A stretch of 52,348 nucleotides of DNA from a virus. The stretch covers positions 1-52,348 of the IMG/VR virus record IMGVR_UViG_3300021197_001620, one strand, 5' to 3'. The notes under the pieces were generated by a model. The model did not search any database. It had not been told where the DNA came from and saw only the letters and a list, made by a program, of their open reading frames with translations. The position numbers were made by a program, and so were the translations under genes. Shown here piece by piece: positions 1 through 52,348 of this stretch (the stretch's first letter is position 1; each line of letters opens with the position of its first letter).

Positions 1-32
1 TCTTCGCAATGTATGCAAGTTCGGTTGTTCAT
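1..32 (-). CDS. Start of a small protein with a CxxC motif, cut by the window edge
   Basis: An ATG at 32 follows a good GGAGACACC ribosome binding site just downstream of the stop of the preceding gene. The ten visible residues read MNNRTCIHCE. The C-x-x-C pair suggests a small zinc-binding protein, but only the first codons lie in the window, so function cannot be stated. Confidence 0.45.
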   Translation of the reverse strand, partial: MNNRTCIHCE

Positions 33-44
33 GGTGTCTCCATG

Positions 45-293
45 TTATAGGTAAGTTTGGATGATGTTAAGGTGATTTGGGTCTATTTCCTTGATGGAAT
101 AGACATGATAGATGCGATAGTCTCCATCGACTTGATAGCCACCACACCATTTGTCATGCGTGACTGTCTCCATGAAGAAGTCTGATAGCACTGCTTTGTC
201 TTCTGTTGGGTCTCCATCGAACGCAAAAAGTTGTCGGTCAAGATATTCATGTTCGCCATCTTGCGTCTTGGTTGTAAGAATGTAATGTTTCAT
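45..293 (-). CDS. Small protein of unknown function (82 aa)
   Basis: The ATG at 293 is preceded by GGAGACAAC, the same leader used by its neighbours. The longer reading from 494 would run through non-coding sequence and lacks a ribosome binding site. The product begins MKHYILTTKTQDGEHEY and is acidic in the middle, with DGDPTEDKAV and a Tyr/His-rich end. No signal peptide or membrane segment is seen. It is the last complete gene of the small-protein operon that starts at 1077. I do not recognise the family. Confidence 0.7.
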   Translation of the reverse strand: MKHYILTTKTQDGEHEYLDRQLFAFDGDPTEDKAVLSDFFMETVTHDKWCGGYQVDGDYRIYHVYSIKEIDPNHLNIIQTYL

Positions 294-348
294 GTTGTCT
301 CCATGTTTTGTGGTTGTGTTTGTAGTGTAACAAGGTGTGAATGGTTTG

Positions 349-546
349 TCAAATATTTTTATCAAGTTTTTCAATAAAATCTTTATGGACTTCGCCACTA
401 ACGCCTGTTGTAAGCCATTTGACGAAGTACAAGTTGTCGTACAATAGATCATCGCATAGTATAATCCCGATCCTGTCGGTGATGTTGGGAACACCAGTCA
501 TCATTCTCCCATGTAGCGAGAGTTTTACAAGGTCTCCAGTTTTCAT
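349..546 (-). CDS. GDLV-type SH3-like small protein (65 aa)
   Basis: The start at 546 (MKTGDLVKLSL) follows GGGAGGTG, and its ATG overlaps the stop of the gene upstream (ATGA), so translation is probably coupled. The product opens with K-x-G-D-L-V, then a variable loop, a central G-I-I strand and a Val/Trp strand (YFVKWL), ending in basic helix residues. This is the pattern expected of a small SH3/KOW-like beta barrel. About ten other genes in the window carry the same opening motif. The molecular role is unknown; nucleic-acid or RNA-polymerase binding would be a guess. Confidence 0.75.
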   Translation of the reverse strand: MKTGDLVKLSLHGRMMTGVPNITDRIGIILCDDLLYDNLYFVKWLTTGVSGEVHKDFIEKLDKNI

Positions 547-716
547 CCTAACACCTCCCATTGCCACGTTGCCTGTTGGACAATAGACCCGATTGGAGTG
601 TGGGATCGACTGTCAAGGATTACGATGCGAATGTCTTTGAACTTACTTACATCTGTTTCTATAATCATGCCTATCCATCCTGTCGATGCGCATTTTACTA
701 AGTCTCCGATTTTCAT
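543..716 (-). CDS. GDLV-type SH3-like small protein (57 aa)
   Basis: This gene is very short. It starts at 716 after AAAGGAGACAAAC and ends in a TGA that overlaps the ATG of the next gene. The product begins MKIGDLVKCASTGWIGMII and ends in WQWEVLG. It has the same K-x-G-D-L-V opening and the same G-x-I-x-strand as its neighbours, so it belongs to the paralogous family. Stop/start overlaps on both sides place it firmly in the operon 1077 to 45. Function unknown. Confidence 0.7.
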   Translation of the reverse strand: MKIGDLVKCASTGWIGMIIETDVSKFKDIRIVILDSRSHTPIGSIVQQATWQWEVLG

Positions 717-904
717 GTTTGTCTCCTTTGGTAGCCGAGTTTTGCGAGAAAGTGTTTGTGAATGTCCTCATGTAAGTAATAGTGTCCATTGACACCTTGT
801 CTTTTTATCTTGATCCAACCCTCAACATCGACATTGACTATCTCATAAGTGCGTAGTTGACCATCCATCTTTATGACCCATGTCTTGCCTATCATCGGGT
901 TCAT
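713..904 (-). CDS. Small SH3-like protein, divergent (63 aa)
   Basis: The ATG at 904 follows TGGAGGCCGA and overlaps the upstream stop (ATGA). The product opens MNPMIGKTWVIKMDGQL and alternates short hydrophobic strands (YEIVNVDVEGWIKIK) with polar turns, then a His-rich stretch (HYYLHEDIHKHF). It lacks the exact GDLV motif but has the size, strand pattern and location of the GDLV family. It could equally be an unrelated beta-rich protein. No catalytic motif is visible. Confidence 0.65.
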   Translation of the reverse strand: MNPMIGKTWVIKMDGQLRTYEIVNVDVEGWIKIKRQGVNGHYYLHEDIHKHFLAKLGYQRRQT

Positions 905-1077
905 TCGGCCTCCATAAGTAACTCAAGTTGTGAACTCGCAAAAGCCCACGAGCCTTGTGGGAACGTCACATTGCATAGTCCACTATGGTTAGCCGTTACT
1001 ATGCCTACCGAGCCTTTGGGTGGATTGTCATAGTCTTTAATGGTTCTGACTAGATCGCCTGCTTTTATTTTATTCAT
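901..1077 (-). CDS. GDLV-type SH3-like small protein (58 aa), first gene of its operon
   Basis: The start at 1077 (MNKIKAGDLVRTIK) follows GGAGACAAC. A sigma-70 promoter (TTGACA and TACATT, 17-base spacer) lies at 1100-1128, so this is the promoter-proximal gene of the run 1077 to 45. The product shows K-x-G-D-L-V, then PPKGSVGIVTA, a typical SH3-like turn and strand, and ends in ELLMEAE. Function unknown. A longer in-frame reading from 1128 would begin inside the promoter and is not credible. Confidence 0.75.
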   Translation of the reverse strand: MNKIKAGDLVRTIKDYDNPPKGSVGIVTANHSGLCNVTFPQGSWAFASSQLELLMEAE

Positions 1078-1099
1078 GTTGTCTCCATTGTGTCTTCTT

Positions 1100-1128
1100 A
1101 ATGTAATCTGTTTTGATTGATCTGTCAA
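1100..1128 (-). promoter_or_regulatory. Sigma-70-type promoter
   Basis: The minus strand reads ACTTGACA, 17 bases, then TACATT. It lies 23 bases upstream of the start at 1077 and downstream of the repeat array, so it probably fires the small-protein operon 1077 to 45. Confidence 0.75.
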
Positions 1129-1207
1129 GTCATTTTGGAAACTTTTTTTTCAAGATGGTTTTGGAGTGGGAGTTTTTTTTGTTTATATAAAGGTATTGCG
1201 CGTGTGA

Positions 1208-1605
1208 ATAGTTATGTAAAGTATTTTGCTTTTCTACTCTTTCTTTCGCATAGTTATGTAAAGTATTTGGCGACTTTGACTTGACAAGTGGACATTTTTT
1301 GGCTATACTGTAATAGTGACGGACATTTTTTTGTCCATCATTTTTTTTGTTTCATTGACTTGAGTTATGTAAAGTATTTCTGATGACCGATTGGATCTAC
1401 AACATGACTTTGTCAGAGTTACAACCTACAACAACGGAGCAATCGGTCTTGATGAGCGATTTTTTATTTACATTCTCTTTCATAGTTATGTTAAGTTTTT
1501 TGATTCAAGTTGGAGACTGTCTCGAACTAATGGGCGAAGTACGCCTTTTGGTTTGGACAGTCTTTTTTTGTTTTCTTTCTTTCTATAGTTATGTAAAGTA
1601 TTTTG
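1208..1605. repeat. Five direct repeats of ATAGTTATGTAAAGTATTTTG
   Basis: Copies lie at 1208-1228, 1250-1268, 1363-1379, 1482-1502 and 1585-1605, all in one orientation. The invariant core is AGTTATGT-AAGT. The fourth copy has two substitutions and the third lacks the leading AT. Copies 2, 4 and 5 are preceded by a CTTTC-rich tract. Read on the minus strand the repeat contains AATACTTTACA, one base away from the AATACTTGACA shared by the promoters here, but no -10 box lies 17 bases downstream. Confidence 0.85.
1281..1309 (+). promoter_or_regulatory. Plus-strand sigma-70-type promoter
   Basis: TTGACA at 1281-1286, a 17-base spacer and TATACT at 1304-1309 make a strong consensus on the strand opposite to all genes. 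The predicted start near 1316 is followed by a weak hairpin (GGACA/TGTCC, 1321-1336) and a T-rich stretch. No credible plus-strand gene follows, so a short regulatory or antisense RNA is possible. Confidence 0.5.
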
Positions 1606-1620
1606 GAACACCCACTAAAT

Positions 1621-1660
1621 CGTAGGCAAACCGACTTTTTCGTAGGCAAACCGACTTTTT
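1621..1660. repeat. Tandem 20-base repeat, two perfect copies
   Basis: CGTAGGCAAACCGACTTTTT occurs twice in tandem (1621-1640, 1641-1660), immediately after the stop of the gene at 1663. Each unit can form an imperfect five-base-pair stem followed by T5 on the plus strand, so they may act as weak terminators facing the minus-strand operon, or be a slippage product. Confidence 0.8.
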
Positions 1661-1662
1661 TA

Positions 1663-1962
1663 TCAAAAATCTGAGTCCGAATCTTCCTCAGCGAATCCAA
1701 ATAGTTTGTCCAAAGCTTCATAAAACTCAGCTCCCATAGAAACCACATCCATGTCTGGTCTAATATCTGGGTCAAAGTCCGGACACAACATAAAGTGCTG
1801 CTCAGGATCGAACACGACAAAGTGAAACTCGTCGGTTTCAATCGACTTACAATAAAAGAAACGATTGTGGCGAACGACTTGAGCTATCACATAGCCGTAG
1901 ACATGACCGCGTTCGGTTATTCCGACGAGATCGCCACGTTTAAAAATAAACTTGGATTCCAT
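1663..1962 (-). CDS. GDLV-type SH3-like protein with acidic tail (99 aa)
   Basis: I choose the ATG at 1962 (MESKFIFKRGDLVGI) because it follows TTGGAGGTCGGT with good spacing. The ATG at 1989 sits directly on its GGGAGG. The N-terminal half has K-R-G-D-L-V and a strand (YGYVIAQVV) typical of the GDLV family. The C-terminal half is a helical extension rich in Asp and Glu, ending EEDSDSDF. It overlaps the end of the upstream gene by 23 bases and is followed directly by the tandem repeat and the non-coding locus. Function unknown. Confidence 0.7.
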   Translation of the reverse strand: MESKFIFKRGDLVGITERGHVYGYVIAQVVRHNRFFYCKSIETDEFHFVVFDPEQHFMLCPDFDPDIRPDMDVVSMGAEFYEALDKLFGFAEEDSDSDF

Positions 1963-2191
1963 ACCGACCTCCAAGTGAAAAGTAGACATCCTCCCAATAC
2001 TGGATTAGTCCAATGCAGAATGTAAACTGTAGTAAAACCTCTTTGTCATTAGTTTTGTAGTACTCATATTCAAGATCGAGGCAGTAGTCCCACAACTCAA
2101 GGATGATGCCTTCAACAGTCTCGTGCACAGGAGATTCCTCAGTAGTAGAGGAGGGGGGTAGGGGGGTAGTAGGGTCTTTTGGATCTTTCAT
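1940..2191 (-). CDS. Unknown protein with Pro/Thr-rich N-terminus (83 aa)
   Basis: The ATG at 2191 overlaps the stop of the gene upstream (ATGA), which implies coupling, because no strong ribosome binding site is visible. The first 25 residues are low-complexity (PKDPTTPLPPSSTTEES), encoded by a G-rich tract at 2150-2170. The rest is predicted helical with many Tyr, Trp and Leu residues. No motif is recognised. The start could lie further in, but the overlap argues for this one. Confidence 0.6.
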   Translation of the reverse strand: MKDPKDPTTPLPPSSTTEESPVHETVEGIILELWDYCLDLEYEYYKTNDKEVLLQFTFCIGLIQYWEDVYFSLGGRYGIQVYF

Positions 2192-2409
2192 TTATCATCC
2201 AAGACTATAATCTTGCCTCTTGCAATTAGTCTTTTGAGAGACTCTTCTGTCATTATGCAAACATCACCATCGGCATACTTTATCTCATAGCTCGTTGTCC
2301 AATTGAACAAAGGTTCCTCTGTCCAAGTTCCTGACTTAATCTCGTTTGTGATTATGCCAAGCTTATCGCTATCAAGAATCATTAGTCCGACTTTAATCCG
2401 AGGTTTCAT
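2188..2409 (-). CDS. Small SH3-like protein, divergent (73 aa)
   Basis: The start at 2409 lies inside the last codons of the protease gene upstream, after GGGAG. The product begins MKPRIKVGLMILDSDKLGII, resembling the GDLV proteins (K-x-G, then a G-I-I strand), and continues with YEIKYADGDVCIM and a basic helix. It ends in an ATGA overlap with the next gene. It probably has the same beta-barrel fold as the GDLV family, but the key motif is changed. Function unknown. Confidence 0.65.
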   Translation of the reverse strand: MKPRIKVGLMILDSDKLGIITNEIKSGTWTEEPLFNWTTSYEIKYADGDVCIMTEESLKRLIARGKIIVLDDK

Positions 2410-3094
2410 CCATCAAAACTCCCAAAATGTATCTACGAGTGTAATTCAAAGTAGGTCCGACACGTACGATGTGAGGGATTAGAACTGGTAGTCCGGTTGG
2501 GGCATCGACAGACACTGCTGACAGTGCACCAACGACCTTTCCTTCTTTGTTAAACACAATTGAGCCAGAAGATCCAGGCCAAGCGAAATTGTTGATAAGT
2601 AAGAATTGACCGTCCATTCCAGAGACTCTTCCATGAAAATTAAGGAACAGTTGATTGTTTGGATTCCCACAGTAGAAAACCTCTTTGCCTATCTCGACAT
2701 ATTTAGAACTACGGTAGTCAATGGCCTCAGTGTACATGAGCTTTCTCTCTGGAACAATGATTGCGATATCTCTAAAGTAATCAATGTGTCTTACTTCTGC
2801 ACCATAGGTAAATCCACTGCGCTCTGTGATGAAGATCTGGTCGACCTTGTCAACAACATGAGCTGCGGTCATTATGAAGTGCTGATCTCGGATTTTGAAG
2901 TAGTTTCCAGACCCTGTTGACACACCACCACCTTCTGATGAAAAAGAATTAATTACAACTGCTGAAGTGTAGGCGTGTTTCATTCCTCTCTCCGCAAAGA
3001 AATAAAGTTCCTTGTGATAAGAAGAGTTAAACTCTATGTGGTTCGGCTGATCTGATGGTAGCATCAGGGCCAGCAACATTGCTAATCGTCCCAT
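2393..3094 (-). CDS. Trypsin-like serine protease, probably exported (233 aa)
   Basis: The chymotrypsin-fold triad can be placed: His79 in IMTAAHVVD, Asp109 in YFRDIAIIV and Ser176 in WPGSSGSIVF. Spacing fits the Trypsin_2/DegP-type domain, without a PDZ domain. The N-terminus (GRLAMLLALML) is short and hydrophobic and may be a weak signal or anchor. The next gene upstream has a clear signal peptide, so both may act in the periplasm. The start at 3094 follows GGAGGTCGAGATT. Possible targets are host envelope proteins or a phage precursor; this is inference. The triad makes the enzyme class fairly secure. Confidence 0.8.
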   Translation of the reverse strand: MGRLAMLLALMLPSDQPNHIEFNSSYHKELYFFAERGMKHAYTSAVVINSFSSEGGGVSTGSGNYFKIRDQHFIMTAAHVVDKVDQIFITERSGFTYGAEVRHIDYFRDIAIIVPERKLMYTEAIDYRSSKYVEIGKEVFYCGNPNNQLFLNFHGRVSGMDGQFLLINNFAWPGSSGSIVFNKEGKVVGALSAVSVDAPTGLPVLIPHIVRVGPTLNYTRRYILGVLMDETSD

Positions 3095-3145
3095 AATCTC
3101 GACCTCCTATAAGTAACTAGGGTCTAAAATTATGTAACGGTTGTG

Positions 3146-3760
3146 TTACAGTCGAATTTTTGCACCAAGCCACATTTCAGAGGCTGCTTCGCGAATATGT
3201 TTTTCTAAAAGATGATGTGGGATCTCCCACTTCAACGGCATTCGCTCTAGTCCGTAGTGAGTCATCTCTGTCTTTGTTCCGTCACGAGCAGTGCTTTGCA
3301 CATTTGTAACCTCTTGTTGTTTGATCCAGTTGACGGTCATTTCCTCTGTTGACAAGCCACTGTTTACAACTTGTAGCTGTGGATCATACATGGTCATGCG
3401 GACAGTTAGTTGGTTATCATCGACCGTTACGATAGTCTCAACAAAGAAGTGTTTGTTGTCAAATGCACACTTCATCGCATTTATGTTGTAGTTGCAGTCG
3501 TAGTAATACTTTATTGTCTTCTTGTTGTAGACTCGGACGTCTTCAAACTCCATAAGTACTGGTGAATAGGTTCCCCGTTCGTTGCGCACCTTGAACGATG
3601 TCGAATAAGCAGAGGATAAGGTGAAAGCGAACTCGCTGTCAATAACTTGCTCAATCTGTTGATTCTCTGTTCTATTCCAGACTCTAATGGGCGCAACGTA
3701 GAAGTCTAGGGTCTCCGCATGGGCAAGCCCGAGAAGGGCTATAAGGCTACTTACGATCAT
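3146..3760 (-). CDS. Exported protein of unknown function (204 aa)
   Basis: A classical signal peptide opens the protein (MIVSSLIALLGLAHA, likely cut after AHA). I start at 3760 because GGAGG is correctly spaced from this ATG, not from the one six bases earlier. The mature part is beta-rich with two cysteines (YDCNYNINAMKCAF) that could form a disulfide, which fits an exported location. No catalytic motif is recognised. It lies between the cupin gene and the trypsin-like protease, in a set of overlapping genes that may share a periplasmic role. Confidence 0.75.
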   Translation of the reverse strand: MIVSSLIALLGLAHAETLDFYVAPIRVWNRTENQQIEQVIDSEFAFTLSSAYSTSFKVRNERGTYSPVLMEFEDVRVYNKKTIKYYYDCNYNINAMKCAFDNKHFFVETIVTVDDNQLTVRMTMYDPQLQVVNSGLSTEEMTVNWIKQQEVTNVQSTARDGTKTEMTHYGLERMPLKWEIPHHLLEKHIREAASEMWLGAKIRL

Positions 3761-4118
3761 AATCATCCTCCAACCTCACAACATCGTCTAAGTGGTTTGT
3801 TGACACTTCAGTGAGAACGACGTTGGATCCACAAGTTGCAGAGAATCTGTGGATGGTGTTAGGTGTGATGTGATAGGTCTCACCTTCAGTGAGTTTGATG
3901 ACGGAAACACCTCTTCTTCCATGACCTGAAATGGTGATTTCTAAAGTCCCGGAAACTACAAGGATAGTCTCTTCTTTCTCTTCGTGATATTGAAGGCTTA
4001 GTTTGTGACCTTCGTTTATGTAGAGAAGTTTGCCAACATAGTATTCGGTCTCTGCCCAAATGACTTCCTTGCCCCATGGCTTGATCACTTCCCTCTTTCT
4101 ATTCAACATCTCTATCAT
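3747..4118 (-). CDS. Cupin, mannose-6-phosphate isomerase type II-like (123 aa)
   Basis: A single cupin barrel. Motif 1 is read in SLQYHEEKEETILVVSG and motif 2 in ITPNTIHRFSA, with His and Glu metal ligands. The opening KPWGKEVIW and the ending DDVVRLEDDYDR match the C-terminal domain of bifunctional mannose-6-phosphate isomerase/GDP-mannose pyrophosphorylase proteins. On its own it might be a sugar-phosphate isomerase acting in surface-sugar metabolism, or a sugar-binding cupin. GGAGCGAAA precedes the ATG at 4118. It overlaps both neighbours by about 20 bases. Confidence 0.75.
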   Translation of the reverse strand: MIEMLNRKREVIKPWGKEVIWAETEYYVGKLLYINEGHKLSLQYHEEKEETILVVSGTLEITISGHGRRGVSVIKLTEGETYHITPNTIHRFSATCGSNVVLTEVSTNHLDDVVRLEDDYDRK

Positions 4119-4551
4119 TTTCGCTCCAACGGTATAATTTTAACGCATGCTCAAGTTCTCTTTCATATTCTTCCATCTCAATGATGTAGCCGTGTTCGGA
4201 CATGAAGTGGTAGCCAAGATACCAAGCAAGCGATTCGGAGAACATAATGTCCTTCGTGTCTCTAAATAGTGGGTCCATTCTATAAATGGCATGCCCAGTT
4301 TCATGAGTAAGATGAATTATTTTGTTGAATGTCGAGATCTTTTCTGACAACTCTATAATACCAAACAATTCCAACTCCTCGACTTCATTGTCAGGAGTTG
4401 GAATCCAATAAGAGATATCGTCGTAAGAATCTTCAATGTTAACATTGAAATCAGTCTCAACCAAATAGATCATTTCTGATAGTACTATCTTAAGGTGTTC
4501 CTCGCTCATGGAACTGTTTAAGTTGCGTGTATCCACCGATAAGTTTATCAT
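4099..4551 (-). CDS. Putative zinc metallopeptidase with HETGH motif (151 aa)
   Basis: LTHETGHAIYRMD carries the HExxH zinc signature. SESLAWYLGYHF about 30 residues later offers the Glu third ligand expected of gluzincin-like peptidases (compare ImmA/IrrE). No signal peptide, so it is probably cytoplasmic. The start is uncertain: ATG 4551 follows GGAGG but overlaps the glutaredoxin gene by 62 bases, while ATG 4509 overlaps less but has no ribosome binding site; a GTG at 4557 is also possible. The substrate is unknown; ImmA-like peptidases cut repressors, which is only an analogy. Confidence 0.65.
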   Translation of the reverse strand: MINLSVDTRNLNSSMSEEHLKIVLSEMIYLVETDFNVNIEDSYDDISYWIPTPDNEVEELELFGIIELSEKISTFNKIIHLTHETGHAIYRMDPLFRDTKDIMFSESLAWYLGYHFMSEHGYIIEMEEYERELEHALKLYRWSENDRDVE

Positions 4552-4741
4552 CCACACCTTCCTCCTTAATTATTATAATTGGTACAGTCTTATGATTATA
4601 AATAGTTTTATAATAATTCAATAGCTCCGGTGAGTGGTCGACTGAACAGTATTCAAACTGCTCGCCTTGCTCAATGAGTAGGTTCTTAGCACGAATACAG
4701 AAAGGGCACTCGGACCAGCAAATAATTTTAAAATACTTCAT
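4490..4741 (-). CDS. Glutaredoxin (83 aa)
   Basis: A standard single-domain glutaredoxin. The redox site is CPFC at residues 13-16 (WSECPFCIRAK), the cis-proline loop is TVPI and the glutathione-site glycines are in LIGGYTQL. Phage glutaredoxins usually supply electrons to ribonucleotide reductase; the class II reductase at 32735 is a plausible client, although RNRs of that class usually use thioredoxin. The start at 4741 overlaps the previous stop by one base. Confidence 0.9.
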   Translation of the reverse strand: MKYFKIICWSECPFCIRAKNLLIEQGEQFEYCSVDHSPELLNYYKTIYNHKTVPIIIIKEEGVDDKLIGGYTQLKQFHERGTP

Positions 4742-5010
4742 CAGCCTTTCAACACCTGTCTCTTGTTTAGCTTGCGTCTCAGCTCATCTGGTGAGCCAAC
4801 TACGACTATTGACCTTGCGCCTGCACCTTCCATAATTGTAATCCTGCTAAAGGTCGCTTCAGGGTTAATTCCCAAACCAATAGCCTCGTTAATCATTGGG
4901 TTTGTTGGCTCTCTCCGAATTGTGGTTACTGCATCTGGTGACACATGAATCTCGTCTAAATGAACTCTCGACCCTTCAGGCTTGAACACTTCGATTAATT
5001 TTATTAACAT
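4741..5010 (-). CDS. Small beta-rich protein of unknown function (89 aa)
   Basis: AGGAGAAATA precedes the ATG at 5010. The product begins MLIKLIEVF, has a strand-helix pattern with VHLDEIHVSPDAVTTIRRE, then RSIVVVGSPDELRRKLN. The architecture (short strand, interaction loop, strand, C-terminal helix) resembles the smaller protein at 14515 and, loosely, FlbD-type small proteins. Similarity is by eye only. No catalytic motif or membrane segment. Confidence 0.6.
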   Translation of the reverse strand: MLIKLIEVFKPEGSRVHLDEIHVSPDAVTTIRREPTNPMINEAIGLGINPEATFSRITIMEGAGARSIVVVGSPDELRRKLNKRQVLKG

Positions 5011-5224
5011 TATTTCTCCTAAAATGTTTAATTTGTTTATTTTGAATTGCCCATTTCTGACCTTCGATCATCACAAAAGAATAGTCTCGATCATCAGTTG
5101 ATTGCTCAACAAATAATCCAATATTGGGCGACTCTATCACTCTAAAGTTTAATGGACTATTAGGTGTCGGTGATAGAATCATCGAACCCTGCGGTATCCA
5201 CAGTAGGTCTCCTGTCTGAAACAT
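4976..5224 (-). CDS. GDLL-type SH3-like small protein (82 aa)
   Basis: It starts at 5224 after AGGAGAAGAGC. The opening MFQTGDLLWIPQGS is the GDLV-family motif with one change. A G-L-F-V strand (PNIGLFVEQS) and a YSFVMIEGQKW strand follow, then a basic tail (KHFRRNNVNKINR). It overlaps both neighbours (upstream by 65 bases, downstream by 35), an extreme case even for this compact genome. The basic tail fits nucleic-acid contact, but this is inference. Confidence 0.7.
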   Translation of the reverse strand: MFQTGDLLWIPQGSMILSPTPNSPLNFRVIESPNIGLFVEQSTDDRDYSFVMIEGQKWAIQNKQIKHFRRNNVNKINRSVQA

Positions 5225-5486
5225 GCTCTTCTCCTTTTATGTGTGTCAAATAGCCAACACTTATCATTTCAAGATCAGATAGTCTCTGGTCCATTTTTGC
5301 TAAGGTCTTACGCATCTTATCTATTAAAAACAGTGCCCCTTGCAAGTCTTCATCTGCAAGATGGCTCTCTATCATTTCCGTTTGTCTTTCTACGCTTCGT
5401 GCCTTTTCTGAGACATATGTATAAAGTTGATCTACTTCTTCTGGGACTTCACTGATGTCTGCCCCATAACTAATTTTAACTCTCAC
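5160..5486 (-). CDS. Coiled-coil protein of unknown function (108 aa)
   Basis: Translation starts at a GTG (5486) after GGAGGGAAA, giving MRVKISYGADISEVPEEV. Residues 15-85 form long helices with heptad-like hydrophobics (QLYTYVSEKARSVERQ, IDKMRKTLAKMDQRLSDL), so a dimeric coiled coil is likely. The C-terminal 20 residues are acidic and disordered, lying in the 65-base overlap with the next gene. No known family is recognised. Confidence 0.65.
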   Translation of the reverse strand: MRVKISYGADISEVPEEVDQLYTYVSEKARSVERQTEMIESHLADEDLQGALFLIDKMRKTLAKMDQRLSDLEMISVGYLTHIKGEEHVSDRRPTVDTAGFDDSITDT

Positions 5487-5500
5487 TTTCCCTCCGAGTT

Positions 5501-5758
5501 TTATAATAATTCCATAATGGCTTTAGAGGCAAGTCCGACGAAACCTAGACCAACGGTCCAGATAACTCGAGACATGTTCTCCTGCCACTGTTCAAGGTCT
5601 CGAACACGAGCGTAGAGACCAGTCTCAGGATTGTAGATGGCTTCTTTGATCGATTTAACGTCATTGATCATCTCATCCTGCTTGCTATCCATGTGCTTAA
5701 TGTTAACTGTAAGTTCCATTAATGCTTTTTGAATTTCATTCATTTCGTTCTCACTCAT
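5501..5758 (-). CDS. XhlA-like membrane protein, possible holin partner (85 aa)
   Basis: The architecture is that of XhlA-type proteins: an N-terminal amphipathic coiled coil (residues 1-45), a YARVRDLEQWQENMSR linker and one C-terminal membrane helix (VIWTVGLGFVGLASKAIM). XhlA proteins associate with phage lysis. GGAGGGAACGAAC precedes the ATG at 5758. The endolysin is about 4 kb upstream on the same strand, past GroEL. A tail or membrane anchor role is an alternative. Confidence 0.6.
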   Translation of the reverse strand: MSENEMNEIQKALMELTVNIKHMDSKQDEMINDVKSIKEAIYNPETGLYARVRDLEQWQENMSRVIWTVGLGFVGLASKAIMELL

Positions 5759-5799
5759 GTTCGTTCCCTCCGATATTTACGACATCATTGTAAATAGTT

Positions 5800-7371
5800 T
5801 CAAACTTTCACAATGGCATGTGATGTCGTAAGTAGTGTGCCTGCTGCTGATGCAGCATTTTGCAAAGCACACCTTGTAACTTTCTTTGGATCGATAACGC
5901 CTTGTTCAAAAGCATTTGTCAATTTTCTATTAAGAAAGTCATAGCAAAAGTTATCATCCGAATTAACTATCTTCTCGACAATTAAGTCTTCTGATTCTCC
6001 AGCATTTTTAGCCATCGTTCGCAAAGGCGCCTCACAGGCTCTCAGAACGATTTTAGCACCAAGGGCTTGCTCTTCGTTGTCGGTGTCCACAGAAAGGCTT
6101 CTAGCTAGTCTGAGGAGCGTTACACCACCGCCAACGATGATGCCTTCTTCCTGTGCTGACCTGACTGCTTCCAAGGCATCATCAATACGATGCTTCTTCT
6201 CAATCATCTCAACTTCAGTTGCAGCACCAACTCTAATGACAGCGACTCCAGAGGCAAGACGAGTAATTCTTTCTTGAAGCCTCTCACACTCTTGGAGATT
6301 CTCTGTTTGCTGGATCTCATTCTTGATTGCAGCAATTTGCGTATCAATCTCTTCCCAATCACCTTTACCTCCAACGATGGTTGTCCATCCTTTTGTTACA
6401 TTAATTGACTTTGCTTGACCAAAGTTGTTTAGCTTTACTTCTCGCAAAGACAAGCCTTGTTCTCGAGAAACAAATGTTGCTCCAACTGATGCACAGAGGT
6501 CCTTGAGAATGTTGCGTCGCTCTTCTCCATATCGAGGAGCACGGACAGCAGCGATCTTCATCGTTCCTCGAACCGCGTTCGCAATAAGTGCAGCAAGTGC
6601 CTGACCTTCCACGTCAGATGCAACGATAAGTAAGGGTCTCGAATCTCTCGCAGCGATTTCCAACGTCGGCATAATCTGCTCGACGACTTCAATCTTCTCA
6701 TCTGTAACAAGAATAAGTGGGTTATCATAATCTACTGTTCCGTTTCGTTGGTTGTTTATAAATTGGCTAGAAAGGTAGCCAGAATCAAATCTAAAGCCTT
6801 CTATGAGATCAAGAGTGGTTTGCATGCTACGAGCCTCTTCGACGATTACAGAGCCATCCTTGCCCGCTTTGTCAACTGCTGTTGAGACAAGGGTTCCGAT
6901 TACCGAATCGTTGTTTGCTGAGATTGTTGCAATATGTTTGATATCGTCAACCGTCTCGATTGGTCTCGACAAAGTGTCAAGTTCATCAACGATTACATCA
7001 ACCGCCTTGTTGATGCCTCTTTGCAGCTCGACAGGAGAAACTCCAGATGTCAAGTAGCGTTGTCCTTCGGTCAAGATTGCCCTTGCGAGAACTGTGGATG
7101 TGGTTGTGCCATCGCCGGCTGTCTCCACTGTTTGTTTTGCCGCTTGCTTGATGACTTGCGCTCCAAGGTTTTGGAACGGCCCGTCAAGTTCGATAAAGTC
7201 AGCAATGGTCACTCCGTCCTTTGTGAGAACGGGAGTTCCTTGCTCTTTGTGGAACAACGCCACGGTTCTTCCTCGGGGTCCGAGAGTTGCCGCGACATTA
7301 TCCGCCAAAATGTTGACCCCCTCTACAATCTCTTGATTGAGAGAAGATCCTTGTTTGTAATGTTTTTGCAT
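5800..7371 (-). CDS. groEL: Phage GroEL-type chaperonin (523 aa)
   Basis: Full-length group I chaperonin. The residue numbers of E. coli GroEL are almost kept: Asp52 in LTKDGVTIAD, Asp87 in AGDGTTTSTVLA and the ATPase Asp398 in RIDDALEAV; the glycine motif GGGVTLL follows. The C-terminal Gly-Gly-Met tail is absent. It should form an ATP-driven folding cage for phage proteins, with the GroES-like protein at 31500 as probable lid, although the two genes are 24 kb apart. Its own strong promoter lies at 7403-7431. GGAGGC ends seven bases before the start. Confidence 0.95.
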   Translation of the reverse strand: MQKHYKQGSSLNQEIVEGVNILADNVAATLGPRGRTVALFHKEQGTPVLTKDGVTIADFIELDGPFQNLGAQVIKQAAKQTVETAGDGTTTSTVLARAILTEGQRYLTSGVSPVELQRGINKAVDVIVDELDTLSRPIETVDDIKHIATISANNDSVIGTLVSTAVDKAGKDGSVIVEEARSMQTTLDLIEGFRFDSGYLSSQFINNQRNGTVDYDNPLILVTDEKIEVVEQIMPTLEIAARDSRPLLIVASDVEGQALAALIANAVRGTMKIAAVRAPRYGEERRNILKDLCASVGATFVSREQGLSLREVKLNNFGQAKSINVTKGWTTIVGGKGDWEEIDTQIAAIKNEIQQTENLQECERLQERITRLASGVAVIRVGAATEVEMIEKKHRIDDALEAVRSAQEEGIIVGGGVTLLRLARSLSVDTDNEEQALGAKIVLRACEAPLRTMAKNAGESEDLIVEKIVNSDDNFCYDFLNRKLTNAFEQGVIDPKKVTRCALQNAASAAGTLLTTSHAIVKV

Positions 7372-7402
7372 AAAGCCTCCAATGGTTATTTGTTATGTCT
7401 AT

Positions 7403-7431
7403 ATTATAACCGCTTTTGGAGGCTTTGTCAA
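7403..7431 (-). promoter_or_regulatory. Sigma-70-type promoter of groEL
   Basis: AACTTGACA, 17 bases and a perfect TATAAT stand in the gap between the upstream gene and groEL, with a predicted transcript start near 7396 and a leader of about 25 bases. Confidence 0.85.
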
Positions 7432-7432
7432 G

Positions 7433-9223
7433 TTATTTTTTAAAGTTTTCTTCGATTAATTTCTTGAGCATGGATTCAGTGACAGTTGCCGCTTTATCTT
7501 TCGCCCAAGTCTTGGACCAATTCATTTTCTTATATTCGTCTTGAGCAAAAGATTCAATGAAACCTCCAAGGTTTGACTTGATCTCATCATAGCCAGAAAT
7601 TAGAGAGTCTGCTGTTTTCATCTGATCTCGAACATTTGTAGATTGTGTGTAATTTACAGCTTCCACTTCAAGCTTTTTTGCATTTGAAAAAATTACTTTA
7701 GAAAGGTCAAGAGCTTCTGATGCTACATTCTCGTAAGATTTAGACAATAGAGAGTCCATTGTTCTTATTTGCTCTTGTTCGGCTAAGTCATCCACAACAG
7801 GGATTGTTCCAACTTTAAACAAGCCTCTGTTCAAAGCCATGGCTTTTCCTACTAAAAGATTTCCATCGTCATGTTGAAACACTTGAATTTTAGTTCTCTT
7901 TCCATTTTTATCGAGAAGATAGAAAACATCTTGATCATTTCTAGTAATTCTACTTACTCCGCAAATATAGACGGCTACGGATGATGTTTTTTGAGAGTCA
8001 TCTTTTATTCCACAAAAATAAAAAATTGTGTTAGCATCTGCCGTGTCTGCCCAAACGCCCTTACCATCCAATGATCGTTTTCCTATTTTTTGCTTTACCC
8101 CATCTAGACTAGAGTATAGCTTTTGAGAAGTAAAGATTTTCTGACTATCTGAATCATAAAGAAAGACATCACTAGCGCCTGCATCGCCTCCTACAACTTT
8201 GCCGGAAAATAGCATTGCTGAAAACGCTTCAAAAAACTTACCAGCTTCCATTGCTGATATCTCAGCAATTACCATGGAAAAGTATTTCAAAATCATACCA
8301 GCGGAAATTATCATTCCCGGATCTTTCTTTGCAATTGACTGAAGAGATTCGATAGCCTCAGAGTCTCCATTTGCAGAATCTTTGATCAAATTTGAAAATG
8401 AAATTAACTTTTTTGTTATTTGATCGGCTGTTTTTGCATCTGATTTAAATTTATTAAAAACAGATAAGGTAGCCGATGGGATTTTTCCAAATGTTCTGGA
8501 TGGTTCGAATGTGCTTTCTAGTGGCAAGTCTATGGAAGGAACGGTTACATCTGATTCATCAAAAGAGTTGAAGATTTTATTTAAATCAATAAGTTCATCA
8601 GCAGTGAGTGATTTATCTGCTGTCTTGTTTTTTAGCCATCTTTTAAATGCTGCTCTTACACTTTCAACTCTTTCATTGTCCCCAAGTGCTTGAGCTTCCT
8701 GTCTTGCAGCAATGAACATTAGAAGTGAGTGTTTTGGATTTTGTTTTAGGATTCTTTTGCCAAGAACTCGTTGGTCGACCATTAATTTGAATTTATGCCT
8801 CTTAGTACTGTTGCTTATGTCAGTTTTTGAAGGATTTGCAGGAAGAGCGGGAACATAAGTGTTATAATTTGATTTCTCATAAGCTTGTAGAATTTTGCTT
8901 TGAACTTCTGCTTGGTGTTTGGAGTAATAATAAATTTTTAATGCAGACTCAGCTCTCTTTACGTTCTCATCGGAGCTCCAGTCAGTTTCGTTAAAAACCG
9001 CCTCAAAATCCACTTTATCTAATTCATTGGCTTCTGGCTGTTGCGATGCGATTGATTTTATCGTTGCCATGGGAGTTGATGAGCGACCGCCATGAGGGAT
9101 TCCTAATTCATCTTTCACAGCATTGTCATCTTTAGTTTCAATGTCGGTAACTGGTAAGCCCTTTTCATTTAAAACCTGCTCAACCAAACCTTTCAACATT
9201 GATTCTGTTATCTTTTTGCTCAT
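7433..9223 (-). CDS. Large protein of unknown function, leader-like helices at both ends (596 aa)
   Basis: AAAGGAGATTTAGA precedes the ATG at 9223. Residues 1-20 (KKITESMLKGLVEQVLNE) match the leader shared with the lysine-rich cassette at 25-27 kb, with a possible L-N-E cleavage site. The last residues repeat the motif (VTESMLKKLIEENFKK). The middle is mostly helical; a region near 330-470 has Gly- and Asp-rich strands (GKVVGGDAGASDVFLYDS). No enzyme motif is recognised. The leader and the lysis-region position suggest a virion or prohead component, but this is inference. Confidence 0.7.
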   Translation of the reverse strand: MSKKITESMLKGLVEQVLNEKGLPVTDIETKDDNAVKDELGIPHGGRSSTPMATIKSIASQQPEANELDKVDFEAVFNETDWSSDENVKRAESALKIYYYSKHQAEVQSKILQAYEKSNYNTYVPALPANPSKTDISNSTKRHKFKLMVDQRVLGKRILKQNPKHSLLMFIAARQEAQALGDNERVESVRAAFKRWLKNKTADKSLTADELIDLNKIFNSFDESDVTVPSIDLPLESTFEPSRTFGKIPSATLSVFNKFKSDAKTADQITKKLISFSNLIKDSANGDSEAIESLQSIAKKDPGMIISAGMILKYFSMVIAEISAMEAGKFFEAFSAMLFSGKVVGGDAGASDVFLYDSDSQKIFTSQKLYSSLDGVKQKIGKRSLDGKGVWADTADANTIFYFCGIKDDSQKTSSVAVYICGVSRITRNDQDVFYLLDKNGKRTKIQVFQHDDGNLLVGKAMALNRGLFKVGTIPVVDDLAEQEQIRTMDSLLSKSYENVASEALDLSKVIFSNAKKLEVEAVNYTQSTNVRDQMKTADSLISGYDEIKSNLGGFIESFAQDEYKKMNWSKTWAKDKAATVTESMLKKLIEENFKK

Positions 9224-9224
9224 T

Positions 9225-10112
9225 CTAAATCTCCTTTAACAATTCTTTCAAATCTAAACCAGCGCAATCGATCTTGCGGTTGGTCAAATGGTAGTGGCTC
9301 ACAAAGCCCTCAAATTTGCCACTAGCGGCCTTTTTGCTCACAGTGGTGTTTGTAGACTTTGACCTGTCCAAAGGTGCCTTAAGAGGGATCCCTGTGGCTC
9401 TATTCACTGCTTTCGCAAGAGCCTGAAAGGCTTTTAGTTGTTCTGGGTAAAAACCCGTGAATGGCTTTAATCTTTTTCCATGGACTATTGCATCATCAAT
9501 GATTGGTCTCTCGCCTAATCCTTGCTTAACATACCAATCTTGATGCTTTGGATAGTAAGCGTTGGAAATCTCAACTCCGATAGATTTATTGTTCCATGTT
9601 CTAGATCCTGCGTGATAGGCAACGTCGTTGATGTCCATTGTTTGATAAATGGTTCCATCATTGTCAATCAAGAAGTGAACAGATAGTCCACGATTTTGAA
9701 GAACCTTGAAGCACGACTTAGAAGAAAGACAGACATCCCAGTGACAAACGAAAAAACTTGGCTCTCTCTTCTCGAACACTCGGCGGAAACCTTTGCGCTG
9801 CTTGAACCCATCGGACTCAAACCAAAGATTGACTTTCGGCCACTCGATGTCGAAGTACTCCGAATTATAGACAATGAAAGAGTCACTGTTGTTCTTCGTG
9901 CTTGGCATGAATGTTTCTATCTTTTCTTGCCTATCTGTGTAGATTCTCCGGTAAGTGCCGGGGCCACAAAGTCCATCAGCGGTTAGGCCTTTGGACTTCT
10001 GATATTCAACAATAGCTTCGATGAGATCATCATTAAACCTATTGCACTTAAACCACGAAGGCTCCCAACCCAATTTCTGGGCTGAGGCTTCGTTATAGAA
10101 ATACTTATCCAT
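9225..10112 (-). CDS. Endolysin: peptidoglycan-binding domain plus N-acetylmuramoyl-L-alanine amidase (295 aa)
   Basis: Residues 25-57 form a peptidoglycan-binding type 1 repeat (AIVEYQKSKGLTADGLCGPG). From about 115 an Amidase_2/T7-lysozyme-like domain follows, with zinc ligands His124 (FVCHWDV), His273 or His275 (SHYHL) and Cys283 (KIDCAGLD); Lys280 matches the catalytic lysine. It should cut the bond between muramic acid and the stem peptide. No signal peptide, so it needs a holin. TTGGAGTAGCAA precedes the ATG at 10112. Confidence 0.92.
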   Translation of the reverse strand: MDKYFYNEASAQKLGWEPSWFKCNRFNDDLIEAIVEYQKSKGLTADGLCGPGTYRRIYTDRQEKIETFMPSTKNNSDSFIVYNSEYFDIEWPKVNLWFESDGFKQRKGFRRVFEKREPSFFVCHWDVCLSSKSCFKVLQNRGLSVHFLIDNDGTIYQTMDINDVAYHAGSRTWNNKSIGVEISNAYYPKHQDWYVKQGLGERPIIDDAIVHGKRLKPFTGFYPEQLKAFQALAKAVNRATGIPLKAPLDRSKSTNTTVSKKAASGKFEGFVSHYHLTNRKIDCAGLDLKELLKEI

Positions 10113-10115
10113 TTG

Positions 10116-10835
10116 CTACTCCAAAATTTCGTCAACAAGTCCTTTCTCGATTGCTTCTTCAGCAGTCAAATAGACGTTTACTTTACGATTAATTAGTGTT
10201 TGGATCTGTCTTTTCGTCATATTTGTTTCATGACTCATTGCTTGAATGTAAGAGTCTTGCAGTCCAACGGTCTGCTCGAGTTCATTCTGCAGATTGTGAA
10301 TGTCTCCAACTTGTCCGCCGTTTACTGCATGGATCATAACACGACAGTGTTTTCCAATCTTGCGCTTGCCCTTGGTTCCCGATGCTAGCATCAAAGTTCC
10401 AGCGGACATGACCTTTCCAAGACCAATTGTCTCGATGTCGCAAAACTTCTTGCAGAAGTTGATAACATCATAGATTCCGAACATCTCATCTGCAGATCCG
10501 CCATATGTCGAAACATAAAGTTTGATTGGCTCTGCTCGTTCTGCGTCGGGGTCTTTTGTTTGAGATAAAACCAACAAAGCAGAGATCAAATCTGCTGCAC
10601 GGTCTTCGTTGACTTCTCCAACAAACATAATTGAGCGTGCTTCGGGGCTTTGTGCTCCACCTGCTCCACCACCAAGGAGATCCATCAACGTAAGTTGTTG
10701 ACCCTCTTCTTCTTCTACCACCTCTTCAGGAGCTTCTGATTCTTCTGACTCTTCTGATGAAGATTCTTCTTCAGAGATCTCTTCCTCTTCGACTTTCTTT
10801 TTAGACTTTCGTGTTTTTTTGCTTAGATTTCGCAT
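10116..10835 (-). CDS. ClpP-like serine protease with acidic N-terminal extension (239 aa)
   Basis: A ClpP fold from about residue 65: nucleophile Ser144 in GKVMSAGTLML and His169 in RVMIHAVNGG. At the position of E. coli Asp171 there is Asn220 (KVNVYLTAEEA), so the triad is altered. Residues 1-50 are a Lys/Arg tract followed by a Glu/Ser run, absent from host ClpP. ClpP-like proteins serve as head-maturation proteases in many phages, one plausible role. It overlaps the upstream gene by 35 bases and lies next to the endolysin. Confidence 0.85.
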   Translation of the reverse strand: MRNLSKKTRKSKKKVEEEEISEEESSSEESEESEAPEEVVEEEEGQQLTLMDLLGGGAGGAQSPEARSIMFVGEVNEDRAADLISALLVLSQTKDPDAERAEPIKLYVSTYGGSADEMFGIYDVINFCKKFCDIETIGLGKVMSAGTLMLASGTKGKRKIGKHCRVMIHAVNGGQVGDIHNLQNELEQTVGLQDSYIQAMSHETNMTKRQIQTLINRKVNVYLTAEEAIEKGLVDEILE

Positions 10836-11196
10836 GTTTTCTCCTAAATTGTTGTGTTACAAAGAGCTTTAATTGCTCAAAGTTTTTATATCTTATAATG
10901 TTAGTGTGCTCTGTTGGGATATGTTTCATGATCTCTGAGATCTTCCTATCTGCGAATGATTTAAACTCATTGCTGTGCAGTTTTCTCAAGTTGTCCGCTT
11001 CTGATCCTTGAATCTTGTTTGCCACTATTGTGTGTTCCAGTTGTTGCAAGCTGACTTCGTAAGCGCTCATCAACAACAAAGCATGTGTAAGCATTGCGTT
11101 TTCAAGGATTTCAGAAGAGCGAATTGTTGACGAAATAATTGTCACAAGATAAGTTAGAATCGAACCAATCGCTAAAGATAAAACAATATTCAACAT
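10801..11196 (-). CDS. Single-pass membrane protein (131 aa)
   Basis: I start at 11196 (MLNIVLSLAIGSILTYLV) because GGAGGGAATGCT precedes it; a longer reading to 11229 would enter the terminator hairpin. Residues 2-24 form one membrane helix or signal anchor. The rest is helical and basic at the end (RRKHAKSKQKNTK). It is the first gene after the promoter at 11242 and lies in front of the ClpP-like protease and endolysin. An i-spanin or holin-like lysis role is possible but unproven. Confidence 0.65.
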   Translation of the reverse strand: MLNIVLSLAIGSILTYLVTIISSTIRSSEILENAMLTHALLLMSAYEVSLQQLEHTIVANKIQGSEADNLRKLHSNEFKSFADRKISEIMKHIPTEHTNIIRYKNFEQLKLFVTQQFRRKHAKSKQKNTKV

Positions 11197-11211
11197 AGCA
11201 TTCCCTCCACT

Positions 11212-11240
11212 AAAAAAAAGAGAGGACAAAGCCTCTCTTT
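11212..11240 (-). terminator. Rho-independent terminator or 5-prime-end stem loop
   Basis: A nine-base-pair stem (AAAGAGAGG/CCTCTCTTT) with a six-base loop is followed on the minus strand by eight T residues. It begins about where the transcript from the promoter at 11242 should start, so it either ends readthrough from the haloperoxidase gene or caps the new transcript. Confidence 0.75.
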
Positions 11241-11241
11241 A

Positions 11242-11270
11242 ATTATAACATCAAACCAAAGGTTTGTCAA
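11242..11270 (-). promoter_or_regulatory. Sigma-70-type promoter
   Basis: AAATACTTGACA, 17 bases including an extended TGT, then a perfect TATAAT. It lies just after the stop of the haloperoxidase gene and should drive the lysis-region genes from 11196. Confidence 0.85.
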
Positions 11271-11279
11271 GTATTTTGA

Positions 11280-12827
11280 TTAAACTTTTATTTCAGTGCC
11301 ATCAAAACCAATGATTGTGATCTCGGTGATTGTCTCATGTTGAGTGTCGCGATGATCCTTGAACCATTGAATAGCGATTTTTTCTCCCAACAACAAACCA
11401 TTGTCTCCATCTGATCGATAGTGTACACCGGCGATGTTACGACCGATTGACATGTTGGAAGCCAACTTGTTTAACTCTCCATGGATAGTTAAGTCACCTG
11501 CATCTGCTTCAGCATAGGCAACCAAAGATCCTCCATTCAGCGAGTGAACAGGAGACAAGCCAGTTGTGGACCAAGCAGCATCTGCGAAGTAAAGTTTCAA
11601 GATTGTTGCGCAAGCACCAGCAATCGTAGCGTGACCAGCAGGATAAGATGGATGAGTTGGCGAGCCTTCTGCATATTGAATAGGCAACCAAGCTTTGTTG
11701 TCTCCACCTGCGGCAACATTCGCGGCCTTAACAGCATTCAAGGTTGAAGCACCAAGAGCGAATAAATCTGAATGGACTGTCCCAGAAGGAAGCGCACCTT
11801 CTGCCTCTTTGACGACTCGACCAGCCATGGCTTCAGGTCGAAGCTTTAAGTGCTTCTTCCATTTTTGAACCCATGCAGCTTTCAGAGCAGGGCGAGAAAC
11901 TTCAGCAACTGCGGCAGCAATCTCAGCAGCACCACCACCGGTTACAAAAGGAACTTCTTTTGCAAGAGAAGGGAATGCAGCATGTCGAGCAGCACCATTT
12001 CCAAGAAGAATTGCAGCACCATACAAAAATGCTTGATAGACAAAGTCAATGTGCACAAACGATCCAAGTTGACGGCCATTATAGATGTATCTAGGAGCTG
12101 AACTAATTGTCTGTGCGACAGGGACGTTACCCTCTTGGATAGACAACCAGTTTGACTCTGTAATTCCATAGACTCCTGTTTTGGTCGGTCCAACCTGAAC
12201 GATTGTCTGGTTTCCAAAAGGAACATCCAATAACATAAACTGACTTACATAAGGACCGACGAGTTCTCCAGCACCTTTACCTCGGAACAAAGTTTGGCGA
12301 GTTACAAATCCTCCATCTTTGGGTCCAGTAAAGTCATCACCAAAAGCGTTGAGGTTTGCAACTGCCCTGTCAGCGCCGGTGATAGAGGCTGATCCGTTTA
12401 ATTCGTGAAACGGGATATCACGAAGAAGATTTTTTTCGTAAACCTCAACCATTTCAGCAGCAGCGACTCTAGAGTTCATTGCTGGTGCTTTATCAAAGCT
12501 TACACCTTCAGGGTCTGCTCCAGACAACTCGATTGAAAGAGCTGCTTGAGGGCTTACTTGTTTTCGAACGCCTGCTTGATCAAGGGCGTCAAAATAGCTT
12601 TGTTCTCCAGTTTCGAGTCCAAGAATCAAAGTTGTAATAGAAGAAAGTTCAGCGACACCAGTTACTAGGTCGTGAGTCATTCCTTTTGCATAAAGAGCCG
12701 CAGTGTTTAGGTTCACCAAATCGTCACTTTTGATCTGATCAGGGTCAACATCGCGGGATCTGAATGCTGCTTGCAAGCCTCTTGTATCTCGAATTACTTG
12801 CGGTATGTTTTTTATAAATTTTTTCAT
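11280..12827 (-). CDS. Vanadium-dependent haloperoxidase (PAP2 superfamily) (515 aa)
   Basis: All vanadate-binding elements of this family can be placed: Lys and Arg in WKKHLKLRPEAMAGR (residues 323-337); Ser394, Gly398 and catalytic His399 in PSYPAGHATIAGA; Arg463 and His469 in GRNIAGVHYRSDGDNG. Such enzymes use hydrogen peroxide to oxidise bromide, chloride or iodide to hypohalous acid. Size and layout fit bacterial/cyanobacterial bromoperoxidases better than short PAP2 phosphatases, although phosphatase activity cannot be excluded. No signal peptide. It starts after ATGGAGATAAA and is flanked by terminators, so it is a separate unit. No obvious promoter was found. Confidence 0.88.
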   Translation of the reverse strand: MKKFIKNIPQVIRDTRGLQAAFRSRDVDPDQIKSDDLVNLNTAALYAKGMTHDLVTGVAELSSITTLILGLETGEQSYFDALDQAGVRKQVSPQAALSIELSGADPEGVSFDKAPAMNSRVAAAEMVEVYEKNLLRDIPFHELNGSASITGADRAVANLNAFGDDFTGPKDGGFVTRQTLFRGKGAGELVGPYVSQFMLLDVPFGNQTIVQVGPTKTGVYGITESNWLSIQEGNVPVAQTISSAPRYIYNGRQLGSFVHIDFVYQAFLYGAAILLGNGAARHAAFPSLAKEVPFVTGGGAAEIAAAVAEVSRPALKAAWVQKWKKHLKLRPEAMAGRVVKEAEGALPSGTVHSDLFALGASTLNAVKAANVAAGGDNKAWLPIQYAEGSPTHPSYPAGHATIAGACATILKLYFADAAWSTTGLSPVHSLNGGSLVAYAEADAGDLTIHGELNKLASNMSIGRNIAGVHYRSDGDNGLLLGEKIAIQWFKDHRDTQHETITEITIIGFDGTEIKV

Positions 12828-12837
12828 TTTATCTCCA

Positions 12838-12865
12838 TAAAAAAATGGAGGGCCTTGCCCTCCAT
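12838..12865 (-). terminator. Rho-independent terminator
   Basis: A perfect nine-base-pair stem (ATGGAGGGC/GCCCTCCAT) with a three-base loop is followed by T7 on the minus strand. It lies between the acidic protein gene and the haloperoxidase gene. Confidence 0.85.
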
Positions 12866-12894
12866 CGAATTGTTATTGATTGAATGTCAGAATT

Positions 12895-13422
12895 TTACTT
12901 ACGACGACCCAATGCTTTGTTTAATTTTGCTTCATGCAACTTGGCAGTCTTAAGACGACGAGCGACACGTTGAGCAACTTCATTTACAATCTCGCTTTGA
13001 GAAGGTTCATAAGAAACTCCTCGCAAGGCTTCCATGATGTCAGACTCAAGATCTGCATCTTCCTCTTCTTCACCAGCCATAGGCTCCATGTCATCCATGG
13101 CTCCCATCTCTTCTTCTCCTTCTCCAGCATCACCGGGAAGGATTTGATTCAACAAGTCCAATGCACTTTCCAGACCTGCTTTCGCATCTTGGATTTCTGA
13201 CTCTGGTACTTCTGCCATTGCATCGCCCATTTCATCGTCCATTGGTGCTTCAGCATCAAGATCAGCATCTGCTTCACCTTCAGGTGCGCCCATGTCGTCA
13301 CCAGCAGGAGCCATATCGGCTTCTACTTCTTCTTCGTTCATGTACATTTCATTGATTGGAGCAACATTCGCCAATTTCTGGAATCGTCGAACAACTGCTT
13401 CGTTTAAAGTTTTTTTAGCCAT
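12895..13422 (-). CDS. Highly acidic protein with leader-like N-terminus (175 aa)
   Basis: AAGGAGACCAAATT precedes the ATG at 13422. The first residues (KKTLNEAVVRRFQKLANV) form a basic amphipathic helix ending in PINE, a possible I-x-E cleavage site. Residues 28-120 are Asp/Glu/Met/Gly-rich with no hydrophobic core (ADMAPAGDDMGAPEGEAD). The C-terminus is a basic helix ending in LNKALGRRK. This architecture is common in prohead core, scaffold or head-associated phage proteins, which is my inference. It is bounded by terminators on both sides. Confidence 0.65.
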   Translation of the reverse strand: MAKKTLNEAVVRRFQKLANVAPINEMYMNEEEVEADMAPAGDDMGAPEGEADADLDAEAPMDDEMGDAMAEVPESEIQDAKAGLESALDLLNQILPGDAGEGEEEMGAMDDMEPMAGEEEEDADLESDIMEALRGVSYEPSQSEIVNEVAQRVARRLKTAKLHEAKLNKALGRRK

Positions 13423-13478
13423 AATTTGGTCTCCTTAAAATAAAAAACGTTTTTCCCTTTAAATAGGTGGGCAAACCA

Positions 13479-13512
13479 TAAAAAGACATCCTGAAACCTA
13501 AATTTCGGGATG
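13479..13512 (-). terminator. Rho-independent terminator
   Basis: A stem CATCC-GAAA/TTTC-GGATG with one internal mismatch and a six-base loop is followed by TCTTTTT on the minus strand. It overlaps the stop of the gene at 13498 and closes the unit that starts near 15229. Confidence 0.75.
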
Positions 13513-13827
13513 ATCTTCTTCAATAATGTCAAAAATGTCTTCGATATCATCACCAGACAATCCAAGCTCGTGGAGCATTTCATCGGCAACTTCTCTATCT
13601 TTTTTTGCAGCCTTAACAGATTTCTTTGAATGTTTCTCGCTGTGTTCTTTGTAGAAGTCGATGAACTGATCCATAATTGGATTTTCAGATAGGACACCAT
13701 CAGCACAAACACGAACAAACTCAGACATGCTCATGCGATGAAAGTCTAGTTTGACCTTTAGGTCCATGTGTTGCTTTTCATCCATATAGATGTAGATTCG
13801 TTTAACCGTGTTTTTCTTCTCAGACAT
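13498..13827 (-). CDS. Possible ribbon-helix-helix DNA-binding protein (109 aa)
   Basis: I start at 13827 (MSEKKNTVKRIYIYMDEK), after AGGAAAATAAA. Residues 8-50 show a strand (VKRIYIYM), a helix (DEKQHMDLKVKLDFH) and a second helix opening with MSMSEFVRVCADG, the layout of Arc/MetJ-type ribbon-helix-helix proteins. A basic linker and an acidic helical tail (DDIEDIFDIIEEDHPEI) follow. It may be a transcription regulator. The assignment rests on pattern alone. Confidence 0.6.
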   Translation of the reverse strand: MSEKKNTVKRIYIYMDEKQHMDLKVKLDFHRMSMSEFVRVCADGVLSENPIMDQFIDFYKEHSEKHSKKSVKAAKKDREVADEMLHELGLSGDDIEDIFDIIEEDHPEI

Positions 13828-13828
13828 T

Positions 13829-14248
13829 TTATTTTCCTGTGCTTCCATAGCCGCCAAAGCCACGCTCTGTTGGTGTTAGCTTATCAGCCTCAACAAAGTC
13901 AATTCTTGGGTAAGGCATAATAACTAGTTGACCGACTCGATCTCCAATTTCATATTCCTTTGCGTAAGGCGATAACGTGTATTTCAACATAATCTCGCCT
14001 CGATAACCTGAATCAATAACTCCCACGCAGTTCGTAAGAGTCTGTCCGGTCTTGTAAACCGACGACCTAGGGAACAACAAGGCAACATGCCAAGGTGGAA
14101 GCTCGATGGCAAGACCAGTCTTGTAGGTCAACGTGCCACCGTCAGCAACAACACCAACTGCAGTCAGGTCAAGCCCAGCATCGCCGGGCTTAGCATATTG
14201 TGGAATGATGGCATCAGGATGTAGTTTCTTAATCTTGACTTTCAACAT
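13829..14248 (-). CDS. dut: dUTP diphosphatase (139 aa)
   Basis: All five trimeric dUTPase motifs are present in order: GDAGLDL, PRSS, GVIDSGYRGE, RVGQLVI and the C-terminal RGFGGYGSTG that closes over the active site. It hydrolyses dUTP to dUMP, preventing uracil in DNA and feeding the ThyX-type thymidylate synthase encoded at 30104. I use the ATG at 14248 with GAGGA just before it; an in-frame GTG at 14257 is less likely. It overlaps the upstream gene by 20 bases. Confidence 0.95.
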   Translation of the reverse strand: MLKVKIKKLHPDAIIPQYAKPGDAGLDLTAVGVVADGGTLTYKTGLAIELPPWHVALLFPRSSVYKTGQTLTNCVGVIDSGYRGEIMLKYTLSPYAKEYEIGDRVGQLVIMPYPRIDFVEADKLTPTERGFGGYGSTGK

Positions 14249-14513
14249 CTTCCTCACCTGTGTTTTGATCTAAGTCGGACGCATCTTCACCTTTTTCTTG
14301 AAGAACTTTGACTAACGAGTCGAACTTTACGAACGACTGTTGTAAAGCGTTCATTGATGTTTGCATCTCTTCTTTGGTCATGTCCTCATAGTCTTCTCGC
14401 TCATATGACTCAAGATAGGCGTTGAAGCATTGACTGATTGCATATGCTGCAATCGCAAGATCACCATTTGTCAACAATGGTGTATCAGTATTTTGTTCAT
14501 TTGTCACTTCCAT
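14229..14513 (-). CDS. Acidic helical protein of unknown function (94 aa)
   Basis: AAGGAGACTAAA precedes the ATG at 14513. The product has a Thr/Asn-rich start, a central helical region (LAIAAYAISQCFNAYLESYE) and a strongly acidic end (DLDQNTGEEDVESQD) that lies in the overlap with the dUTPase gene. No motif or membrane segment. Unknown. Confidence 0.65.
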   Translation of the reverse strand: MEVTNEQNTDTPLLTNGDLAIAAYAISQCFNAYLESYEREDYEDMTKEEMQTSMNALQQSFVKFDSLVKVLQEKGEDASDLDQNTGEEDVESQD

Positions 14514-14514
14514 T

Positions 14515-14718
14515 TTAGTCTCCTTGTGTTAGTGAAATTGATGGCGCACGTTGGATGTAATCAACTGCGCTTTGTATGTTTGTAAATTGTGTAGTGATCG
14601 GCTTGTCTCCACTCATAAGAATAATGATGTGGTGACCAGATCTCTTGATGGACGTAATGTTGTCTACATTGATTGCAATGTCCACATCTTCGTAACTTCT
14701 AAGTTGTATAAATCTCAT
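14515..14718 (-). CDS. Small FlbD-like beta-strand protein (67 aa)
   Basis: CTTGGAGTCAAA precedes the ATG at 14718. The sequence MRFIQLRSYEDVDIAINVDN, then ITSIKRSGHHIIILMSG, then a loop and a C-terminal helix (IQSAVDYIQRA), follows the strand-strand-strand-helix order of small FlbD-type proteins. The similarity is structural by eye. It overlaps the upstream gene by an ATGA-type junction. Function in the phage unknown. Confidence 0.6.
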   Translation of the reverse strand: MRFIQLRSYEDVDIAINVDNITSIKRSGHHIIILMSGDKPITTQFTNIQSAVDYIQRAPSISLTQGD

Positions 14719-14912
14719 TTTGACTCCAAGTATCTTATTGCCTCATCGGCTTCGGTTATCACTTTTGTAAGTTTGATAATCTCTTCTACAATGTCTGGAT
14801 GTTGTCCAACACCGGAATAGCCCGTAAGGTAAACATCAAGGTTTGCTTCGGCACGAGCCTTCACCGCTTCGTAGTGAAGCAGTGCGGCTTGAATTAAAGA
14901 GTCTCCTGTCAT
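14715..14912 (-). CDS. Helical protein of unknown function (65 aa)
   Basis: GGGAGTTGGACA precedes the ATG at 14912, which overlaps the upstream stop. Two helices (DSLIQAALLHYEAVKARAEA and VEEIIKLTKVITEADEAIRY) are separated by a Gly-rich turn, suggesting a helical hairpin. No recognised motif. Confidence 0.65.
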   Translation of the reverse strand: MTGDSLIQAALLHYEAVKARAEANLDVYLTGYSGVGQHPDIVEEIIKLTKVITEADEAIRYLESK

Positions 14913-15229
14913 TGTCCAACTCCCTTGCCTTTTAGTGCCTCGACCATGTCAATTAATTGAGACATGTCCGTGTCGTCTTTTGCAAGTCGGTAAGCCTTGA
15001 CTGCAAGAGAGATCTCTCCTTTTGTAAGCCAACCGTTCTCGACATAGTTTGCCTTCAGGTCGCGCTTCTGGTCTTTGTAGGGCTCCATAGCATCCTCAAG
15101 AGACTTCATGCTCTCAAGATATTCCGCCATGTGCTCTTCTGTTGTCTTTGCATCATCCGCCTTCTGCACGATTGCGATCTGATCCATTGGTGTTGTGGCA
15201 TTGATGCCTTGTACGAATTCAAAACTCAT
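14909..15229 (-). CDS. Helical protein of unknown function, first gene of a unit (106 aa)
   Basis: GGAGGAATT precedes the ATG at 15229 and the promoter at 15262 lies just upstream, so this is the first gene of the unit ending at the terminator at 13479 (including dUTPase). The product is almost wholly helical, with charged repeats (EEHMAEYLESMKSLEDAMEP) and a segment YVENGWLTKGEISLAVKAYR that looks like a conserved winged or helix-turn-helix-like core. I do not recognise a named family. Confidence 0.65.
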   Translation of the reverse strand: MSFEFVQGINATTPMDQIAIVQKADDAKTTEEHMAEYLESMKSLEDAMEPYKDQKRDLKANYVENGWLTKGEISLAVKAYRLAKDDTDMSQLIDMVEALKGKGVGQ

Positions 15230-15261
15230 AATTCCTCCGTTGTTGTTTTGATTATAATGTA

Positions 15262-15290
15262 TTATAACATGTTAAAGTTCATCTGTCAAG
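15262..15290 (-). promoter_or_regulatory. Sigma-70-type promoter
   Basis: AAATACTTGACA, 17 bases ending in TGT, then TATAAT. It overlaps the end of the methyltransferase gene and drives the genes from 15229. Confidence 0.85.
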
Positions 15291-16222
15291 TATTTTTTGC
15301 AATATAGATAAACGATTTCTTCTTTGGACACGCAAGTTGCCCCTGTTGAATACTTGTAGATACTCTCATAGTCAAGCGATCTCAAGCGTTTTGTCAACTC
15401 TTCTTTGGTTAATTCATCGTTGTCGATGTTGATGAACCGATGTGTTCTTGTGCTCCTTGAATTAAAGTTCTTTGGATGCACTTTTCCAACACCACTTCCA
15501 TGGGTGCAAATAGCGATGTCAACGCCTTTTGGAACATCGGCAGGGCGTTGACTAAAGGAGTCCTTTAAAAGGCCTACAATCTCCTTACGGAGCCCTTTAT
15601 CGAGACCTTTCGCAATTATTTGAGACGCAATAGATTCAAAGGTCACCTCAGACGTTGTTGCAAACGAGAAGTCTGAACAAGATGTCCGCTTCTTAGGATC
15701 AACCCTTAATTCAGCGCGTCTTTCCCACACTTGAAAAACCGTCGAAACGACTTTGCCGTCACGTTCGAATCTGAAGGTTTCATCCAATAGATCTTCTTGG
15801 TGGATCAAGTGTAGGTGTGGATCGATCTGGCGTATCTGAGTTATCTTTGCCATTGAGGCAGGAAGGATGAAAGCGATGTAGTCTCCAGTCTTTGCGCAAT
15901 GGTTCATGAATGCTTTCGCAAGTTTGCCCATACGTCCAAATGGTGGGTTTCCAACATAGAGAGTCTTTCCTTTGACCTCGCCAACATCATAAGTCAGCCA
16001 GTCGTCGATTTCTTGCACAGAGTCGTGCATTGGTTCAATGTCATAAGCCTCGTCGACTTGCAGTCCGATGTCTAGCCATGCACCATCGCCAGCACTTGGC
16101 TCTATGGTTCGTGTTATGGTTGGATACCATTCTTGCCATCGTAGCCACTCTCCTAGTCTTCTTGCTGTTTCATAGTTCGTGAAGAACTGTTCGTTGTTAA
16201 TGTTTTTACGCTGCGTTGTCAT
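15272..16222 (-). CDS. Adenine-specific DNA methyltransferase (316 aa)
   Basis: The SAM-binding motif EPSAGDGAW (residues 41-49) and the catalytic motif GNPPFG (91-96) identify an N6-adenine methyltransferase of the NPPF type. Residues 100-150 complete the Rossmann-like domain (DYIAFILPASMAK). The C-terminal 170 residues resemble no target-recognition domain I know. It overlaps the unknown gene upstream (16206) and belongs to a unit with a promoter at 17145. With no recognisable restriction partner, protection of phage DNA from host restriction is the simplest role. Confidence 0.85.
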   Translation of the reverse strand: MTTQRKNINNEQFFTNYETARRLGEWLRWQEWYPTITRTIEPSAGDGAWLDIGLQVDEAYDIEPMHDSVQEIDDWLTYDVGEVKGKTLYVGNPPFGRMGKLAKAFMNHCAKTGDYIAFILPASMAKITQIRQIDPHLHLIHQEDLLDETFRFERDGKVVSTVFQVWERRAELRVDPKKRTSCSDFSFATTSEVTFESIASQIIAKGLDKGLRKEIVGLLKDSFSQRPADVPKGVDIAICTHGSGVGKVHPKNFNSRSTRTHRFINIDNDELTKEELTKRLRSLDYESIYKYSTGATCVSKEEIVYLYCKKYLTDEL

Positions 16223-17117
16223 TTATACTCTCCTCTAAGATTGCTGCTAATTGTGGACACCTTTTCATGAAATCTTCCTCTTCCATTTGAGCAAAGTCAA
16301 TGTTGAATGAAAAAAGTTCTTTGATCAGTCCTCGCTTGCACAAGACAGGCAGGAATGCTTTGTCGATTTTGATCCCTCTTGTAAACGAAGTGCTTGCAGC
16401 ATCCTCGCCATCTTTCTTTTTCTTCTTCTTTTCTCTGTTAATCAGGACGATCAATTGTCTCTCTAAACCACTAGACTTGGTCATATCTGATTTGTCTTTT
16501 AGGTTTGAACCATGAAACACCAGTTGACCAGCTTCTTCGGCTTCTTCTTCGGAAGCTTCGAATAGATCGGTAAACTTTGAAATCTTACCTTCGGCTAAAT
16601 AGACATGACACTTCTGATGTTTTGGAGAAAAAGTCAGCAACAAAACTTGACCGAAGTCTGGGTGATTGCCAGTAACTACTCCATTGTAAACAGAGCCGTC
16701 TGCGTCATTGTGTAGGTAAATTTGATTAACACCATCGCTTGTGGAGGTCTTGAAACTCTCGGCATCCACCAAAGTCAAAAGACTACCATCAATTTTGAAT
16801 AGGTAAACATCTGCAGATGACACAATGGTGTCGGATGTTTTCACCACCTTTTTGAATTCTTTGAAGTCAGAAGCTCCTACTAAACTAAAGTCAAATTCGA
16901 ATCCTCGATTGATGGATCTCTCGATTGATTTGTTGGTCAAGCAGACAAAGCCTAAGCCTTGCTGATCAAGAACTTCGTTCGAGAACTGTTCGGCATTCAT
17001 CTCGACCATAACACCACCTGCTTGCGCAGAGTCTGTGGCTACTTTTGGGATGATTGCGTTCTCCAGTGCTCTTTTGAATATACTCATGTTGTTCATAAAT
17101 AAGGTTGATAATTTCAT
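16206..17117 (-). CDS. Unknown protein, gene-paired with the methyltransferase (303 aa)
   Basis: GGAGGATTT precedes the ATG at 17117; the promoter at 17145 is 28 bases upstream. The N-terminal two-thirds are beta-rich (DVYLFKIDGSLLTLVDAES, QVLLLTFSPKHQKCHVYLAE). A lysine run (EKKKKKKDGE) separates a helical C-terminal part (IDKAFLPVLCKRGLIKELF). No nuclease motif is evident. The only firm clue is genetic coupling (17-base overlap) to the methyltransferase: accessory subunit, inhibitor or unrelated. Confidence 0.65.
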   Translation of the reverse strand: MKLSTLFMNNMSIFKRALENAIIPKVATDSAQAGGVMVEMNAEQFSNEVLDQQGLGFVCLTNKSIERSINRGFEFDFSLVGASDFKEFKKVVKTSDTIVSSADVYLFKIDGSLLTLVDAESFKTSTSDGVNQIYLHNDADGSVYNGVVTGNHPDFGQVLLLTFSPKHQKCHVYLAEGKISKFTDLFEASEEEAEEAGQLVFHGSNLKDKSDMTKSSGLERQLIVLINREKKKKKKDGEDAASTSFTRGIKIDKAFLPVLCKRGLIKELFSFNIDFAQMEEEDFMKRCPQLAAILEESINDNAA

Positions 17118-17144
17118 AAATCCTCCGTGATTGATTATGTTTAT

Positions 17145-17173
17145 AATATAACATGCCCAAGACGATTTGTCAA
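17145..17173 (-). promoter_or_regulatory. Sigma-70-type promoter flanked by an inverted repeat
   Basis: CCCTTGACA, 17 bases ending in TGT, then TATATT. Unlike the others it has CATGCCC in place of AAATAC before the -35. CATGCCC and GGGCATG form a seven-base inverted repeat around the -35 region, which may be an operator. Confidence 0.8.
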
Positions 17174-17201
17174 GGGCATGAAGTCATTTTTTTTGAGATT
17201 T

Positions 17202-18635
17202 TTATTTGAGTGCTCGATAGATAGCAATCATGTTTTTTCTAGTTGGATGGGTTTCAACGGTCTTTTGTTTCGTCCAATTTGGAATTGACTTTGAAAAGTA
17301 ATTTCCACTAGACATTTTAAACTCAGAGCCTGGTGTGACCTTTTCTACAATAGACACAATCTCTGGTTCAGTAAAGTAAATTGGATTTCCCTTCTCGAAA
17401 CTTCTCGGCTGAAATCCGATCTTTTCAGAAATAGCCAAATAGGCTGAATGGTGGTTTTTAAACTTTTGTCTGTTGGCAGCAATGGTTGGCTTAGATGTCA
17501 AAGACTTAATTGATTTCCGGAAATCAATGCCTTTATCATCAACAAATGTTTTTAAAATATTGTCCCATGTGTAAATAAGGAGTGTTTTTTCTACAAATTT
17601 GCCATCTCCGGATTTAAACTGGGGCATAAATGCAACCTTCCTAACAACACAATTAATCCACGGGTTACTATAATCATAGATGTTTTCAATCTTGAGAGTT
17701 TCAAGTTGATTCAACCTATGTTGATTTAGAGACTCGAGATCTGCTGTGGATTTAGCGACATACATTATTGCATCAATCTGGCCTTGATTGGGCGGAACGA
17801 ATTTTGTTTCCGCTACAAGACTTAGTCTCTTTCTTGTTGCGCCCTTTAAGACCTTAGTCATTGCATTGGTTGACGATGCTGCTATAAAAGCACCATTTGT
17901 CCAGCCGTTTAATTGCTCAGTAGAAACATTAAAGAAAGCCTGTGCTTTTTCGTAGATTTCATTTTTTGTTACCGAAGCAATGACATCTACTTTGAAATCA
18001 TCTTGAAATGCTTTAGTCACAATCTCTTCTTTCGCACTAGTTTGAAATTGATATCCCAACTCTGTTAATTTATCATAAGCCTCTTGACGAATAGCTTTGT
18101 GTTCGGTTGAATCCTTGACCCTTGTTTCCCAGTTGTTATAATTTCTGGCTTTGCGGGCTTGTAAATTCATTATAGCATCTTCTTTTGAAGCAATCTTTTG
18201 TGCTCGATGTTTGTTGTTTTCAATTTCTTTGAAATCATGCATCATCTCTTCATTGTCAAATTCTACAACGATGCAGGGAATAAGACTTTGCTCTTCATCA
18301 TTTTCTATAGAAATTTCATGAATAGCTTCTGTTCTATGGTGGCCTGTAACTTTACGGAATATTGGAACCATAGAATCCCAAATCACAATAACTGCTTCAG
18401 ATAGACCTGATGCTTCGATTTGTTGTTTTATTTTTTGCTTATGTCCTTTGTCCAGATCTTTGGCTCTGACTTGACCTGATCGATCTTTGGAGATCTTATC
18501 ATAGTCAATCATTGCACCGCAGATGACTCTAGCATCACTATTTTCCTCAAAGTAATCTAGATCGTTTGAATAGTTTTTTGAAATGTCGAAAACTGACTCT
18601 ACGTTGGATAGGGCATTTAATTCTTGTTTTGTCAT
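17202..18635 (-). CDS. ParB-like N-terminal-domain protein (477 aa)
   Basis: Residues 40-140 resemble a ParB/Srx fold: DYDKI and an interaction loop, DSMVPIFRKVTGHHRTEAI with the GxxR-type nucleotide-binding box, and PCIVVEFDNEEMM. The remaining 330 residues are helical and basic with no recognised domain. ParB-fold enzymes bind CTP or act as nucleases or ATPases. In phages they often accompany DNA modification genes, as here next to an adenine methyltransferase. It lies between its own promoter (18704) and that of the next unit (17145). Function is inferred at fold level only. Confidence 0.65.
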   Translation of the reverse strand: MTKQELNALSNVESVFDISKNYSNDLDYFEENSDARVICGAMIDYDKISKDRSGQVRAKDLDKGHKQKIKQQIEASGLSEAVIVIWDSMVPIFRKVTGHHRTEAIHEISIENDEEQSLIPCIVVEFDNEEMMHDFKEIENNKHRAQKIASKEDAIMNLQARKARNYNNWETRVKDSTEHKAIRQEAYDKLTELGYQFQTSAKEEIVTKAFQDDFKVDVIASVTKNEIYEKAQAFFNVSTEQLNGWTNGAFIAASSTNAMTKVLKGATRKRLSLVAETKFVPPNQGQIDAIMYVAKSTADLESLNQHRLNQLETLKIENIYDYSNPWINCVVRKVAFMPQFKSGDGKFVEKTLLIYTWDNILKTFVDDKGIDFRKSIKSLTSKPTIAANRQKFKNHHSAYLAISEKIGFQPRSFEKGNPIYFTEPEIVSIVEKVTPGSEFKMSSGNYFSKSIPNWTKQKTVETHPTRKNMIAIYRALK

Positions 18636-18669
18636 TATAACTCCTTGGTTTTTGACTTAATGTTCCTCG

Positions 18670-18685
18670 CCTCACTTCAGTGAGG
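18670..18685 (-). promoter_or_regulatory. 5-prime untranslated hairpin
   Basis: A perfect CCTCAC-TGAA-GTGAGG hairpin lies a few bases after the predicted transcript start of the promoter at 18704 and 33 bases before the ParB-like gene. No T tract follows, so it is more likely an mRNA-stabilising stem or a protein site than a terminator. Confidence 0.5.
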
Positions 18686-18703
18686 TCTTACTGGGATGTT
18701 TAT

Positions 18704-18732
18704 AATATAACATGCTATGGCATGCTTGTCAA
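18704..18732 (-). promoter_or_regulatory. Sigma-70-type promoter
   Basis: AAATACTTGACA, 17 bases with GCATG-CCATA-GCATG and a final TGT, then TATATT. It overlaps no gene, follows the stop at 18740 and drives the ParB-like gene. Confidence 0.85.
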
Positions 18733-18739
18733 GTATTTT

Positions 18740-18964
18740 TTAGTACTTTATTCCATCAATGATAATTTCTTCGGGTTCTCGACAATATTGATCCCAAATC
18801 CACTGCCTTATTGATTCTATTGGAGCGAAGGTGAAAAGCAGGGCTTGGCGCCCTGTCTCATACTCGCAAACTATATCTTCGATGTCTGGGCGATAAAATG
18901 AGATAAACGACATGTTATCACATCCTGGTGCCCAGAACACCGTTACATCAATTCTTTCTGGCAT
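18740..18964 (-). CDS. Small protein of unknown function (74 aa)
   Basis: I start at 18964 (MPERIDVTVFWAPGCDNM), after GGGGTGAGC at the end of the polymerase gene; a longer in-frame reading would lie wholly inside that gene. The product is rich in Trp, Tyr, Phe and acidic residues (DIVCEYETGRQALLF, SIRQWIWDQYCREPEE). It is translationally coupled to the family C polymerase, so a replication role is possible. No motif is known. Confidence 0.6.
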   Translation of the reverse strand: MPERIDVTVFWAPGCDNMSFISFYRPDIEDIVCEYETGRQALLFTFAPIESIRQWIWDQYCREPEEIIIDGIKY

Positions 18965-18966
18965 GC

Positions 18967-21900
18967 TCACCCCAATAGTTTCCAGTTTCTTGATAATCCA
19001 CCTTTTGTGGAGAAGCCCCAAGTGGCGTTGAATGTCGGCCACTCCAAGACATAAAGTCTGTGAGGATAAATGAAGTCCGCCTCTGGGTTGACACCCCAGC
19101 AATTGATCTTTTGAGTCTTCATGCTTGAGTCAATAACCATGACTTGATAGTAGAACTTACCAGTCTTCGTCTTGCGTGTGGTGACTTCCGTTGGGATGCA
19201 CCATGCTTTACCGAGTTCTCGATCATATTCCGACAATGGATTGATGCCTTGCAACTCAAAGAATCTATAAGCCTTTACTGGAACAACCATGTTGATTGGA
19301 TAGATGCCCGTCAACGCTTGCAAGTGATTGATTGTCTCAGCCTTTGTGAAAGAGCCTTCGTCTTTATATTTCTCAATGTTCTCTCGAAGCTTTTTCTTGT
19401 TCTTCGGCTTGTCAACAACAACGGCAGACCAGAAGTGTTTGTCTCCAAAGAAACGTTCATCCATCAAGGATTCCATCGCTCCGGCTCGACACATTGCGTC
19501 TAACGACTTTTTATTGACTTTCCGTGCAACTACCCCTTTGTCAAACAAAAGGTCCTCTACGGACGAAAATGGGCGTTTAAAGATGACTTCATCAATTGCT
19601 GCTTCACCAAGACCTTTGATGGTTGTCAGAGGAGGAACAAGTCTTCCACCTCGCACTTCCCATGCTGTGCCTGACGTGTTAATGTCTAGAGCAGCAACCT
19701 TGTAGCCAAATGATCGAGCAATGTTGATAGCGGCTTCTTTGCGCTTGTCAGGTTCGTGGTCAAGGAATGAAGAGATCCATTCGTCTTGATAGTAAGTCTG
19801 CATCCATGCACATTGATAAGAGATGATGGAATAAGGAATAGCGTGGTTCTTTGAGAAGCCGTAGCCAGAGAAGTACTCCATCTTGCCCCAAAGCACCTTT
19901 GCATCAGCAAAAGACATTCCTTTCTTCTCGCAACCTTTAACGAAGCGTTCGTAAAGATCTTTCTTCTTCTTCATCTTTGTTCCAGACAAACCTTTCTTTG
20001 TCAACAACTTACGAAGCACATTTGCATCCGACATGGTAATCTTGTCACCAAGGGTGTTGACCAAGTTCATAATGTCTTCTTGAAACACGATAAGCCCATA
20101 GGTCTTACCGAGTACTTCTTCGATGATTGGATGGTCATAGTCAATCTCTTCGGTTCCATGCTTTGCTTTCACATACATCTTGTCAACATTCGCAGACAAA
20201 GGACCGGGACGATAGATAGCAGACACAGTGGCAATCTCTTCAATCGAGTTTACCTTTGCGTTTGTTCCAAGTCGTTGCATGCCAGAGTTCATGAACTGGA
20301 AGATGCCAGCATATTTGCCTTCGTGGAAGACTTCACGATAAACTCTCTCGTCTTTCATGTCGAGCTTTGATGGATGGAGATTGTCCATATACCATTGCTT
20401 GCATTGTTCGAATGTTGGCTCGCGAACTCCCTCTTTCTTTAAGATGCGCATAATCGCATCCTCGAAGGTCTTAAGAGTCTCGAGACCAAGAATATCAAAC
20501 TTGATGAAACCAAGAGGTTCGAGGTGACGAACGTTCATTCCTTCGGCCCAAGGTGTCTGACGAGTTCCCTTTGAGGTAATAAGAGGCATCTTGCTTGGAA
20601 GATAGTCTCCGATGATAGCACCAGCAGCATGTCGACCGATAGATCGCGGTGAACCAACAAGTCCAAAGACCTGCTCTTTCACATGCGGATAATTTCTAAA
20701 GAACTGTTGTAGTGTCTCGGAAAAGTCACAGACCTCTTGAAAGGTTGGAGTATAAACACCAGCCTTGATGCCGTGCTTCTTCTTTGCTTTCGGCGTTGCT
20801 TCAACAAACATGGCCTTCGTTACCTTGTTCACTTCGGTAAAGTCGATGCCTTCACGCTTCGAGATGTCTTTGATTAGAGATGAGAGTTGAAGAGTGTTGT
20901 AGTTCGAGATGAACGCAACAGAGTCTTCACCCCACTCTTCAACCATCTTGTCTTTGATAAGAGAGTTGTCTCCGAAGTCAATGTCGATGTCTGGAAAGCC
21001 ATCAGAGCCACGAGTAAGGAAACGTTCGAAAGGAAGATTCCATTCCATAGGATCAATCTGTGTAATCTTCAGGAGGAAAGCCAATAGAGAACCTGCTGCA
21101 GATCCGCGAGCAGGACCGACAAATGTGTAGTTCCAAGAGAAATCAGTGATTGCTTTTGTTGCAAGAAAATATTCAGAGAATTTTTGAGAAGCAATGACAT
21201 CGAGTTCTTCCTCTAATCTTTTTCGATAGTGTCGTTTCTTAGTCTTGTCAGACCCTCGCAAGTAGAGACGTAAAGCTTCGTCAGCGAGTTCTTTGAGAGC
21301 TTCGTCAGCGCTTTTGTCGCTTGGAACCATAAAAGAAGGAAGCTGCACAGAAGTATCAGGAAGAAAATCTTCAATCTGCTCGAAAGCGATGGTGGCTGTG
21401 TTGGTGATTGACTCCATAACGAGATCATCGCTATAGACATGGTCACCATCATCAGAGTATCGTTTATATGATTCCCACATTTCGTGAGCGTTCTTTGGAT
21501 AAAGTTCATAGCCGATCTCCTCTACTGATTCAGGGATGTTGTCATCCATCCACGCAGGCATTTTACCCAACCAACCTAAACGCTTGTAAACTTCTCTATC
21601 TTTCCATGATGTTGGAGTTGGATAGTGAGAGTCGCATGTCGAGATAAGTTTGATGTCGAGTTTCTGTGCTACTTTAATTAGACATTTGTTCAATAGATGT
21701 TGCTCTGGAATGTTGTTCCATTGCAATTCAGCATAGAATCTATCTCCAAAGGTGTCTCGGAACTTTGTGAGATTGGCCAGCATGTCGTCGACAATCGCAT
21801 CCTCGCCCTCTTCTTGGTGTTTCCACATAGAACCAGCAGCAATGCCACCAAGACACGCTGTGGCTACAATAACGCCCTCTTGATGCTTCTTTAGAAGATC

Positions 21901-22389
21901 CCAGTCGATACGTGGTTTCCGATAGAAGTAGTCTCCAGTGTATGACTTGGAAACCATCTCGTAGATATTCTCGAGACCTTTCTGATTTTGTGCGAGAAGA
22001 ATAATGTGACGCTTACGTCCAAGTGCTCTCTTGTCGTTGCGTTGCTCATCCTCGACAACCATGGCCGAGTCTGACTTGTCAATCTCTTTTGCCTTCTTCT
22101 TGTCTGCAGCCATCTCATTGCGAAGAGTTTGCCACTCTTCAAGAGAGTCGATGTAGTAAGCCTCAACGCCAAAGATTGGCTTGAAGTCTTTGCCTTCCGC
22201 TTTCATTTCTTTTGCGCGTAGTAATTGATAGGATAGACCATTCATGCTTCCATGATCGGTTAAGGCCAATGCTCGAGATCCATTCTCGTGTGCGAAATCC
22301 ATGTGCTCCTGTGGGAAGCCAAAGCCGTCGAATAGGCTGAAGCACGAGTGACCGTGCAAGTTTACAAATTGTTCTTTTCTTAATTCCAT
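18967..22389 (-). CDS. dnaE: DNA polymerase III alpha subunit-like (family C) (1140 aa)
   Basis: I start at 22389 (MELRKEQFVNLHGHS), after TTGGAGGACAT. The N-terminal PHP domain is intact at its first motif (LHGHSCFSLFDG) and keeps LTDHGSMNG. The palm has GSAAGSLLAFLL and the metal-binding PDIDIDFGD; the third carboxylate is probably in IVFQEDIMNLV. A C-terminal OB-like region (TRKTKTGKFYYQVMVID) follows. It is close to the E. coli length of 1160. No clamp or clamp loader lies in this window. A family A polymerase is also encoded (43237), so the phage may have two replicative or repair polymerases. Confidence 0.95.
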   Translation of the reverse strand: MELRKEQFVNLHGHSCFSLFDGFGFPQEHMDFAHENGSRALALTDHGSMNGLSYQLLRAKEMKAEGKDFKPIFGVEAYYIDSLEEWQTLRNEMAADKKKAKEIDKSDSAMVVEDEQRNDKRALGRKRHIILLAQNQKGLENIYEMVSKSYTGDYFYRKPRIDWDLLKKHQEGVIVATACLGGIAAGSMWKHQEEGEDAIVDDMLANLTKFRDTFGDRFYAELQWNNIPEQHLLNKCLIKVAQKLDIKLISTCDSHYPTPTSWKDREVYKRLGWLGKMPAWMDDNIPESVEEIGYELYPKNAHEMWESYKRYSDDGDHVYSDDLVMESITNTATIAFEQIEDFLPDTSVQLPSFMVPSDKSADEALKELADEALRLYLRGSDKTKKRHYRKRLEEELDVIASQKFSEYFLATKAITDFSWNYTFVGPARGSAAGSLLAFLLKITQIDPMEWNLPFERFLTRGSDGFPDIDIDFGDNSLIKDKMVEEWGEDSVAFISNYNTLQLSSLIKDISKREGIDFTEVNKVTKAMFVEATPKAKKKHGIKAGVYTPTFQEVCDFSETLQQFFRNYPHVKEQVFGLVGSPRSIGRHAAGAIIGDYLPSKMPLITSKGTRQTPWAEGMNVRHLEPLGFIKFDILGLETLKTFEDAIMRILKKEGVREPTFEQCKQWYMDNLHPSKLDMKDERVYREVFHEGKYAGIFQFMNSGMQRLGTNAKVNSIEEIATVSAIYRPGPLSANVDKMYVKAKHGTEEIDYDHPIIEEVLGKTYGLIVFQEDIMNLVNTLGDKITMSDANVLRKLLTKKGLSGTKMKKKKDLYERFVKGCEKKGMSFADAKVLWGKMEYFSGYGFSKNHAIPYSIISYQCAWMQTYYQDEWISSFLDHEPDKRKEAAINIARSFGYKVAALDINTSGTAWEVRGGRLVPPLTTIKGLGEAAIDEVIFKRPFSSVEDLLFDKGVVARKVNKKSLDAMCRAGAMESLMDERFFGDKHFWSAVVVDKPKNKKKLRENIEKYKDEGSFTKAETINHLQALTGIYPINMVVPVKAYRFFELQGINPLSEYDRELGKAWCIPTEVTTRKTKTGKFYYQVMVIDSSMKTQKINCWGVNPEADFIYPHRLYVLEWPTFNATWGFSTKGGLSRNWKLLG

Positions 22390-22418
22390 ATGTCCTCCAA
22401 GACTTGTGTGATGTTTAT

Positions 22419-22447
22419 AATGTAACACGGCATGCTTTCTTTGTCAA
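22419..22447 (-). promoter_or_regulatory. Sigma-70-type promoter of the DnaE-like gene
   Basis: TACTTGACA, 17 bases containing GCATGCCG and a final TGT, then TACATT. It lies 30 bases upstream of the polymerase start. Confidence 0.8.
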
Positions 22448-22455
22448 GTAAAAAG

Positions 22456-22629
22456 CTAAACTTTTATTAAGTCTTCTTCGTCAACCCAATAGACCTGTGA
22501 AGCTATGAAGTCGTAAACACGACAGATGTAGTAGCTTTCTCGGCCTGATAATTTTCTTTCTTCTCTATCTGTTATGATGCAAAGACTATCATCTAACCAC
22601 TTGCAAATGCATAGCTGTCCGATGGTCAT
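22456..22629 (-). CDS. Small SH3-like protein, divergent (57 aa)
   Basis: A short gene starting at 22629 after GGGAGACAA, with an ATGA overlap with the gene upstream. It begins MTIGQLCICKWLDDSLCIIT and ends in QVYWVDEEDLIKV. The pattern (x-I-G-x-L opening, hydrophobic strand, final V-x-x-E-D-L-I) parallels the GDLV family without the exact motif. It ends just before the promoter at 22419. Function unknown. Confidence 0.65.
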   Translation of the reverse strand: MTIGQLCICKWLDDSLCIITDREERKLSGRESYYICRVYDFIASQVYWVDEEDLIKV

Positions 22630-22847
22630 TTGTCTCCCTTAGCGTGCTCTAGATAAAATTCCATCATTCGCTCTTTTGTATTCCATGGCAACCAAAGAAC
22701 CTCGATCATGTCTTGCCTTGTCCCACTGTAGGACTTGAAAACATTTCTCTCGACTCTTGTTATGATGCCAATTCTTTTATTGGGGTTATAGCGAGACCTT
22801 ACAATCCCGCTTGCTTTAAACCTAACCATATCTCCGACATCAAACAT
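22626..22847 (-). CDS. GDMV-type SH3-like small protein (73 aa)
   Basis: The opening MFDVGDMVRFKASGIV and the strand RIGIITRVERNVFKS place it in the GDLV family. A Trp-containing strand (MIEVLWLPWNTKERM) and a charged tail follow. It overlaps the upstream gene by eight bases and the downstream gene by an ATGA junction, so its translation is coupled in both directions; no strong ribosome binding site is visible. Function unknown. Confidence 0.7.
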   Translation of the reverse strand: MFDVGDMVRFKASGIVRSRYNPNKRIGIITRVERNVFKSYSGTRQDMIEVLWLPWNTKERMMEFYLEHAKGDK

Positions 22848-23031
22848 CGGAGACGTGAAGAGTTAACACCATGGTTTTTTGACAGAGTAGTGCCCATTCC
22901 ATGGAACCAACAATGAGTGGTTCGACGTCAAAATGCTCCTTGAAATGATCTTCTCTAGTTCTTGCTTCGCACAATGATGGTGCTCGAGGAACATAGTAGT
23001 TGTCTTTAAAAATAATAAATTCGTAAGTCAT
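22840..23031 (-). CDS. Small protein of unknown function (63 aa)
   Basis: AGGAGAGACAA precedes the ATG at 23031. The product MTYEFIIFKDNYYVPRAPSL contains one charged stretch (EARTREDHFKEHFDVE) and a hydrophobic end (EWALLCQKTMVLTLHV). No motif is recognised. It lies between a membrane protein gene and a GDMV-type gene. Confidence 0.6.
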   Translation of the reverse strand: MTYEFIIFKDNYYVPRAPSLCEARTREDHFKEHFDVEPLIVGSMEWALLCQKTMVLTLHVSDV

Positions 23032-23040
23032 TTGTCTCTC

Positions 23041-23382
23041 CTATTTCATGAATGCTTGAATTAACAACAATGCTGCACAAAGCAAGAATGAAATTCCATT
23101 CTTTGCGGTGAACATCTGCTCTCCTAGGAAGTACCAAGTGAGAGGTATAAAGATTAAATAGCCAATTCCAAAGGTCATGAACCTAATTGACCACAAAGCC
23201 TCGACTTCTTCATACATAAATTTTGTTCCAAAGGCAAAACACAGTGTAGTCAACGGAGCGGAACATGCTGCGATGAGCATTGCTTTCGTTGCGTTCTCTT
23301 CCACTATGATGCCTGAGTTGCTCTGGAACCAAGCAAGGGTCTGCCCTATAACGAACAGAAGTAAGCCGTAGTATAATTTCAT
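23041..23382 (-). CDS. Four-helix membrane protein (113 aa)
   Basis: Four hydrophobic segments can be seen: LYYGLLLFVIGQTLAWF, AMLIAACSAPLTTLCFAFG, IRFMTFGIGYLIFIPLTWYF and GISFLLCAALLLIQAF. The end LGEQMFTAKNGISFLLCA resembles the last helix pair of small drug/metabolite-transporter (EamA/SMR-like) proteins. The function could be a transporter fragment or an envelope modulator. AAGGAGGAAGA precedes the ATG at 23382. Confidence 0.7.
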   Translation of the reverse strand: MKLYYGLLLFVIGQTLAWFQSNSGIIVEENATKAMLIAACSAPLTTLCFAFGTKFMYEEVEALWSIRFMTFGIGYLIFIPLTWYFLGEQMFTAKNGISFLLCAALLLIQAFMK

Positions 23383-23579
23383 TCTTCCTCCTTGAGTGGT
23401 GGGATTGATGAGTTGTAGAAGCTCTCCGTGAGATCCTCGGCTTGTTTCTGATAAACTCCAGCCATTTCCATGTCTCCCGCTCTTTGAGCCTCGAATGACT
23501 TTTGCAAGAGGTCTTTCACTTTTTGTTGTTGTTTCTCTTCTTTCGACTTAATGCCGAGTAATTTCTTTAACCAGTTCAT
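23379..23579 (-). CDS. Small helical protein (66 aa)
   Basis: AAGGAGAACAA precedes the ATG at 23579. The sequence opens with an amphipathic basic helix (NWLKKLLGIKSKEEKQQQK), possibly membrane-surface seeking, followed by a second helix (AQRAGDMEMAGVYQKQAEDL) and a Pro/Glu tail. It overlaps the membrane protein gene by one codon, so the two may act together. Unknown. Confidence 0.6.
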   Translation of the reverse strand: MNWLKKLLGIKSKEEKQQQKVKDLLQKSFEAQRAGDMEMAGVYQKQAEDLTESFYNSSIPPLKEEE

Positions 23580-23932
23580 TTGTTCTCCTTGGTCTGCTTG
23601 GGTTGGGTTGAAATGAGTAATGATTCTAGCCGTTTGTTGTTTTCTCTATTGATGGATTGTTGAATTAACTCGTCAACTTCTAGGTTTCCATTATATTTCA
23701 TAGCCGAGATGACCTCTTTAACAAAGGCTTGAAACTTTGGATCATGACTAGACATTTCAAGCAAGTCATCACATGTGTTCTTAGCATAATCAGCAGCATC
23801 ATCAACTTTCCACTCATCGCCTCTAAACGCGTCGGCACAATCCCATTCGTTTTCAATGTAACATTCTGAAAAGTACTTTTTGAATGTTTCAATAAAGTCT
23901 TTAGCATATGAAGTTCTAGGTATTAAGTCCAT
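23576..23932 (-). CDS. Helical protein of unknown function (118 aa)
   Basis: AAGGAGGAAGAATA precedes the ATG at 23932. The product is all-helical and acidic, with four cysteines (SECYIENEWDCADAF, NTCDDL) and a disordered Lys/Gln tail (TQPKQTKENK). No family is recognised. It overlaps the downstream small helical protein by an ATGA junction. Confidence 0.6.
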   Translation of the reverse strand: MDLIPRTSYAKDFIETFKKYFSECYIENEWDCADAFRGDEWKVDDAADYAKNTCDDLLEMSSHDPKFQAFVKEVISAMKYNGNLEVDELIQQSINRENNKRLESLLISTQPKQTKENK

Positions 23933-23944
23933 TATTCTTCCTCC

Positions 23945-24889
23945 TTATTTCGCAGCCATGCAAGATGAGCCAGACATTAGCTCACGCATCTTGAATAGAC
24001 CGATTTCTTTATGCTTACACTCGAGCATGATGTCCATGCGGTGGCCGTAGGTGTCGATAGGCGTCCAATAAGAGTCGCTGTGTGCTTGTGGGCGGATCTT
24101 AGGGTTGTCATGCTCTACTGCTCGTGACTGGCTGTAGTGAACGACAGGGACGACGTCACCCCATGTCTTGAGTGCTAGTTCGACTGCTTCTTGTTGAGAC
24201 AAGCCACCAGTGCACATAGTGTGATGATGATAGTCATGAACGATAGGGATGCCGATAACACTGAAGATACCGTCGTAGAGTTCTTTGGTTGAGTAGAGAC
24301 TTTCCTTGTCGTCGTTCTCCACGGTCAAGCGTGTCTTGACCGCATTGGATAAGCGTGCGAAGTTCTTGCAGAAATCCGCCATGGCTTTAGGCTTGTCGTT
24401 GTAAGCCGCACCGACATGAATGTTGATCTTAGCCCAAGGAGAGCGAGGTTGACACAAAAGGTCCATCATCTTACCATTGACCTCGAGGTCTTTGATAGTG
24501 TTTTGCACAACCTGCTCATTTGGAGAACAAAGTTTGTTGAAGGGGCCGGGATGACATGTGAGACGAATGTCGTGCTCGTTAGCATACAAGCCGGCTTCAT
24601 AGAGTGCTTCTTCGATAGCGTCGAAGTCTTTGAGGTCTTCGAGGTCATACTCGGAAGCCCATGGGAAAATTTCTGAAGACATGCGAAAGAAGTGAATGTC
24701 GTGTTTTGCGTTCCACTCAAGGATTGTCTTGAGGTCTGTGACATTTTGCAAGATGATCTCGGATACATAGTCGAGTCCCTTCTCTTGGAATGTCTTCTTA
24801 CGCATTGTGCGATTGGTTGACACCTTCACCTTTAGTGATGAAAGTTCGGTGCAAATACAAGCGTAACCTAAATTATAGTTCTTAATCAT
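23945..24889 (-). CDS. uvsE: UV damage endonuclease UvsE/UvdE (314 aa)
   Basis: The TIM-barrel UvdE family is recognisable along its length: NLGYACICTEL, STNRTMRKKTF, FFRMSSEIFPWASEY, RLTCHPGPF, INIHVGAAY, RLTVENDD, IPIVHDYHHH and PVVHYSQSR supply the His, Glu and Asp metal ligands. It nicks DNA 5-prime to UV photoproducts to start repair. A UV-repair gene is useful to a phage exposed to sunlight. Length is typical (about 300). ATGGAGGACAA precedes the start and a strong promoter lies at 24916. Confidence 0.93.
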   Translation of the reverse strand: MIKNYNLGYACICTELSSLKVKVSTNRTMRKKTFQEKGLDYVSEIILQNVTDLKTILEWNAKHDIHFFRMSSEIFPWASEYDLEDLKDFDAIEEALYEAGLYANEHDIRLTCHPGPFNKLCSPNEQVVQNTIKDLEVNGKMMDLLCQPRSPWAKINIHVGAAYNDKPKAMADFCKNFARLSNAVKTRLTVENDDKESLYSTKELYDGIFSVIGIPIVHDYHHHTMCTGGLSQQEAVELALKTWGDVVPVVHYSQSRAVEHDNPKIRPQAHSDSYWTPIDTYGHRMDIMLECKHKEIGLFKMRELMSGSSCMAAK

Positions 24890-24915
24890 TTGTCCTCCAT
24901 GATTGTTATGTTAGT

Positions 24916-24944
24916 AATATAACGTATTGAGGATCACTTGTCAA
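24916..24944 (-). promoter_or_regulatory. Sigma-70-type promoter of uvsE
   Basis: AAATACTTGACA, 17 bases, then TATATT, overlapping the end of the small membrane-protein gene at 24934. Confidence 0.85.
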
Positions 24945-25113
24945 GTATTTCTTCTAACTTTTTTAAAAACTCTTGTTGTTGTCTGTAGGATAGGTAATAG
25001 AAACAGCAAAAGGCGATGGTTGGAATTATTATCCCAAAGAACATCGCCTTCCAGAAGATTGCTTTAAATATTAAATCTGCTGCTGTCACTTCATGCTCTT
25101 TGAGCCGCGACAT
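24934..25113 (-). CDS. Small single-pass membrane protein (59 aa)
   Basis: The start at 25113 (MSRLKEHEVTAADLIF) lies in the end of the upstream gene after GTGGAA, a weak site; a GTG at 25119 is an alternative. One membrane helix spans FFGIIIPTIAFCCFYYLSY, followed by a charged helix (RQQQEFLKKLEEILDK). An N-in or C-in topology cannot be decided. Unknown role. Confidence 0.6.
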   Translation of the reverse strand: MSRLKEHEVTAADLIFKAIFWKAMFFGIIIPTIAFCCFYYLSYRQQQEFLKKLEEILDK

Positions 25114-25652
25114 TTCCACTTCTTTCTAGAGAGAGCATTTGCACATGGCGGGTTCTTACATTTCTTAATCTTCGCAGAACGAGCACAATAGGCATCACCT
25201 TTCTTAGTTCCCGGTCGGATGCGATCACCACCACTTTTGGCCTTCCCTTTCTGTCCGTATGAGCGGCACTTACCGTTTACACGCTTTGCGAATCGCTTAC
25301 CCTTTGATGGCTTGCATGCCTTTTTCTTTTTGTTCTTTTCCAACAATGGATCTAAATCACTTACCAGTTCGTTATGGCTAGGATCAAGTGGATACTCTTT
25401 TGTTCCTAGGTGGTCATACTGCGAGTCAGATAGATTATTTACAAATGCATCAGTATAATCACTTTTGAAGTCGTCAGGAATGTTAAGTTCCGACATTCTC
25501 TTCTCAATCATTTCTCTTGTTGGTAAACCAGAAAGATTCTCTGCGTCTTGTTTGCCTATCTCTCTAAATCTCATTTGTTCTTTAGACTCATTTAGAACAG
25601 CTTCGAGCTCTTCTTGGATGATGTTTCGTAATTGTTCGTTTGTGATGTTCAT
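25086..25652 (-). CDS. Lysine/cysteine-rich protein with cassette leader (188 aa)
   Basis: GGAGAGATATG precedes the ATG at 25652. Residues 1-21 (MNITNEQLRNIIQEELEAV, then LNE) match the leaders at 26247 and 26780, so a cut after L-N-E is possible. After a helical acidic middle, residues 110-188 are strongly basic and Cys-containing (GDAYCARSAKIKKCKN, LSRKKWKCRGSKSMK), a module I associate with uncharacterised phage proteins. It is probably a DNA-binding virion protein by analogy with T4 internal proteins. It overlaps its neighbours at both ends. Confidence 0.7.
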   Translation of the reverse strand: MNITNEQLRNIIQEELEAVLNESKEQMRFREIGKQDAENLSGLPTREMIEKRMSELNIPDDFKSDYTDAFVNNLSDSQYDHLGTKEYPLDPSHNELVSDLDPLLEKNKKKKACKPSKGKRFAKRVNGKCRSYGQKGKAKSGGDRIRPGTKKGDAYCARSAKIKKCKNPPCANALSRKKWKCRGSKSMK

Positions 25653-25879
25653 CATATCTCTCCATAAAATTGTTTGTCGCCGACCTTCACAGAGATCTTA
25701 GAGTCATAACCGCGCTCTCCCTCTCTCACTTCCCAAGCTTCGAGTTCTTCAAATGGTAAGGTGTTACCATTGTGCTTGTTTAGATTTGCATATATTTGCT
25801 TCTTCACTTCTTCGGATGGCTTTTCTCTAGTCACCTCTTCAAGAATCATTTTTTTTAGCATTGCTTCTGTTAGTTTCAT
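25652..25879 (-). CDS. Small protein with cassette leader (75 aa)
   Basis: I start at 25879 (MKLTEAMLKKMILEEVT), after AGGAAAGAAGAA. The amphipathic opening matches the leader family and contains I-L-E near residue 13. The remaining 55 residues are short strands and charged turns (EAWEVREGERGYDSKISVKV). It is flanked by lysine-rich cassette genes with ATGA overlaps, so it belongs to the same set, although it is not itself very basic. Confidence 0.65.
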   Translation of the reverse strand: MKLTEAMLKKMILEEVTREKPSEEVKKQIYANLNKHNGNTLPFEELEAWEVREGERGYDSKISVKVGDKQFYGEI

Positions 25880-26247
25880 TTCTTCTTTCCTTTCTTTGCT
25901 TTTTTGCCCCAAGACTTGCCTTTGCCTCTTTCCTTACATGCGCCCGGGGTAGGTCTACAGGCGGGGTATTTCTTACGCTTCTCTCCGTCTCCTCGACCAC
26001 AAGATTTGTAGCCACCAGATCCATCGGGAGAGTTACAGTCAACCCACCCTTTCTTTTTGCCCTTAGCTCCTTTACGACCAAACCAGTCTCTCAAGGAAGA
26101 CTCTTTGGAAGACTCGGTACCAGCTTTCTTTGCTTTGCCTTTCTTCTTTTTTGACTTAGATTTCTTCTTTTTCTTCTTCTTTTCATCGAGAACAGCGGCT
26201 AACTCTTCCTTGATGATTTGTTGCAATTCTTCGTGAGTAATGTTCAT
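25876..26247 (-). CDS. Lysine-rich protein with cassette leader and Cys/Gly module (123 aa)
   Basis: The start is taken at 26247 (MNITHEELQQIIKEELAAV, then LDE), matching its paralogues. Directly after L-D-E comes a run of Lys and Ser, then RDWFGRKGAKGKKKGWVDCN, GYKSCGRGDGEKRKKYPACR and GACKERGKGKSWGKK. This Trp/Cys/Gly module resembles the DUF5872 type seen in phage and large eukaryotic virus proteins (by eye). If the leader is cut, the mature protein would be almost pure positive charge, suited to neutralising packaged DNA. Confidence 0.72.
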   Translation of the reverse strand: MNITHEELQQIIKEELAAVLDEKKKKKKKSKSKKKKGKAKKAGTESSKESSLRDWFGRKGAKGKKKGWVDCNSPDGSGGYKSCGRGDGEKRKKYPACRPTPGACKERGKGKSWGKKAKKGKKK

Positions 26248-26780
26248 TTCAATTCTTTCCCGCAAGCCTTGCAAGTCTTCTTCTCGTCGATACCGGCTTT
26301 TTTCAGTTTTGTGTAGTATTCTGGATCTTCGAACACATGCTCCATTGCAATCTCGTGAGCTTTCTTTTCGCCGTGTTCTTTGGCTTCTTCTTTGGTGCCC
26401 ATTTCAAGCTGCTTGTTGATCTTCTCTAGAGACACTCCGTGCTTATCTGCGATTTGTTGATGCATTTCTTCCATTGTTCCGTGCAATTCATCACTATGGC
26501 CGCCTTTCTCGAGCTCTTCGTTCGTCTTGTTGCCCCAGTTTGCAGCACCGACCTTGCGACACTTCACAAGAGCACCTGAAGCATAAGCGGAAGGCCAGAC
26601 ATCATATCGAGACTTTACTTTACTATAGCATGCGTCCTTCTTGGCAGCCTTTTTCTTTGCTTTTTTCTTCTTACTCTTCTTCTTTTTTGCGGCTTTGCGC
26701 TTTTTACCTTTCTTTTCATCTAGAACAGCAGCGAGCTCTTCTTTGATGATTTGGTGCAACTCTTCTGTGTCAACTTTCAT
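26244..26780 (-). CDS. Lysine-rich protein with cassette leader and DUF5661-like end (178 aa)
   Basis: GAGGGTTTTATT precedes the ATG at 26780. The leader MKVDTEELHQIIKEELAAV, then LDE, is nearly identical to the gene downstream. A Lys/Ala tract (residues 23-45) follows, then KDACYSKVKSRYDVWPSAYA and SGALVKCRKVGAANWGN, then a helical end (GVSLEKINKQLEMG, AHEIAMEHVFEDPEYYTKL) resembling DUF5661. The last residues (KTCKACGKELK) form a Cys pair. It is the first gene of the cassette and a probable DNA-binding virion protein. Confidence 0.72.
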   Translation of the reverse strand: MKVDTEELHQIIKEELAAVLDEKKGKKRKAAKKKKSKKKKAKKKAAKKDACYSKVKSRYDVWPSAYASGALVKCRKVGAANWGNKTNEELEKGGHSDELHGTMEEMHQQIADKHGVSLEKINKQLEMGTKEEAKEHGEKKAHEIAMEHVFEDPEYYTKLKKAGIDEKKTCKACGKELK

Positions 26781-26808
26781 AATAAAACCCTCGATTGCTA
26801 TAAATAGT

Positions 26809-26979
26809 CTATGCAATCCGTTTTAGAAACATTTCTGCATGCAAACTTATGTGTCCATCGCACCATTTTATTTTAGATAGTCCATGTAGTGAATTTACTT
26901 TAATCACTATTCCAAGCCTATATCTTGGATCTGGTGAATCAATCGCATAACAAACAAGATCCCCAAACCTTAAACTCAT
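26809..26979 (-). CDS. GDLV-type SH3-like small protein (56 aa)
   Basis: The start at 26979 (MSLRFGDLVCYAIDS) overlaps the stop of the J-domain gene (ATGA); an in-frame ATG at 26994 is less likely. It has the R-F-G-D-L-V opening, the strand RLGIVIKVNSLHGL and a Trp strand (SKIKWCDGH). It lies between the J-domain protein and the lysine-rich cassette. Function unknown. Confidence 0.7.
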   Translation of the reverse strand: MSLRFGDLVCYAIDSPDPRYRLGIVIKVNSLHGLSKIKWCDGHISLHAEMFLKRIA

Positions 26980-27575
26980 TGATCTTGGACCCATCCATAG
27001 TGTGATCTAAGGTAAACTTCCATTACGTTTTCTCGACAATCCTTGCTGTCTCCACATTGAGCCAAGAACCAAGCAAATGTTTTCTTTTTGGTTTCGATGG
27101 TGTCAGAGGCTTTATCTATGTCGTCTATCAGCAACCTATTGGCCTCTTCGACTCTGTCGAGCTCAACATTGTGTTTGTCTGCTATGTCGAAGAAGTCTGC
27201 CCAGCGTTCTTCATTCAGTGCTGCAGTCATTTTCTTGAAGTCTTCTTCGTATTCTTCTTTCCTCGGATCATCTTTGTTTTGACTATCTGGGTGTAGGATT
27301 TTGAGGAGCTTTCTATGGGCTTTTTTGAAGTGCTTCAGTTCTAGCGGTTCAGTAGATGAGTCTTGAAGTTCGCCGTCGTCCTCTCCAAAGTCTATTGGAG
27401 GTGGATTTCCACCCTCTAGTTCGTCGCGAGAGATTCCTTTGTCCTCGATGTATTCTTCAAGTGCCTCTTCAAGTAACTCATTGGCTTCCATCAAGTAATC
27501 TTTGAGATACTCTTCTTCAAACTTCAAAGACTTGAATTGGTTCAGCAATTGTTTAAACCTAAGATGTTCTCTCAT
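26976..27575 (-). CDS. J-domain (DnaJ-like) protein (199 aa)
   Basis: Residues 78-130 form a J-domain: a basic helix (FKKAHRKLLKI), the invariant HPD at 95-97 and a third helix (EEDFKKMTAALNE) ending in RW. The N-terminal 75 residues are an acidic coiled region, and the C-terminus is a separate helical part with two Cys (AQCGDSKDCRENV). J-domains stimulate host DnaK, so it may redirect host Hsp70 to phage proteins. With GroEL and GroES it gives this phage parts of three chaperone systems. GGAGG precedes the start at 27575. Confidence 0.75.
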   Translation of the reverse strand: MREHLRFKQLLNQFKSLKFEEEYLKDYLMEANELLEEALEEYIEDKGISRDELEGGNPPPIDFGEDDGELQDSSTEPLELKHFKKAHRKLLKILHPDSQNKDDPRKEEYEEDFKKMTAALNEERWADFFDIADKHNVELDRVEEANRLLIDDIDKASDTIETKKKTFAWFLAQCGDSKDCRENVMEVYLRSHYGWVQDQ

Positions 27576-28471
27576 TCATCGTCACCTCCGACTCTATTGT
27601 AACTAGTACCCAAAAGCACCGAATGCTCGGGCTTTTTTATTTGTAGCATCTCGGATCTTCCGATAAATGTGCAGTATTCGCTCCAACTTCTTACGCTGAA
27701 GAAATCTTCGATTTCAATTTGATTTGAATCTTCGTAATTCAATGGCTTGAACACGTCTTCTGGTTTAAACCATCTTGCTGACCATCTCTCTTCGATTGGC
27801 AGCTTTAGTCCGTCTTCGTGAGTGGTACCTGGAGGTCTCAGGCCTGTTCCTTTCCTGATCACCCTTCGGAACTCAAGCCAATCTTCTTTATCGAATGTGA
27901 AAGAGCAGAGATTTCCCTCCTTGACGCCGTTGCCTCTGAAAGTCAAGTAACAATTTTTATCTCCACTGAGAAGCCTGCGGTGTTCTCGGAGTTGCCATGG
28001 AGGAAAATAGCTATGTGGGAATCGAACATAGTAGCGAGAGGGCGTTGTCCAATTTGAAAGGCTGCTCATCATCTTAAAGGCTGTCAATGCGCCATGAACA
28101 ACGGAGAATGCTTGAGAGTCTCTCTTGTTTCGGTGCTTCATTGGAACAGCCGTGTAAAAGATCGGGATTCTCTTTTTGTTCTGGTGCGGGTTTGGGTTGA
28201 ACGGTCTGTGGTGCCAAACAGGATCTCCTGCATAGTCTCCAAGTCTCTTTCTGACTATAGGAGCGAAATCATCATTCACAACAATCCATATCGACTTACA
28301 ACCTGCCCATGCACATTCTACCACTGCAGCCTCGATGAGATTGAAGTTTGGTGCAATCGGCATCATACAATCTGGCCATGGCTGATCAAAGTCTCTACTT
28401 TGCTGTCCTGCTACTGGAATTACACCGACGAGGTTCTTTGTTTGAACCTTAGTGTTTCGAAGGTTTTCCAT
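27572..28471 (-). CDS. Nucleotidyltransferase-like protein (GT-A fold) (299 aa)
   Basis: The N-terminus (VGVIPVAGQQSRDFDQPWPD, then LIEAAVVECAWAGCKSIWIV) follows sugar-phosphate nucleotidyltransferases, but the usual G-x-G-T-R loop reads GQQSR, so activity is uncertain. Later parts (SRYYVRFPHSYFPPW, DWLEFRRVIRKGTGL) do not match a known domain. It overlaps the upstream unknown gene by 52 bases, suggesting joint action, perhaps in surface-sugar or small-molecule modification. GGAGAAACC precedes the start. Confidence 0.6.
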   Translation of the reverse strand: MENLRNTKVQTKNLVGVIPVAGQQSRDFDQPWPDCMMPIAPNFNLIEAAVVECAWAGCKSIWIVVNDDFAPIVRKRLGDYAGDPVWHHRPFNPNPHQNKKRIPIFYTAVPMKHRNKRDSQAFSVVHGALTAFKMMSSLSNWTTPSRYYVRFPHSYFPPWQLREHRRLLSGDKNCYLTFRGNGVKEGNLCSFTFDKEDWLEFRRVIRKGTGLRPPGTTHEDGLKLPIEERWSARWFKPEDVFKPLNYEDSNQIEIEDFFSVRSWSEYCTFIGRSEMLQIKKPEHSVLLGTSYNRVGGDDE

Positions 28472-29196
28472 GGTTTCTCCTTTGCTTGTTTCATCTCGAA
28501 GACTTCTCTAAATGTCTTCAGTTGTTTAAATCGTGGGACGACCTTCCTTTCATGAAAGTCCATCTTTATTTGTTTATAATATTCTTTGCCGTTCTTGACC
28601 ATTCCCAATTGTCCTTTTAAACCGGCCTTGTGCATCATCCTAAGTGCTTTGATGCGAACCATGCCGTTACCATAGTCAGGGTTTAAAAGCTGCTCTTCAT
28701 CCATTATAGAGACTACAGTGAGGTCTTTTGTGCGAGGACGGACACCTCGTCTTCTCGAGGAATAAAAATTAATTTTTCTACACATTCGATCTCGAGACGC
28801 TAGAGTGTCAACGTCATGCGCAGTGCCTCTTCTCCAGTAAAACTCATCATAGACATCTGACACTTTATCTTGCTTGCCATCGAATAGAGTAGGCTCAGCA
28901 TTGTAAATGATTTTTCTGTTGTTTTTTGTGATCAGATTAATGTTTTCATCTATCCTTAGGGTCTGAACGTTCGACGGATGCAACAAGAGTCCCGTAAAGC
29001 CCATAATGAATGATAGATTTGTTATCATCTTGACTGGATCGTTCGTGTTGAACTCGGAGAAGTCGAGATCTTCAAATTGAGGATCACATCGGTGATAAGT
29101 GAGGTCATGAGTTAAGATACAGGGAGTTTGCGTTCTCCAAGAAAACAAAAGGCAGGATGGTGTCCTGCCTATGATTATCTTACTGTGCTTTATCAC
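28420..29196 (-). CDS. Unknown protein paired with the nucleotidyltransferase-like gene (258 aa)
   Basis: The start at 29196 overlaps the upstream stop (ATGA). Residues 4-35 (KIIIGRTPSCLLFSWRTQTP) look like the first strand-turn-helix of a Rossmann-type fold; then YHRCDPQFEDLDFSEF, ITNLSFIMGFTGLLLHP and a basic end. No named family recognised. A terminator-like hairpin lies inside its first 20 codons (29141-29170), which could limit its expression. The 52-base overlap with the next gene implies coupled translation. Confidence 0.65.
   Translation of the reverse strand: MIKHSKIIIGRTPSCLLFSWRTQTPCILTHDLTYHRCDPQFEDLDFSEFNTNDPVKMITNLSFIMGFTGLLLHPSNVQTLRIDENINLITKNNRKIIYNAEPTLFDGKQDKVSDVYDEFYWRRGTAHDVDTLASRDRMCRKINFYSSRRRGVRPRTKDLTVVSIMDEEQLLNPDYGNGMVRIKALRMMHKAGLKGQLGMVKNGKEYYKQIKMDFHERKVVPRFKQLKTFREVFEMKQAKEKPWKTFETLRFKQRTSSV
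29141..29170 (-). terminator. Terminator-like hairpin inside a coding start
   Basis: A perfect eight-base-pair stem (AGGCAGGA/TCCTGCCT) with a five-base loop is followed by TTTGTTTTC on the minus strand. It lies 26 bases past the stop of the upstream gene but inside codons 10-19 of the next one, so it may be a partial terminator. Confidence 0.55.
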
Positions 29197-29879
29197 TTGT
29201 CACCATAAAATCGAGAGAAAAAGTCTGCCATGTCTGAGGCTCTTTTCTCACCTCTCTCGTGAGAGGCTGTCTGTTCTGGCGTAGGTTCTTCTGGTTCCAC
29301 TGGCTCGGTCTCAGATGGCAATCCTTCTAGATCGCCATAATTTGCTTTTGCGGAGGTAAATGCTTGCTTTGCTTTCTCAAACCCGTCACCAAACATGAAC
29401 CAATCGGTTGGGCGACCATGAAAGCCGACAAGAGTTGGAGCGATGTTGTGCTCAGCCATCGATTGACCAGCATATTCCAAGATTCTCTCCATGTTGGCTA
29501 AGAAAAATTCTACTTGATCTTTCGGAGCATTTTCGATGTAACTTTTGACTTTAATATCATAAAGTTTGTCGACATCTTCATCATCAAGCATTTTATCCAC
29601 ATAATGACTGAATCCACCGAAGATTTTTCTGTAAGCAGTTTGAGCCTGTTTTTCGGTCTTTGCTTTCTTAAGCAGGTCGGCTTGCAAAGAAGGATATCTA
29701 GATTCTATCCACTCTTTCCATTCTGTGTCACCTGGCATGCCTTGAATCACTCCCAAGTAGTCATCGAATGTTCCGAACCATTTATTGTCAAAATCTGCTC
29801 CGAGTTGTTCATCGATAAAGGGTTGGTTCACCTCTTTTATCACAAATTGTTTCCATTCATTTAATATTTGTTTCATCAT
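29193..29879 (-). CDS. Possible virion protein with an alternative leader (228 aa)
   Basis: GGAGCTAG lies upstream of two adjacent ATGs (29879 and 29876). The opening MKQILNEWKQFVIKEV resembles the short E-W-x-x-F-type leaders of T4 capsid-targeted proteins. The middle is helical (KTEKQAQTAYRKIFGGFSHY); a Gly/Phe segment (GFHGRPTDWFMFGDGFEKA) follows, then a Pro/Glu/Thr-rich linker and a helical end (DMADFFSRFYGDK). No enzyme motif. A head or DNA-ejected protein is a reasonable guess, based on the leader alone. Confidence 0.6.
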   Translation of the reverse strand: MMKQILNEWKQFVIKEVNQPFIDEQLGADFDNKWFGTFDDYLGVIQGMPGDTEWKEWIESRYPSLQADLLKKAKTEKQAQTAYRKIFGGFSHYVDKMLDDEDVDKLYDIKVKSYIENAPKDQVEFFLANMERILEYAGQSMAEHNIAPTLVGFHGRPTDWFMFGDGFEKAKQAFTSAKANYGDLEGLPSETEPVEPEEPTPEQTASHERGEKRASDMADFFSRFYGDK

Positions 29880-30114
29880 TTTTTTCTAGCTCCTCTAATC
29901 CTTTTAAAACTTCTTCTGGGACATTTTTATAAGTTCTCCCATCGAACATTACGTCGTAAGCGTAAAACTTCAGCTTGCCGCCCTGTGGAGAATAGTGAGC
30001 ATACATTAAAACAGCCGTTGTTGTGACAATTCCCACGTTTGAATTGGACTCCAATGCATAGTAAATTGGAGTCTCGGACTTTATCATCACTAAATCGCCC
30101 GGTTCAAACTTCAC
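29857..30114 (-). CDS. GDLV-type SH3-like small protein (85 aa)
   Basis: It starts at 30114 (MKFEPGDLVMIKSE) inside the end of thyX, after AGAGGTG. It has the P-G-D-L-V opening, the strand NVGIVTTTAVLM, the strand KFYAYDVMFDG and a helical acidic tail (EEVLKGLEELEKND). This is one of the best-formed members of the family. It overlaps neighbours on both sides. Function unknown. Confidence 0.72.
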   Translation of the reverse strand: MKFEPGDLVMIKSETPIYYALESNSNVGIVTTTAVLMYAHYSPQGGKLKFYAYDVMFDGRTYKNVPEEVLKGLEELEKNDETNIK

Positions 30115-30811
30115 CTCTTATCTCCCTATAGGCACCTATCGAATAAGGCCAAATGTCTTCAGCGATGTCCAAACAAGCTTCTGCCATCTTTTGAATTTCC
30201 CATTGAGCACCTTCATGCGTTCTCAGGCCTATAAACTTAAGTAGGTTCGAAAGATTAACAGTTCCATAGTACTTTGCGTAAAGATTTTGAGGAAGAACTC
30301 CTCTGGCTTGCTCTCGACAGACTCCAGCATCAATCAACTTGTCAAACAAGTCCAAAGAATAATCGTGCCATTTTGCAACGGCATCACTGGACTTTGAGTA
30401 AGTATCCAAGAACATAGGTGCGATTGTTGGATCCTTTTGGTCATTTACGTTTGATGCCTGTCTATTGCTCTCGTGTTGAGTTCTAAATGTACTTGGTTCA
30501 TAAAATCTCAAGTCGACTTCAGTGTATCGACGAGAGATCTCGTTATAAGCCCATGTTCTGTGTCTCATGTGTTGAGATCTTACAAACATTGGAACCTCGA
30601 ACAAGAATGTGATCGAGTTGTGTTCAAATGGTGATGTGTGTTTGTGTTCGATCAAATACTTGATCAAGCCTTTATCTCTCTTTGTCAAGGGCTTTGTGTT
30701 ATCTTGACCAAAAGAAACGCGAGCAGCATTGGCGATCATTTTGTCATCGCCAACATGCTGCACATAAGACACCTTACCAATTCCGTCACCATAAAGGTCG
30801 ATTGATTTCAC
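30104..30811 (-). CDS. thyX: Flavin-dependent thymidylate synthase ThyX (235 aa)
   Basis: The ThyX signature is intact at residues 83-97 (RHRTWAYNEISRRYT); upstream is HTSPFEHNSITFLFEVP and downstream EQARGVLPQNLYAKYY. It makes dTMP from dUMP using folate, FAD and NADPH, complementing the dUTPase. Start is a GTG at 30811 whose G-T-G-A overlaps the stop of the upstream gene, after GAGGTAGAAA. Length is typical. The recognised motif makes the call secure. Confidence 0.95.
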   Translation of the reverse strand: MKSIDLYGDGIGKVSYVQHVGDDKMIANAARVSFGQDNTKPLTKRDKGLIKYLIEHKHTSPFEHNSITFLFEVPMFVRSQHMRHRTWAYNEISRRYTEVDLRFYEPSTFRTQHESNRQASNVNDQKDPTIAPMFLDTYSKSSDAVAKWHDYSLDLFDKLIDAGVCREQARGVLPQNLYAKYYGTVNLSNLLKFIGLRTHEGAQWEIQKMAEACLDIAEDIWPYSIGAYREIRGEV

Positions 30812-31503
30812 TTTCTACCTCGAACAAATTTAATTTTTTTACCTGAGGATTTCGCTTTGTAATTATGTTTCATCGACTCCATCATTGAATTTGGAGCAGG
30901 AACAACCTCTTCTTTAAATTGGAATGGCTTTCCTGATCCGCCACCACGGACTCTAGACCAAAACTCAGAATCTTCAGATACTTCTTCAATAGAAGTCCAA
31001 GGACCTCCCCAATTTTGCATTTGGCCTTGTGCGTCAAATGCCTGAATTGCTCTAACTTGATTTCCAGATCTGGATTGTAACAATTCTCCATAAATAAAAG
31101 CTTCTTGGTCATATTGTTGAGACATTTGCTTTCCGAACTCGAACAAAGATGCTCCTTCGTCTCTTGGGACATCTGGGCGTTCATCAGAATAAATAATGAG
31201 TGAATTTTCAATTACTTCTCTCTTTTCTCCAGTTTGCTCGTCTGTTTCTTCCCATTTTCCCTGAAGCTCAGAGAAGGGATATCCAGCAGATTGAGCTGAT
31301 CTCTTAAGTTCCTGATATCTCTGTCTGTTTTCTGCGGGAGTTTTCTCTCCACGGTCAGCTGACATAACTACAAATTCATCTGCTTGACGATCTTCCCTGC
31401 CACCATAGCCAGGAGCGTTAATTCTGTCAGCTAAAGATTTGCCAGTGGCTTCCTCGATTGCTTCGGCAATCATATTTTTAAGTGTTTTCGTGGTTAGTTT
31501 CAT
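30808..31503 (-). CDS. Protein with cassette-type leader, DUF3293-like (231 aa)
   Basis: GGGAGAATTGACAA precedes the ATG at 31503. The leader MKLTTKTLKNMIAEAIEEA resembles those of the lysine-rich cassette. The body (EFVVMSADRGEKTPAENRQ, RSAQSAGYPFSELQGKWEE, ENSLIIYSDERPD, LFEFGKQMSQQYDQEAFIY) follows the order seen in the DUF3293 family, by eye. A basic end (KAKSSGKKIKFVRGRK) fits DNA contact. It may be a virion protein, but no role is known. Confidence 0.62.
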   Translation of the reverse strand: MKLTTKTLKNMIAEAIEEATGKSLADRINAPGYGGREDRQADEFVVMSADRGEKTPAENRQRYQELKRSAQSAGYPFSELQGKWEETDEQTGEKREVIENSLIIYSDERPDVPRDEGASLFEFGKQMSQQYDQEAFIYGELLQSRSGNQVRAIQAFDAQGQMQNWGGPWTSIEEVSEDSEFWSRVRGGGSGKPFQFKEEVVPAPNSMMESMKHNYKAKSSGKKIKFVRGRK

Positions 31504-31778
31504 TTGTCAATTCTCCCATAGACGTAATTTTCTTTAACGACGTAAATAGTCTCAAGATCCGCTTTTATCTCTTGAACTGTCGTTCTATCAACTACGATAG
31601 TGTCTCCGAGCTTTAGCGCAATCGAGCAATCATCAGACATTCCAATGATGTCGGCAATCACATAAGGTGATTTTGGTGGTTGATAGTCGTTCGGCATCAC
31701 AAAGATGGGATTTTCGGTTGTTTGTTCATCTTCTCGAGGAAGAATGAGAAGATGTTTGTTGAATGGTTTTAAATGCAT
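31500..31778 (-). CDS. groES: GroES-like co-chaperonin (92 aa)
   Basis: LKPFNKHLLILPRED at the start is the first GroES strand (compare PLxDRVxV). A mobile-loop segment (TENPIFVMPNDY), the core SPYVIADIIGMSDDCS and LKLGDTIVVDRTTVQE follow, and the end VVKENYVYGRI matches the last strands. The layout resembles T4 gp31 as well as GroES. It should cap a chaperonin, probably the phage GroEL at 5800 or the host one. TTAGGAGGCTAT precedes the ATG; the promoter 31813 lies upstream of the next gene boundary. Confidence 0.75.
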   Translation of the reverse strand: MHLKPFNKHLLILPREDEQTTENPIFVMPNDYQPPKSPYVIADIIGMSDDCSIALKLGDTIVVDRTTVQEIKADLETIYVVKENYVYGRIDK

Positions 31779-31812
31779 ATAGCCTCCTAATAAAAAAACG
31801 TGTTACACATAC

Positions 31813-31841
31813 AGTATAACACGTCTTCAATAGGTTGTCAA
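31813..31841 (-). promoter_or_regulatory. Sigma-70-type promoter of the groES unit
   Basis: CTACTTGACA, 17 bases ending in TGT, then TATACT, 35 bases upstream of the GroES-like gene. It probably serves the run from 31778 down through thyX and the cassette. Confidence 0.8.
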
Positions 31842-31850
31842 GTAGAAATT

Positions 31851-32045
31851 TTAATTTTCTTCGTGATTCTTCTTGTGTTCTTGAACTACACCACGGATTT
31901 CTCGAAGTTGCTTGGAGGCTTCCATAAGAGCTTTTCTAGCGCGAGGTGCGGCAGATTTATAGCCATAAGATCCAGCTTCCACTTTATCGAGATCTTCTTT
32001 GATCTCAGTTAAATTACGAATAATATTTTCTAATTCTTCTCTCAT
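31851..32045 (-). CDS. Histone H1-like (Hc1-type) small protein (64 aa)
   Basis: CAGGAGAAACTT precedes the ATG at 32045. The pattern LTEIKEDLDKVEAGSYGYKS, then AAPRARKALMEASKQLREI, follows the N-terminal domain of bacterial Hc1/histone-H1-like proteins (x-D-L-x-K-x-x-x-G, A-x-x-R-x-R-K). The lysine-rich C-terminal tail of such proteins is missing, so this is a single domain. A role in binding or compacting DNA is the family expectation. It lies between the promoter 31813 and the terminator 32058. Confidence 0.6.
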   Translation of the reverse strand: MREELENIIRNLTEIKEDLDKVEAGSYGYKSAAPRARKALMEASKQLREIRGVVQEHKKNHEEN

Positions 32046-32057
32046 AAGTTTCTCCTG

Positions 32058-32082
32058 TTAAAAAATTTCACAGACTACTGTG
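32058..32082 (-). terminator. Rho-independent terminator
   Basis: A short CACAG-TAGT-CTGTG stem is followed by AAATTTTTT on the minus strand. It overlaps the stop of the HNH gene. The stem is only five base pairs, so strength is uncertain. Confidence 0.6.
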
Positions 32083-32650
32083 CGTCTGGTTCTGTAAATA
32101 GTGTTTCAGGGTGTTTTTCGGCAACTTTGCGGCACATAGAGATGAAGTATACTTGAGAATAAGTCCTTTTCATGAAGTTTACATGTTTGTGGACCCACTG
32201 AACATTGTCTAAGACATAACCTCTTGAGCTATCAATTCTGTCTATGCTGGCATCGTTATATCTGTTAGTACCTATCGTCAGAGGCAGACCAGTCAGCGCA
32301 CAACACTTACCTTGTTCAAGAAACAAGTTCCATGCTTCTTCTTTTGTTATTTCGACTGGAACTTTTGTTCTTGCTCCTTGAGTGCGCTCTCTAAGGACAT
32401 GATCGTACCACCAGCCTCCTGATATGTCTCCCACGCCATTCCATTGATGATGATCTTTACCTGATTTGTGCATTTGGCACCCGCAAGATTTGACAGGTGA
32501 CTTTTTCCTAGTCAAGTGATCTGTTGAGAAAACTTTTTTGTTTCCACATAAACACTCACAAAGCCATGTTCTAGAACCTTGTCTGTTTGATGATGCTCTT
32601 TCCAAAACAGTCAAATTGTGAAATGTTTGACCGATTAAATCTTTAGCCAT
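32075..32650 (-). CDS. HNH homing-type endonuclease (191 aa)
   Basis: I start at 32650 (MAKDLIGQTFHNLTVLERA), eight bases after GGAGGG. The N-terminal part (WLCECLCGNKKVF, KSCGCQ) is the Cys-containing domain common in phage HNH enzymes. The HNH core is ASIDRIDSSRGYVLDNVQW followed by VHKHVNFMKR. It would cut a specific phage site and spread its own gene. Its ribosome binding site is buried in a hairpin (32658-32712). It lies just after the RNR gene; no intron was detected there. Confidence 0.85.
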   Translation of the reverse strand: MAKDLIGQTFHNLTVLERASSNRQGSRTWLCECLCGNKKVFSTDHLTRKKSPVKSCGCQMHKSGKDHHQWNGVGDISGGWWYDHVLRERTQGARTKVPVEITKEEAWNLFLEQGKCCALTGLPLTIGTNRYNDASIDRIDSSRGYVLDNVQWVHKHVNFMKRTYSQVYFISMCRKVAEKHPETLFTEPDAQ

Positions 32651-32657
32651 AAGAAAA

Positions 32658-32712
32658 CCCTCCATAATGCTTCATGAGTAAATAGTAATAACTCACAAAA
32701 CATTACGGAAGG
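32658..32712 (-). promoter_or_regulatory. Hairpin sequestering the HNH ribosome binding site
   Basis: CCTTCCGTAATG (32712-32701) pairs over 12 bases, with two G-U pairs, with CATTATGGAGGG (32669-32658). The latter contains the GGAGGG site eight bases before the HNH start. An inner TGAGT/ACTCA stem extends it. The fold should hide the site when the mRNA is made long, as known for the T4 homing enzyme I-TevI. Confidence 0.65.
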
Positions 32713-32734
32713 TTGCTTATTTATTTGCGAACTT

Positions 32735-34594
32735 CTAGAAGATCTCGCAAGAGCCTCCTCCACCGCAGGCAATTTCACCTGATAAATCGGTTTCGTCATC
32801 TGCTTCTATAACTAGGTTCAAGTCGACATTTTTGACCAAAGCGAGCATCTTTTCATACTCTTCAACTGAGCAATCTTCATAGGGTGCCTGGACGTAGCTT
32901 CCGCCATCATAGGGCAAAACAGACAATCCATTGTAGACACCTCGGTTATTCCACATCCACTCTCCAACAGTTTCCCATTCATCATCCTTGATGGATACAG
33001 TCGCTGAAACATTGTGAGTATTGCTTCCTTTCTTGTGACCAGGTTTGATCCATTCTGTTGAAACCTTCTTTACTCTCTCGAGCAAGTCAAGTGCTGTTTC
33101 GTGGCGCGTTATTGCCCCTTCAGGAGCCTTTTGAGGCACAGATAGGATAGCAGTGTCGTGTGGACGGAAACGGTCGTCTTCGATCAATTCAGGCAGGTTC
33201 TGAAGCAAATAAGAATAGATGGCTTCATTCTTTCCAACACGTAAGCGACGAATATAGTAATCATTGTGCCAAGCATGAATGCCACTTGACGTGCCAAGAG
33301 TAAGAGAAGTTGTCCCTGCTGGCTTTACACATGTTTGGCGAGCTGCCTGCTGTATGCCGATTTGCATAGCAACTTGACGGTTCATTTTTGAAACTTCCAA
33401 CGATGCCTCGGCCATGTTCAAAGAAAGAACTCCACCAGATGCAATTCCAGTCATTGAGACGCCAATGAGGGCATCTTTCTCTGTTGTGCGTTGCCACACA
33501 GGGCGAAGGTAGTGAAAGTCCGTGTAGGACGCCTGAAGAGTTCCAATGAACGATGCTGCACGGGAGCGAGCATTTAATTCACTTTGACTATTCACATCGG
33601 ACACATTGATCTCGACCAAGTTGCAGAATTGATTTGGTCTTAAGCCAATCTCGCAACATGGGTTGCAACCCCAATCTTTATCGTTAGAGAAGTAGAATCC
33701 AGGCTCACCTGAGCGAGACTCTTCGACTCGTTTCCACAAATTCATGAAGGTTGGCTTATCAATCTTGTGTCGCATGACAACTACAGAATTGTTTGCTCTT
33801 CCTCGCTGTGGGTTGAGTTCCCACCAAGGTCCTGCCTTTGCGCTAAGCATGTCTTCGTCATCAGCACTGAATAGAGCAATGAGAGCGGCGCGACGAATAC
33901 CGCCTGCCAAAACCGCATCCGCAATGTGGCAGATGATATCATGAACCTCAATGGGCGAAAGTTTGTCTCCGTTTTCTTTTGCATCTAAAATTCCTTCTAC
34001 TTTTACTAAACATTCCCGTAGTGGTCTCGGGCCTGGTGCTTTACCACCGGATGTAACTAGTCTCGCACCTTTTGGACGAATGTCCGAGAAGTCGAAACGC
34101 AACTTTGATGTTCCTTTAAAGTAAGACATCATCAAGGCTTTTACTGAGTCTGCCCATCCTTCGATTGAGTCTCCAATAAGAAAGCGTCGCGTTCTCTTTG
34201 TTGACGGTCTACGAATCTCTGGTAGACTATCAACATGGTGCTTCTGCACAGAATAGCCAACGCCGGTTCCGCCCAAGAGCAAGAACATGATCTCGCCGAA
34301 CACTCGTGCGTCGTCTGCTGGAGCATAAGCGCAATTAAAGATACGATTTGGAGAAACCTCGATAGGCTTTCCTCCGAACTGCATGCTTCTCATAGATGGT
34401 AGGACTTGCTTGTTGTAAACAAACTTGTAGTTCTCGCGAATCTTCTGTTCGAGACTTGGGAACTTTTTAATGTGCATGTTCATGTTTCGAGTTACCAACT
34501 CGTCCCAGTTTTCTCGGCGCTTTTCTTCGTCAAGGTAACGTGCATACTTCATGTGGACTGTAATGTCCGACAGAATCTTCTTCTCTAAATCCAT
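32735..34594 (-). CDS. nrdJ: Class II (adenosylcobalamin-dependent) ribonucleotide reductase (619 aa)
   Basis: A monomeric RTPR-like reductase. The thiyl-radical motif NPCCEIGL and FCNLVEINV are present; LAGGIRRAALIALF, LLGGTGVGYSV and CVKPAGTTSLTLGTSSG are further family motifs. The C-terminal Cys610 and Cys616 (ACGGGGSCEIF) are the swinging redox pair. No radical-generating subunit is encoded nearby, as expected for a B12-dependent enzyme, so the host must supply or import cobalamin. It converts ribonucleotides to deoxyribonucleotides for phage DNA. AGGAGTACATA precedes the ATG. Confidence 0.93.
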   Translation of the reverse strand: MDLEKKILSDITVHMKYARYLDEEKRRENWDELVTRNMNMHIKKFPSLEQKIRENYKFVYNKQVLPSMRSMQFGGKPIEVSPNRIFNCAYAPADDARVFGEIMFLLLGGTGVGYSVQKHHVDSLPEIRRPSTKRTRRFLIGDSIEGWADSVKALMMSYFKGTSKLRFDFSDIRPKGARLVTSGGKAPGPRPLRECLVKVEGILDAKENGDKLSPIEVHDIICHIADAVLAGGIRRAALIALFSADDEDMLSAKAGPWWELNPQRGRANNSVVVMRHKIDKPTFMNLWKRVEESRSGEPGFYFSNDKDWGCNPCCEIGLRPNQFCNLVEINVSDVNSQSELNARSRAASFIGTLQASYTDFHYLRPVWQRTTEKDALIGVSMTGIASGGVLSLNMAEASLEVSKMNRQVAMQIGIQQAARQTCVKPAGTTSLTLGTSSGIHAWHNDYYIRRLRVGKNEAIYSYLLQNLPELIEDDRFRPHDTAILSVPQKAPEGAITRHETALDLLERVKKVSTEWIKPGHKKGSNTHNVSATVSIKDDEWETVGEWMWNNRGVYNGLSVLPYDGGSYVQAPYEDCSVEEYEKMLALVKNVDLNLVIEADDETDLSGEIACGGGGSCEIF

Positions 34595-34603
34595 TATGTA
34601 CTC

Positions 34604-35962
34604 CTATTGTGTTTTTAATTTTGAATATTTATCTTTTAGCATAGCGAGAGCGTCTCCCGTTGTTTGCATGCCTTCTGCTGACTCGTCTCTGTCCAAGATC
34701 TTGATGGTTACATCAGACCAATCGACGAAAGCATCAAATACAAGTCCGTCGGGACCATTTCGATTCTTAGCGACGAACAAGCGACCTTTATTGGCCTGCT
34801 TATCTTGAACTGTTCGAGACAACGAGAAGATAAAGTCTGCAACAAAGCATTTGTTAAATGCTTCCGAGATTGCTTCCATTGTAATGACTTCTGCATTAAG
34901 ACCTCCACGGTTAGTTTGCGATGCGGTCCAACAAGGAATCTCGTAAGATTGAGCAAGACCGCGAAGACCTTCATATGTCTCTTCTAGTTCATGTCGCTTC
35001 TCGCCAGTAGCTCGAGGCGGACGTAATAAGTCAGCATAGTCAACCAAGATCATGTCGGGCTCGATCCCTCTCTTCCGTAACTTCTCAATGTGATTTTTGA
35101 GAGTTGAAACAGAAGCCGATTTGGTTGGGTACTCTTTGATAATTAGAGTGCCTTCGAGGTCTTTGACCTTGCTTACAATTTCTTTTTGTCTTTCTCTGTG
35201 TTCCTGAAGTGGGACGTCGCTTATGCAGCAATCGAATCGTTGACCAACTACGGTGTCTTTGAGTTCCAAGGTGTAGTAAACAACTGTCTTGCCTTGCAGC
35301 AATGCTTGTGTGGCCAAGTGAACGAGAACCATTGACTTTCCAGCACCAGTTGGAGCGACAACAACTCCCAACTCGGACTTTCCAAGACCACCCTTGACAA
35401 TCTCATCCATTCGAGACCAACCTGTTGAAATGGGATCACGAGAAATCAATTCAAATCGCTTGAGCAAGTCTTTCCGAAAATCGTGACCAAAGTTATTATC
35501 GGTTCCAAGGACCAACGCGTCCTTAATGAGCTTCTCAATCTGTTCGAATGAAGAGCTTTTGAGTAGGGATGCGGATTTGATCATTGCGCCTTTGAGAACT
35601 TGCTTACGACAGAAGTCGATAGCCTTATCTTTGATGAAGTCACACTCTTCTATGCCATCAGAAGTATGGATTCGAGCATAGAACTCACGAACGTCTTTCT
35701 GTGTCGCTTTATCGTGATGGTTCAACTCTGTTCTCAACAAAGTCATCATGACTTCATTGTTTGGGTGAGTGTTATATTTATCTCTGTAGTTGATTAAAGT
35801 CTGTGCGAAGATCTGAAGATATTTCTTTTCAAAGAATGTGATATCGAGCACTTCTGTAATTTGATCGAAGAATGGTCGATCCTCCAACATAAGTTGGCAT
35901 AAACTTTCTTGAAAGTTCTTTCCGAAACGCGTAAAAGTTTCGTTCTTATTAAATTCGTTCAT
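34604..35962 (-). CDS. DnaB-like replicative helicase (452 aa)
   Basis: The C-terminal RecA-like domain has Walker A APTGAGKS (residues 203-210) and Walker B MILVDYADLL. ISTGWSRMDEIVKGGLGKSE is the usual start of the DnaB helicase domain, and the end (RLFVAKNRNGPDGLVF) is the DnaB final motif. The N-terminal 170 residues are helical. It should unwind the fork ahead of the phage polymerase as a hexamer. TGGGAGGACAA precedes the ATG and a promoter lies at 35992. No separate primase was found in this window. Confidence 0.93.
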   Translation of the reverse strand: MNEFNKNETFTRFGKNFQESLCQLMLEDRPFFDQITEVLDITFFEKKYLQIFAQTLINYRDKYNTHPNNEVMMTLLRTELNHHDKATQKDVREFYARIHTSDGIEECDFIKDKAIDFCRKQVLKGAMIKSASLLKSSSFEQIEKLIKDALVLGTDNNFGHDFRKDLLKRFELISRDPISTGWSRMDEIVKGGLGKSELGVVVAPTGAGKSMVLVHLATQALLQGKTVVYYTLELKDTVVGQRFDCCISDVPLQEHRERQKEIVSKVKDLEGTLIIKEYPTKSASVSTLKNHIEKLRKRGIEPDMILVDYADLLRPPRATGEKRHELEETYEGLRGLAQSYEIPCWTASQTNRGGLNAEVITMEAISEAFNKCFVADFIFSLSRTVQDKQANKGRLFVAKNRNGPDGLVFDAFVDWSDVTIKILDRDESAEGMQTTGDALAMLKDKYSKLKTQ

Positions 35963-35991
35963 TTGTCCTCCCAGACTTTATTGGTTACATA

Positions 35992-36020
35992 AATATAACC
36001 TATTCTAATTCAGTTGTCAA
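35992..36020 (-). promoter_or_regulatory. Sigma-70-type promoter of the helicase
   Basis: AAATACTTGACA, 17 bases, then TATATT, just after the stop of the flap nuclease gene and 30 bases before the helicase start. Confidence 0.85.
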
Positions 36021-36026
36021 GTATTT

Positions 36027-36977
36027 TTAGTTATTTATTCTTCGAAAGACAACCTGCAAGTCATTGAAGTTGAGGTGGCCGGCGTTATCAGCAAATAACA
36101 TTTGTGTGAACTTTATTTTATCAAAGTGTGGCTCAAAGTCAATTATTGCTCTTTTTATGATCTCGCGGTTCATTGGTCTGATGTTTGGGAACTGCAATTG
36201 CATGATTGCATAATTATCCTTGATCAGCTTCTCATTGACTTGAATGTTCTCATGTATCTTAAGTTTCTTTCCAACCATTGTGCAATCTCTAATGATGTCT
36301 GAGATTTCATACTCGTCTTCGCGGACAAGATAAGGGAAACGCTTAGCTATTGTCTTGAGACCTGCACCTTTGATGCCGGGAAGGTTATCAGAGGAATCTC
36401 CAGCGATTGCTCTTGCTAATGCAAAGTTCTTTGGGTGAATGTTGAACTCCTCAACTACTGTTTGTTCGGTAACAATTTTTTTCTGAATTGGTCGGTAAAT
36501 CTGAACGTCCTCTCGGCATAACTGAAAGAAGTCCTTATCGCTTGAAATGATTGTCTTTTTCCAGCCCGTGTATCTCTCATGGTTAATCACGAGAGCGATG
36601 ATGTCATCTGCTTCCGTGAAGTCGGCAACAAGTTGAATTACAGGCATTCCGTTAAGATATTCCATAAGCCTAACTTGCTGATAGCCTTTGTTCGCTTCCT
36701 CTTTGTCTTCTGGTAGATCTATCATTCTTCGATTGAATCTAACCGGTTTTCTTCCACCCTTGTAGTCCTTGTTCATCGAACGGCGTCTCTGAGAGCCGTC
36801 ATGGCCATCCCAAGCCACTATAATCTCGTCAGCGTTAAAATCCCTAGCCACCTTCTGAAGGCTCTTTAGAAAGCCAATGGTGCCTCCTACAGGCCATCCT
36901 TTTTTATCTAATTGTGGGCTTATCACGTAGCTGCGTAGGAACATGTTGAGCGCGTCGATTATTATTACATTTTTCAT
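36027..36977 (-). CDS. 5-prime to 3-prime exonuclease / flap endonuclease, RNase H-like (316 aa)
   Basis: The FEN/T4 RNase H family: VIIIDALNMFLR, IIVAWDGHDGSQRRR, EADDIIALVI, TIISSDKDFFQL and the helix-hairpin-helix AIAGDSSDNLPGIKGAG followed by LKTIAKRFP. The conserved aspartates for two metals are present. It removes RNA primers and flaps during lagging-strand synthesis. Length fits T4 RNase H (305). TTGGAGGACAA precedes the ATG; its stop overlaps the promoter region at 35992. Confidence 0.93.
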   Translation of the reverse strand: MKNVIIIDALNMFLRSYVISPQLDKKGWPVGGTIGFLKSLQKVARDFNADEIIVAWDGHDGSQRRRSMNKDYKGGRKPVRFNRRMIDLPEDKEEANKGYQQVRLMEYLNGMPVIQLVADFTEADDIIALVINHERYTGWKKTIISSDKDFFQLCREDVQIYRPIQKKIVTEQTVVEEFNIHPKNFALARAIAGDSSDNLPGIKGAGLKTIAKRFPYLVREDEYEISDIIRDCTMVGKKLKIHENIQVNEKLIKDNYAIMQLQFPNIRPMNREIIKRAIIDFEPHFDKIKFTQMLFADNAGHLNFNDLQVVFRRINN

Positions 36978-37135
36978 TTGTCCTCCAAGACTGTGTATGT
37001 GTGTGTTGATTTTGGGAAATGCATTTTTATGCCATGGCTCCCAATAGCCATAATGAATTTATCTTCAGTTTCTTTCACCAACCTTCCATAGAAGATCTTG
37101 CCGTCGTGTGGACAGCGACATTTTATCAGTTTCAT
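36974..37135 (-). CDS. Small protein with CxCP/H motif (53 aa)
   Basis: The start at 37135 (MKLIKCRCPHDGKIFYGR) follows TTGGAGACAACTC; a longer reading enters the upstream gene. C-R-C-P-H offers possible metal ligands, and the rest (LVKETEDKFIMAIGSHGIKM) looks like a small beta-barrel related to the GDLV proteins. It overlaps the flap nuclease start (ATGA). Unknown. Confidence 0.6.
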   Translation of the reverse strand: MKLIKCRCPHDGKIFYGRLVKETEDKFIMAIGSHGIKMHFPKSTHTYTVLEDK

Positions 37136-37383
37136 GAGTTGTCTCCAAAATTGTCGGGACCCCATGTGCTAAAGCAGCCGTCATCACTTACGAGATCATA
37201 AGGCATGTCTCCAATGACATACGACTTGACCCCATATGTGTAATTGGAATCCAAGACAACCTGCAAGTGTAGCGCCAAGGTTTCCGCCATTCTTTCAGCT
37301 TTCTCCCAATTAAGGGCAACGCCTCTAATCTTATCCTCTGCTTCATTCTCTGGTCTAAACCAGACAAGATAAACTCTCTTCAT
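37132..37383 (-). CDS. Small protein of unknown function (83 aa)
   Basis: The start at 37383 (MKRVYLVWFRPENEAED) follows TTGGAGGACAA; the promoter at 37405 is 22 bases upstream. It has an alpha/beta look: strand, helix (NWEKAERMAETLALHLQVVL), strand (YGVKSYVIGDM), then a polar end. It is the first gene of a unit with the flap nuclease. No family recognised. Confidence 0.62.
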   Translation of the reverse strand: MKRVYLVWFRPENEAEDKIRGVALNWEKAERMAETLALHLQVVLDSNYTYGVKSYVIGDMPYDLVSDDGCFSTWGPDNFGDNS

Positions 37384-37404
37384 TTGTCCTCCAATGTTAC
37401 TAGT

Positions 37405-37433
37405 AATATAACACATTCAGAAAGACTTGTCAA
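37405..37433 (-). promoter_or_regulatory. Sigma-70-type promoter
   Basis: TACTTGACA, 17 bases ending in TGT, then TATATT; directly downstream of the recombinase terminator and upstream of the start at 37383. Confidence 0.85.
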
Positions 37434-37443
37434 GTAAAAAGCA

Positions 37444-37475
37444 CAAAAAAACCCCAACTCCGAAGAGAAGGGGTT
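37444..37475 (-). terminator. Rho-independent terminator after the recombinase gene
   Basis: AACCCC pairs with GGGGTT and CTC with GAG around a TTCG tetraloop, followed by T7 on the minus strand. A classical strong terminator, 20 bases after the stop at 37495. Confidence 0.9.
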
Positions 37476-37494
37476 CGATGAGTAACTTCAGGAT

Positions 37495-38601
37495 TTAACC
37501 TTCTTCGTTCTCGCCTTCGAGGCCAAAGTTCTTACCTTCAACCTCAAACTTTTTGATAATTTCTTCGTCCATGATGTCAAGCACCACAGCTCTGAATTCA
37601 TCGTCTTTCAGCTTTTCTGTCCATTGCGAACGTTGGAATTTAAACTCTTTGCCATCGCGGCTATAAATTTTATTCCATGCTGCACTTTTAAAGCGTTCAG
37701 AGCCTGATGCTCTTAGTGCTTCTAGCCAAGACTCTTCATCTTGAATGCCAACATCTTTGCCCCACAGGATCTTAAAGCCACATGTGCGACCTTCCGAACC
37801 AAATCGGGACTTCTCAACTTTAACTTTGACTTCGGAACCAATGCGAAGACCTGTTCCATCTGTGACAAACGATGCCTTTGCTTTACGCTTTGTGAGCCAA
37901 ATGCGAAGAGAACAAAAGTATTCAATTGCTTTTCCGCCGGGAGCGACAAGTGGTGTCGTCATAGCTTCTGCGACATTTGAAGTAATGTTCGTCTTAAGTT
38001 GATTAATAAGCAATAGAGTGCATTGCTGATTGGCCAATGGTATTGTAAGCTTTGGGAAAGCTTTTGCGAAGATGCGGGGCTTCACAGCCATTGACGATTG
38101 AGGATTGAAGTCACCTTCAAGGTCTTTCTCTGAAGATGTCGCTGCGATGGAATCCCAGATAAACAAAAACTGCGTTTCTGGATATTGAGTCATGAGATCC
38201 TCAATTGTCTCCAAGGTCTTTTCAACTGAGACTGCTTGAATGTACAAGAAGTCATTATTGATGTCTATCCCTGAGTTCTCAAGAAAGTTTGGATCAATTG
38301 CCGACTCTGCATCGAAGTAAACAACGCAATGTCCTTTCTCTTGTGCCTTCGCAGCTATTTGACAAGCCATATAAGACTTACCAGCCGAAGATAGACCAGC
38401 AAGTTCGGTAATTTTTCCAACGGGGATGCCCGCCATCTTACCTCGACAAGTGATAGAATCCAACCAGCGTGAGCCAGTTGGAATCCACTCTTTAACTTCG
38501 GTAGGATTATCTTCATTTAAATCATGAGCGATGTCCAAGCCAACTTTTTTGTTGACGAACTTCTTCATGGCGTTGATGTCGATCTTTCCTGCTTTAGTCA
38601 T
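37495..38601 (-). CDS. RecA/UvsX-like recombinase (368 aa)
   Basis: Walker A is GLSSAGKS (69-76), Walker B is FLFIWDSIA and the L2-type strand reads TLLLINQLKTNITSN. WIPTGSRWLDSI opens the ATPase core, VVAP-like LVAPGGKAIEYFCSLRIWL is the RecA core end. It should coat single-stranded DNA and drive strand exchange in recombination-dependent replication. The C-terminus is acidic (GLEGENEEG). GGAGGAGTAG precedes the ATG, which follows directly on the lipoprotein stop. A terminator follows the gene. Confidence 0.93.
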   Translation of the reverse strand: MTKAGKIDINAMKKFVNKKVGLDIAHDLNEDNPTEVKEWIPTGSRWLDSITCRGKMAGIPVGKITELAGLSSAGKSYMACQIAAKAQEKGHCVVYFDAESAIDPNFLENSGIDINNDFLYIQAVSVEKTLETIEDLMTQYPETQFLFIWDSIAATSSEKDLEGDFNPQSSMAVKPRIFAKAFPKLTIPLANQQCTLLLINQLKTNITSNVAEAMTTPLVAPGGKAIEYFCSLRIWLTKRKAKASFVTDGTGLRIGSEVKVKVEKSRFGSEGRTCGFKILWGKDVGIQDEESWLEALRASGSERFKSAAWNKIYSRDGKEFKFQRSQWTEKLKDDEFRAVVLDIMDEEIIKKFEVEGKNFGLEGENEEG

Positions 38602-38781
38602 CTACTCCTCCTCGGAAGTCGCTGTATCTTCAGCTTCCTCTTCGGTTCCAGTATCTTCAACTTCTTCTGAAGCTGTATCTTCTGTGGTTTCTTCAACCAC
38701 TTCTTCTGAAGGTTCAGTCAAAGCTGAATCTTCTTCTTTCTCTCCGCAAGCGAAGAATAGTGTCATTAATAATGTAGTCAT
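38602..38781 (-). CDS. Small acidic lipoprotein (59 aa)
   Basis: This very short gene begins MTTLLMTLFFACGEKEED at 38781 after ACAGGAGTAGTT. LFFAC is a lipobox: signal peptidase II would cut before Cys12. The mature part is a run of Glu, Thr, Ser, Asp and Val (SEEVVEETTEDTASEEVED) with no fold. A membrane-anchored acidic tail could act in superinfection exclusion or as an outer-membrane spanin-like lipoprotein, but there is no direct evidence. It lies between ClpP-like and recombinase genes with one-base to two-base gaps. Confidence 0.7.
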   Translation of the reverse strand: MTTLLMTLFFACGEKEEDSALTEPSEEVVEETTEDTASEEVEDTGTEEEAEDTATSEEE

Positions 38782-38783
38782 AA

Positions 38784-39389
38784 CTACTCCTGTAAGTTTA
38801 TATCTAGTTTTATGTTGATTTCAAGTTTTGGCATGCCGATGTGGTCAGCAAGTCCAAGACGCATTGCTTCATCGCAATCAACAAACAAATCTGCACGTCC
38901 TTTCTTGTTCAGCTTCTTTTCAAACCATGCTTCGCTCTTCTTCGAATTATCTGCGAGGATCTCGTAGATTCTGTCGTTTAAGCGTTGAGTTTCTTCGGCT
39001 GAAGCTTGGATCTCGGAGTTTTTACCCCAAGAACCACTGCTAACATCATGGATCATCAGAGTTGCATCTTCTGTGATGTAGCGATAGCCTTTTGTGCCAC
39101 AAGAGAAGAGGATGACTCCGCAACTCATGGCTTTTCCTTCAACAATTGTCGCAATAGGCAATTCAGAATTTCTAATCGAAGCAAGCATGCTCATTAGAGA
39201 GTAGACTTGACCTCCATAAGAGTCGATTATAACCGGTATAACTGATTGACCTGTATTATGTGCCTGTGCAACTTTGTTAGCAAAATCTTTTGCCGAGTTT
39301 TCATCGAATTTGTTGACACGAATAATCACAGGATTATTTCGCAATTCGACGTTTTTGATATTACTATCAACTTTTGTTTTCCACAACAT
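38784..39389 (-). CDS. ClpP-like serine protease, complete triad (201 aa)
   Basis: The ClpP fold has Ser89 in EGKAMSCGVILFS, His114 in ATLMIHDVSSG and Asp167 in GRADLFVDCDEA, all correctly placed. YGGQ in IDSYGGQVYSLMSML is the ClpP substrate-binding region. It lacks the acidic extension seen in the other ClpP-like protein (10116). Roles could include prohead maturation, or partnering host ClpX/ClpA or replacing host ClpP; no phage Clp ATPase is seen here. AGAGGAGGAACT precedes the ATG. Confidence 0.88.
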   Translation of the reverse strand: MLWKTKVDSNIKNVELRNNPVIIRVNKFDENSAKDFANKVAQAHNTGQSVIPVIIDSYGGQVYSLMSMLASIRNSELPIATIVEGKAMSCGVILFSCGTKGYRYITEDATLMIHDVSSGSWGKNSEIQASAEETQRLNDRIYEILADNSKKSEAWFEKKLNKKGRADLFVDCDEAMRLGLADHIGMPKLEINIKLDINLQE

Positions 39390-39404
39390 AGTTCCTCCTC
39401 TAAA

Positions 39405-39442
39405 TAAAAAAGGGCCGTTTTTTTAAACATGGGATAACGGCC
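39405..39442 (-). terminator. Rho-independent terminator after the SSB gene
   Basis: GGCCGTT pairs with AACGGCC around a 16-base loop, followed by CTTTTTT on the minus strand, 31 bases after the SSB stop. Confidence 0.85.
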
Positions 39443-39472
39443 AAACCCTAACAACACAGGAGGTTCTACGAC

Positions 39473-40246
39473 TTATTCGTCATTCATGAACGCTGCGAAA
39501 GCTTGATCTACACTTGCACCTGTTTGAGGCTTGCCTCGTTGAGTCTCTGAAGAAGAGGCTTCTGCCGAAGAGTCGGAGGACAGGTAACCATCCAGCAGAG
39601 CCTGAACATCTTCTGTAGACTTCTTTTCGAACAAGTTGTCAATCACTGGGACAGAGTCAACAAGATCCTGACAGTCAGCAATCGCATCGTCACAGAGGAC
39701 AGAAGGACGACGTCGTGGCTGCAAGGCTGTCTTAGGGAATGCTCCAGGTCCAGTTGCAAGAGTGTAAGTCAACTTGATGTCTGTTCCTGTTTGAACATCC
39801 GTGATATCTCCATAGTCAGGATCTAACACATAGCCCAGTAATGTTTCGTAAGCAGTCTTACCATAAGCCCAGATTTTTACACCTTGAGACTCATTGCCGC
39901 GAACTAACACAGGTGAGTAGTATCGCTTTCGAGCGAACAATTTTTTTGCTTCGTTTTTGAGGTTTTGATCGTCAGTTTCAGTTCCTTCTCGCCAAAGCTT
40001 TGATGCGAAGTCACAGATGGGGCATTCGCCACCATCATTTCGCTTGTTGCAGTAAATTCCAGGATTCTTCCCTACATTGTAGTGAAAATGGAACTCACGG
40101 AACGGGTCGCCATCTGCGGTTGGCAAAATTCGGATGTTCTGGTCACCAGCTTGTGGTTTCCACATCGTAGAATTTCTTCCCGTGTTCTTCTTTCCGTTTT
40201 TTGATTGGTCGAGCTTCGCTCGCATTGCATCTAAATTAATAGCCAT
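39473..40246 (-). CDS. Single-stranded DNA-binding protein, T4 gp32-like (257 aa)
   Basis: TMWKPQAGDQNIRILPTADG and KNPGIYCNKRNDGGECPICD are typical of gp32-like proteins: His55, Cys66, Cys75 and Cys78 may bind zinc. ARKRYYSPVLVRGN and GVKIWAYGKTAYETLLGYV complete the OB core. The C-terminus is Ser/Glu-rich and ends acidic (AFAAFMNDE), the usual protein-docking tail. It coats single-stranded DNA in replication and recombination. It is a one-gene unit with promoter 40348 and terminator 39405; TAGGAGTATATT precedes the ATG. Confidence 0.9.
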   Translation of the reverse strand: MAINLDAMRAKLDQSKNGKKNTGRNSTMWKPQAGDQNIRILPTADGDPFREFHFHYNVGKNPGIYCNKRNDGGECPICDFASKLWREGTETDDQNLKNEAKKLFARKRYYSPVLVRGNESQGVKIWAYGKTAYETLLGYVLDPDYGDITDVQTGTDIKLTYTLATGPGAFPKTALQPRRRPSVLCDDAIADCQDLVDSVPVIDNLFEKKSTEDVQALLDGYLSSDSSAEASSSETQRGKPQTGASVDQAFAAFMNDE

Positions 40247-40347
40247 AATATACTCCTAAAGTTGGTTATTTTTTTGTGTGTTATCACTAAGGTAGGCAGG
40301 CTATTTTTTCATCCCGCCCCCGATGTAATTCGTTTTTGTTATACTGT

Positions 40348-40376
40348 ATTATAACATATTCAAAATGGTTTGTCAA
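40348..40376 (-). promoter_or_regulatory. Sigma-70-type promoter of the SSB gene
   Basis: TACTTGACA, 17 bases ending in TGT, then TATAAT. The leader to the SSB start is about 95 bases, longer than for the other promoters. Confidence 0.85.
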
Positions 40377-40464
40377 GTAAATTTGTAAAGTTTTTTAAAT
40401 AAAGTTTAAATCTCAAAAAAGTGTCGAAAAAAAATTTTACCGATTTTGCGTTTTGAGAATTTAA

Positions 40465-40549
40465 TGCTCGAGTAGGGATTTGAACCCTACAATTCTAACG
40501 TTATAGAGTGCCTGCCCACGTTAGTTATCTGCAACCGTACAGCCGAGCA
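40465..40549 (-). tRNA. tRNA-like element with abnormal anticodon arm
   Basis: The minus strand has a seven-base-pair acceptor (TGCTCGG/TCGAGCA, last pair G-U), a CTG/CAG D-type stem with GG in its loop, and a perfect T arm (GTAGGG/CCCTAC around TTCAAAT) with a canonical GGTTCAAATCC. The would-be anticodon stem (CTAACG/CGTTAG) encloses 18 bases, not seven, and I cannot place an anticodon. It may be a degenerate tRNA, one with an insertion, or a tRNA mimic. It lies between a terminator and the SSB promoter. Confidence 0.55.
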
Positions 40550-40580
40550 AAAAAGTGCGACCTTTTGGGAGGTAGTCGCA
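40548..40580 (-). terminator. Rho-independent terminator
   Basis: GCGA/TCGC and CCT/AGG form an interrupted stem followed by ACTTTTTT on the minus strand. It closes the gene at 40596 and abuts the tRNA-like element. Confidence 0.65.
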
Positions 40581-40595
40581 AACCTTAACGGAGTA

Positions 40596-40859
40596 TTAGA
40601 ACAGTTCTACAGCTACACTCTTAGTTGAAGTGTTTATGCTTCCAATTACAGTGTTGTTGTTGAACGTGCGATATTGTTGACGATCGATATCCCATACAGT
40701 TTCATAACCAGGCTGTAAATTGCGTTCCCGTAAGTTCAAAGGGAATGTTCCGCTTGGTGCTTCGGATGGACGAACAAAATTAATGTTTCGTTGGTCCCCG
40801 CGCTTGGTTACAAACGTTGCGTTGTGTACAGTCATTGATTGTTGATTAGTGTTACTCAT
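40596..40859 (-). CDS. Small beta-rich protein, DUF2693-like (87 aa)
   Basis: TTAAGGAGGTTTT precedes the ATG at 40859. NATFVTKRGDQRNINFVRPS, ERNLQPGYETVWDIDRQQY and RTFNNNTVIGSI follow the order of DUF2693-type small phage proteins (strand, basic turn, W-D strand, V-x-G-x-I strand); this is a match by eye. It has its own promoter (40899) and terminator. Function unknown. Confidence 0.65.
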   Translation of the reverse strand: MSNTNQQSMTVHNATFVTKRGDQRNINFVRPSEAPSGTFPLNLRERNLQPGYETVWDIDRQQYRTFNNNTVIGSINTSTKSVAVELF

Positions 40860-40898
40860 AAAACCTCCTTAAATGTTTTGAGTTATTGTATTGATTAT

Positions 40899-40927
40899 AA
40901 TATAACATAGTTTTGATACCTTGTCAA
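40899..40927 (-). promoter_or_regulatory. Sigma-70-type promoter
   Basis: AAATACTTGACA, 17 bases ending in TGT, then TATATT, 40 bases upstream of the start at 40859. Confidence 0.85.
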
Positions 40928-40946
40928 GTATTTTTTTAAAGTTTTT

Positions 40947-41024
40947 TCAATAATCTCCGAAATGCTTTAGCCAGAGCCAAGTAAATGCAGTGATTGAGAT
41001 TACTATTCCTAAAATTGAAATCAT
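40947..41024 (-). CDS. Tiny membrane peptide (25 aa)
   Basis: An ATG at 41024 follows AAGAGGAATAACACA and encodes MISILGIVISITAFTWLWL followed by KHFGDY. Residues 2-19 make one membrane helix with a short charged end. It is the only gene between promoters 41053 and 40899. It may modulate a host membrane complex or act as a toxin-like or pinholin-like peptide; none of this can be shown from sequence. Confidence 0.6.
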   Translation of the reverse strand: MISILGIVISITAFTWLWLKHFGDY

Positions 41025-41052
41025 TGTGTTATTCCTCTTTCGTTATGTTAAT

Positions 41053-41081
41053 AATATAACATGTTTTGAGAAGCTTGTCAA
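41053..41081 (-). promoter_or_regulatory. Sigma-70-type promoter of the 25-aa peptide
   Basis: GACTTGACA, 17 bases ending in TGT, then TATATT. It overlaps the stop of the gene at 41078 and lies 29 bases before the peptide start. Confidence 0.85.
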
Positions 41082-41572
41082 GTCAAATCACAAACTTTTT
41101 TTAAGAAAATTGATTCTTCTCGAATTTGTTCGAGTCTTTGGAGATAAAAGTCGTTTTCAACATGACCTTCCATCTTCCCTAGTTGCAACCACTTCATTTG
41201 CTCTGCGGTGTAGTGAGCCAGTTCGTTTTCTGTGTCGAAAAGATATTCTGAATAATCCATACCTTCTTTGATTGCCTTTTCGTATTGTGGCCACAGTTCG
41301 ATTGCTGTCTTATATGTTTGGCGGTAATGTCTTGCGTCTTCTAAAAGATTTTCTTCTGATAGTTGGACATAAACTCTTGGTGATCCAAACTTTTCTTTTG
41401 TCTGCAACACTGTTATTTGTGATAGTGGCATGTATTCACCGGTAAACGGATTTGTTCTCGGACCAACAAGGGCATAGCCGATCCAATCTGCTATCAAGCT
41501 TATCTGCTTGAAATAGTCTTTGTGTTCTTCGTTCTCGTTTCCCCAAAACGAATAGTAGATCTGTTCAGTCAC
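41078..41572 (-). CDS. Unknown protein (164 aa)
   Basis: Translation starts at a GTG (41572) after GGAGGATGA. The product begins MTEQIYYSFWGNENEEHKDY; a middle part (SQITVLQTKEKFGSPRVYVQ) is beta-rich, and the second half is helical and acidic with many Tyr and Trp residues. No motif is recognised. It is coupled to the 56-aa gene upstream by an eight-base overlap. Confidence 0.65.
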   Translation of the reverse strand: MTEQIYYSFWGNENEEHKDYFKQISLIADWIGYALVGPRTNPFTGEYMPLSQITVLQTKEKFGSPRVYVQLSEENLLEDARHYRQTYKTAIELWPQYEKAIKEGMDYSEYLFDTENELAHYTAEQMKWLQLGKMEGHVENDFYLQRLEQIREESIFLKKVCDLT

Positions 41573-41735
41573 TCATCCTCCATTGATCTTTGAGATAGAT
41601 AATCTCATTTAATTTTTTTTTTACTTTTTCTCCGGTAACAAAAGTAATTGTTACTTCGGAGTTTCTTATTCTGATTATTTGACCTGTCAACTTTCTTTCG
41701 TTGCACCAAATCAAATCCATTAACTTAATCTTCAT
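41565..41735 (-). CDS. Small SH3/KOW-like protein, divergent (56 aa)
   Basis: A short gene from 41735 beginning MKIKLMDLIWCNERKLTGQI and continuing IRIRNSEVTITFVTGEKVKK. Strand-turn-strand pattern and size resemble the GDLV family (K-L-M-D-L-I in place of K-x-G-D-L-V), with a basic middle. It starts inside the last codons of the upstream gene and ends inside the next one. The ribosome binding site (GAGG, 12 bases upstream) is weak. Confidence 0.6.
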   Translation of the reverse strand: MKIKLMDLIWCNERKLTGQIIRIRNSEVTITFVTGEKVKKKLNEIIYLKDQWRMSD

Positions 41736-41916
41736 TGTTCTTCGTTGCCTCTAAGTAATCTTTAAGAGTCACGATGTATTGTGCTACCTCAAAAAGCTTT
41801 GAGCATGCATAGTTTTGCTCTTTTTCAGTTCCTTCTCCAGATGCTAGCACATCAATGATCTTTCTTTCGATCTCAATCATTTTCTTGAGTTCCTTTTTCA
41901 CTTCGCTTCTTTTCAT
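41725..41916 (-). CDS. Small helical protein (63 aa)
   Basis: TTGGAGGTTTATATAA precedes the ATG at 41916. MKRSEVKKELKKMIEIERKI is a basic helix; a turn (ASGEGTEKEQ) and a second helix (CSKLFEVAQYIVTLKDYLEA) suggest a helical hairpin. It lies within the small-gene run after the tubulin-like gene and overlaps its neighbours. Unknown. Confidence 0.62.
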   Translation of the reverse strand: MKRSEVKKELKKMIEIERKIIDVLASGEGTEKEQNYACSKLFEVAQYIVTLKDYLEATKNNED

Positions 41917-42196
41917 TTATATAAACCTCCAATTCATCGGCAAGGACCTTACTGCAAGCCCATGGCGTTCCTCTAATAATTAGGATGGAAACACCGTGGA
42001 CCTCATCTATTTTTTCGATTTTGTCGATGTTGTAGCTACTGATCAGTTTGTCCAGTCTCTTGGATGATGTGGGTGTAGTGCTTTGTGATGTAGAAATTCG
42101 GATCAGAGGATCTCCAGATGGCGAAGGACGACTCTCGTTCCTTAGCGATGTTCTCTCGAACAATCTGTTGACAAGTTGGTAAAATTGTTTCATCAT
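41873..42196 (-). CDS. Overlapping gene inside and beyond the tubulin-like gene (107 aa)
   Basis: The first 54 codons lie out of frame inside the tubulin-like gene; the rest continues past its stop. GAGGAGG lies nine bases before the ATG at 42196, and a full promoter stands at 42224-42252, giving a leader of about 20 bases, so the overlap looks purposeful. The N-terminal half (SPSGDPLIRISTSQSTTPTS) is low-complexity; the C-terminal half (VHGVSILIIRGTPWACSKVL, DELEVYINEKKRSEKG) looks like a real fold. No in-frame later start exists. It may be a partner of the tubulin-like protein. Confidence 0.55.
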   Translation of the reverse strand: MMKQFYQLVNRLFERTSLRNESRPSPSGDPLIRISTSQSTTPTSSKRLDKLISSYNIDKIEKIDEVHGVSILIIRGTPWACSKVLADELEVYINEKKRSEKGTQEND

Positions 42197-42860
42197 TGTC
42201 TAAGTCCTCCTCTTCTATATTCATATAATAACATGTTTCTGTTATGTTGTCAAGTGGAAAAAGCAACTTTTCTTTTGCGTCTTGCAACTTTGCAACGCCA
42301 ATTGTTGAGATTCTCGAAATTTCTTTTGGGTTGTGCAGATTTCCAAAATCTGATTTTACATTTTTGCAATAATTTAGATTTTGAAGCGTCGAGTAGATGA
42401 AGTAATTTACTTTCTCATAGTAATTTGCGATTGGACCTGCACCGTTCATGCTCAACAGTGTCTTGTTATCAAAGACTGTCAGCTCTTTTATCTTTCCAGA
42501 CCTTGCATATTCCTGCAGGACGTGAAAGTGTACTCGGTGTCTCATCTTTTCCTCTCTCGAAGAAAACTCGAGATCAGGAACAATGTAGATGACGCTCATT
42601 TGATGGTCAGGAAATGCCTCTAGGACTCTTAGAGAGGCTCCAGCTACCTTACCAGACCCACAAAGAAACAAAATGCCTTCAGTGTGAGATTTGAGGCCCC
42701 TAGAGGTAACCTTGATTGGATGCTCATCATACTCTTCAACAGATTGCTTTGCATCAATACCTTCGTTTTCGTCAAAAATTATTACTTTATAGTTCTTGCT
42801 GTGTGGCTTGAATAATTTGACGATGTTTTTTCCTGCTTCTCCTAGTCCTACTAGAATCAT
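42036..42860 (-). CDS. Divergent tubulin/FtsZ-like GTPase (274 aa)
   Basis: The chain can be laid over FtsZ: ILVGLGEAGKNIVKLF for the first nucleotide loop (GxGxxGxN), ILFLCGSGKVAGAS (residues 63-76) for the GGGTGTG signature loop, SVIYIVPDLEFSSREEKMR for the strand-P-x-x-E segment and KIKELTVFDNKTLL for the following I-x-N-x-x-LL. The signature loop is degenerate, so GTP use is uncertain. Phage tubulins (PhuZ, TubZ) position DNA or capsids. Length is a little short of PhuZ (about 315). AGGAGATTAAA precedes the ATG. An unrelated Rossmann protein remains possible. Confidence 0.55.
   Translation of the reverse strand: MILVGLGEAGKNIVKLFKPHSKNYKVIIFDENEGIDAKQSVEEYDEHPIKVTSRGLKSHTEGILFLCGSGKVAGASLRVLEAFPDHQMSVIYIVPDLEFSSREEKMRHRVHFHVLQEYARSGKIKELTVFDNKTLLSMNGAGPIANYYEKVNYFIYSTLQNLNYCKNVKSDFGNLHNPKEISRISTIGVAKLQDAKEKLLFPLDNITETCYYMNIEEEDLDNDETILPTCQQIVRENIAKERESSFAIWRSSDPNFYITKHYTHIIQETGQTDQ
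42224..42252 (-). promoter_or_regulatory. Internal sigma-70-type promoter
   Basis: CCACTTGACA, 17 bases ending in TGT, then TATTAT, wholly inside the tubulin-like coding sequence. Predicted transcripts start near 42217 and would express the overlapping gene 42196 to 41873 and those after it. Confidence 0.75.
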
Positions 42861-42861
42861 T

Positions 42862-43068
42862 TTAATCTCCTATTTTTGTTGCGTATAATAACGGAATGGT
42901 GACATTTTTTTCTGAGGTGAACACGAAAACTCTCATGGAGGGTAGACTTATATTATTAGGATAAGGGAACACCTCTAAAACGATTGCGAGGTCTCCATTT
43001 TTGTATCCAAACAGCGATCTCTCATCCCATGGACTCTTTGCAATTGTTATTAGATCACCCTTCTTCAC
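42862..43068 (-). CDS. GDLI-type SH3-like small protein (68 aa)
   Basis: The start at 43068 (MKKGDLITIAKSPWDERS) lies in the end of its paralogue upstream. It has the K-G-D-L-I opening, then YKNGDLAIVLEVFPY (a second G-D-L) and RVFVFTSEKNVTIPL. Together with 43055-43243 it forms a tandem pair of family members. It lies directly before the tubulin-like gene. Function unknown. Confidence 0.72.
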   Translation of the reverse strand: MKKGDLITIAKSPWDERSLFGYKNGDLAIVLEVFPYPNNISLPSMRVFVFTSEKNVTIPLLYATKIGD

Positions 43069-43243
43069 TTATCTTCCTCACTTCGCTCGGCCAAAAGGGG
43101 ACTTCTGCACCGTCGCTCATCATGACCCAGTAAATGACATAGGTAATTCCAACTTTCTCAATCTTCACGACCAAACCAACGTCTCCATTGTCGTATCCTG
43201 ATGTTTGTGGTCCAACTAGAGTCACCAAGTCGCCTGCTACCAT
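43055..43243 (-). CDS. GDLV-type SH3-like small protein (62 aa)
   Basis: Starts at 43243 (MVAGDLVTLVGPQTSGY) within the last codons of the family A polymerase gene. It repeats the pair of motifs of its neighbour: A-G-D-L-V, then DNGDVGLVVKIEKVGI and YWVMMSDGAEVPF. The double G-D-L/V suggests a closed small barrel. Translation is probably coupled to the polymerase gene. Function unknown. Confidence 0.72.
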   Translation of the reverse strand: MVAGDLVTLVGPQTSGYDNGDVGLVVKIEKVGITYVIYWVMMSDGAEVPFWPSEVRKISEEG

Positions 43244-44424
43244 TTAAATTCCCTCATGTCTCCAAGGTTTTTACCCAAAGAGCAATTCACCTTAAACCTA
43301 CCTAGTTTGGTGTCGCCAAACATGTCCGATAATTGTGGAATCAAGAACCGGTCATCTTTGTGTAAGTCGATGACAACGCTATCATGAACAACGAAAGCAA
43401 CATGGGATCTCGTTGCCCTAAGAAAGTTAGAAATTTTGCAAAATCTATCGAGGGTGTTGTCTGAGGAACTTGATTGGAGTAGATAGTTGAGGGCTTTGCG
43501 AAGGGGAGCATCAATTGACCTCCCGAAAGGGGTTTGAACCGACGTTCCGTCATAATACTCTTCCAAGAGGCTTTCCCTGTTGTAGAAATCGGATTCGATA
43601 GTTTCCGAATCTGGGTTGTAGAGCCAAGCAAATAATTTTGTTTTAGCTTCTTCTCGGCTAAGATCTTTTTTAAATACGTTTTTGATATTCCATTCATGGA
43701 TATCCTCCTGTGGTTGTTTATAATCTTGCAATGCAAGCATTGTTCTAACTTCAGCAGCGTTGAAGTCGAGTTCCAGAAACACATCATTGGTTGGTCTCAC
43801 ATGTTTCTTAAGTTCCTTCTTGAGATTCAAGATTGGAAATGAGTTTTTCTTTGTCGTCATCCGTCCAGTGACCGTTCCGAAGATGTCATAGTCAACATAA
43901 GGAGTTCGATCACCGAACTGGTCATATAAGTGCTTTGCCTTGTTGTCCTCTGCTGCAATGCAGTAGACTGCAAAAGAGTTGAGGTTCACTGGATGGCGTC
44001 TCAACTCTTTCACGGCTGCCTGTGTTCTCTTTAATAAGTTATAGTGTTGAGGTTTCTCGACATTATCAAACACCCATCTTGTGATCTCATTCTTGGTGTC
44101 GAAGTAATGTTGTAAATGCTTCTGTGGGATTAAATCATAAAAGCAAACATCCGAGATGTCAATAGATGAAGTGTCAATCGCCTTGTAGTGGCTCTTCAAG
44201 AGCTTGTTGGCTTCATCCCAACGTGATGCCAAGTGTTCAGGGCAAACGGCGCTGAGTGGCTTACCAGACACCAGCAAATGAGCATAATCAATGTCCATTC
44301 CGTAGAGATGATCTGAATAACCCCAAGTCTTGGTGAGTCCTTGTGGGATTCGGTCCCACACAAAACTTCCGTCGATGTAAGTTCCTGCACAGTCAAATTT
44401 ATTGTCTAAAAGTTGAAATAACAT
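43237..44424 (-). CDS. Short family A DNA polymerase (395 aa)
   Basis: Polymerase motifs in order: TGRMTTK (186-192), motif A LELDFNAAEVR (Asp220), motif B SREEAKTKLFAWLYN (256-270), TPFGRSI and motif C VVHDSVVID (345-353). Motif C has Ser where VHDE is normal; the metal-binding Asp348 is kept. There is no 3-prime to 5-prime exonuclease domain, and the 180-residue N-terminal part has no known domain, so it is far shorter than Pol I (928) or T7 polymerase (704). It may do gap-filling or translesion synthesis beside the family C enzyme. GGAGGACAACGCAA precedes the ATG. Confidence 0.88.
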   Translation of the reverse strand: MLFQLLDNKFDCAGTYIDGSFVWDRIPQGLTKTWGYSDHLYGMDIDYAHLLVSGKPLSAVCPEHLASRWDEANKLLKSHYKAIDTSSIDISDVCFYDLIPQKHLQHYFDTKNEITRWVFDNVEKPQHYNLLKRTQAAVKELRRHPVNLNSFAVYCIAAEDNKAKHLYDQFGDRTPYVDYDIFGTVTGRMTTKKNSFPILNLKKELKKHVRPTNDVFLELDFNAAEVRTMLALQDYKQPQEDIHEWNIKNVFKKDLSREEAKTKLFAWLYNPDSETIESDFYNRESLLEEYYDGTSVQTPFGRSIDAPLRKALNYLLQSSSSDNTLDRFCKISNFLRATRSHVAFVVHDSVVIDLHKDDRFLIPQLSDMFGDTKLGRFKVNCSLGKNLGDMREFKW

Positions 44425-44480
44425 TTGCGTTGTCCTCCGTAATATGTTATAATATAGTTGTAGTCGTAGTTGTTAAGTAC

Positions 44481-44509
44481 AAGATAACATAAAGGAGGAC
44501 GCTTGTCAA
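44481..44509 (-). promoter_or_regulatory. Sigma-70-type promoter of the family A polymerase unit
   Basis: AAATACTTGACA, 17 bases ending in TGT, then TATCTT. It overlaps the stop of the gene at 44506. A further AT-rich TATATTATAAC lies at 44440-44455 but has no spaced -35 box. Confidence 0.75.
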
Positions 44510-45675
44510 GTATTTTTTATTCTTTTTCCAAAATAAGTCAGAGAGCCATGTTTCTGATTGTAGAACGCCTTAAACTGGTCTTCGATGAAGAGCAAAGCTT
44601 TTTCTCTGTCGTATTTTGCGATGCTTTGAGCAGTCTGAGAAATTTGTTTCCGAGAGGATGGGGATAATGGAGAACCCTCAAAAAAGTTTTTCATATTTAT
44701 ATATATACTTAATACTATATTATAATCTATATTTGATTTATACTTGATATTATTAATAGATGCTATTGTATTGTTATTACATGATTTATAATTTGTGTTG
44801 TATGGATTAAGATTAACATAGTTGTTGTAGGTGTTAATCAATAGTCTTTCTAATAGATGTAAGTCTTTTAAAACAGTCTTGTCATATTGTCTATTGAACA
44901 CTGATGACACGCTGATCAATAAGTGACGCTTGCGATATTTAGCAGTGACTGGTGAGTCTAGATCCGAAACAATGACACCCGGATTGTTTTGGTCAACTCT
45001 GAAACCATATTGTTTCGTTATGTTCATGTAGTATTGAAATGCTGGTGAGTTTAGCATTTGTTCTTGTTTCTGTGAATCATCTGAAAAGTCGAGTCCTCCG
45101 ATGTCTAGAGCGAGACCTGATTGGAAAATGTGTGAGTTCTGTGATTTCATAAAGTCTGATAGGATTACAGTCTCGGTTATATCAGAATGGAGGTAGTAGT
45201 CAACAAAGACCCTTGTGAAATCTTCAAAGTTATTTATATGAACCTTGTGTTTCATAATGAACCCATCAAGAATCTTTCTCATTGCAGACTCTGATGTTAT
45301 CTTGAATCCTGTGATTGGATTCTCATAGGCTCTCTTAATCTTTAGTGATGACAGGATTGGATCGTCTGTTGGGATGACTCCCATGCGGCATGCTTTGGCA
45401 AAGTGCGCTTCCATATCCATGAATTGATCGACAACAAAATTCATCGCTCTATGAGAACCTACATCTTGACCAGCAACAGTTATCTCTTTTAGAAATTCTT
45501 CTTTAACTACAACAGGTTCTAGCAATCTATTGACTCGTCCATAGAAAGTTCTCTCGGCAAATCCCATGTCGTAGACGTGAGGGTAGTCTTGCTCGAATGC
45601 TTCAAGTTTATACTTGGCTCTTTCGAATGCTAACCTACTGGTTTTTAAGTTGTTTTTTCCGTTAAAAATAGGCAT
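44506..45675 (-). CDS. Probable virion structural protein with AT-rich insertion (389 aa)
   Basis: Gene at the end of the tail module, starting at 45675 after GGAGGTCTCCGAATAAG. Residues 110-280 look like a conserved globular core (AYENPITGFKITSESAMRKI, MKHKVHINNFEDFTRVFVDY, LALDIGGLDFSDDSQKQ). Residues 284-330 are almost all Asn, Tyr, Ile, Lys and Ser, encoded by a strongly AT-rich stretch (44686-44826) unlike the rest. The C-terminal 60 residues are helical. Position next to the hub-like gene suggests a tail or head-neck component; no name can be given. Confidence 0.6.
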   Translation of the reverse strand: MPIFNGKNNLKTSRLAFERAKYKLEAFEQDYPHVYDMGFAERTFYGRVNRLLEPVVVKEEFLKEITVAGQDVGSHRAMNFVVDQFMDMEAHFAKACRMGVIPTDDPILSSLKIKRAYENPITGFKITSESAMRKILDGFIMKHKVHINNFEDFTRVFVDYYLHSDITETVILSDFMKSQNSHIFQSGLALDIGGLDFSDDSQKQEQMLNSPAFQYYMNITKQYGFRVDQNNPGVIVSDLDSPVTAKYRKRHLLISVSSVFNRQYDKTVLKDLHLLERLLINTYNNYVNLNPYNTNYKSCNNNTIASINNIKYKSNIDYNIVLSIYINMKNFFEGSPLSPSSRKQISQTAQSIAKYDREKALLFIEDQFKAFYNQKHGSLTYFGKRIKNT

Positions 45676-45676
45676 C

Positions 45677-48600
45677 TTATTCGGAGACCTCCTTGTTTAC
45701 TTGAATAAATTTCATTCCACCAAGAATGTCTTTATTCGTAGGGTAGAAAAATAGCTTACCATCCACACCTTCATCCTTAAATTCACCTGGAATAGGCTTT
45801 CCTTTAAAGGAAAAGAATCTGTCCCCTACTGAATAGGCTGCGACTGGCGGCGCTGGTGGGGCCGATGGTGGAGTCGTTGGCTCTGTTGAGACAGGGGCTG
45901 GCGGTCCTACAAACTCTTCTTCTGGTGGTGATTGTTCAACAGAATTTTGCGGAACTTGAGTTACACTTCCTGCCAACGTGCCTTCTTCGAACGCATAGTT
46001 CTGCGCATTTAAGATTTCTTGCTTGCATTTTGCATAGCCGTCATCGGTTTCAGTCGATGTATAGCCATCTAGAGTTTTTCCTTTTTTATCTGCGTTTCTT
46101 TGCTTAACAATGTTCGGATTTCCTGATTCGTCACCCGAGTAGTATTGCTGTGCGGAAATAGATGTTGTAAACTTTCCGGGAGAGATGCTGGACTTCACCG
46201 ATGTGATTGTGTGATAACCACCAATCCCAAGTTTGTTTGCGATAGATCCTGCGACTCTTGGATCAAAATTGTCTCCTCCGATTCCATATGGATTGAAGAA
46301 GAACTCCATTCCTGGATAGAACAATGTGTTTCCAAACATTTCAATGTTTGCGACATAGACAGCTGACAATTGCAGGAGCCCGTCGATTCCATTTTGAAAG
46401 AATCGAGCTTCTCGGATGTATTGTTGATCTGACTTTGATAGTGATAGAGTTTTTACAAGACCGGCGTTTTGTCCAACGTGAACATGGAATCTTCCCTTCT
46501 CAATGTCATCGCTGTAATTTCCGACACCAGAAAAGGAAAGAGTTGATCCAATGGCGCTAAGGACAATGAAGGTGTGATAGTCTTTAAAGTTTGAATTTGC
46601 ATCGTTTTCAGGTCCTCCATCGAATGGAAGAACCCCAGAGGCTCTAAGCTTGCTGACATCTAGAGCGATCATGGGTCGATTTTCGTCTAGAGCTGTCTTG
46701 AGCTTGTATTTTTCCAAGAGAGGGTTTGCACCTCCTTTCTTGTACGCAGACACTTGAGCTGTTTGGAATCTCAATCTCGTCTCAAGTTTTCTGTTTACGC
46801 AGTTTTCAATGAGAGATGGCTTAATTAAATAATTTGAAAGACTTCGAATGAAGTTCATAACAGGAAACGTCTTTCTTGTGCTCTTCTGGCTCACGACGTT
46901 GTCAACAAACCATCGAGAGAAGAAGTCAACAGAGATGGGAATGTCTGCGATATTGTAGACGTTAGTCCCTACTGATTTAGATTGAAACGGCTCGAACTCG
47001 AAAGCTCCGAGCGCTATTGAGTTTCTGTCGAAACCTGTGCCTTCTCGAATTTTGCCTTCATTTTTATAGACACAATCGAGAATGGTGTAAAGAAGGTCTC
47101 CAAAGTAAAAGAACTGGATGGATCTATTCCCAGAGTCGATAAAGTCAAAATCATCTGAACTCTCAGGCAAATCAGAGTTAAGAACAAGCTTTACGTCCGC
47201 ACCGTTGCTTCCGTCACTAATAGGACTTTTCTCGAGTCCACACTCTCTAAAGAACCCTTTCTTTAAAAAGAACTCTTTATCCTTCTTTTTGATCAGTGTT
47301 GTATAAATTACACCTCGAGACCTTAGTCTCTTGATGATTGACGACAATGACTGTCTAACAAGCACGCTCTCTTGAGCTGCTAGAGACACCTGAAGCTCTT
47401 TTATTTGCTCCACGCTACAATCCCTATTGTTTAGTTGTTCTGTGAGTGTGCGAGCATTTTCGATCCTCCTAGCGATCAATTCTGGTGATGCCAACGCATC
47501 AAGCCTAGGATGCTTCAAGAGAGATTCGAGATAAGCACGATAAGATATCTTGATCTCGACCGTTCCATCTTTGCCGAAGCTGATGTCATGGTCAACCATG
47601 TTAAGAAAGAATGATTTGTTCGAGACCCTAATTGCTTTGATTTCATCTGTTGTGAATCCCTCTTCTTTTGTGGGTACAACATAGCCAACTTCTGCTCTGA
47701 TTCTATAGAACTGTGGCTCGTATTGACGGTCGGATTGGATTTCAATTCCACCAACTTTACCTTCCTTGTCTGGCTTTGGTTGAATAACAAGATCGACATA
47801 GCGATATTTATCGTCTTTTTTGTATCCATCTCTGTCTCTTGTAAAGTCTTGGAATGATTGAAAGAATAGTGTCAAGTTTGCTTGAATGTCGTTCCTTGCT
47901 TCTGCTGGATTGGTTCCATTGAATTCAAATGAGAAGTTCTTAAGTCCCACTCCTGTTCCTTTATCGAATACATTGTCATCCATGAAGTTCGTTCGAATAT
48001 TTGAGGTTCTATCGAAAATAAACTCTATCTCTTTTTCTCCATGCTGTGAATCATTGAAGACTTTGAAGAGTCGGATCTTTGGAACAAGTCTTGTCATTTT
48101 GTGAGTTTCAAGTTCGAACAATGCCTGTTCTTGTCCGGACGACACAAGACTAGACAACATTGTTTCTTGGCCTCCGCCGTCTTTGTCTCCGTCGTCTGTT
48201 CGAAGAGTGATGAAGCGTCCATGGTAAGGAGTTTTGTTTTCATATTGCTCAGCAAGTTTTTGTTGATAAGTGTCTCGCAATGTTGGCATGTTAAGCATTA
48301 GAGCACATTGTTTGAAGTACTTTTGACGATTTTCAATGTCTTCTTCTGATGGTGGATCGGGTAGATCTGGACCCTTGCCTTTTTTAAATGCATCTAGTTG
48401 GTCTTGGTATGCTTTTTCGCGAGCTGTTTGGTCTACACTTGTATCTGCTGCTCCATCGCCATCTGTATCGGCAGGAGTTTGAACACCGGCTAGTTTGTCA
48501 AATAATGTCTTTTTTGCCGCTACGATTTTATCTAAAAAAATCAATGGAAATGATAGTGCAAAAGCATCTGATTGGGGTGCTAGAGCTATTTCCCATTGTT

Positions 48601-49720
48601 CGCCGATTGTTGTTGTTATTTGTCCATTGGTATTAAAGTCATTTCCGATTTGCTTTAAAAAACTTAAGTAAGAGCTTTTTACGGCATTTTCTATTACCTC
48701 TTCTGGTGTTGGAATTCTAGCCCAAAATCTCTTATACCAGCGAAACCCAGGTGAATCTGACTTCTTTTGAAAAGCATCTATGCCAATTCTAGAAGTGTGA
48801 GGAAATTGTTCTTTTACGTATTCAAATGGGTAGTCTACAATTTCTGTACCATCCAAGTCTGTGTAATTTTCTAGATCTGTTTTTAATTTCTCATCAACTG
48901 TTCCATCAGCCTTTGCAATAAGCGCAGTTGGATATAGAAAAGCTCCTGGATACCCAAAGCCTTTTCTTTCTTCTTGACTTAGTGCTCCAACAGCAATTTT
49001 TGGCTGATCACCAGAATAAATATTAGAAGTCAAGGTAAAGAAAGAATTCCCATCCTCAGACACTGTTTTAAAGTCTATGTAGGCCTCATATTGCTTCTTA
49101 ACAATGAATCTTGTTAGATCAACCTCTTCGTCAACACTCCGTAATTTTTCGCCAATTGCGTTTGCAATGGCTACTTTAAATTTTGCAAATGTATAGTCTT
49201 TGAGATTTTCCCCTATTAGTTTGGTGGTTAAAGAATCCAAATCACCTTCATCTGCCAACTTTAAGATTTTTTCAGCAACCTCATCCGGCTTAAATTTTAT
49301 TGACCCAAGAACTTTGACTTCGCCGTTGGCAATTCCCCAATATCCTATGAGTCCCAAAAATCTTTTTACAAATATTTCACCAGATTGAGAATTAAAAATG
49401 TTTTTGACATCCGTGACATCTGATGGGAAACGCTGACCGCCCGGAAACTCTTGAAAGAAGTTATTTCCAATCTCGCTTCTCATATATGCTCTCAGGTCTG
49501 ACTCGAAAATCTTCCAATTATCTACAGTTATTTTAATCTCTTGTTCGTAGATTTTTTTAATTAAATTGCCGATAATACTATCGGTCTTATATAAAGACGG
49601 ACCAGAATTGAACCATCCCTTATTCTCTCGAGCCCCGCCCCTTTCTGATTCAAGATAGTTATCGTAGAAATCTTTTAATGCAAACCACTTATTGCTTGCA
49701 GGTGTTAAAAATTCACTCAT
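45677..49720 (-). CDS. Large baseplate-hub-like tail protein (1347 aa)
   Basis: The biggest gene here. Near residues 1170-1240, FGNTLFYPGMEFFFNPYG and GGYHTITSVKSSISPGKFT look like the end of a baseplate hub domain (gp27/gpD-like strand pattern). Other regions are mixed alpha/beta with no named domain. The C-terminus has a Pro-rich linker (PPEEEFVGPPAPVS) then an SH3-like end (YSVGDRFFSFKGK). It is flanked by the gp53-like gene upstream. GAGGTGTTGGG precedes the ATG. A tail-fibre/hub fusion is an alternative. Confidence 0.65.
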   Translation of the reverse strand: MSEFLTPASNKWFALKDFYDNYLESERGGARENKGWFNSGPSLYKTDSIIGNLIKKIYEQEIKITVDNWKIFESDLRAYMRSEIGNNFFQEFPGGQRFPSDVTDVKNIFNSQSGEIFVKRFLGLIGYWGIANGEVKVLGSIKFKPDEVAEKILKLADEGDLDSLTTKLIGENLKDYTFAKFKVAIANAIGEKLRSVDEEVDLTRFIVKKQYEAYIDFKTVSEDGNSFFTLTSNIYSGDQPKIAVGALSQEERKGFGYPGAFLYPTALIAKADGTVDEKLKTDLENYTDLDGTEIVDYPFEYVKEQFPHTSRIGIDAFQKKSDSPGFRWYKRFWARIPTPEEVIENAVKSSYLSFLKQIGNDFNTNGQITTTIGEQWEIALAPQSDAFALSFPLIFLDKIVAAKKTLFDKLAGVQTPADTDGDGAADTSVDQTAREKAYQDQLDAFKKGKGPDLPDPPSEEDIENRQKYFKQCALMLNMPTLRDTYQQKLAEQYENKTPYHGRFITLRTDDGDKDGGGQETMLSSLVSSGQEQALFELETHKMTRLVPKIRLFKVFNDSQHGEKEIEFIFDRTSNIRTNFMDDNVFDKGTGVGLKNFSFEFNGTNPAEARNDIQANLTLFFQSFQDFTRDRDGYKKDDKYRYVDLVIQPKPDKEGKVGGIEIQSDRQYEPQFYRIRAEVGYVVPTKEEGFTTDEIKAIRVSNKSFFLNMVDHDISFGKDGTVEIKISYRAYLESLLKHPRLDALASPELIARRIENARTLTEQLNNRDCSVEQIKELQVSLAAQESVLVRQSLSSIIKRLRSRGVIYTTLIKKKDKEFFLKKGFFRECGLEKSPISDGSNGADVKLVLNSDLPESSDDFDFIDSGNRSIQFFYFGDLLYTILDCVYKNEGKIREGTGFDRNSIALGAFEFEPFQSKSVGTNVYNIADIPISVDFFSRWFVDNVVSQKSTRKTFPVMNFIRSLSNYLIKPSLIENCVNRKLETRLRFQTAQVSAYKKGGANPLLEKYKLKTALDENRPMIALDVSKLRASGVLPFDGGPENDANSNFKDYHTFIVLSAIGSTLSFSGVGNYSDDIEKGRFHVHVGQNAGLVKTLSLSKSDQQYIREARFFQNGIDGLLQLSAVYVANIEMFGNTLFYPGMEFFFNPYGIGGDNFDPRVAGSIANKLGIGGYHTITSVKSSISPGKFTTSISAQQYYSGDESGNPNIVKQRNADKKGKTLDGYTSTETDDGYAKCKQEILNAQNYAFEEGTLAGSVTQVPQNSVEQSPPEEEFVGPPAPVSTEPTTPPSAPPAPPVAAYSVGDRFFSFKGKPIPGEFKDEGVDGKLFFYPTNKDILGGMKFIQVNKEVSE

Positions 49721-50049
49721 CCCAACACCTCAAGTGCAATCCCTAAGTTCAATGGTATTTTCACAATGTCTCCTGCGTTGAATAATGCGTCTGTGGGTTT
49801 GTTGTTGAGCTTTGCTATAAGCCACCATAGCTTTGCGTCTCCAAGCTCTCTAGCAGCGATTCTCCAAAGCCTATCGCCACTCTTCCAGACGTAGTCTCTT
49901 GTTCTAACACGAGCCAAATCGTCTTCGGTTAGCTTTTTGAATCTTGGAGTTGTGTACTGTTCAATTTCTTTGACGCCTCGATCTTCGAGTGTCTTCTCCC
50001 ATTGTTCGTTTCGGTTGATTCCTTTCCTTCTTTTGTTGTATCTCGACAT
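49717..50049 (-). CDS. LysM-like baseplate protein, gp53-like (110 aa)
   Basis: TTGAACCTCC complement GGAGGTTCATA precedes the ATG at 50049. The N-terminal 45 residues are basic and polar. The rest is a LysM-like module: RTRDYVWKSGDRLWRIAARE, LGDAKLWWLIAKLNNKP, then NAGDIVKIPLN. T4 gp53 and related baseplate wedge proteins have this layout. It overlaps the next gene by an ATGA junction and the previous by one base. Confidence 0.75.
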   Translation of the reverse strand: MSRYNKRRKGINRNEQWEKTLEDRGVKEIEQYTTPRFKKLTEDDLARVRTRDYVWKSGDRLWRIAARELGDAKLWWLIAKLNNKPTDALFNAGDIVKIPLNLGIALEVLG

Positions 50050-50660
50050 TATGAACCTCCGTCATATGGGAAATTTGCTTTTGCTTTGTTGGTTGAGTTG
50101 AATGCTAGATCGCCTCTATGTTGTGGTGTGAAGTCGAGAGTTGCATTGTAGACCTTTGGAAGGAATTCTCCGGGCTTTGGAGTAAACATTCCCATTTCAA
50201 GCACGGGATTTGCTGCCCATGAACCAATCCAACCAAGAAGAAAACCATTGCCTTGCCCAAAGTCTCGGATGAGGTTTGCAAACCTGATCTCTACCAGTGG
50301 AGACTTTGAAAGAATTAGTGCGTTTCCGTTCTTGCCTGAATCTTTGGTAACTTCTCCAACATCGTTGTAAGAGGGGTAAAGCATTTGAGTCACTGCATTA
50401 ATTGCTTCGATGTTCGATTTAGCCTCTGCTGCATCATAAGCAATGATGTCAAAGCCAATGTTGATGGTTCGCTTTGTTCCTTGAAAAGTTCCAATTGGAT
50501 CAATGCGACCATAGACCTGTTCCTCGCTCCAATTTGATGAGAATGAGTTTGTAAGCGAAGTTAGGAAAGCTGGGAATTTTATAACACCGCCTTTTGATTG
50601 AGCTGATTTTATTTCCAGATTTGCCTGTTTGTTATTTGTGTATGTTGTTTTAAATCCCAT
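50049..50660 (-). CDS. Baseplate or tail-tube-associated structural protein (203 aa)
   Basis: GGAGAAGCATA precedes the ATG at 50660. The chain KFPAFLTSLTNSFSSNW, SEEQVYGRIDPIGTFQGTKR, TINIGFDIIAYDAAEAKSNI and SPLVEIRFANLIRDFGQ resembles conserved structural proteins found next to tape measure genes in T4-like marine phages. A beta-sandwich with a C-terminal aromatic region (VYNATLDFTPQHRGDLAF) is likely. The exact position in the tail is not known. Confidence 0.7.
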   Translation of the reverse strand: MGFKTTYTNNKQANLEIKSAQSKGGVIKFPAFLTSLTNSFSSNWSEEQVYGRIDPIGTFQGTKRTINIGFDIIAYDAAEAKSNIEAINAVTQMLYPSYNDVGEVTKDSGKNGNALILSKSPLVEIRFANLIRDFGQGNGFLLGWIGSWAANPVLEMGMFTPKPGEFLPKVYNATLDFTPQHRGDLAFNSTNKAKANFPYDGGS

Positions 50661-52348
50661 TATGCTTCTCCACTAGCTACTTTTGCGACATAAGTCTTTA
50701 GTGCTGTTGTATCATCTATCATTAGAGTCATCTCCATGCCTTCAAAGAAGTTTTGCACATTTGCCGTAACACTTGTTTGGCTTGCAACGACTCTCTCGCC
50801 TGTGATGCTTGATGCTTTCCCTGCTGTAATTAGGGCAAGGTTTTCAATTGTAGAGCTTACTTTTACGTCTTGACCCATCTTATTGACTTCTTCAACCATT
50901 GCTTTCACGGACGCCAAAGCACCTTCGTGATTTCCAGTCACTATGCTTGCCATCGCTTCAGCAGCTCTGGCTTCAAACTGAGCGGTCTCTTCGTTGGTTC
51001 CGTTGATAGCAGAAAAAACACTTGCAACTGAAGTTGCTACTTTCTCAAAGACTCCACCAATCGAGTCGACAATGGCTGCTATGCCATAATACATTGCTGC
51101 CATTGCTAAACCCACTAGTGCTATACTTCCTACAATTGCCACTACTCCAAGTGCAACTGCTCCAAGAGCACTGGCAAATGCTGCAACCGGACCAGTAGCG
51201 GCAGTAGCAGCAGTCCCTGTGGCAGTTATTCCGGTTGCAGCCGCGCTGCTCCCTAGGCCGATAGCTGGTAAAATGGTACTTCCGAATAGTGAAAAACCAG
51301 CAAACGCTAGTTTCAAAATCGGCCACATCAACACAAATCCACTAAAAGCAGAGACAACGGCCGCTAAAGCTTCTTTGTCTTCTGTGTCCATTGATTTAAA
51401 GAAATCTGTCATTGCTTTGGCTCCGCTTTCCAACGTTTTCAGAAACGGTTCGAGAGCAACAACGAGTTCTGCGCCAAGTTTCTTGAATTGATCCATAACA
51501 GGGACAGTCTTTGCAACGGCATCGTCGAGTTTCTTTTGAGCGTTCGCTGAAGCGTTTAGTTTTCTTTCATTTTCGTCGTAAGCTTCAAGAGACATTCCGA
51601 AGATTTTATTGGCTTCTGCCATATCTGTGATCCCTACAGAGTTTGCGATTGCCTTCTGAGTGAAACGATCCATGTCTTGGAAAGCGACACCTTGCGATTG
51701 CACAGACTCAACAAGCATTCGAATTCGCTCATCTTCCGTTGCCATCAGCATTTCAGTTGTTGACAATTGAGTTCCAAGAAGAGCATTTAGTTTTCCAGCA
51801 CCTTCTGCAGCACCAGCAAATGTATCGAACTTCGAAGCAATTCCCAATAAAGTTGAAACCTCGACTCCGGAAGCCCTAGCAGCAGCAGCAATTCCTTTGA
51901 ACACGTCAACAGCCTCTCGACCATAAACCATCAATGTTGAGAGAGATGCATTGAAGTCTTTCGTCATCTTTGCTGCACTAATTCCAATTGACGCACCAGA
52001 CATTGCAAGTTCGGTTTGCATGTTCATCGACTCGTCGGCCGTCATTCCGAGAGCTTGATTGAAGTTTTGAAAGATAGAGGCCGAATCTGAAGTTGCAACT
52101 CCAAGCTTCTCCATTTTTGCGACATTCAATGCTAGACTTGCTTGAGTTGCTTTTGACATCGATGTGAAGTTTGATGTCTGGTCGACCAATGTTCCAATGG
52201 CTTTTCCGGCGTCATCCATTGAGACTCCAAACAGGTTTCCTTCGCGACCGACCTCGTAGAGAGTACCTCTGAACTTATCTCCTTGACCTGTTGCGGCAGC
52301 AAGAGATGCTTGAGCTTTGTCGAAGTTTGTGAATAGTTCGATTGAGTT
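50660..52348 (-). CDS. Tail tape measure protein, 5-prime part beyond the window (at least 563 aa)
   Basis: The reading frame is open to the window edge: residues before the first in-window ATG (52219) continue in frame (NSIELFTNFDKAQASLAAA). The visible part has long helices (QMQTELAMSGASIGISAAKM-type repeats) and a hydrophobic stretch with several membrane-like segments (LMWPILKLAFAGFSLFG, ALGVVAIVGSIALVGLAMAA), as is usual in tape measure proteins that insert in the host membrane on DNA entry. The C-terminal 120 residues are helical and less hydrophobic. It sets tail length and lies directly before tail genes. Confidence 0.75.
   Translation of the reverse strand, partial: NSIELFTNFDKAQASLAAATGQGDKFRGTLYEVGREGNLFGVSMDDAGKAIGTLVDQTSNFTSMSKATQASLALNVAKMEKLGVATSDSASIFQNFNQALGMTADESMNMQTELAMSGASIGISAAKMTKDFNASLSTLMVYGREAVDVFKGIAAAARASGVEVSTLLGIASKFDTFAGAAEGAGKLNALLGTQLSTTEMLMATEDERIRMLVESVQSQGVAFQDMDRFTQKAIANSVGITDMAEANKIFGMSLEAYDENERKLNASANAQKKLDDAVAKTVPVMDQFKKLGAELVVALEPFLKTLESGAKAMTDFFKSMDTEDKEALAAVVSAFSGFVLMWPILKLAFAGFSLFGSTILPAIGLGSSAAATGITATGTAATAATGPVAAFASALGAVALGVVAIVGSIALVGLAMAAMYYGIAAIVDSIGGVFEKVATSVASVFSAINGTNEETAQFEARAAEAMASIVTGNHEGALASVKAMVEEVNKMGQDVKVSSTIENLALITAGKASSITGERVVASQTSVTANVQNFFEGMEMTLMIDDTTALKTYVAKVASGEA

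Follow-up and report, generated by a model that had tools for sequence, protein, structure and literature searches.

A tailed-phage contig carries a predicted vanadium-dependent haloperoxidase gene representing a distinct phage clade

RESULTS AND DISCUSSION

The haloperoxidase gene and its surroundings

The DNA analyzed (the window), a linear piece 52,348 bases long, comes from an IMG/VR virus record. Its minus strand carries an open reading frame, with an ATG start codon and no internal stops, for a predicted vanadium-dependent haloperoxidase (V-HPO) (Table 1). The initial annotation had proposed a 515-residue frame here, and both its coordinates and its length were exact. The phage context assumed at the same time was borne out by the origin of the record and by genes for a tape-measure-like protein, a DnaB-like helicase, a UvsX/RecA-like recombinase, PolIII alpha, and an endolysin-type amidase; further genes encode a class II ribonucleotide reductase, GroEL, and a ClpP-like protease. 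No close DNA to the first 25 kb of the window was found among cultured phages. The V-HPO contains few cysteines (a single one in the window copy) and no N-terminal membrane segment, and a simple hydropathy and motif test agreed with the earlier statement that it lacks a signal peptide.

Table 1. Features of the haloperoxidase locus (positions in the window) and other phage members of the family
Feature	Position	Strand	Evidence or remark
V-HPO gene	11280..12827	minus	open frame, 515 aa; phmmer to PDB V-BPOs, E 4e-52; AlphaFold2 pLDDT 92.1; Foldseek TMq 0.90 to 1qhb
W319 codon, position engineered as R396W (7qvw) and R425S/D (8q21, 8q20)	11871..11873	minus	phmmer alignments and structure titles
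K322 codon, predicted vanadate-ligand Lys (Lys of QKF in Corallina V-BPO)	11862..11864	minus	alignment; invariant
R330 codon, predicted vanadate-ligand Arg	11838..11840	minus	alignment; invariant
A397-G398-H399 codons, predicted vanadate loop, Ala replacing canonical Ser	11631..11639	minus	alignment
R463 to H469 codons; R463, predicted vanadate ligand, and H469, predicted axial His	11421..11441	minus	alignment
Terminator-like hairpin directly upstream of the V-HPO gene	12844..12866	minus	10 pairs, 6 G-C, T run
Terminator-like hairpin directly downstream of the V-HPO gene	11217..11240	minus	9 pairs, 4 G-C, T run
Putative sigma-70-type promoter just after the V-HPO gene, reading away towards the ClpP-like and amidase genes	11242..11270	minus	12/12, TG before -10
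V-HPO phage members besides the window			L002, L003, L004, L084, L085, L086, L087, L092, L093, L108, L109

Identity and predicted fold

The only phmmer matches of the 515-aa protein were structures of vanadium-dependent bromoperoxidases (V-BPOs), which aligned over residues 85 to 514 with E values of 4e-52 to 4e-44, the best being that of Corallina (1qhb). The AlphaFold2 model, built with 30 homologues, had a pTM of 0.93, and all 12 Foldseek matches in the PDB with E values of 0.001 or less were V-BPOs (TMq 0.84 to 0.90), with Curvularia-type and Streptomyces-type V-HPOs far weaker. Superposition on known structures, which the initial annotation had suggested as a check, thus placed the predicted fold with the algal V-BPOs (TMq 0.85 to 0.90). 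An acid phosphatase without the vanadate pocket, the case named there as refuting the assignment, was rejected on both fold and residues, acid phosphatases being matched over about 100 columns with E values above 0.3; nor is the protein a compact PAP2 domain devoid of the V-HPO halves, since it has the V-BPO fold over its 515 aa. Taken together, the alignments and the model support assignment of the gene to true V-HPOs of the bromoperoxidase type known from algae and bacteria, with halogenation as its predicted activity.

The profile search proposed earlier gave a divided result: PF01569 (PAP2) was indeed found, as the sole Pfam match, with a score just under the cut-off (26.7 versus 27.2 bits). 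NCBIfam and PHROGs gave no match to the window V-HPO. These outcomes account for V-HPO genes being unnamed in phage annotation and define a blind spot, since with Pfam just below its cut-off and NCBIfam lacking a matching model, a phage V-HPO is missed.

The phage protein shares with the algal V-BPOs of Corallina (1qhb and 1up8) and Ascophyllum (1qi9 and 5aa6) the two-half architecture and the Lys/Arg/Gly-His/Arg/His pocket with its neighboring His, whereas it is only about 26 to 29% identical to them (structural alignment), is shorter, is phage encoded, and has Ala for the pocket Ser. The Acaryochloris marina V-BPO (5lpc) resembles it in fold, in pocket, and in the native Ala of the HPSYxAGH loop, and differs in overall sequence (27% identity in the structural alignment) and in having Arg425 at the W319 position, where the wild-type Corallina enzyme also has Arg. 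A predicted-structure library of viral proteins contained giant-virus proteins with the V-HPO fold and no phage protein. These PAP2/V-HPO-like proteins of Sylvanvirus (A0A3G5AI90), Hokovirus (A0A1V0SGK0), and Yasminevirus (A0A5K0U6L7) share the predicted fold (TMq 0.77 to 0.93) but belong to eukaryote viruses, an unrelated viral lineage, and are 24 to 30% identical; BFVD names them only as uncharacterized or PAP2.

The vanadate pocket

The predicted ligands K322, R330, G398, H399, R463, and H469 aligned with the corresponding residues of 1qhb and 5lpc, with H392 beside them, and all seven positions were invariant in the 12 phage copies and the 79 closest cellular copies, except for one alignment gap at H469. 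The initial annotation had considered every pocket residue to be in place, which held for the six ligands and failed for the canonical Ser. The Ser394 named there is the Ser of HPSY, while the true position (HPSYG-S-GH in Corallina) is occupied by Ala397. Similarly, of the Lys and Arg placed in the string KKHLKLRPE, the Arg is correct (R330), whereas the Lys predicted to bind vanadate, K322 in WVQ-K-W, precedes that string by a short distance. The A. marina enzyme of known structure naturally has Ala at the pocket-Ser position (HPSYG-A-GH), as do 54 of the 79 cellular relatives; given this residue in 5lpc, Ala397 does not exclude membership in the V-BPOs.

The position of W319 is the one altered, according to the structure titles, in variants of the V-BPOs from C. 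pilulifera (7qvw, R396W) and A. marina (8q21 and 8q20, R425S/D). Trp as a phage-specific change was rejected, given its presence in all 79 of the closest cellular relatives.

Phage relatives

At least 11 further phage contigs with a V-HPO 47 to 61% identical to the window copy were found in alignment-based scans of IMG/VR; such scans were required, a single-sequence scan of viral contigs having given no matches. Cellular copies in GTDB species were at most 42% identical. No profile score above 438 bits was obtained in some 1,180 additional genomes of three phyla, as compared with 609 to 925 bits for the phage records scored; a profile used for this comparison had been made from seven of the phage copies themselves. 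None of three different V-HPO copies queried had a match among the cultured phages of INPHARED.

The contigs represent several types of tailed phage. L108 and L109 carry T4-type portal, protease, and capsid genes, with a capsid 70% identical to that of cultured jumbo phages, and on these genes are T4-superfamily jumbo phages. L003, L086, and L087 are mutually related (L003 and L086 share 57% capsid and 42% terminase identity) and, named by gene content, are podovirus-like, while siphovirus-type head and connector genes occur in L002/L004 and in L085. Beyond the V-HPO, the window has two proteins in common with L084, a small one and a UvdE-type endonuclease; apart from these and weak ClpP-like and DnaB similarities, nothing else was common to the window and the other V-HPO phage records. 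L085 and L087 encode V-HPOs 80% identical, yet the former, with its siphovirus-type connectors, and the latter, with its portal and terminase, had no other detected protein in common, within the limits of the short L085 contig (6.7 kb), a pattern which points to exchange of the gene between phages.

In L002 (3450 to 5964) and L004 (4634 to 7413), both genes flanking the V-HPO gene are 67 to 73% identical, with only 31% identity between the capsids, as if three genes had moved together. A dedicated partner gene of the V-HPO was considered and rejected, the upstream protein of L002 and L004 being found elsewhere only in L110, whose contig ends within it.

Several contigs were set apart from this family, all with long branches and an uncertain place in the tree: L088 (43% identity), a GC-rich contig with no clear phage genes nearby, and L089 to L091 (31% identity, 408 aa). 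The latter three, whose contigs also carry dCTP-deaminase-like and tail-like genes, encode a second, shorter V-HPO type that has the canonical pocket Ser, and perhaps represent an independent acquisition.

L086 originates from a freshwater lake virome, that of Lake Soyang (PMC7553992), and therefore the family is not only marine. A literature search covering few subscription journals found no paper on phage V-HPOs, so that the family is likely, though not certainly, new to the literature.

Phylogeny and selection

A rooted maximum-likelihood tree was built from 88 sequences, including ten phage copies and an algal/cyanobacterial outgroup, with 200 bootstrap trees. L108 and L109, found later, are absent from it; they are 73 to 75% identical to L092 and L093. 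The ten phage copies formed one clade with full support (100/100, and 200 of 200 bootstrap trees), nested inside the bacterial V-HPOs, whereas all 79 closest cellular sequences fell outside it. Monophyly of the phage copies was the phylogenetic check that the initial annotation had asked for, and its central claim, a phage-encoded V-HPO, is thus backed by sequence, predicted structure, and phylogeny. The neighbors of the clade were two bacterial proteins (99/93), with the uncertain contig L088 lying between; in a separate tree they were named as those of the Verrucomicrobiota MAGs L005 and L015. The stem of the phage clade is long (0.79 changes per column), which leaves room for an altered specificity.

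The V-HPOs of bacterial MAGs and genomes (Verrucomicrobiota, Acidobacteriota, Cyanobacteriota, and Actinomycetota) have the same pocket, Trp included. Unlike them, none of the ten phage copies tested carries a Tat-like N-terminal motif, which was present in 52 of the 79 cellular relatives. The dN/dS values between phage copies were 0.11 to 0.18 (pairs at 59 to 95% identity), indicating that the protein has been kept for its function. Together with the phage neighbors and the nested clade, these values describe a gene that is phage-borne, host-derived, and under selection, as expected of an auxiliary metabolic gene (AMG). Like phage AMGs in general, it encodes a host-derived metabolic enzyme with a patchy distribution across phages; we know of no AMG with V-HPO chemistry, and the literature search revealed none.

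Placement and transcription signals

Eight of the 12 copies lie in late structural or lysis regions: seven in the head-to-tail structural region (L002, L003, L004, L085, L087, L108, and L109) and that of L086 just after lysis-type genes. The copies of the window, L084, L092, and L093 are located among non-structural genes. Counted by lineage, about half of the placements are structural, and no significance is claimed for the excess in late regions. In cultured jumbo phages related to L108, variable genes occupy the place behind the major capsid gene, so that position alone says little about membership in the virion.

The two hairpins flanking the gene are the strongest minus-strand terminator-like matches within positions 1 to 20000 and lie on the gene's own strand, in agreement with the earlier description of a separate unit between two terminators. 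No sigma-70 site of 10/12 or better was found directly upstream of the gene, whereas many early-type units of the window have sites of 11 or 12 out of 12; nor was a T4-type late promoter (TATAAATA) found near it. The hairpins and the missing upstream sigma-70 promoter fit late expression of the V-HPO but do not prove it.

Near-perfect promoters of the TTGACA-N17-TATAWT type directly precede minus-strand genes at 37433, 36020, 31841, 24944, 18732, 17173, 15289, 11270, and 7431, a series which suggests early transcription by a host sigma-70-type RNA polymerase. The expected start of the promoter just after the V-HPO gene falls within the 5' arm of the downstream hairpin, which could therefore end one transcript and be incomplete in the next. 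On the other side of the gene (12828 to 12866, minus strand), CTCCAT in the 3' arm of the upstream hairpin is also complementary to an ATGGAG immediately preceding the V-HPO start codon, and this pairing is a possible translation or read-through switch.

Proposed history and mode of action

In V-HPOs, the axial His binds vanadate, which activates hydrogen peroxide so that halide is oxidized by two electrons to hypohalous acid. This acid halogenates organic compounds or, if further peroxide is present, yields singlet oxygen. Because phosphate competes with vanadate for the site, the enzyme may lack haloperoxidase activity within the cell. The intact pocket and the lack of an export signal are most simply read as those of an enzyme that would be produced in the cell and would work once lysis has occurred or on the particle, in surroundings poorer in phosphate and richer in halide.

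Our preferred explanation, to which we assign a probability of roughly two in three, is that of a genuine V-HPO captured once from bacteria, deprived of its export signal, spread from phage to phage, expressed late, and acting outside the cell or on the virion. The analysis itself shows the homology to V-HPOs, the predicted fold, the residues of the pocket, the purifying selection, the monophyly of the phage copies, the lack of a signal, and the genomic placement; from these we infer the single capture, the signal loss, late expression, vanadate loading, halide oxidation, and the site and target of action. The donor would have been a bacterial V-HPO lineage, Verrucomicrobiota being the nearest sampled. 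The Tat export signal would have been lost after capture, in the phage rather than in the bacterial donor, although some cellular relatives may lack it too. The gene would then have moved as an accessory among unrelated tailed phages, mostly into the late (capsid-tail-lysis) region. Apo-enzyme would be produced late in infection, set free at lysis or carried away with virions, and loaded with vanadate where phosphate is scarce; with chloride or bromide and hydrogen peroxide it would form hypohalous acid, consuming peroxide and halogenating or oxidizing nearby organics. The explanation is limited by its basis in metagenomic contigs without isolates or known hosts and by a placement that is not uniform.

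More tentatively, with odds a little short of even, tailed phages may use this virus-specific family as an extracellular oxidant generator, virion-borne or released by lysis, that changes the chemistry round the infected cell by halogenating matrix or signals or by removing peroxide. Sequence cannot choose among peroxide removal, halogenation of signals or matrix, and action on competitors.

A rather doubtful alternative would make the enzyme a virion component, in or on the particle (capsid decoration or fiber region). As the phage adsorbs, it would oxidize or halogenate signals or the polymers on the surface of the cell or biofilm. The location of the gene between head and tail or fiber genes in four lineages favors it, as does the cassette-like arrangement in L002 and L004, where the V-HPO gene abuts one that is 73% identical, followed by one at 67%. 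Nevertheless, those cassette partners are not beside the V-HPO in other phages, four of 12 placements are non-structural, the post-capsid slot is variable in cultured jumbo phages, and no virion-targeting signal was recognized in the protein.

Unlikely, in our view, is a cytosolic peroxide sink or stress enzyme shielding the infected cell or the replicating phage DNA from hydrogen peroxide. The lack of an export signal, the single Cys of the window copy, and the chaperone, protease, and nucleotide genes alongside in the window, L092, and L093 would suit such a role, but cytosolic phosphate should compete with nanomolar vanadate, and hypohalous acid and singlet oxygen would be harmful in the cytosol. 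Phosphatase or another PAP2-superfamily activity, with phosphate replacing vanadate in vivo, seems improbable: apo-V-HPOs can show phosphatase activity and the sole Pfam match is PAP2, just under its gathering score, but the architecture and fold are those of a full-length V-BPO, the similarity to acid phosphatases is confined to a short stretch at insignificant E values, and residues specific to V-BPOs are conserved beyond the PAP2 core as well. An origin of the gene in bacterial contamination or in a chimeric contig is scarcely credible, for although every source is a metagenomic assembly, there are twelve contigs, with terminase, portal, capsid, connector, and tail genes as neighbors, and the phage clade excludes every one of the closest cellular sequences.

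From hydrogen peroxide and salt, V-HPOs make bleach-like oxidants. Enzymes that halogenate influence water and sediment chemistry and destroy signals of bacteria. A V-HPO clade peculiar to phages, spanning T4-superfamily jumbo, podovirus-like, and siphovirus-like phages, would extend the effects of phages on their surroundings to halogen and peroxide chemistry. Judged from its residues and relatives, the window gene is a real example of that clade and an intact member of the V-HPO superfamily. The intact pocket, the few cysteines, and the absence of an N-terminal membrane segment make the enzyme readily testable with standard assays.

Neighboring genes

Two genes of the window were read as ClpP-like: that at 10116 to 10835 has a clear Clp protease match, and that at 38784 to 39389 was so assigned since there are proteins in other phages that each match both genes. 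Around the V-HPO genes of L092 and L093, translations indicated a cluster of ClpX-, IF3-, S21-, Hsp20-, ClpS-, and GMP-reductase/IMPDH-like genes. Near the window V-HPO gene, the products of 7433 to 9223 and 12895 to 13422 have N-terminal motifs like ITESMLKGLVEQVLNE and LNEAVVRRF and no family match, and resemble virion or internal head proteins that undergo processing. In L084 (7364 to 9067 and 12165 to 12590), the V-HPO gene lies among those for small proteins starting with MKxIKLYEEFxxE, which resemble T4 internal-head capsid-targeting sequences.
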